Of a stretch of 24,188 nt of DNA, positions 1 to 24,188 are shown piece after piece. Origin of the DNA: a virus; the IMG/VR virus record IMGVR_UViG_3300006802_000556, positions 1 to 24,188 of that record; one strand, written 5' to 3'. Under the pieces are notes generated by a model, which had not been told where the DNA came from, did not search any database, and saw nothing but the letters and a program-made list of their open reading frames with translations. Every line of letters begins with the position of its first letter. Position 1 is the stretch's first letter. A program made the position numbers and the translations under genes.

Positions 1-1
1 C

Positions 2-232
2 AAAAATGCTGTTCTTTCTGCGCTGAAAGAGAACCCAGACATAAACAAGGCTGAACTGGCAGAGCAGTTAGGTTGCTCTCTCCAAACTGTTTATCGTGCC
101 GCTCAAAAGCCAGCACCAAAAAAACCACGAAACAAACGGCAAGCAGGACATGATCTATATCAGCTGTTCGCGGAATATGATTACCGTAGGCTAACGGTAA
201 AGCAGTGGTTAGCTGAGTTAGAAACGAGCTAA
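2..232 (+). CDS. C-terminal end of an HTH-containing protein (partial, start outside window)
   Basis: An open frame enters from the left edge and ends with TAA at 230-232, giving 76 visible residues. The stretch INKAELAEQLGCSLQTVYRA (visible residues about 15-34) has the spacing of a helix-turn-helix: a helix with AELAEQLG, a turn at CS, and a recognition helix QTVYRA. A basic Lys/Pro/Arg linker (PKKPRNKRQ) follows, then a short helical tail with Trp. This suggests a DNA-binding protein such as a regulator or replication-associated protein. Its last 15 bases overlap the end of the terminase gene on the opposite strand, so it closes a plus-strand block that meets the late block tail to tail. 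The true N-terminus and family cannot be seen. Confidence 0.65.
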   Translation, partial: KNAVLSALKENPDINKAELAEQLGCSLQTVYRAAQKPAPKKPRNKRQAGHDLYQLFAEYDYRRLTVKQWLAELETS

Positions 233-1660
233 CTGCGTTCCACTATTAAAGCTGTAGCTACGCGAAGCGTTGACCCGTGTAGGAATAAGCTTGCTGTCCC
301 CTATCATCAGAACATCACCACGCAGTCCATCTACAGCGCCAGCTGTGGCGTCAATGGTGTCGTCCTTTCTTCCGTTGGGAAAATCGTTCAGCTCACTAAA
401 GAACTTGCTAGGGATATCTGCGTGAACGAAAAAGCGTCTGCTGTTTACCAAAGGCTCTAGTGAGGTAGCTATAAATTCCGTTTTGTTCCGCGACCTTGCT
501 TCGCTCCGTATGTGAAGCCACTGGTTGATCTTCTTGGCAGCTATCTTCAGTTCAGTGTGTAAGGTTGGGTTAACGGATTTTTCTACGGTTACGCGCCCTA
601 TACCCAGTTCACGGCACACACGCACGATCTCGTTACATTGTGGCGCAAAGCCATCGTATTCGCTTACGGCTGGCAGAACGACGAGCCTGTGTAGGTAGAC
701 GTTGTTATGCTCGTCCTTGTACACCACAGCAAACACGCTGCTATCACGACCTTTTAACCCAGTCGCTGGGTCCCAATAAGCTGCGCTATCTACGATACGC
801 TGATTGTTCAAACGGACTTCCCATCCGTTCTCTCTGTCAGTTGGGCCATACACCTTGTGCGTCTGTAGCTCTGACTTGTAGGGCACGCACATGCTTGTAT
901 CTATCAAGCTCTGCGTTGGGCTGTCTGGTATCAGCAGATATTGGCTGTTCCATTTCCATGCTGGGTTCTGGCGCTGATAGCGTTTGCTCCAGTCGTCCGT
1001 AAATTCACCCTTTGGATGATTGGGCCAAACATGGTCTGTCCAGGGGATCCGCAGCGTTGGATAGCCAAGCTCTTGTAGGTGCGTGTAGATGCTGTCTATG
1101 GCATGAGGCGTGCCTATGTAGGTGCGCTTGTCCGCTATGCTCATGAACTCAGCTAGTGCGCTGCGTAGATCAGTCCGCTGCCGCTCCGTCATGCTGTTTT
1201 TGTCAGTTTCTAGATCGTCCACAATCATCAGATCACTGTGCTGACCTATGAAGTCGCTTTCCACACTTGAGCACGTGACGCTTGGGTTTAGCTGGTGGCG
1301 TTCTCTGTCTATGAAAAACAGGGTGTCAGTCCATTTGCCGTTGCCACGCAAACTGGCTGTCAGTGGATTGCTCTCAATAACTTTTTTGATAAATCGTGCG
1401 TTGCGTTCAGCTAGCTCACGCTTGGCACTCATAATCATAATTGTAGAGTTAGGGTCTTTGAGCAGCGTGTAGACCACATACAAGCTAACTAGGTGGCTTT
1501 TGCCAGCCCCTCTGAAAATCTGAAGCAGCCTGTCCGTTTCGTGTGCTGTGTCTTCCAGCCACTTTATGATGCGCAGATGAAGCTCTGGCGTATCAAACTG
1601 GTCGATAACATTTTGGAGTTCTACGAAGGTGGCGAAGTCTATGTCGTCAACTATCGCCAC
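218..1660 (-). CDS. terL: terminase large subunit (DNA-packaging ATPase/nuclease)
   Basis: A 480-residue packaging motor protein that pumps DNA into the prohead and cuts concatemers. Visible ATPase motifs are a Walker A-like FRGAGKS (residues 49-55) and a Walker B LMIVDD (144-149) followed by Glu151. The C-terminal RNase H-like nuclease shows AYWDPATG (D297), the strand TVEKS (E360) and KDDTIDA (432-438), the usual acidic cluster. It is shorter than T7 gp19 (about 586 residues), mostly at the N-terminus. The start is GTG at 1660: an in-frame TAG at 1676-1678 prevents longer forms, no good Shine-Dalgarno is seen, and the start lies inside the end of the preceding gene by 14 nt, so translational coupling is likely. 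Last gene of the late block, as in T7. Confidence 0.93.
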   Translation of the reverse strand: MAIVDDIDFATFVELQNVIDQFDTPELHLRIIKWLEDTAHETDRLLQIFRGAGKSHLVSLYVVYTLLKDPNSTIMIMSAKRELAERNARFIKKVIESNPLTASLRGNGKWTDTLFFIDRERHQLNPSVTCSSVESDFIGQHSDLMIVDDLETDKNSMTERQRTDLRSALAEFMSIADKRTYIGTPHAIDSIYTHLQELGYPTLRIPWTDHVWPNHPKGEFTDDWSKRYQRQNPAWKWNSQYLLIPDSPTQSLIDTSMCVPYKSELQTHKVYGPTDRENGWEVRLNNQRIVDSAAYWDPATGLKGRDSSVFAVVYKDEHNNVYLHRLVVLPAVSEYDGFAPQCNEIVRVCRELGIGRVTVEKSVNPTLHTELKIAAKKINQWLHIRSEARSRNKTEFIATSLEPLVNSRRFFVHADIPSKFFSELNDFPNGRKDDTIDATAGAVDGLRGDVLMIGDSKLIPTRVNASRSYSFNSGTQLARF

Positions 1661-1988
1661 GGCTGTTTTTTCGTTCTAGGACTTCAGCAAGAAGCTCTTC
1701 CAAGCGTTTCTGGTTTTGTAGCTCATCGCCACCAAACGTCTCTCGTCCTAGCTCACCCTTCTTCATCCTAGCAATGCGCTCTAAAACCTTACATTGCTCT
1801 AACACGGCCTGTGCGTGGTGTTTCTGCCAAACTTGCTTGGCAATTGCGTCCTTTGCGTGCCAGCCAAAATCAGGCATTTTTTCGTTCATGAGTTGCTGTG
1901 TTCTGAGTAGCGCAGCGTCCCATGCGTTTTCACCTATTTGTCTGATTGTATCTCTATCAACCTCATCAACATCCATTCTATGAACCAT
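1647..1988 (-). CDS. probable terminase small subunit
   Basis: A 113-residue, charged, largely helical protein lying between the tail fibre and terL, the position of T7 gene 18 (small terminase). The middle (about residues 25-75) is helix-rich with Trp, Lys and His; the C-terminus is Glu/Arg-rich. I see no diagnostic motif, so the name rests on position, size and the 14-nt overlap with terL. An AGGAAGGA purine run lies about 12 nt before the ATG at 1988; an in-frame ATG at 1976 is an alternative start. The role would be recognition of packaging-start DNA and regulation of the large subunit. Confidence 0.6.
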   Translation of the reverse strand: MVHRMDVDEVDRDTIRQIGENAWDAALLRTQQLMNEKMPDFGWHAKDAIAKQVWQKHHAQAVLEQCKVLERIARMKKGELGRETFGGDELQNQKRLEELLAEVLERKNSRGDS

Positions 1989-2004
1989 CGTTCAACATTC
2001 CTTC

Positions 2005-3873
2005 CTACGTGAGTATGATTTCGACTAACTCCTTTGTGTCAGTTGTCTTGTCGTGTATCGCTTTGCCAATCACAGAGAACGGGTTTGCCTTTTCGCCCTC
2101 TGCTCCCATTGCCACGCCATGCTCATCGCTAAGCACGATCAGCTGACCCTTGTGTAAAGGCCCCTTGAGCTTAACGGGAACGCGGCCTTTCAGTGCTACT
2201 GGATAGCCTTTGGCGCCAGCGTTTAGCAAAAATCCTGGGGCTGTGCTTATCACTCCAAAGACATCCTCAGCGACTGAACAAAGCGTAATTTCCTTATCGC
2301 CACCAATCATCACTACATCGCCAGCCTCCAGTGGACAGTCAGATGCGTATATTTCTGCCAAGTCAGCATATTGCGCTGATGTTGATTGACCAGAAAAATA
2401 GGTACAGGTGAGAGTTGATGTGCTGGGGTTAAACAACAAATCCGCGCCATCATATTTCAGTGCGGTTAAGGCACCGCTAGTTGTGGCAGCGAAATACAGA
2501 TTGAAATTTGTGTTTGTGGTGTTGTCCTGCGTAACAGTCGCGCCAGCTGCTGCCCAGCTTAGATTGCCAGCAGCATCGCTCACCAGCGCATATCCGCTTA
2601 CGTTGGCATCCGCGTCTGGAAGCGTCCAAACCACATTGCTGGAAACCACTGCGGGAGATTGGAATGCGACATAATTGCTAGTGTCACTATCCGCAAATCT
2701 AAGGTCGCCCTGTGCGTCTAATTGGACATTGCCTTTGAACTGACTTAGCGCAGTCCCAGTTGCGTTAGAAACCTCTAGCGCATCTATTCCGTTAACACGG
2801 ACATAGACTTTTTCTAAATTGCCAGCACGTTCTGTTTCAACGCTTGTGTTGCCGTCAGTGTCTGCGATTGTTTTGCCGTCCAGTGTGCCAGCACTAGCTG
2901 CCGCAGACGCTGCGCTCGCTGCCGCCTTAGCAGCGTAATGAAGAGCACTGTAGCCTGTGGTGACGGCATCGCTCAGTGTGTACTGGCTATCCTCAGCGTT
3001 TATGGCAAGTTTCTGCGCATCGTCCCTATAATCTTCTGATGAGTCACGAGCCGCCTCGCTAAGGGCTTGCGCTGCTTCGCTAGCTGCTTGCGCTGCTTCG
3101 CTAGCAATGCGGGCTGTATCACTATCTGCTGCTGACGCAGCAGCGTTCGTTTCAGACGTTGCTGCTGCTCCTTCGCTTGCGGCTGCGGCGGCGGCGCTAG
3201 CAGATGCTGCGCTCGCGCTCGCTGCTGCCGCTACAGCATCAACAACAAGCTCTAAATTTCCTGCGCTAACATCAGCAGCTACACTTGCGCCAGATGTGTG
3301 CGCTGCTTTGACGATATAGATGTTGTCGTTAGCGGTATCTTTAACTACGTCGTTTTGATCGTAGGCCGTTCCAGTTACCCAATCGCCCTGCCACTCGCCA
3401 AAATTTTGATTTGCGATAATGTCGCCAGACGTATCAAAAGCTAGGTATTTTCCAGCACGGTCATCAGTTAAGGGTATTTCCAAACTGCCGCCTGTGTCTG
3501 TTGTGTCTAGTCTGACGCTGCGTTGCCGTTCAGCATCAAGCTCACCAACAAGGCTTATCACCTTATCAAACTCAGTGTTTATGTCCGTTGCGCGGAAAAC
3601 ACCGCTTGTTGTGAAGCTTGTAGTGCGTTCAATAGGACGACTGCTTACAATTGTGATAATTGCGTTGCTGCTTGGGGCTGATAGAAACTCAATCTCGCCG
3701 CCAGCATTTTCGCCAACTCCACTTACGGTGTAATGCGTGGCGATGGTTTGAAGTGTCTGATCTACATATACCTTCAAATCGTCTTCATCAAAGATTTCGT
3801 AGTCATACGAAAAAGTGGTGAGAACGCCATTTGCTGTGTATTGGTTTCTCCGTAATGTGTTGCTTATGGTCAT
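2005..3873 (-). CDS. T7-type tail fibre with C-terminal peptidase G2-like domain
   Basis: A 622-residue receptor-binding fibre. Residues 1 to about 150 match the T7 gp17 N-terminal tail-attachment type (RRNQYTANGVLTTFSYDYE, then RATDINTEFDKVISLVGELD). Residues of roughly 210-330 are an Ala/Ser-rich heptad region (repeated ASEAAQA) expected to form a trimeric coiled coil. After a beta-rich stretch (Asn/Thr/Asp-rich), residues 502-622 open with YADLAEIYASDCPLEAGDVV and contain a GVIST...GYPVALKGRVPVK core, as in peptidase_G2-type intramolecular-chaperone domains that can cleave themselves off. There is no obvious host-binding tip beyond it. Start ATG at 3873 with AAGGGAT, directly downstream of a late-promoter-like element. 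Confidence 0.88.
   Translation of the reverse strand: MTISNTLRRNQYTANGVLTTFSYDYEIFDEDDLKVYVDQTLQTIATHYTVSGVGENAGGEIEFLSAPSSNAIITIVSSRPIERTTSFTTSGVFRATDINTEFDKVISLVGELDAERQRSVRLDTTDTGGSLEIPLTDDRAGKYLAFDTSGDIIANQNFGEWQGDWVTGTAYDQNDVVKDTANDNIYIVKAAHTSGASVAADVSAGNLELVVDAVAAAASASAASASAAAAAASEGAAATSETNAAASAADSDTARIASEAAQAASEAAQALSEAARDSSEDYRDDAQKLAINAEDSQYTLSDAVTTGYSALHYAAKAAASAASAAASAGTLDGKTIADTDGNTSVETERAGNLEKVYVRVNGIDALEVSNATGTALSQFKGNVQLDAQGDLRFADSDTSNYVAFQSPAVVSSNVVWTLPDADANVSGYALVSDAAGNLSWAAAGATVTQDNTTNTNFNLYFAATTSGALTALKYDGADLLFNPSTSTLTCTYFSGQSTSAQYADLAEIYASDCPLEAGDVVMIGGDKEITLCSVAEDVFGVISTAPGFLLNAGAKGYPVALKGRVPVKLKGPLHKGQLIVLSDEHGVAMGAEGEKANPFSVIGKAIHDKTTDTKELVEIILT
3065..3106. repeat. 21-bp tandem duplication in the fibre coiled coil
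   Basis: Two adjacent 21-bp units (3065-3085 and 3086-3106) differ at one base. On the coding strand they encode one heptad, ASEAAQA, twice. This is a recent duplication that lengthens the coiled-coil shaft by one heptad. Confidence 0.85.
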
Positions 3874-3884
3874 ATTCGTAATCC

Positions 3885-3900
3885 CTTTTATGTATTTATT
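3885..3900 (-). promoter_or_regulatory. late-promoter-like element before the tail fibre
   Basis: Reading on the minus strand: AATAAATACATAAAAG, ending 11 nt before the fibre ATG. The ATAAATAC core (3892-3899) is 18 nt from the start codon and overlaps the stop codon of the gene upstream. Four virion genes share this layout, and no -35 hexamer is recognisable. It resembles the T4 late-promoter core TATAAATA. Confidence 0.65.
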
Positions 3901-6544
3901 GGATTAACGAATTTCTGGTATCCATGATGAACTGACCGTAAGGGTTGAAAGCTTCATTTCCTATGCGCTGCTCACGATCCTTGTTTAGCCTAGCTTGCGC
4001 TTTACGATAGGCATCTGGGTCCATGTATTCTTGTAGGGCATCCGCAAACAGCATTTTATAGAGTGCTTTTGTCTGCCACAGATTTTGTCCTGGCACCTGC
4101 CGCAAGCTCCATTGTGTTAGCTTGCTCATGCGCTTCATAAGCTCTGCTTCCGTGTTGTATTTTGGTTCAACAATTCCAAATTCACCTAACAGTGCCGCAC
4201 CTCCTACACCTATGCTTTCAGCAACAAGGCTAGATGCTGTGTACATGTCCATGAACAACGGACCTATTACGGATTTGAGCGCATTTTTCATTTCTGGTTT
4301 TTCACCTAGAAGCAGACGCGAGAGGTTTTCTCCGCCGCTTTCCATAAAGACATCTGTGAGTAAACCAAACGGTGAGGCCAGCACAAACGCTCGCGTCCAT
4401 AAATCAATGCTGTCTAACGCATACGGTTGTTTTCCAGCTGCCATCTGCTGTGATTGAACGACAACAGCGCCCATGAGTGTTCCCATAGCCGTCAGCTGCG
4501 CAATCGTAGCGACCTTTTGGAACTTGGTTTGTGTATCATCGTAAACAGCGCGACCCAGAACCTTGCGTGTGAACGTCAACGGAAATTGCTTAAACTGTGA
4601 GAGTGTTTTGATGACAGCCTCAGTGTTTGTGCCCGCTTGCGTCATCCAAGCGGCATGCTCCACATCACGCAGTGACGGGCTTATGATTGCTGTTTCTACA
4701 GCATCCTTGAACCATGCTGAAAATCCTTCTCTTAGGGTGCGGTCTTGAATGGCAAAGACATCGAAACGGCCGCGTTCGTCATTCATTTGTTTTGTGAGCG
4801 TTTCCCAGTTTTGCTGAGTAATCTTAAATCGCTCAAGCGATGCCTTGAAACGAACGTCCAACTGATCCCATGTGCGCGAGGCATCGAGCAACCCGCCAAT
4901 CTCTTTTCTAAACAGAGCAGTCACGCCACTGCGCATCATGTCTGTCCAAAGCTCCATGCCGCTTATCTTCATCACGAAGTTCGAAGCATTGCTTACCTTC
5001 CGTTGGACGACATTCATGCTGTGCCAATCATCGAACATCATGAACCTGTCCTGTAGCGCCCCCATCATTCCATCTACGCCTATGTTTAGACGTTGCGCAT
5101 ATTGCCGTGTCTGCTGATCTGTAAATCCACTGACCACGCTATCTATGTTCCGCATGAAGCTGTTGCCATACAGCCGTGTGACAACATTGATCATCACAGG
5201 CACATCCATGATGGCTGTAAGCATGGCACTGCCAAGCTTGCTTGCTACTTCTAATGAACGGCCTGTGCTTAAAACAGATTGAATCCGTAGTCCGTCTGGC
5301 ACTTTGGGGCTTGCTGTAAGGCGATCAAATGTGTTTTGAACCTTGCGCCATTCGCGTGTCTGAAACACGCGCTCGTTGCCCGCTTGGCTCTCACGAATGC
5401 GCTTTTGTATTTCTTGCCAGTTACGCATCCAATCTGGCCCAAGCATCTGCGCTATTGCGATCTGTTTGCTGGCATATTTAATCTGCCCAACAATCGTACC
5501 CATAAAATCGCGTTCGCCAAACGCATTGTTCAATTCGTTCCAGCTAGCGCCGTCTTTAAATTTAATTCGTTCAGTTATGTTTGAGTTCTTACCATTAGCG
5601 TTGACGTTTTCAACTACGGTATCCCAATCTATGTAGCCCTGCGTGTCTTTTAATGAGTTGTAGACTTGCTGCGCTATTTCCTGTCGCTCCATGGGATCAA
5701 TTGCGTTATCCAGCCTATCTGAGAAAAACGAGATAAACTCTGTCTCGCCGTTGTCGCCGCGCTCAGCAATCCAGCCTTTGATACGCTGCCAATTAAAGCT
5801 TGGCATAAGGCTTTTACTAGAATATGGAATTTTTCGCCCAAGCTGATTAAGGCGTAGGTTCATTTGCCCAAGCGCATCGTTGATGATGTCGCTGACAATC
5901 TGCGCTTCCTTGTTCGCGGTAAGATATTTTTTATGGTTAAAATCTGTTTGGTTTCTATGTAGTTCAATAATTAGGTCATCAACAAATTGCCCATCGTTAA
6001 ACAGTCTGGAAACCTTTGCTTCTGGTATGGCGTCGTAAATTCGACCCACAATCAGATTGTTAAAATACTCAGCGAAGACCCCGTTCTGCGCCTCTTCTAG
6101 CGTTAGCCCTATTTTAGTGTTGTCAGCAGGGCGAGTAAGCAAATCGCGTAACGCTTTCACTAGGTCCAAAGCTTTTGGAGCATCGACGTTTTGCGCAGCA
6201 ACTTCTCTGGCGGATGCTAGTACACTTATCACTGCGCTTTCGTTTCGATACGAAGCAATGAACTTACGCTGCTGCTCTTTCACCTCTTGCGTAATGTGCT
6301 TTTCTAATATCGCATCCAAACCCGTGCGTAACGCTCCTACCTTTTTCTCGCTAGATGTGAGTGCGCTATCAACTTGCCTTACAGCAGAAATGTCGACTTG
6401 ATCCCATCTTGAAACACCAATGTTATCCAGCGCCTTTTGCCAGCGCCCAATAAGGTTAGTTACATCGTCCCACTGCGGCTTTTTCTGCGAGTAATTAAAT
6501 GTATCTAAAACCTTGTAAAATTCTGCTCTACAGTCTCGCGCCAT
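3896..6544 (-). CDS. large internal virion/ejection protein (gp16-like region, C-terminal part)
   Basis: An 882-residue protein between the 606-residue ejection protein and the fibre, where T7 places gene 16. It is mostly helical and charged with long amphipathic stretches. Hydrophobic or small-residue segments occur near residues 700-725 (TAMGTLMGAVVVQ) and 780-800 (IGVGGAALLGEFG), as expected of proteins that form a channel through the cell envelope during DNA ejection. The last 60 residues, with MDPDAYRKAQARLNKDREQR and NPYG, look like a conserved virion-protein tail. No lysozyme or transglycosylase motif was seen. It begins 3 nt after the preceding gene, so they are cotranslated. The gp15/gp16 label is by position. 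Confidence 0.75.
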   Translation of the reverse strand: MARDCRAEFYKVLDTFNYSQKKPQWDDVTNLIGRWQKALDNIGVSRWDQVDISAVRQVDSALTSSEKKVGALRTGLDAILEKHITQEVKEQQRKFIASYRNESAVISVLASAREVAAQNVDAPKALDLVKALRDLLTRPADNTKIGLTLEEAQNGVFAEYFNNLIVGRIYDAIPEAKVSRLFNDGQFVDDLIIELHRNQTDFNHKKYLTANKEAQIVSDIINDALGQMNLRLNQLGRKIPYSSKSLMPSFNWQRIKGWIAERGDNGETEFISFFSDRLDNAIDPMERQEIAQQVYNSLKDTQGYIDWDTVVENVNANGKNSNITERIKFKDGASWNELNNAFGERDFMGTIVGQIKYASKQIAIAQMLGPDWMRNWQEIQKRIRESQAGNERVFQTREWRKVQNTFDRLTASPKVPDGLRIQSVLSTGRSLEVASKLGSAMLTAIMDVPVMINVVTRLYGNSFMRNIDSVVSGFTDQQTRQYAQRLNIGVDGMMGALQDRFMMFDDWHSMNVVQRKVSNASNFVMKISGMELWTDMMRSGVTALFRKEIGGLLDASRTWDQLDVRFKASLERFKITQQNWETLTKQMNDERGRFDVFAIQDRTLREGFSAWFKDAVETAIISPSLRDVEHAAWMTQAGTNTEAVIKTLSQFKQFPLTFTRKVLGRAVYDDTQTKFQKVATIAQLTAMGTLMGAVVVQSQQMAAGKQPYALDSIDLWTRAFVLASPFGLLTDVFMESGGENLSRLLLGEKPEMKNALKSVIGPLFMDMYTASSLVAESIGVGGAALLGEFGIVEPKYNTEAELMKRMSKLTQWSLRQVPGQNLWQTKALYKMLFADALQEYMDPDAYRKAQARLNKDREQRIGNEAFNPYGQFIMDTRNSLIQ

Positions 6545-6547
6545 TGA

Positions 6548-8368
6548 TTACCCTAACAAACACACATACGCAGCGCGGAGTGCTTCTTTTTGACCATTGA
6601 GGTCATTAGCTGCCAATTCCGCTTCGTCCAGTAGACTGTGTAAAGTCCTATCTTCTGGAGAAATCCGCGTTCTTAAATTATCTATCATTTCTCGCATATC
6701 ATCCGCTGTGTTTACTGCCGCAACCATGTTGTCAGCAGCCTCGCTTACATCAGCAGCTGAATGCGTGTCGTATAGCGACCTAATGTCGTCCCATGCTTTT
6801 GCGAGGGTATCAAAATGGCTTGTCGCGACCTGTTCTGGTGCGTCAGTTCTTCTAACCGTTTCGTTGTCCAAAACAGCAGCTATTTTTGCTTGATCTGATT
6901 GGGACAACAGACCGTTAAAAAATTCATCGAGCTTATCGCGTTTTACAGATACGGTGCCTTCAACACCGTCGCTTATCTTGAACGTGATTTCATCCAGCGA
7001 TTTGTTTCTTCCTAGCGTTTCGAGGATTTCAGATTTTGCCCTAGCTAATGCTATTGTGGTCCCTTCGAAATTCGCTGCGCCTTGCTGTGGCGCTGAATCG
7101 AAAACAACGAAACGATCCTCGCTTACATTATCTGGCACCATGTCGCGCGACGGCAAAACGCGGACATATTCTTTATCTACAGTGTCGAGAAGAATGTTAG
7201 GGTCGATGATAGCGTTCTGGTTATTGGCTTTGTCCCAGATCGCTCCAACCTTGGTATCAAGGTCGAGCAGATTGCTTGCTTTATTTTCGCCTGCTAGCTC
7301 GTCGAAAATTTCCCTGTACCATTTAGACGCGACTAAACGATCCATTCTCGCGTTGCGTGTTAGCTTGCTGAGCGCGACGAACTGCTCTCGCGTCAGCGTT
7401 GATGCAAGATCGAAAAGGATTTGCTTTTTAGCTGTATCGTCCGCAGCCGCTTTGATGCGCTCGTTAGTGGTTTTTGCCACGGCTGCTAGATCAATGGGTT
7501 CTGCTGCGACTGCTTGGCTTGGCTGAGGTGTTGGAGGTTGCTCAGCAGATGATATGGCTTCCGTAGCTGTCGACGCGGGCAATGGCTCGTTAGCTGCCGC
7601 ATCTGCCGTTCGCGATGGTGCTGGCTCAACGGTAGGCGTTGCTCCATCTGTTGCGACCAATGGCGCTTGTGCTGCGTTGTCTGTTGATAACGGTTGGGTA
7701 GGCGACGCATCTGCTACAGGTTCAGTCTCAGGTGATTTGCGCTTGAGACGACGCCCAAGCACATTGCCAGCTCCGCCAAAAAGAAAGCCTAAGCCCGCAG
7801 ATACACCAAGATTCTGTGCGATTTCACTCGCGCCAAATTTTTCTTGGTAAACGTCTGCTGCTGCTGAGCGTAAAGGGGTCAAAGCAGTTTCAACAGCAAG
7901 GTTGCTAAGCGCACCGTATGTTGCTGCTGCCAATATTCTGCTGCCTGTTACTCGTAGCAGCGTGACACCCACGCCAGCTGGCAACGCGACCCAATTTACA
8001 GGATCCAAAAACCCTACGCCCATGCCACCTATAAACCCACCTAATTCCCCTAGCCCTGTGGTGCGTTCATGTAGGCGAGCAAATTCGTCATTGTCGTCAT
8101 GCCGCTGCGCCATGTTTTGCGCCCAATCCCATGTGAGGTCTGGGCGATATTTTAATTTAGGTCTCCAGTACGGGCTGTTTTTCCAATCGTCTTCGCTGAT
8201 GGTTGGATCAGATGTGAATTGCTGCGCGTAATCCCGCACTAGATTAAATGAAAGGTCCTGGACACCTTCCTCCGCACCCAGTCCAATGCCGCCAAAGAAA
8301 CCAATCTTTTCTGCCTGTGCTTGCGGAATAGCGAACGGATTTAAATTGTAAAGATCAAGCGTGCTCAT
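6548..8368 (-). CDS. internal virion/ejection protein (gp16-like region, N-terminal part)
   Basis: A 606-residue protein in the ejection-protein cluster. Residues of about 100-205 contain two Gly/Ala-rich hydrophobic stretches (LGGFIGGMGVGFLDPVNWVA and LGVSAGLGFLFGGAGNVLG), each suited to membrane insertion. A Pro/Ala/Thr-rich, low-complexity linker covers roughly residues 215-290. The remainder is charged and helical. T7 gp16 is a single chain of about 1,300 residues; here the same place is occupied by this gene plus the 882-residue gene. The N-terminus lacks the transglycosylase domain known from T7 gp16. Spacing is 8 nt from the upstream gene and 3 nt to the downstream one. Confidence 0.72.
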   Translation of the reverse strand: MSTLDLYNLNPFAIPQAQAEKIGFFGGIGLGAEEGVQDLSFNLVRDYAQQFTSDPTISEDDWKNSPYWRPKLKYRPDLTWDWAQNMAQRHDDNDEFARLHERTTGLGELGGFIGGMGVGFLDPVNWVALPAGVGVTLLRVTGSRILAAATYGALSNLAVETALTPLRSAAADVYQEKFGASEIAQNLGVSAGLGFLFGGAGNVLGRRLKRKSPETEPVADASPTQPLSTDNAAQAPLVATDGATPTVEPAPSRTADAAANEPLPASTATEAISSAEQPPTPQPSQAVAAEPIDLAAVAKTTNERIKAAADDTAKKQILFDLASTLTREQFVALSKLTRNARMDRLVASKWYREIFDELAGENKASNLLDLDTKVGAIWDKANNQNAIIDPNILLDTVDKEYVRVLPSRDMVPDNVSEDRFVVFDSAPQQGAANFEGTTIALARAKSEILETLGRNKSLDEITFKISDGVEGTVSVKRDKLDEFFNGLLSQSDQAKIAAVLDNETVRRTDAPEQVATSHFDTLAKAWDDIRSLYDTHSAADVSEAADNMVAAVNTADDMREMIDNLRTRISPEDRTLHSLLDEAELAANDLNGQKEALRAAYVCLLG

Positions 8369-8376
8369 TCATGTAG

Positions 8377-10962
8377 TTAACGCTTCTCGCGTCGTGCGCG
8401 GACGACATCGTAGCGAACCTTTCGTGCTTCTATAGCGGCTCGCATCAATGTCTCTAAAGGTGTAGCTGTAGCACCTCCTGGTAATATGAGTTTTTTAGCA
8501 TGAGCTGCGAATGTTTTTTGTAGAGCCTCAAATTGCTGATAGTTTCGTATATCTAAAGCATCAAAATTACGAAGGTATTTTTCTGTCCAGCTTGGAACCG
8601 CACCAGACCGCAAAATAGCAGATAAAGCTTGAAGCTGTTGTTGCTCATATAGCTTGTTTGTGATTTGTGTAGCGGCTGGGTCATACGCATCCTGTGCGTC
8701 TAGGGCAGATTTGTTATCAGCGTATAATTTGGCGAGGTATTTTTCTGGATCATTTACGGCACTATCAGCCTTGATGGTTTTTGCCTCCCATTTCGATAAG
8801 TTGGGTTCTACTTGAGTAGCCTGATGAAGCGTATATGAGGAGAGATCGACTTGTAGAATTTCTGGTCTGTCAGCATTTCTTCCGCGTATTTTTAAAGGAA
8901 TTTTGTTGGGCGAAAAAAACATAAGTTTGTTGCCTACAATCTGCGGCGAAAACTTGTCCATTGAAACATCTGTGATCTTGATGTTTGGTGGCAATAAAAT
9001 TCCCAGCGCATTCCAGTTCTGCGCTATTTCGCTAATTGCTTTACGAAGATTGCCTTCATCTATGTTTGCTGCCACAAGGCGTTTTTCCCCATTTTCAAGC
9101 GTTATGATCTTTCTGCCCGTGGTGACCGCATCAAACGCCATTGCCACTGGATCACTTGCTTTGCGCTCTTGGTAAGCGAGCGTAAGTTTCAAAAAAGCAT
9201 CACGGAGTTGCTCGCGCTGAACAATATCAAACGAGAGCGCGTTTCCCATTTTCTTGTTAAAGGCGGAATTTAGGTTGTCTTTAGATGTTTTATCAGCTCT
9301 CTTTTCGAGGTCCGTGCCCTCTTTCAAAATCATTAAAATGTTTGCGCCAGCTTGTGGCGTAGCTGCGCTTGAAACAGCGTAATATATGCTGTCTAGCTTC
9401 ATACGCTCCATTACGTCAGCAAACATATTCTCACCAAGCCGTTTGCGTAAGGCCTGTATCTTTCCTGCTTGGTTCATTGGATCACTGTCATCAAGGATGT
9501 CTGCTGCGTAACCCTTGACTGTTTCTTTGCTCATTGGCGGGACGCTGTAGATTGGTATTCCTGCTTTTTCGCTTATCCAAGTTCGCGCCCTTATAATTTC
9601 GTCCTCATCTTTCATGTCGAATTTGGGAGCGTCTGCACGTTTGAGCAAATTCCACGGATCATCGTTAACAAGCTTTTTTGTGGCGACTACGAGTTTTGAA
9701 AATCCCTCTAATTTCGCCTTCTCCCATTCTATCTCGTCACTGGTTATCTTGTTTTGTCCGTAGAGTTCCTTGGCGCGATTAAATTTTTCTGTAGCAACTT
9801 GGAGCAGAGCTGTTTGTTCTGGAACACTCAGAGGTGAAATGGAATTAAGGAAATTTCCGTATTCCTGCGCTCTCGCGATTTTTGTTTTCCACGCGTCATA
9901 CTGTTCTGGCTTTAGTTTGCTTTGCGCTTCAGCAAGCAACTGGGTTTGATCGCGCTCCGTGCCTATCCCATCCGTCAGCGCATGGACTGTTGCCTGTAGC
10001 TCGTGGTTCAATCTGGCGACATCAGCTTTATCCGTTTGGGTTTCTGAATTGTGCTGCTGCCGCAATAATGAAATGGTTTGCCTGTAGGATTCTGGAGTAA
10101 GTGTTTCGCCCCGCATGTTTTTTGCTTTTGGGTCAAACTGGTTGCGCTCTGCTTGATCTAAAAATTCTTTTCGCTGCTCGCGTGTTAAATTAGAAAAATG
10201 AGCGGCATACTCACCCTTGCGAATGTTTTGCTGTATGGTCTGCTCAAGCTGTAGGGCCCGCGCTGGATCACGTTCTTTTACGCGATCAACCGCAGCCCGC
10301 ATTTCTGCGATGTAATCGTCTATAAATTTTCCCGTGTTGCTGTCGTAGGTTTGTCCGCTAGCCTGTAAACGATACAGATCGTTTCCAAGCGAGCTAATGC
10401 GGTTTTCTAATGACTGGCCTTCTGCCTTCAGCGTAGCTGCTACGGCTTTTTGGTTCATGCTTGTTAAAACGCGATTAAAGCGTTCTGACGCATCTAGCCT
10501 AAATGACGCCTGTAAATGGGACGGGATCGAATTAAAAAATTCTGGCACGAAGCTCTTATTCCAGTTGTCCTTAAATTCCTGCGGCTTGTTGGCATAAGTT
10601 TGCTGATACTGGCTAAGGGCATCGTCTAGCTCTTGTTTCTTTTGAAGCGCAAATACCGCATTTGCTCCCTTAGCGTAAGCCGCGCTTGATACGCCAAAGG
10701 TCGTTTTTGGAGCCACGCTCTGAACATATGAATTTTCGATAAACGCATCTGGTGAATTGTCTTCATTAGCGACTGCCGCAGCTTGCTGATCTTCAATGCC
10801 TTTTTGATATTGCTCTTGCGCTACAAGCTCGTCCGCCTTTTTTCCAAGTTGTTCAGATAGGTTGATCCATATAGAGCTTGTATCGTTTCCAACAAAATAG
10901 CTTGGCTTTGAGCCAGAAAATAATCCGCTTTGGGTCCGCTGTACTTTATTAACAGGCATCAC
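8377..10962 (-). CDS. internal virion/ejection protein (gp15-like)
   Basis: An 861-residue, almost entirely helical protein rich in Gln, Lys and Glu, with no signal peptide or clear membrane segment. It follows the gp14-like gene and overlaps it by 4 nt (ATGA), exactly where T7 gene 15 lies (gp15, about 750 residues). T7 gp15 forms part of the internal core and the periplasmic DNA-ejection tube. The N-terminal region (MMPVNKVQRTQSGLFSG) is polar and unstructured; residues of about 60-450 are predicted helical repeats. Assignment is by order, size and composition; no catalytic motif is visible. Confidence 0.75.
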   Translation of the reverse strand: MMPVNKVQRTQSGLFSGSKPSYFVGNDTSSIWINLSEQLGKKADELVAQEQYQKGIEDQQAAAVANEDNSPDAFIENSYVQSVAPKTTFGVSSAAYAKGANAVFALQKKQELDDALSQYQQTYANKPQEFKDNWNKSFVPEFFNSIPSHLQASFRLDASERFNRVLTSMNQKAVAATLKAEGQSLENRISSLGNDLYRLQASGQTYDSNTGKFIDDYIAEMRAAVDRVKERDPARALQLEQTIQQNIRKGEYAAHFSNLTREQRKEFLDQAERNQFDPKAKNMRGETLTPESYRQTISLLRQQHNSETQTDKADVARLNHELQATVHALTDGIGTERDQTQLLAEAQSKLKPEQYDAWKTKIARAQEYGNFLNSISPLSVPEQTALLQVATEKFNRAKELYGQNKITSDEIEWEKAKLEGFSKLVVATKKLVNDDPWNLLKRADAPKFDMKDEDEIIRARTWISEKAGIPIYSVPPMSKETVKGYAADILDDSDPMNQAGKIQALRKRLGENMFADVMERMKLDSIYYAVSSAATPQAGANILMILKEGTDLEKRADKTSKDNLNSAFNKKMGNALSFDIVQREQLRDAFLKLTLAYQERKASDPVAMAFDAVTTGRKIITLENGEKRLVAANIDEGNLRKAISEIAQNWNALGILLPPNIKITDVSMDKFSPQIVGNKLMFFSPNKIPLKIRGRNADRPEILQVDLSSYTLHQATQVEPNLSKWEAKTIKADSAVNDPEKYLAKLYADNKSALDAQDAYDPAATQITNKLYEQQQLQALSAILRSGAVPSWTEKYLRNFDALDIRNYQQFEALQKTFAAHAKKLILPGGATATPLETLMRAAIEARKVRYDVVRARREKR

Positions 10963-11378
10963 GCATACCTATCAGCTACTGATGCTGTGGTTTTAAGAAG
11001 CGTACCTACCGCTGCCATGTTTCCACTACGCTGCGCATTTGCAGCGCTCGCCTGTAAAGCGTTGCGTTCTTGCTCACTGCTAAAATTGTCGTTGAATATG
11101 TCGTAGTAAGAGTTACGAGCGGTTTCAGCCATAGTAAGCGGACCGCTGCCAGTAAGCGGGTTTGTCCCTAACGCACCAAACTGCGCCGTTTGCGTGCTTA
11201 TGTTTCGTTTCATAGCCTTTAAGCGATCGTCTTCACGAAGTGCTGCGTTGGTCTCTTCTACAGCCGCTTGGTAACGATACATATTTGCTTGCGCTTTTCC
11301 CTGCTGTGCTTGATTTACAGCGCCAACAATGCCAGCTGCCGCTGACGCAACCGCGGCTATAGTCGCAAATTCACACAT
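10959..11378 (-). CDS. internal virion protein B (gp14-like)
   Basis: A 139-residue protein starting with a Cys and an Ala-rich hydrophobic segment (residues 5-25, ATIAAVASAAAGIVGAV), followed by a Gln/Ala helical region and a Ser/Ala-rich C-terminus. A small hydrophobic-N-terminus protein just before the big ejection proteins is typical of T7 gp14, which forms the outer-membrane pore during ejection. ATG at 11378 is preceded by AGAGGA and directly by a late-promoter-like element, which starts a new transcription unit even though the gene overlaps its upstream neighbour by 8 nt. Confidence 0.8.
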   Translation of the reverse strand: MCEFATIAAVASAAAGIVGAVNQAQQGKAQANMYRYQAAVEETNAALREDDRLKAMKRNISTQTAQFGALGTNPLTGSGPLTMAETARNSYYDIFNDNFSSEQERNALQASAANAQRSGNMAAVGTLLKTTASVADRYA

Positions 11379-11850
11379 TTGCTAAATCCTCTTTATTGTA
11401 TTTATTGAATTTAAAAAAAATTGTACGGCCATGAGGCGTCGTTCGATATGATTGGGTTTCTTCAAACCCAAGCCGTTTTAGCCATCGACGGCTTTGGTGA
11501 TGACCTTCCCAAACCTCTATAACAGGTGTGAGATACCAATATTTTTTGCGGATATAATCAATGTAGGCTTTTGCTGATCGCGTAATTTGAAACCAATTCT
11601 GTGCGACTTCATCTGTCCCATAGAAATTAAAACGAATTGTCGTTGGCGTGGTGACATAGCCAAAAACACACACTGGCCGTCCATTCACCATTCCGCACAA
11701 TGTTTCGTCGCAAGTGCAACTGCGGTCCCAGGCGTTTTCTGGTGTCCAACCAGATATGCCTAACTCTACTCTGTCGTAATCACGTAGGTGGCTTATGACA
11801 AAACTTAGCTGTTCCTTGCTAAGCTCAGAGAACGAGATTTCCTCACGCAC
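11371..11850 (-). CDS. GNAT-fold virion-associated protein (gp13-like)
   Basis: A 159-residue protein between tail tube B and the gp14-like gene, matching T7 gene 13. The C-terminal stretch GHHQSRRWLKRLGFEETQ (about residues 115-132) matches the last helix-strand signature of GNAT acetyltransferases. The usual acetyl-CoA loop (R/Q-x-x-G-x-G/A) is not evident, so it may be a structural member of the fold rather than an active enzyme. It carries several Cys and Trp in the first half (WDRSCTCDETLCGM). It overlaps both neighbours by 8 nt, implying coupled translation. Confidence 0.75.
   Translation of the reverse strand: MREEISFSELSKEQLSFVISHLRDYDRVELGISGWTPENAWDRSCTCDETLCGMVNGRPVCVFGYVTTPTTIRFNFYGTDEVAQNWFQITRSAKAYIDYIRKKYWYLTPVIEVWEGHHQSRRWLKRLGFEETQSYRTTPHGRTIFFKFNKYNKEDLANV
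11391..11406 (-). promoter_or_regulatory. late-promoter-like element before the gp14-like gene
   Basis: Minus strand AATAAATACAATAAAG; the core (11398-11405) lies 19 nt before the ATG at 11378 and the element runs straight into the AGGA ribosome-binding site. It lies inside the 3' end of the gp13-like coding sequence, so its conservation is not explained by intergenic AT content. Confidence 0.6.
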
Positions 11851-14065
11851 GGTATCGCGTATCTACCGTAATGCCGTTAACTTGAAATGGTAGTGGCTGA
11901 TCGCTTAGCAAAACCAAATTTTGATTATTGCCAAGACCCTTCAAATTTACCGATAAAATAGCATCTTGCGCTTGTTGTGGTCCGTCTAGGATGTTTGTTC
12001 CAATACGGTTGTTTAGAACCTTGTATCCATCAACCTTAAATTCTTTTGTATTGCGCACGCGGACCTCAGCAGACACTTTTCTAAACCGCTCTCCGCGCAC
12101 AAGATTGTTGTTTATCGCAAAGGCAACTGGCAGCGTTTGGACCTCAGCGTCATAAGATAAACCTATGGCGACCGCTTGTGCTGGTACGGCTGTTGAAAAA
12201 TTGCCGCTTCCGTCTACGCTTACTGGCTCATGAACAAGCGCATCAGCGATATTTGTCGAAGAGATGGACACAACGCAAGATACGGTCTGCCCTGCGAGGG
12301 TTTCAGCGTTGTTCCAGCTTGTCGTACCGCCAGCGTTGTTAGTTCCGCTATAAAAATGATCTAGGTAAATTTCCTGCTCTGTAAGCTTTTCAAGAAATGT
12401 CGTAAGTGTTGAACCATCGCTCGCAATGCGATCTACAAGCGCATACAGAGCATTATCAACTTCTATCACACGCCTAAAATAACCATCTGTGGTAAATCTG
12501 CTGAAACCAAAAACCTCTTTTTCCGTGTCAATTACTAGGCACACCGCAGTTCCGTCACCGTTAACGATTAAAAGCAAATTGCCTTGTGAGTTTCCATAGT
12601 TGGCAATGTAAGCCATATCAATTGGATTATTCACAAGGTCCTGAGAGAGCGTTGTAAGATTGCTAGACTTGTATTGAAATACGTCACTGTCATACTCAAT
12701 CATCTGTATGGTTTTTCCGTCGTCAGTTATGAAAACTATGTTTTTGTAAAATTCTACAGGTTGCGTAGTATCAATTCCTGGGCTGTTTTGTTGTGCTACG
12801 CGTCCCGCTGAAGGCGTTACCGCGTCGTCTCCAACAATTACGAAATGGCTTTCGTTGGTAAAGATGTGAAGGTCGTTTCGCCCTACAATGGAACGAATTG
12901 TGTTCACGTTTTGAGTTCCTATTTCCTTGGTCCAGCTGCGATCATCGTCTGCTGTGTCTGTGTCAAAATTCGTGTAGTCGCCACTGCTGCTAGCAACAAT
13001 GGTTTGTGGCAGGTCGCGTGTGCCACCAAAAATCAGCCTTGATTGATGCTGTGTGACGGTTCTGGGATAACCATGTGCCGCACTCCATATTTCTTCCGCC
13101 CAAGCGTTGTCTGCGCTCGTTGTCCCTAGTGAACTTGTGTCTAAAAAATTCAGTACGGTGCCTGTCACCTGTAATCCACTGTTTACAGAAGATATATTCA
13201 CATAGCCGTCGTTGACTCGCAGACGCACGCCTACATGGTCAGCAGTCCAATAAGATGCTGATCCAGACAGCGTGAGAGTGACCGTACCTGTTGTTCCACT
13301 TGGTGTGAGCGATTGCGTGATGTTGAAACGTTCAAATGGAATGCTGTCGAAGGTCATTTCTTCAAGCGTCCAATCGTAATGCGTTAAGCCACGCATTAGC
13401 TGATACGGCGGAACATCCTTTTGAACCAAAAAAAGCGCGTCAAATTTTTGACTGGTTTTAAGTTCCGCTAATTGCGCTTCTGTATATGGACAGGTAATTA
13501 GATTGTATGTGGCGGCCGTAAGCCCAAGGGCTGTGTTTGCGGTGCCGCTGCCAATAACAATAGCTTGCTGATCGCCTTGGTTCCAAAGCTGTAGATAATT
13601 GTCTACAGCTTGCGCTACTACACCTGTCGTAGCTGTGTAAGCGTTTATCTCATCAACTATTGCCGCAAGAGCCAGAGAGCCACTAAAGGTAACCGTTGTC
13701 CCATTTATGATTACCGTTTGGCTTGTTGTGACTGTAGGTGACTGCTTCTTGCCAACAACATAAACATCATACGCGCTGTCAAAAACACTTATATCCGAAA
13801 AAAATATTTCGAAGCTCTGGTTATAAAAAACGATCACATATTCTTGTTCTGCGCTAAATCCAAACTTGACCAAGCGCACAGCGTTGGGTGTAGCGCCCAC
13901 TAATCCAAACCCACGGCGTTTGATCAAGCCGCCCTGCGGCAAGACCATCATGTTGTTTACATATTTCGCGCCGCTGGCATATAACGCTATATCGCTTCGA
14001 AAATCTAAGTCCGCGCCTATTTCACCGCGTGTAAAGGTGAACTGCGTCGCCCTCATTCTCGCCAT
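11843..14065 (-). CDS. tail tubular protein B (nozzle, gp12-like)
   Basis: A 740-residue beta-rich protein with many Thr, Ser, Asn and Gly. The N-terminus is characteristic of this family: FTRGEIGADLDFRSDIALY, then YVNNMMVLPQGGLIKRRGF. A later QSRLIFGG and SSSGDYTNFDTD stretch (about residues 340-375) is also typical. In T7-like phages gp12 forms the distal nozzle of the short tail, joins gp11 and carries the fibres. The ATG at 14065 is one base after the stop of tail tube A. Length is close to T7 gp12 (794). Confidence 0.92.
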   Translation of the reverse strand: MARMRATQFTFTRGEIGADLDFRSDIALYASGAKYVNNMMVLPQGGLIKRRGFGLVGATPNAVRLVKFGFSAEQEYVIVFYNQSFEIFFSDISVFDSAYDVYVVGKKQSPTVTTSQTVIINGTTVTFSGSLALAAIVDEINAYTATTGVVAQAVDNYLQLWNQGDQQAIVIGSGTANTALGLTAATYNLITCPYTEAQLAELKTSQKFDALFLVQKDVPPYQLMRGLTHYDWTLEEMTFDSIPFERFNITQSLTPSGTTGTVTLTLSGSASYWTADHVGVRLRVNDGYVNISSVNSGLQVTGTVLNFLDTSSLGTTSADNAWAEEIWSAAHGYPRTVTQHQSRLIFGGTRDLPQTIVASSSGDYTNFDTDTADDDRSWTKEIGTQNVNTIRSIVGRNDLHIFTNESHFVIVGDDAVTPSAGRVAQQNSPGIDTTQPVEFYKNIVFITDDGKTIQMIEYDSDVFQYKSSNLTTLSQDLVNNPIDMAYIANYGNSQGNLLLIVNGDGTAVCLVIDTEKEVFGFSRFTTDGYFRRVIEVDNALYALVDRIASDGSTLTTFLEKLTEQEIYLDHFYSGTNNAGGTTSWNNAETLAGQTVSCVVSISSTNIADALVHEPVSVDGSGNFSTAVPAQAVAIGLSYDAEVQTLPVAFAINNNLVRGERFRKVSAEVRVRNTKEFKVDGYKVLNNRIGTNILDGPQQAQDAILSVNLKGLGNNQNLVLLSDQPLPFQVNGITVDTRYRA

Positions 14066-14066
14066 G

Positions 14067-14642
14067 TTAGTACCTCACGCGAACATAGCGACTTGGCGCT
14101 AGAGCGTCTTGCTGCGGGTTTTCTCGATTGTCCAACCGTCGCGCTTCAACACGCTGCTGCGCAAGTTCTCCATCTAGCCGCTGCTGGACAGTTCCTATTG
14201 CTATAATTGCTTCTTGTGCCGCCACAGCAAGCTCAAGCGCCAACAGATGAACAAAGTAGGCTGGCAAGGATTCTATTGCTGCGCTTTGAACATACTTCGA
14301 AAACAGGCGCGTCGTGTTTGTGTATATTTTTCGCTTTTGGATTTGATAACCGTTAACCGCAGCACCGCCTGTATCATAGAAACGCACTGCGTTTAGGTAA
14401 TCTGCTGGCAGCGTGTACGAATAAATGTAATTAGGGTCTGTGGGCGTTCCTACATCCTGCGCAAGCTCCACGTCTCGTATAGCAAAATTCCAATCTGCGC
14501 TTGTCAAAACTTTTTCGTAAATAGGATCGAATAGAACGCTCATTACCTCCGCTTCGCGTGTTTGCTCGTCTAGCGAGGTAATAGTTGGCGCGCCCAGTCT
14601 TGTAAGCGCAATGTTGATAATTTCGATATTTGTTTTTGCCAT
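14067..14642 (-). CDS. tail tubular protein A (gp11-like)
   Basis: A 191-residue tail adaptor protein that links the portal to the nozzle. Family features are the opening NIALTRLGAPTITSLDEQT, the helical stretch with ADWNFAIRD, the YTLPADYLNAVR segment and a long C-terminal helix rich in Ala, Gln and Arg. Length matches T7 gp11 (196). I chose ATG at 14642 because GGTGAG sits 5-6 nt upstream; a GTG at 14651 in frame would overlap that ribosome-binding site. The start is preceded at 17 nt by a late-promoter-like element. Confidence 0.92.
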   Translation of the reverse strand: MAKTNIEIINIALTRLGAPTITSLDEQTREAEVMSVLFDPIYEKVLTSADWNFAIRDVELAQDVGTPTDPNYIYSYTLPADYLNAVRFYDTGGAAVNGYQIQKRKIYTNTTRLFSKYVQSAAIESLPAYFVHLLALELAVAAQEAIIAIGTVQQRLDGELAQQRVEARRLDNRENPQQDALAPSRYVRVRY

Positions 14643-14652
14643 GCTTCTCACC

Positions 14653-14668
14653 GTTTAATGTATTTATT
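14653..14668 (-). promoter_or_regulatory. late-promoter-like element before tail tube A
   Basis: Minus strand AATAAATACATTAAAC; core 14660-14667, 17 nt before the ATG at 14642. It lies directly downstream of the capsid-operon terminator, so a promoter is needed here and the site is well placed to be it. Confidence 0.7.
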
Positions 14669-14675
14669 TAATATG

Positions 14676-14708
14676 AAAAAAATAAGCCCGCATCGCTGCG
14701 GGCTTATT
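14676..14708 (-). terminator. rho-independent terminator after the capsid/decoration genes
   Basis: A perfect 12-bp stem (14681-14692 with 14697-14708) and a 4-nt loop, followed on the minus strand by a T run (14682 down to 14676). It ends the capsid and decoration transcript, as the T7 terminator does after gene 10. Confidence 0.93.
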
Positions 14709-14733
14709 CGTTTGACGGTACTAGAGGTAATAG

Positions 14734-15117
14734 TTAGTCAAACGTACGCTTAATGGTTAGATTGACGGTCACTGCGCCAGTAGCTGAACCACCAGATGTT
14801 GTTAGGTCTACTGTATCATCAGCACTGTATTCCTTACCAGCACCATAGGCGCCAGACATGCGGAATAGACCAGCTGTGTTTGCTGTTGTTGCTGGAACGA
14901 AACCGTCAGCATCACTTCCGTCGCCCAGTGTCAACTGAACGCCAGAACCAAGAGCGGCTGTGTAGATTGAAGCATCTACAACCTTTTCGCCCTTTTTAAC
15001 GGTATACATCTGGACCACTTCGCCAGCACCCTCGCCAGCAAATGTGAAAGCAGAGGAAACGGTTTCCAGTAGGTAGCCGTCTTTAACAGCGCTTGTAGTG
15101 TTATCTTGTGTAGCCAT
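14734..15117 (-). CDS. probable head decoration/fibre-like small virion protein
   Basis: A 127-residue protein rich in Gly, Ala, Thr and Val with alternating polar/hydrophobic residues, expected to be all-beta. It has no Cys and only short helical stretches. It sits 11 nt downstream of the major capsid gene and before the shared terminator, so it is made with the capsid protein. Small beta proteins in this place are often head-decoration or cement proteins; I do not recognise a specific family. AAGGAG lies 7 nt before the ATG. Confidence 0.7.
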   Translation of the reverse strand: MATQDNTTSAVKDGYLLETVSSAFTFAGEGAGEVVQMYTVKKGEKVVDASIYTAALGSGVQLTLGDGSDADGFVPATTANTAGLFRMSGAYGAGKEYSADDTVDLTTSGGSATGAVTVNLTIKRTFD

Positions 15118-15128
15118 TTATCCTCTCC

Positions 15129-15953
15129 TTATAGTCCGTTCACTTCGACGCGGTAAACGCCGTTAGTTTGAATTGTGACAGCGCCTGCGCTCATTTCACC
15201 AAGCACGATGTCTGCGTTATGGGCAGGGGAGTAGTTGATCTTTGGTGTGATATCTCTGCCAATGCCCAAACCTACGCTGCGTTGTGCGTAGAAGAAACCG
15301 TAGTGGTTTGTTGCGCTTGCCTTGAAACTGTCTAGCTCTGGAACCTCGATGACGTTGATTCCGTAAACAGTTACGTTACGACGCATGCCATCAAAGTTGC
15401 CTTTTGTGCTGTAGTCGCCGCTTGCTACTTCTGTAAGCTGAAGCACATCGCTGAAAATTGCTGGTGTTACAGCAAAGTTCCAAACTTGTGCGCTTGACCA
15501 GTTTTGCTCGCCTGCGATTTCGCGTAGGCCAGCCATGCGGGCCTTGCTCATAGCAGCAGCTGAACCTTCACTTGTGTATGTGGTGTTCATTGCTGTGATG
15601 ATTTCGTTGTCCATGTTTCTGTTCAACTCAGCAACGATACTTTCTGTGTAGCCCTGACGAAGTGAAATGTTAGTCTTGAATTCGTCCAAGCTGTCGATGA
15701 AGCGATATGCTTCATAGTTGTTTAGCGTAGCTGTTGCTGAACTGTGTGCGTCGCCATCGCCGCTTAGAATGCTGTGGCGTGCTCTGTTTTTTGTGGATGA
15801 TACAGTTGAAATGACGGGAAATTTAACCTGACTTCCAACAACACCCATATTTGTCCAAACTGTTGAGCGAAGCATGCTTTCTGATTGCTGTAGGGCATGT
15901 GAAAATTCGCTCTGGTATTGGATAATAAATGCGTCTGCTATATCCATAGCCAT
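15129..15953 (-). CDS. major capsid protein
   Basis: A 274-residue protein directly after the scaffold gene and before the decoration gene, the place of the HK97-fold capsid protein in T7-like phages. Features consistent with that fold are an N-terminal helix with QYQSEFSHALQQSESML, a central segment ERNLIKE-free but with INTERNAL long spine helix (ELNRNMDNEIITAM, about residues 109-122) and a beta-rich C-terminus. It is shorter than T7 gp10A (345). ATG at 15953 has AAGGAG 7 nt upstream, but that ribosome-binding site is one arm of a perfect 8-bp inverted repeat. A second in-frame ATG lies two codons on. Name rests on order, size and fold-like pattern. Confidence 0.85.
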   Translation of the reverse strand: MAMDIADAFIIQYQSEFSHALQQSESMLRSTVWTNMGVVGSQVKFPVISTVSSTKNRARHSILSGDGDAHSSATATLNNYEAYRFIDSLDEFKTNISLRQGYTESIVAELNRNMDNEIITAMNTTYTSEGSAAAMSKARMAGLREIAGEQNWSSAQVWNFAVTPAIFSDVLQLTEVASGDYSTKGNFDGMRRNVTVYGINVIEVPELDSFKASATNHYGFFYAQRSVGLGIGRDITPKINYSPAHNADIVLGEMSAGAVTIQTNGVYRVEVNGL

Positions 15954-15960
15954 TTGTTTT

Positions 15961-15992
15961 CTCCTTGGTTAATTTAATTTCCTGCCAAGGAG
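15961..15992 (-). promoter_or_regulatory. hairpin sequestering the capsid ribosome-binding site
   Basis: CTCCTTGG (minus strand, 15992-15985) is perfectly complementary to CCAAGGAG (15968-15961), with a 16-nt A/T-rich loop. The second arm contains the Shine-Dalgarno AAGGAG of the capsid gene. Formation of the hairpin in mRNA would hide it. Confidence 0.7.
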
Positions 15993-16049
15993 TTGTCGTT
16001 CTAGAGCGAGGGCTAAAAAGTTATCGTCGCTATCAAAAGGCTCTTTGTC

Positions 16050-16065
16050 AGTTATTATATTTATG
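16050..16065 (-). promoter_or_regulatory. diverged late-promoter-like element upstream of the capsid gene
   Basis: Minus strand CATAAATATAATAACT, one base off the common core, in the gap between scaffold and capsid genes. It lies about 100 nt before the capsid ATG, not 17-20 nt, which gives room for a leader with the ribosome-binding-site hairpin. Confidence 0.45.
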
Positions 16066-16068
16066 CGG

Positions 16069-16821
16069 TCAGCGTCGTTTCGATATCCGTTGCGATAGCT
16101 CTGCGGCTTTTTTGCGGACCTTATCGCCTTCTGCGTTCTGTATGTAGTAAAGTGGATTGTTGATCGTTTCGCTTAGTTGCGTTTCTAGGTCTGCTACTGG
16201 CATTTCGTCAGTTCGCATAACAGACGGCCCTTGAGTGTTTTTAATCATTTGCCAAAGCAGCTTCATCCCTGCTGCGGTTTTAAGCGGACTGGTAGAAAAA
16301 ACCTCTGCTGGTAGTTTGTTTTCATACATGTAATCCGCAACCTCTTGTAATCGCGCTTGGGTGTTGCTGCCCCAATCCGTTTCTAACTTGGTAAGTTCTG
16401 CTTCTTGATCATATGGCGTACCAAACATTTCCATCACGTTATTAAGGCGACTGCCATACATACGCAAAATTTCTGATGCGGCTTCGTTGCTGATGCGATG
16501 CTTTTTGAACAGACCTGTAACTTCTTGCTCTTGTTCCTCGCTCTCCCATACAAGCTTCTGCTCTTCAAATACGTCAGTAAAATTGTATGTTTCTGGCGCT
16601 CTCGCATGTAGAGTTTTTTCAAGCTCGCTGTTGCTTTTCAAAATATCATTCAGCTTCACAACTCCAGTGTCTTTATCAATAAACTTTTCTGGAACTGTGC
16701 TGATGTCAAAAGCCTCTAGCTTGTAGGGGTCTGGCTGCGTTGGAACGCTGATGTCGTCTTGAGGTAGCGTTTCTTGCTGAGGCTCTACGCTGCTTATCAA
16801 TGTATCGTTTGCTTCAGCCAT
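16069..16821 (-). CDS. capsid assembly scaffolding protein (gp9-like)
   Basis: A 250-residue acidic, helical protein directly before the major capsid gene. The N-terminus is disordered and Gln/Pro-rich, the middle is strongly acidic and helical, and the last 30 residues are basic (VRKKAAELSQRISKRR), the usual capsid-binding tail of scaffolds. T7 gp9 is about 307 residues. I chose ATG at 16821 because AGGAG lies 7 nt upstream; an in-frame ATG at 16836 would place that ribosome-binding site inside the gene. It overlaps the end of the preceding small gene by 8 nt. No protease gene is visible, so the scaffold probably leaves intact. Confidence 0.85.
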   Translation of the reverse strand: MAEANDTLISSVEPQQETLPQDDISVPTQPDPYKLEAFDISTVPEKFIDKDTGVVKLNDILKSNSELEKTLHARAPETYNFTDVFEEQKLVWESEEQEQEVTGLFKKHRISNEAASEILRMYGSRLNNVMEMFGTPYDQEAELTKLETDWGSNTQARLQEVADYMYENKLPAEVFSTSPLKTAAGMKLLWQMIKNTQGPSVMRTDEMPVADLETQLSETINNPLYYIQNAEGDKVRKKAAELSQRISKRR

Positions 16822-17032
16822 TTGCGCTCTCCTCATGAGCCGCGTCTTCTGCTAGCTTTCTGCTCTGTCTTTGGCTGCGTGTTTTTTCACGCATCACCTC
16901 ACGCTGAATTTCTTCCTGTAGCTCTTGCTTGCGTTCTTGGACTTTTAGGTATTTGTCCAAAAGCGCACCAGCTTCTTTGTGAACTTTTTCGTGTTGCTCA
17001 TATAGTTTTTTCAATTCTTCATTCATGTTCAT
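16814..17032 (-). CDS. small coiled-coil protein of the head operon, function unknown
   Basis: A 72-residue highly charged protein, nearly all one helix with heptad-like spacing (KKLYEQHEKVHKEAGALLDK, then an Arg/Gln/Glu-rich stretch). It lies between an unknown 87-residue gene and the scaffold. Two starts compete: ATG at 17032 overlaps the upstream stop (ATGA), favouring coupling, while ATG at 17026 has AAGGA at a 6-nt spacing. A head-assembly accessory role is likely from position only. Confidence 0.7.
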   Translation of the reverse strand: MNMNEELKKLYEQHEKVHKEAGALLDKYLKVQERKQELQEEIQREVMREKTRSQRQSRKLAEDAAHEESANG

Positions 17033-17292
17033 TCCTTTGTTAGTTCCGCATTCACGATGCGTAAAATTTGCTCAACAAAATCACGCTTGCCTTCACGAAA
17101 TACGCAAAGGTTTGGATTTAGCTCATCGACTTTGATGTAGGGTTTGTCAGCCAGATCACATAGGCTGTAGATAATCGCATCGCCATAGGCCCCTGTAAGC
17201 ACATGGAGCCAAGCGTCGTGGATTTCTTGTTGTGAGTACCAGCGATCAGATTTTGCGAGAACCTGCGCCTTTTTGACTGTTTTGTAGCTCAT
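17029..17292 (-). CDS. small hypothetical protein of the head operon
   Basis: An 87-residue protein with mixed helix and strand composition, starting MSYKTVKKAQVLAKSDRWYS and containing IHDAWLHVLTGAYGD. I do not recognise it. It begins 15 nt after the portal gene and ends in an ATGA overlap with the next gene, so it is surely cotranslated with head genes. It could be a virion or assembly factor, or an unrelated host-interaction protein. Confidence 0.7.
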   Translation of the reverse strand: MSYKTVKKAQVLAKSDRWYSQQEIHDAWLHVLTGAYGDAIIYSLCDLADKPYIKVDELNPNLCVFREGKRDFVEQILRIVNAELTKE

Positions 17293-17307
17293 TCATTCGT
17301 TCTTTCA

Positions 17308-18843
17308 TTATGCGTTTCCTCCTTGCTGAAGCATTGGACCTAAAGCTTCGCCTAGCTGCTGTAACGCAGGGCTTCCTTGAAGGGCTTGTGCTGCTCCTTG
17401 TAGCTGCTCTTGGACTTGCGGAGTTAAACTAGGCTTCATGTCGTTTATGAGGCTTGGTGGAAAATTGGTTTTTTCAAAAATAAATTTTACAAGCTCGTGG
17501 ACGTTTACCATCTGAAGCGCATGCTGCGAAAACGGCTGTAGCATTTGGAGGGTCTGGAGAATGTTTGTCACTTGCTCCAACTCCAGACCCCTACGCACCA
17601 CACTCTCCACCACGATGTGTAAGGGACGACCTTCTACCTTGAAATCGCCCATCAGGCCGTTCTTGCCGCAAAGGCGAACGGTGTTGAGGATGATCTCGCG
17701 TAGGAACTCGATTTCAAGACGCAGCGCAGCTGGCGCTATAAGCCTAAAAAATTGTGCTTGAAGGGCTGTGATCGCAGTAGCGACGACGCCTTTGACGTTA
17801 TCTGCTGGTGGGAGCTGCTCTGCGAACAGGCGCTGCCGTACATGCCCCTGAAGGTTTGAAATGTCGTTGTAGGCAATTTGGACATTTCCAGGAAAGTCGA
17901 TTGGGCGCAGAGCGTCGTTGCGTGAACTGATGATGATGCTGCCAGCTTTGAGTTGCTTGCCTTCAAGCGTGGGGTCTTCTGTTTGCCAAGCTCCTCGCGC
18001 AGCAAACTCGCTCGCGTTTAGAAGCTGCTCCACCATCGTGTTGAGGGTTTTGATGTCAGGCAAGCTTTGACGCACTGGACTGTCTCCCCAACAGTCGCCT
18101 GTGGCCTTGCGCCAACGGAACACAGTGAACGGCTTATGCCAGGTGTCGTAGCTGCTGAGTTCCGTCCAATCCTTTTCCAGATAGATTGCGTAGTGGCATG
18201 TGCCGTCCTTGTTGGGCAGCATGGCCTCAACAAGCGTCACTTGCTCATCTGCGTTCTTTGTCTCTAAGTCACGCACCCATTGCGGAACCTTGCCGTAGTT
18301 GTAGGTGACAGCACGCACGGGCACAGAATGGCTGCGGAACACAGTGTCAACGATGCCGCTTCCGTTCTCCATAATGGCAAGCTGCCCAATTGGAACGCTC
18401 ACGTAGTTGACGCCGTTCTTCTTTTCGTTGAGTTCGATCGCCATACAGCCCACTCCGCTCACCACGCAGTCTGTAAGCGCCTCCGCAGCAGCGACGTAAA
18501 AGTTGCTGTCATGGATAATTTCCCAGAGCGTCTGGTTCTCACGCTCTAGCTGTTGCGTCTGATCTGGCGCCACGCCCATATCAAGCACACTCTCGCGCAC
18601 CTTGATCTCTGCCCAACGACTGTTGTGCGGAATCAGAAAGGTGATGAGGTTGCTGACGAGCGTGTTGACTGCGTTAGGCGCCGTCGCATCGAAAATCAGC
18701 GTTCTGTCAGCTGCTTGCTCGTTGTGCTTTTGCGGAGACACCTGCGGAAAGGTGTAGGCGTAGGCATCGTCGATCTCAGAAGCTACATGCTGCTTCTTGC
18801 GCTTGGCAGACGCATAACGCTCTTTGACGTTAGCGTATTTCAT
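17308..18843 (-). CDS. portal (head-tail connector, gp8-like)
   Basis: A 511-residue protein that forms the dodecameric DNA channel at the capsid vertex. Family features: the opening YANVKERYASAKRKKQHVAS, the FIDATAPNAVN-like segment LIFDATAPNAVNTLVSNLI (about residues 48-67), WAEIK, a KDWTELSSYDTWHKPFTVFR stretch, then the crown-region helices and a Gln/Leu-rich C-terminus (LQGSPALQQLGEALGPMLQQ). Length fits T7 gp8 (536). The ATG overlaps the preceding stop (TAATG), indicating coupled translation. Confidence 0.93.
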   Translation of the reverse strand: MKYANVKERYASAKRKKQHVASEIDDAYAYTFPQVSPQKHNEQAADRTLIFDATAPNAVNTLVSNLITFLIPHNSRWAEIKVRESVLDMGVAPDQTQQLERENQTLWEIIHDSNFYVAAAEALTDCVVSGVGCMAIELNEKKNGVNYVSVPIGQLAIMENGSGIVDTVFRSHSVPVRAVTYNYGKVPQWVRDLETKNADEQVTLVEAMLPNKDGTCHYAIYLEKDWTELSSYDTWHKPFTVFRWRKATGDCWGDSPVRQSLPDIKTLNTMVEQLLNASEFAARGAWQTEDPTLEGKQLKAGSIIISSRNDALRPIDFPGNVQIAYNDISNLQGHVRQRLFAEQLPPADNVKGVVATAITALQAQFFRLIAPAALRLEIEFLREIILNTVRLCGKNGLMGDFKVEGRPLHIVVESVVRRGLELEQVTNILQTLQMLQPFSQHALQMVNVHELVKFIFEKTNFPPSLINDMKPSLTPQVQEQLQGAAQALQGSPALQQLGEALGPMLQQGGNA

Positions 18844-19046
18844 TACAGCTTGTTAACTCTATTACCTAGCAACGTGTCCATGACACCAGAAAAGCCTCTG
18901 CTTTGAAAAGCTGAGCCACCCGTCTTTGACGCCAACCGTTTGCGTTCTTTAGACGCTGCGTCTTTTGCTGACGCCTCGCGTGTTGCTACAGCCTGTACTG
19001 GGCTTGGTGGGGGCGGCGGCGCAGATGGTGATGAAAAAGCACACAT
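18843..19046 (-). CDS. small Pro-rich protein preceding the portal, function unknown
   Basis: A 67-residue protein starting MCAFSSPSAPPPPPSPVQAV, with a polyproline run at residues 9-14, a basic middle (KERKRLASKTGG) and a Gly/Phe-containing tail. It looks disordered. Short Cys-then-Pro-rich proteins often precede the portal in marine T7-like phages (from memory, not searched). First gene of the late block: AAGGAG precedes ATG at 19046 and a late-promoter-like element lies 20 nt upstream. Portal starts on its stop codon. Confidence 0.75.
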   Translation of the reverse strand: MCAFSSPSAPPPPPSPVQAVATREASAKDAASKERKRLASKTGGSAFQSRGFSGVMDTLLGNRVNKL

Positions 19047-19059
19047 ATCTAATCTCCTT

Positions 19060-19075
19060 GTTTCATGTATTTATG
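19060..19075 (-). promoter_or_regulatory. late-promoter-like element at the head of the virion operon
   Basis: Minus strand CATAAATACATGAAAC; core 19067-19074, 20 nt before the ATG at 19046 and followed by AAGGAG. It is the first site of the leftward virion transcription unit. Confidence 0.65.
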
Positions 19076-19130
19076 TAACCTCGCGAAAAACCGCTGGCCT
19101 TTTGTCGTTGCGGACAGAATCCAAGTCGTG

Positions 19131-19139
19131 TTATCCACA
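19131..19139 (+). promoter_or_regulatory. perfect DnaA-box 9-mer in the divergent region
   Basis: TTATCCACA matches the bacterial DnaA-box consensus TTATNCACA exactly. It stands alone in the 124-bp region between the leftward virion operon and the rightward gene. It may be a host DnaA-responsive control site; a single site is weak evidence for an origin. Confidence 0.35.
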
Positions 19140-19170
19140 AGGGTCCCTGTTTTCATCAAAGAGGTATATC

Positions 19171-19473
19171 TTGCCTAACAAAATCGTCATTAACGAGAGC
19201 GCGCTCAGCAAGGGTGAGCTTCGCAAGCTCAACGCTCTGCGTAAGTCGCTTGGCGAAATCGAAGGCCTAGCAGAGCGTGCGTTTAATGAATGGTACGAAA
19301 ATCGCCCCAAAGGTGGCGCTGCTGCTGAAAACGACCCCGTAGCAGAAATTATCGAAAGCGCGTTAGGCAGCTACGCCAACGACAAAAAGTTCAACCTTGG
19401 CCGTCGTGGCTACACGATCTTCAAGGCCAAGGGGCGCGGCCAAAAAGGCATCAAGGCCGTTCGTAACGACTAG
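19171..19473 (+). CDS. small basic protein, function unknown
   Basis: A 100-residue protein that starts with TTG at 19171: AGAGGT is 5 nt upstream, and earlier in-frame starts would run into the divergent operon. The N-terminal half is helical and amphipathic (KGELRKLNALRKSLGEIEGL), a Gly/Ala/Asn linker is at about residues 46-53, and the C-terminus is very basic and aromatic (GRRGYTIFKAKGRGQKGIKA), which suggests nucleic-acid binding. I do not recognise a family. It is the first plus-strand gene beyond the virion block and ends just before a strong terminator, so it is a transcription unit of its own. Confidence 0.8.
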   Translation: MPNKIVINESALSKGELRKLNALRKSLGEIEGLAERAFNEWYENRPKGGAAAENDPVAEIIESALGSYANDKKFNLGRRGYTIFKAKGRGQKGIKAVRND

Positions 19474-19492
19474 ACGTTTTCGTATAGACCAG

Positions 19493-19521
19493 AAAAACGC
19501 CCCTTCGTGGGGCGTTTTTTT
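19493..19521. terminator. bidirectional UUCG-loop terminator
   Basis: An 11-bp stem AAAAACGCCCC / GGGGCGTTTTT around a TTCGT loop, with A and T tracts on both sides, so it can work in either direction. It ends the 100-residue gene and isolates the cassette to its right. It is nearly identical to the terminator at 22079-22111. Confidence 0.93.
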
Positions 19522-19562
19522 ATGCCACGACGATATTTGTGAGCGTGGCATTAGCAAATATC
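19522..19562 (+). promoter_or_regulatory. two interlocking perfect 8-bp inverted repeats in the cassette leader
   Basis: ATGCCACG (19522-19529) pairs with CGTGGCAT (19544-19551), and GATATTTG (19532-19539) pairs with CAAATATC (19555-19562). The arms alternate A-B-A'-B', which is pseudoknot topology in RNA or mutually exclusive hairpins, and as DNA would be two overlapping operators. Both lie right after a terminator and before the first cassette gene. Confidence 0.6.
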
Positions 19563-19585
19563 CCCCGTTTTGGTGGACATATTAG

Positions 19586-19619
19586 CGTTCTGTGGGATCA
19601 TTATGCAATCAACAGAACG
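19586..19619 (+). promoter_or_regulatory. inverted repeat abutting the first cassette ribosome-binding site
   Basis: CGTTCTGT (19586-19593) is perfectly complementary to ACAGAACG (19612-19619) over an 18-nt spacer. The right arm includes the first bases of the CGGAG ribosome-binding site for the gene at 19629. It could be an operator or a translation-controlling hairpin. Confidence 0.5.
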
Positions 19620-19628
19620 GAGCTATTA

Positions 19629-19799
19629 ATGAACAATATCTATCGCAAGCGCATTTCTAATCAGCTCGATAGTCTTTTAATTCAGCAGTTTCACAACGAA
19701 GGACGCAAAGTAACTATTTGTCCTATTGGCGCAGCAAAAAACAGCAAGAATTTTGGTAAGCGCGCAGGATACGCACACGGCGTTCGTTGGTTTCGCTAA
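19629..19799 (+). CDS. very small basic protein, function unknown
   Basis: A 56-residue protein, ATG at 19629 with GGAG 7 nt upstream. It is rich in Lys, Arg, Asn and Gly, with KVTICPIGAAKNSKNFGKRA in the middle and an aromatic end (HGVRWFR). No family recognised; the Gly/Lys loop is not a Walker motif. First gene of the cassette, 13 nt before the next gene, which has its own ribosome-binding site. An RNA- or DNA-binding accessory role is possible from charge alone. Confidence 0.7.
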   Translation: MNNIYRKRISNQLDSLLIQQFHNEGRKVTICPIGAAKNSKNFGKRAGYAHGVRWFR

Positions 19800-19812
19800 G
19801 GAGCATAAAACA

Positions 19813-20127
19813 ATGTTTATATTCACTACAGCATCGCTAAATCACAAGTACAATCGCACATTCAACGTAGGCAACGACGAGCTAGAAAACGAAATTTACG
19901 CTGCTCTTTTGCGGCAGCGTGAAATGGGCGAAGCAAATTTCAAGCGTGAGGTTGACGACGCAGTGCTTATATCGCAGTCGCCCTATTTCGATAGTTTTCC
20001 TGCGGAGACGTTTTTTACACTGCTAGTGCGGCAAGCCGTCGCCTACAACACAAACCTGCCTATCGTTCGTAATCCATCCGCTAATCCCTCTCACAACAAT
20101 GCGGCCTGTGTGTCGCGTGCTGCCTAA
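19813..20127 (+). CDS. hypothetical protein upstream of the DpdA-like gene
   Basis: A 104-residue protein with ATG at 19813 and AAGGAG 9 nt upstream. The first 80 residues look folded (MFIFTTASLNHKYNRTFNVG, then helical DELENEIYAALLRQREMGE), and the last 25 are polar (Asn, Ser, Pro). I do not recognise it. Its stop overlaps the start of the DpdA-like gene (TAATG), which has no ribosome-binding site of its own, so the two proteins are made in linked amounts and may act together. Confidence 0.72.
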   Translation: MFIFTTASLNHKYNRTFNVGNDELENEIYAALLRQREMGEANFKREVDDAVLISQSPYFDSFPAETFFTLLVRQAVAYNTNLPIVRNPSANPSHNNAACVSRAA

Positions 20128-21389
20128 TGCGTTGGGATTTTCGCCGTACGCAGGACGATTACGCAATCTACCTTCCTGCTCTTCAAAAGTCCTATTTCGC
20201 TTCATCTAGCAAAACACATTCAGAAGACGAAAACTGGCTCTACGAGCTATGCGAACAGCATGACTTTTTAAAGGAAAATCAGCTGTTCTATTATCCCTAC
20301 GCTCTAATGAGCACTGGTCACATAAACCTAGCCACCAAAGACGGTAAGTTCCATGAGGACATGTATCGTAAAAGAGATCGCACCAAAACCATTCTAGTTG
20401 GTGACAGTGGCGGTTATCAGATTGGTTCTGGCGCTTGGCCTGCTGATTGGACAAACGAGGACGATAACGCTGCGTATGTCAAACGAACCATGATCCTTGA
20501 ATGGATGGATAAGTTTTGCGACTACGGCATCACCCTTGATGTGCCGCCTTGGCTGATTGATCACGAAACTTCAGATAGCAGCAAGTGCTACACATTTTCT
20601 GACTGCGTTGGCGCCACCAAAATCAACCATGACTACTGGATTGAAAACAGAACAGGTGCTTGTAAGTTTCTAAATGTCCTACACGGTCAGAACAAATCTG
20701 ACGCATGGTCGTGGTACCAAACTTTCAAGCACTACAGTGACCCAAAACAGTACGCTGACAAAGCTTTTGATGGTTGGTCGTTTGGTGGGCACTACAAAGG
20801 CTGGATGCCACACATTACAGACGTTTTAGTTCAGTTATTTCATGATGGTCTGCTGGCGCAGGGAAAACACGACTGGCTTCATTTTCTTGGCGTCTCAACT
20901 CTACCAGCTGCTGTCACATTAACCTGTTTACAACGAGCGTTGCGAAAATTTATCAATCCAAAAATCACCCTGACGTTTGATAGCAGCAGCCCATTTCTGA
21001 GCGCACAAAAACATGGATGCTATCTCAGTCACCCTAACCTAGTGCACAACGAAAAATGGAGTTTTACATCGAAAAAACTTGATGGCGGATTTTACCCAAT
21101 TTGGCGCAGCCCTATCTGTAACAGTGTATATGGAGAGCTTTTGAGAACTACAGAAGGCGAAAGAGCAAGCCCAGCTGTTAACAAGCTGTTAGCTATTCAT
21201 AACTGCTGGCTTATGTTTAACGCATTCCACGCAGCTAACAATTTATACGATAGAGGTAATCGCCCTAAACAGTTCGAAGGTTTTGATATTCAGAAAATCT
21301 TCAACGACATTTTTTGTCAGTACGATCTGAACCCTAGCAAGCAAATTATAGCAGACAACTTTGATGCCCTTCGTGCGGTTTCGTTTTGA
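20127..21389 (+). CDS. dpdA: tRNA-guanine transglycosylase superfamily protein, DpdA-like (7-deazaguanine base exchange)
   Basis: A 420-residue enzyme that should exchange guanine for a 7-deazaguanine base; TGT does this in tRNA, DpdA in DNA. The TGT-fold landmarks occur in order: DSGGYQIGSG (D93; compare DSGGFQ), the strand GITLDV (D138), FLNVLHGQ (181-188; compare the IVQGG strand), WSFGGHYKG (217-225), HFLGVST (252-258) and TFDSSSP (D285, place of the nucleophile in TGT FDCV). The C-x-C-x2-C zinc motif of TGT is not seen after D285, favouring a DpdA-type over a true tRNA enzyme. ATG overlaps the preceding stop (TAATG) and has no ribosome-binding site: coupled translation. The frame stops at TGA and continues open afterwards. 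Substrate is inferred; no preQ0 synthesis genes are in the window. Confidence 0.75.
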   Translation: MRWDFRRTQDDYAIYLPALQKSYFASSSKTHSEDENWLYELCEQHDFLKENQLFYYPYALMSTGHINLATKDGKFHEDMYRKRDRTKTILVGDSGGYQIGSGAWPADWTNEDDNAAYVKRTMILEWMDKFCDYGITLDVPPWLIDHETSDSSKCYTFSDCVGATKINHDYWIENRTGACKFLNVLHGQNKSDAWSWYQTFKHYSDPKQYADKAFDGWSFGGHYKGWMPHITDVLVQLFHDGLLAQGKHDWLHFLGVSTLPAAVTLTCLQRALRKFINPKITLTFDSSSPFLSAQKHGCYLSHPNLVHNEKWSFTSKKLDGGFYPIWRSPICNSVYGELLRTTEGERASPAVNKLLAIHNCWLMFNAFHAANNLYDRGNRPKQFEGFDIQKIFNDIFCQYDLNPSKQIIADNFDALRAVSF

Positions 21390-21404
21390 TACGAAAGTTA
21401 CAAA

Positions 21405-22049
21405 TTGATAAGAAAACCTTTTTTTACAAAAAAAGACCCTAACACAAAACCCTATATAGACTGGCTTAGAAAGCATGGAATCGAAGATGTAAAAGATGAG
21501 GACTTCGCAATAGGCGAGTGGGAGCTGTGGCTTACAAAAGCTATGCGTATGTCTAAACGAACAGACGCAAAAATTTTACAGAAAAACTTTTCTCAAAAAG
21601 AATTTTTAAAACAAATAGACATTCCAGAAGATGCCAACGAAAGCAGTGATATAGCACTTCAGACATTAGATCTCATAGGAAGAAAGATCGTAAGGCGTTC
21701 TTCTTTTGTAGTAATTTCTGAACACGCCGTGAAACGATGGTGGGACCATACGAAAACCATCGCAGATGTTTATAGTTGGATCGCGGCAGAAGAGGACCCT
21801 AAGAAGTTACGTGATGAAAACACAGGAGGTGGGGTAACAGCGTTATATCACCCAGACGCCCTGCTATTAGGCGAATGTAGGCGTGGCGAAAACTGTTTAA
21901 ACTTGTTTGATATCGATACAAAGCGAGAAGGCAACTTTGACCTCCCATGTTTCAGAATCAAGACAGCGATACCAGTAGACATGTTAAACGAATCTCAAAC
22001 GGCGCGCTGGTACCAACTGAAACAAACCACGGAAAAGGAGACAGCGTGA
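21405..22049 (+). CDS. unknown protein in frame with the DpdA-like gene after one TGA
   Basis: A 214-codon frame from a TTG at 21405 to TGA at 22047-22049. I do not recognise it. The N-terminal 90 residues are Lys-rich and helical; residues of about 95-200 look folded, with SEHAVKRWWDH, YHPDALLLGECRRGENC and a Trp/Tyr near the end, so a metal- or nucleic-acid-binding domain is possible. No Shine-Dalgarno precedes the TTG; a later ATG at 21543 also lacks a strong one. The frame is continuous with the DpdA-like gene upstream apart from the single TGA at 21387, so this may be its C-terminal domain made by readthrough, the remnant of a split gene, or a separate coupled gene. Its bases are AT-richer than the virion genes. 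Confidence 0.65.
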   Translation: MIRKPFFTKKDPNTKPYIDWLRKHGIEDVKDEDFAIGEWELWLTKAMRMSKRTDAKILQKNFSQKEFLKQIDIPEDANESSDIALQTLDLIGRKIVRRSSFVVISEHAVKRWWDHTKTIADVYSWIAAEEDPKKLRDENTGGGVTALYHPDALLLGECRRGENCLNLFDIDTKREGNFDLPCFRIKTAIPVDMLNESQTARWYQLKQTTEKETA

Positions 22050-22078
22050 AGCGTCTCTGACCGTTTAATTGGTAATAT

Positions 22079-22111
22079 GAAAAACGCCCTCCTTCGTGGG
22101 GGGCGTTTTTT
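22079..22111. terminator. bidirectional UUCG-loop terminator closing the cassette
   Basis: Stem AAAACGCCCTCC / GGGGGGCGTTTT with one T-G wobble around a TTCGT loop, with A and T tracts on either side. It ends the plus-strand cassette, and read on the minus strand it ends the convergent small gene whose stop codon lies in the T tract. Confidence 0.92.
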
Positions 22112-22313
22112 ATAGGTCTATACGATAGCCTAGCTTCACACAGTATTTGGTTTTGTAATCAACAGGCTCTGTGGGTAGTTCAAGCGCACTGTCTATCGCA
22201 GCAATTATGTCGCCTCGCTCAATATGCTGAGCGATCCTGTTCAGCTCAGCTGAGCAAACGTGACCTTTAGCGTCAGCGCGTATTTCTTTTGCTATCTGTT
22301 TCCACAGGTTCAT
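22110..22313 (-). CDS. small hypothetical protein, convergent to the cassette
   Basis: A 67-residue frame, ATG at 22313 and TAA at 22110 inside the terminator. The protein reads well (MNLWKQIAKEIRADAKGHVC, then a helix AELNRIAQHIERGDIIAAID and a Tyr/Lys end) and looks like a small helical cytosolic protein. The ribosome-binding site is poor (GGGG at about 10 nt). Support comes from composition and the terminator at its end; no family recognised. Confidence 0.5.
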   Translation of the reverse strand: MNLWKQIAKEIRADAKGHVCSAELNRIAQHIERGDIIAAIDSALELPTEPVDYKTKYCVKLGYRIDL

Positions 22314-22471
22314 CGCGCACTGCCCCTAAACGAAAAAATTGCTCGCAGAATTTTTCACGCGCCCCACCTAAATTTTTTTTTCGAAACCCGTGGGTGCCCT
22401 GATTTTAAGCGAGCCTTCAGCAAAGAACTCTGGATTTTGGAGCTGATGGTACCTCCAAGCTCGTCGCTCGC

Positions 22472-22606
22472 GCTAGAGCGTGTGAGCATCTGACCCAAGC
22501 GCGAGCATGCGAGCGTGTCGCAGATAAGCAGCAGTTGCTAGAGCGCGTGAGCATCTCACCCAAGCTCATACGGCGCATGCGAGCGTGTCGCAGATGAGCA
22601 GCAGCC
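22472..22606. repeat. two adjacent 65-70 bp direct repeats
   Basis: Unit 1 (22472-22536) and unit 2 (22537-22606) both begin GCTAGAGCG, carry GAGCATCT-ACCCAAGC, and end GCATGCGAGCGTGTCGCAGAT then AGCAGCAG. Unit 2 has 5 extra bases in the middle and a few substitutions. Each unit has two related GAGCGTGT/GAGCGCGT sub-motifs. Confidence 0.85.
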
Positions 22607-22613
22607 CAACACG

Positions 22614-22647
22614 CAGAACCGTAAAAATGTGTAAGAGTACGGTTCTG
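22614..22647. repeat. 10-bp perfect inverted repeat
   Basis: CAGAACCGTA (22614-22623) and TACGGTTCTG (22638-22647) with a 14-nt spacer. No T tract follows, so it is not a terminator; an operator or recombinase-binding dyad is more likely. Confidence 0.7.
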
Positions 22648-22739
22648 TTCCGCTAAGCGTCTGTTTTTCCAAGGAAAACGGTCGTCCGCATGTATTGGAC
22701 ACACTACATTCGAAGGGCAACAACAGGGAGCCCTGTAGA

Positions 22740-22985
22740 ATGTGCGTCAGCCAAGCAAAGCAGCAGCAGCTAGCTTACCGCAAAATAGAGCAGCGTATCG
22801 CAATACTGCGCGTATTACTGCGCTGTAGCGTTGTTAGCGCAAATACCATTAGCGAGGAAGCAGTAAAAGCTACTGTCGATGAGCTAATTTCGTTCAACAT
22901 AACGCCCAAAACCCACACAGACGAGCAAATCGTCATAGAATTCAACGCTTTATACCAACTCATCACGCACTCGTTCTACAGCTAA
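22740..22985 (+). CDS. small protein upstream of the recombinase, function unknown
   Basis: An 81-residue protein, ATG at 22740 with GGGAG about 9 nt upstream; an in-frame TTG at 22695 is less likely. It is a mix of a Gln/Lys-rich helix (SQAKQQQLAYRKIEQRIAIL) and a hydrophobic, helical remainder with Ser/Thr/Glu. It ends 13 nt before the recombinase gene and is probably in its operon, so a recombination directionality or regulatory factor is possible; no HTH is convincing. A hairpin (22707-22742) covers the ribosome-binding region. Confidence 0.65.
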   Translation: MCVSQAKQQQLAYRKIEQRIAILRVLLRCSVVSANTISEEAVKATVDELISFNITPKTHTDEQIVIEFNALYQLITHSFYS

Positions 22986-22998
22986 AAGGGCAAGCAAA

Positions 22999-23604
22999 AT
23001 GAGCAAGCACGCTAGAATCCTAAGTGATGACGAGTTTGATGCGCTTGTTGCCCATGTGGAGAGCAAGCGGAACGGCGCACGCAATAGGCTCGTTGTGTAT
23101 CTCACGCATTATGCGGGCATGCGCATTGGGGAGGTTGCGGGTTTGCTACTGAGCGATCTCGTTGGGCGCAGCTACAACGGCACTGCTGATTTCTACGCTG
23201 ACAACGTGGGCTACACTGTGGTGCCGCAGATTCAGCTGCGTAAGCGTGCTGTAAAGGGCAAGCACGCTCGCAGCGTGGTGCTCAGCAAGCGTGTTAGGGC
23301 TGAGATCGTGCGCTACTTTGCGTCCTTACCCTCTATCACGCTCACAGACGCGCTGTGCGTGGGCTACAAGGGGCAGATCACAAACAAGACGCTTGCGCTC
23401 ATGCTGCGCGACTGGATGCGCGAGCTAGGGCTGTATGGAGCGAGTAGCCACAGTGGGCGTAGGCGCTTCGTTACGGAGTTGCTTGAGCGCGGGACCAACA
23501 TCCGCACAGTTCAGCAGCTTGTGGGGCACAAGTTCCTAACCACCACGCAGCTTTACGCAGACTGCTTGCCCTCACGCATGTTGGAGGCTGTTGAAGCACT
23601 GTAG
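22999..23604 (+). CDS. int: minimal tyrosine recombinase (integrase family)
   Basis: A 201-residue site-specific recombinase consisting of little more than the catalytic domain. All active-site residues are visible: R42 in GMRIGE, a Lys in the KGKHARS beta-hairpin (K87/K89), H151-x-x-R154 in HSGRRRF, H177 in LVGH and Y186 in TQLYAD. The N-terminal core-binding (SAM-like) domain of phage integrases (usual length 300-400) is absent, so it is like the short FimB/FimE class. AAGGG is about 8 nt before the ATG. The gene is clearly GC-richer than its neighbours, hinting at separate origin. It could integrate the phage or invert a segment. Confidence 0.9.
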   Translation: MSKHARILSDDEFDALVAHVESKRNGARNRLVVYLTHYAGMRIGEVAGLLLSDLVGRSYNGTADFYADNVGYTVVPQIQLRKRAVKGKHARSVVLSKRVRAEIVRYFASLPSITLTDALCVGYKGQITNKTLALMLRDWMRELGLYGASSHSGRRRFVTELLERGTNIRTVQQLVGHKFLTTTQLYADCLPSRMLEAVEAL

Positions 23605-23629
23605 ACGCACGCACATACCAAGCAGCAAG

Positions 23630-23655
23630 CGCAAGCCTATGGGCTTGCGTTTCTG
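23630..23655 (+). terminator. candidate weak terminator after the recombinase
   Basis: An 8-bp perfect stem CGCAAGCC / GGCTTGCG (23630-23637 with 23642-23649) with a 4-nt loop and then TTTCT. The T tract is short, so termination may be partial. Confidence 0.55.
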
Positions 23656-23761
23656 TCTGAGGCTCACCTAGCATGTGGGCAAGGGGCAGATCTCATGTAG
23701 CGGGCAAGAAGGCGCAGCTCGTGCTTGAAAAAAAAGCTGCTCACGTTTGAACGGAGAAGGC

Positions 23762-23817
23762 GCGTTTAGTCGTAGCAATAGCGACGCCGTTTTACCAACG
23801 GCCTTTAACTAAACAGC
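23762..23817. ncRNA. possible three-way-junction RNA or structured DNA site
   Basis: The outer stem GTTTAGT (23764-23770) / ACTAAAC (23808-23814) encloses two hairpins: CGTAGC-AATA-GCGACG (23771-23786, one mismatch) and GCCGTT-TTACC-AACGGC (23786-23802). The outer stem can be extended by two GC pairs past a bulge. Too short and wrongly built for a tRNA. The strand is not decided; a leftward promoter-like element lies 37 bp away. Confidence 0.3.
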
Positions 23818-23853
23818 TATGTAGGGTTTGGAACGCTAGCGTTGTGTTCTGTA

Positions 23854-23869
23854 ACCGTATGTATTTATC
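23854..23869 (-). promoter_or_regulatory. orphan late-promoter-like element
   Basis: Minus strand GATAAATACATACGGT keeps the 8-bp core (23861-23868) but not the AAA(G/C) end, and no start codon or ribosome-binding site follows at the usual distance. Confidence 0.3.
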
Positions 23870-23893
23870 TAATGCGCAAATATATTGGCTAAT

Positions 23894-24188
23894 ATGAAAA
23901 TTATTATATTTCTCTCTTGTTTAACGATCTCCTTTTTAGGATTCAACGCATATTGTTTTTCCCAAACAGACATAGGCGATTATGAGTTTTCTGTCTCGCA
24001 CATTTTGCTAAAAACCGAACAAGAAGCAATTCGTGTTCATAAAATTATCAAAGACCAGATACAGGATTTTCCCACTGCCGCTAAAAATTATTCCATAGGG
24101 CCTAGTAAGGTTACGGGTGGATATTTAGGAAAATCAAAATTGAGTGTATTCCCGCCCAACTTCAGAAAAGCACTTAGTGTCTTGGGTA
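23894..24188 (+). CDS. secreted parvulin-type peptidyl-prolyl isomerase (partial, runs off window)
   Basis: The first 98 residues of a protein that speeds prolyl isomerisation in exported proteins. Residues 1 to about 24 are a signal peptide (MKIIIFLSCLTISFLGFNAY, then CFSQ), so it acts in the periplasm. The mature part opens the parvulin fold: VSHILLKTEQEA (34-45), a helix, YSIGPSKVTGGYLG (66-79) and FPPNFRKAL. The catalytic domain is cut by the window end. There is no clear Shine-Dalgarno. The DNA is visibly AT-richer than the phage genes, so it may be host DNA beside an integrated phage, or a captured gene. Confidence 0.82.
   Translation, partial: MKIIIFLSCLTISFLGFNAYCFSQTDIGDYEFSVSHILLKTEQEAIRVHKIIKDQIQDFPTAAKNYSIGPSKVTGGYLGKSKLSVFPPNFRKALSVLG

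Follow-up and report, generated by a model that had tools for sequence, protein, structure and literature searches.

Gene organization of the window

The DNA analyzed here, which we refer to as ‘the window’, is an IMG/VR virus fragment of 24,188 bases. Its late-strand stretch (218–19046, minus strand) carries matches to PHROGs, Pfam and NCBIfam families. An earlier, sequence-only reading had taken it for a T7-like virion block, and this is supported for the virion block and the terminase, a T7-type large terminase whose profile match (NF033889, 229.5 bits) lies well above the cut-off of 150. On the right-hand side, plus-strand genes take over, among them one for a tyrosine recombinase (22999–23604). 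Behind it, a second gene begins (window 22999–24188 for the pair) that has a PPIase domain (PF00639) and resembles a bacterial peptidyl-prolyl isomerase; the fragment therefore appears to be the prophage end that carries the integrase. The window lacks most of the early region.

A short element ahead of the late genes

The element (A/C)ATAAATACA-N2-AAA(G/C) occurs in four exact copies, each ahead of a virion gene and all on the late strand. Written as MATAAATACANNAAAS, it matches exactly at 3885–3900, 11391–11406, 14653–14668 and 19060–19075 (all minus strand), and nowhere else in the window when up to two mismatches are allowed. None is expected by chance: 300 simulated sequences with the same dinucleotide make-up yielded 0 exact matches, and the claim that four minus-strand virion genes are preceded by the same element stands. 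The motif had been given as 16 bp long, and at these four sites it is exact, but the conserved unit is shorter, namely ATAAATA; the CA-N2-AAA tail is missing from a fifth site, upstream of the capsid gene (16064–16058, minus), which the earlier list of four, real as those are, had overlooked.

Among the −45 to −10 regions of 17 late genes, ATAAATA is the top 7-mer, found ahead of 4 genes; only TAAATAC and AAATACA, which overlap it, do equally well (4 genes each). Some 7-mer was common to at least four of seventeen 35-nt windows in 1.6% of random position sets, and so the enrichment test, taken alone, is modest. The window holds six copies of ATAAATA on the late strand and none on the opposite strand. 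The sixth late-strand copy (23868–23862), beside the bacterial-looking gene, is probably unrelated.

In bacteriophage T4, the late-promoter consensus TATAAATA spans −13 to −6, and the base at −13 is poorly kept among T4 relatives (PMC1524935); the late promoters of cyanophage S-PM2 read NATAAATA (PMC2984593). The sequence-only reading remarked on the resemblance of the core to the T4 late promoter; the core is in fact that of the T4 late promoters, in the variant NATAAATA. The start points given below use the −13 to −6 spacing of T4, which was borrowed as it stands and not tuned to the present data.

The rightmost putative late promoter core (19068–19074, minus; predicted +1 at 19062) lies ahead of the first late gene, a 67-aa open reading frame (ORF) that is followed by the portal gene. 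The next (16058–16064, minus; predicted +1 at 16052) lies upstream of the capsid gene, with a predicted leader of 99 nt. A third (14661–14667, minus; predicted +1 at 14655) precedes the gene for tail tubular protein A and stands directly behind the terminator of the capsid/127-aa gene pair, an intrinsic terminator (14680–14714, minus) seen in the sequence as a GC-rich hairpin with a T run. Ahead of the internal virion protein gene (10959–11378), the core (11399–11405, minus; predicted +1 at 11393) falls within the end of the preceding gene, and ahead of the tail fiber gene (3893–3899, minus; predicted +1 at 3887) it overlaps the preceding gene's stop codon.

Conservation among relatives

Relatives were sought in IMG/VR using the portal, capsid, tail tubular A, tail tubular B and terminase proteins as queries. 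Only L005, L008, L009, L010 and L011 were found, together with the near-identical L007, all of them 12 kb or less. L007 (99.9% identical) was left out of the counts; the other five, of 4–12 kb each, encode proteins 26–92% identical to those of the window, with the capsid ranging from 87% down to 27%.

Beforehand, a motif not kept at the corresponding places in relatives had been named as grounds for refuting the reading; ATAAATA is present at all 17 orthologous sites that can be examined in the six genomes, although these are not independent events since the relatives share common ancestry. The core precedes the tail tubular A gene in six of six genomes (the window, L005, L008, L009, L010 and L011) and the capsid gene in the same six. 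It precedes the internal virion protein gene in two of two, the orthologue being at 7465 in L008, and the 67-aa ORF in two of two, with the orthologue at position 13 of L005. For the tail fiber the count is one of one, as no relative reaches that far. L011, whose capsid is just 27% identical, retains both of its sites. The terminator just upstream of the tail tubular A core recurs in the same arrangement in the five relatives. On the opposite strand, ATAAATA occurs only twice in the six genomes combined. Immediately upstream of the core, the adjacent 12 nt are 42–58% identical at the tail tubular A and internal virion protein sites and 8–33% identical at the capsid sites, and a core that persists while its immediate neighborhood diverges points to selection on the core itself. 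We regard conservation in relatives, a matter of sequence comparison, as the decisive evidence that the element is real. A refined IUPAC version of the element was too strict and matched nothing.

Anatomy of the putative promoters

ATAAATA is common to all 17 sites, every one of them on the late strand, and these 7 bp are all that is invariant; a long (17–23 bp) polymerase-specific promoter is not found. By sequence, every one of the 17 conforms to the T4-late core (TATAAATA/NATAAATA) at −13 to −6. A −35 element is absent from all 17, in keeping with the earlier remark that no −35 box is shared: the best match to TTGACA is 2.9 of 6, against 3.2–3.3 at random places. Nor do the upstream flanks of the sites have any common element outside the terminator. 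With the T4 spacing, the predicted +1 is A at 14 of the 17 sites and G at the other 3, hence always a purine, and in L005, L008 and L009 it coincides with the start of the conserved capsid-leader sequence. Leaders of 10–13 nt had been proposed; T4 geometry gives instead 13, 14, 15 and 16 nt for four genes, besides the 99 nt of the capsid gene. These four short-leader genes also have an additional AAA near +1 in common; as the capsid sites lack it, this block does not belong to the core.

We read the ATAAATA elements as likely late promoters whose core is of the T4 type and whose positions are roughly those of T7's own promoters; promoter function is what we infer from comparative evidence that is, in our view, strong. 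Re-initiation would be needed in the late block because one site comes straight after a terminator. An alternative is that the motif acts in RNA, as a translation enhancer or processing site beside the ribosome-binding site. It does adjoin the Shine–Dalgarno sequence at four genes, and A-rich leaders can enhance translation, but upstream of the capsid gene it keeps, in all six genomes, a distance of about 100 nt or greater, and ahead of tail tubular A it lies directly behind a terminator. We consider a role of this kind highly improbable.

Comparison with known late promoters

The T4 late promoters, which are served by gp55, gp33 and the gp45 clamp, share with the present sites the ATAAATA core, an unconserved first base and the lack of a −35 element, as well as short leaders and a position ahead of virion genes, often right behind a terminator. 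They differ in that the host of the element here is a small, temperate, T7-like podovirus, in that genes for gp55, gp33 and the clamp are not found here (in fragments without the early region), and in the conserved AAA block around +1 ahead of four of the five genes. An IMG/VR pattern scan for a terminator followed by ATAAATA, 10–24 nt and ATGGC gave matches with similarly short leaders. Among the matches listed, gp23, the T4 major capsid family, was present in 23 of the 40 records tested, which marks terminator, ATAAATA and short leader as a habit of T4-like phages that is the same in this podovirus clade. The purine at +1 was not seen in the cyanophage-like matches of the scan, and it is thus weaker support than core and position. 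One podovirus match, G033, was set aside, its ATAAATA being merely the A/T-rich run-up to AAGGAG. Many marine T4-like contigs (L018, L019, L027, L028, L030, L031 and others) carry a nearly identical TTTTTGTATATAATA-ATAAATA-AAACATTT ahead of ATGGCAAGAAAAAG, a strongly conserved late promoter that overlaps a TATAAT-like box.

Phages outside the T4 group offer further comparisons. The middle and late promoters of phiEco32 (tAATGTAtA) are read by gp36, a podovirus phage sigma that uses a single −10-type element and starts transcription 6–8 bp downstream; early and middle genes are opposed to late genes (PMC8948821). Like the present sites, they belong to a podovirus and consist of a −10-type element without a −35, with the start 6–8 bp downstream (predicted in our case) and early and late blocks on opposite strands. 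They differ in core sequence (tAATGTAtA versus ATAAATA) and in belonging to a larger, lytic C3 phage, and no gp36-like protein was seen here. The late-gene motif of rV5 (TggTAaAAtA) is T4-late-like, in a phage without homologues of gp45, gp33 or gp55 (PMC3606486), although rV5 is a myovirus and its motif fits the T4 core less well.

T7 places its promoters much as the present sites are placed, including one before the capsid gene with a terminator behind. With T7 and LUZ100 the window shares a T7-type terminase, the order of the virion genes, a promoter upstream of the capsid gene, a terminator after it, and promoters within the late block. It differs in having a 7-bp core rather than a promoter of 17–23 bp, in that an RNA polymerase gene is not found here, and in that early genes diverge from late ones. 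In LUZ100 the phage promoters are 17 bp long; one precedes the capsid gene, which is followed by a terminator (PMC10134795).

HTVC010P-type pelagiphages and related RNA polymerase-less podoviruses have portal, capsid and tail tubular proteins 22–35% identical to those of the window and, again, no viral RNA polymerase. They differ in having no consistent ATAAATA ahead of late genes, as checked in eleven distant phages, and in that the terminase lies elsewhere in the genome. The ATAAATA system may accordingly be confined to the clade. Vibrio phage ZCVPP1 has plus-strand intergenic copies of ATAAATA, three of four abutting bidirectional terminators and the fourth directly preceding a start codon; we judged these to be due to chance. 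Skadi and other HTVC010P-type phages are described as dependent on host RNA polymerase, and a recent isolate paper records only sigma70-like sites, near replication genes (PMC10504331).

What might read the sites

Searches for candidate factors covered the window, its relatives (fragments without most of the early region) and eleven distant isolates. The gp55 family (phrog_234) was absent from all of these and positive in the T4 control and two T4-like contigs; sigma-70 region 2 (PF04542) was likewise absent, its controls positive. Family scans of the window's proteins gave no gp33 or gp45 clamp, in fragments that carry no replication genes. The single-subunit RNA polymerase family (PF00940) was absent from the window and from the relatives (again without most of their early region), and also from the eleven distant genomes with related virion proteins (22–35% identity), while the S-CBP1 control was positive. 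The distant genomes show that phages with related virion proteins commonly do without a polymerase of their own.

The absence of a polymerase there, with the positive control, speaks against the proposal that the missing early region encodes a T7-type single-subunit enzyme for which ATAAATA would be its own AT-rich promoter. In its favor, the mitochondrial RNA polymerase, a relative of T7's, reads a short AT-rich element, the terminase is of T7 type, and the sites are where T7 and LUZ100 place theirs, down to the pre-capsid one with a terminator behind (PMC10134795). Such promoters are long, however (17 bp in LUZ100), whereas here 7 bp are invariant and at the capsid gene the part downstream of them is lost, and we think this explanation unlikely. 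We give equally little credence to a host sigma, housekeeping or alternative, reading the sites by itself or helped by an upstream-bound phage activator. NATAAA has four of the six bases of the −10 box TATAAT, and many RNA polymerase-less phages use host promoters. Yet the last T of TATAAT has no counterpart in the conserved core, there is no −35, and in the tail tubular A copies the place for one falls within the preceding terminator; the upstream flanks have no element in common beyond the terminator. Moreover, the late promoters of a prophage must stay silent in lysogeny, which a host sigma alone would not ensure.

T4 gp55 is a phage sigma that acts on the host core at a lone −10-type element (PMC2988020). 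It is this precedent and that of phiEco32, together with the related isolates that lack a polymerase, that lead us to favor a host core directed by a phage factor, and from them we infer the identity of the reading factor. By analogy, we favor a mechanism closest to those of T4 gp55 and phiEco32 gp36. The early region, beyond the window, would encode a sigma-like factor; on the host RNA polymerase core, this factor would open the DNA at ATAAATA, and transcription would start about 6 nt downstream, at a purine. The output would be four messages with leaders of little beyond the Shine–Dalgarno sequence and one capsid message with a long leader. That the ATAAATA elements are −10-type, single-element late promoters of a temperate T7-like podovirus clade, used by the host core with a phage sigma-like factor, seems to us reasonably probable. 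For the fuller proposition, that this clade lost or never had T7 RNA polymerase and transcribes its virion genes from T4-late-type promoters at T7's positions, read by an undescribed small sigma-like protein, the chances appear evenly balanced. The narrower one, that gp55 with the clamp reads the sites, is rather doubtful.

In a small group of T7-like marine viruses, expression of the virion genes appears to be triggered by a short DNA signal of the T4 kind, which implies a viral factor that redirects the host RNA polymerase. If true, recognition of T4-type promoters functions, or has arisen, beyond the T4-like phages. Marine podoviruses without an RNA polymerase, the HTVC010P group among them, are very abundant, and to our knowledge how they switch on their late genes has not been described; the defined core of a putative late promoter from a related clade provides a concrete handle on the question.

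The predicted leader of the capsid mRNA

The predicted capsid mRNA leader (15954–16052, minus), of about 100 nt, is conserved in five genomes (the window, L005, L008, L009 and L010) and contains repeated AGCC...ACGATAACT segments. In one short stem, pairing survives two double-sided changes. Most single-sequence folds pair the Shine–Dalgarno sequence, with CUCC or CCUUU, and four of the five pair the start codon with the predicted 5′ end of the mRNA. Such pairing may control capsid translation; the folding beats that of shuffled sequences in only two of the five (z about −2), and we treat it as a lead rather than a result.

Other features of the window

An Rfam search returned only matches far under the families' gathering scores, and structures predicted without alignments for two plus-strand proteins were of low confidence and uninformative. 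A 420-aa protein (20127–21389, plus) has relatives of about 30% identity, unannotated there, in the jumbo phages PA5oct, Phosso and Vibrio 2.275. By eye it resembles tRNA-guanine transglycosylase/DpdA-type enzymes, and a family search gave no match. Ahead of the recombinase, non-coding DNA at 22400–22620 (plus) holds imperfect repeats around GCGAGCATG / GAGCATCTCACCCAAGC, possibly regulatory or origin repeats.
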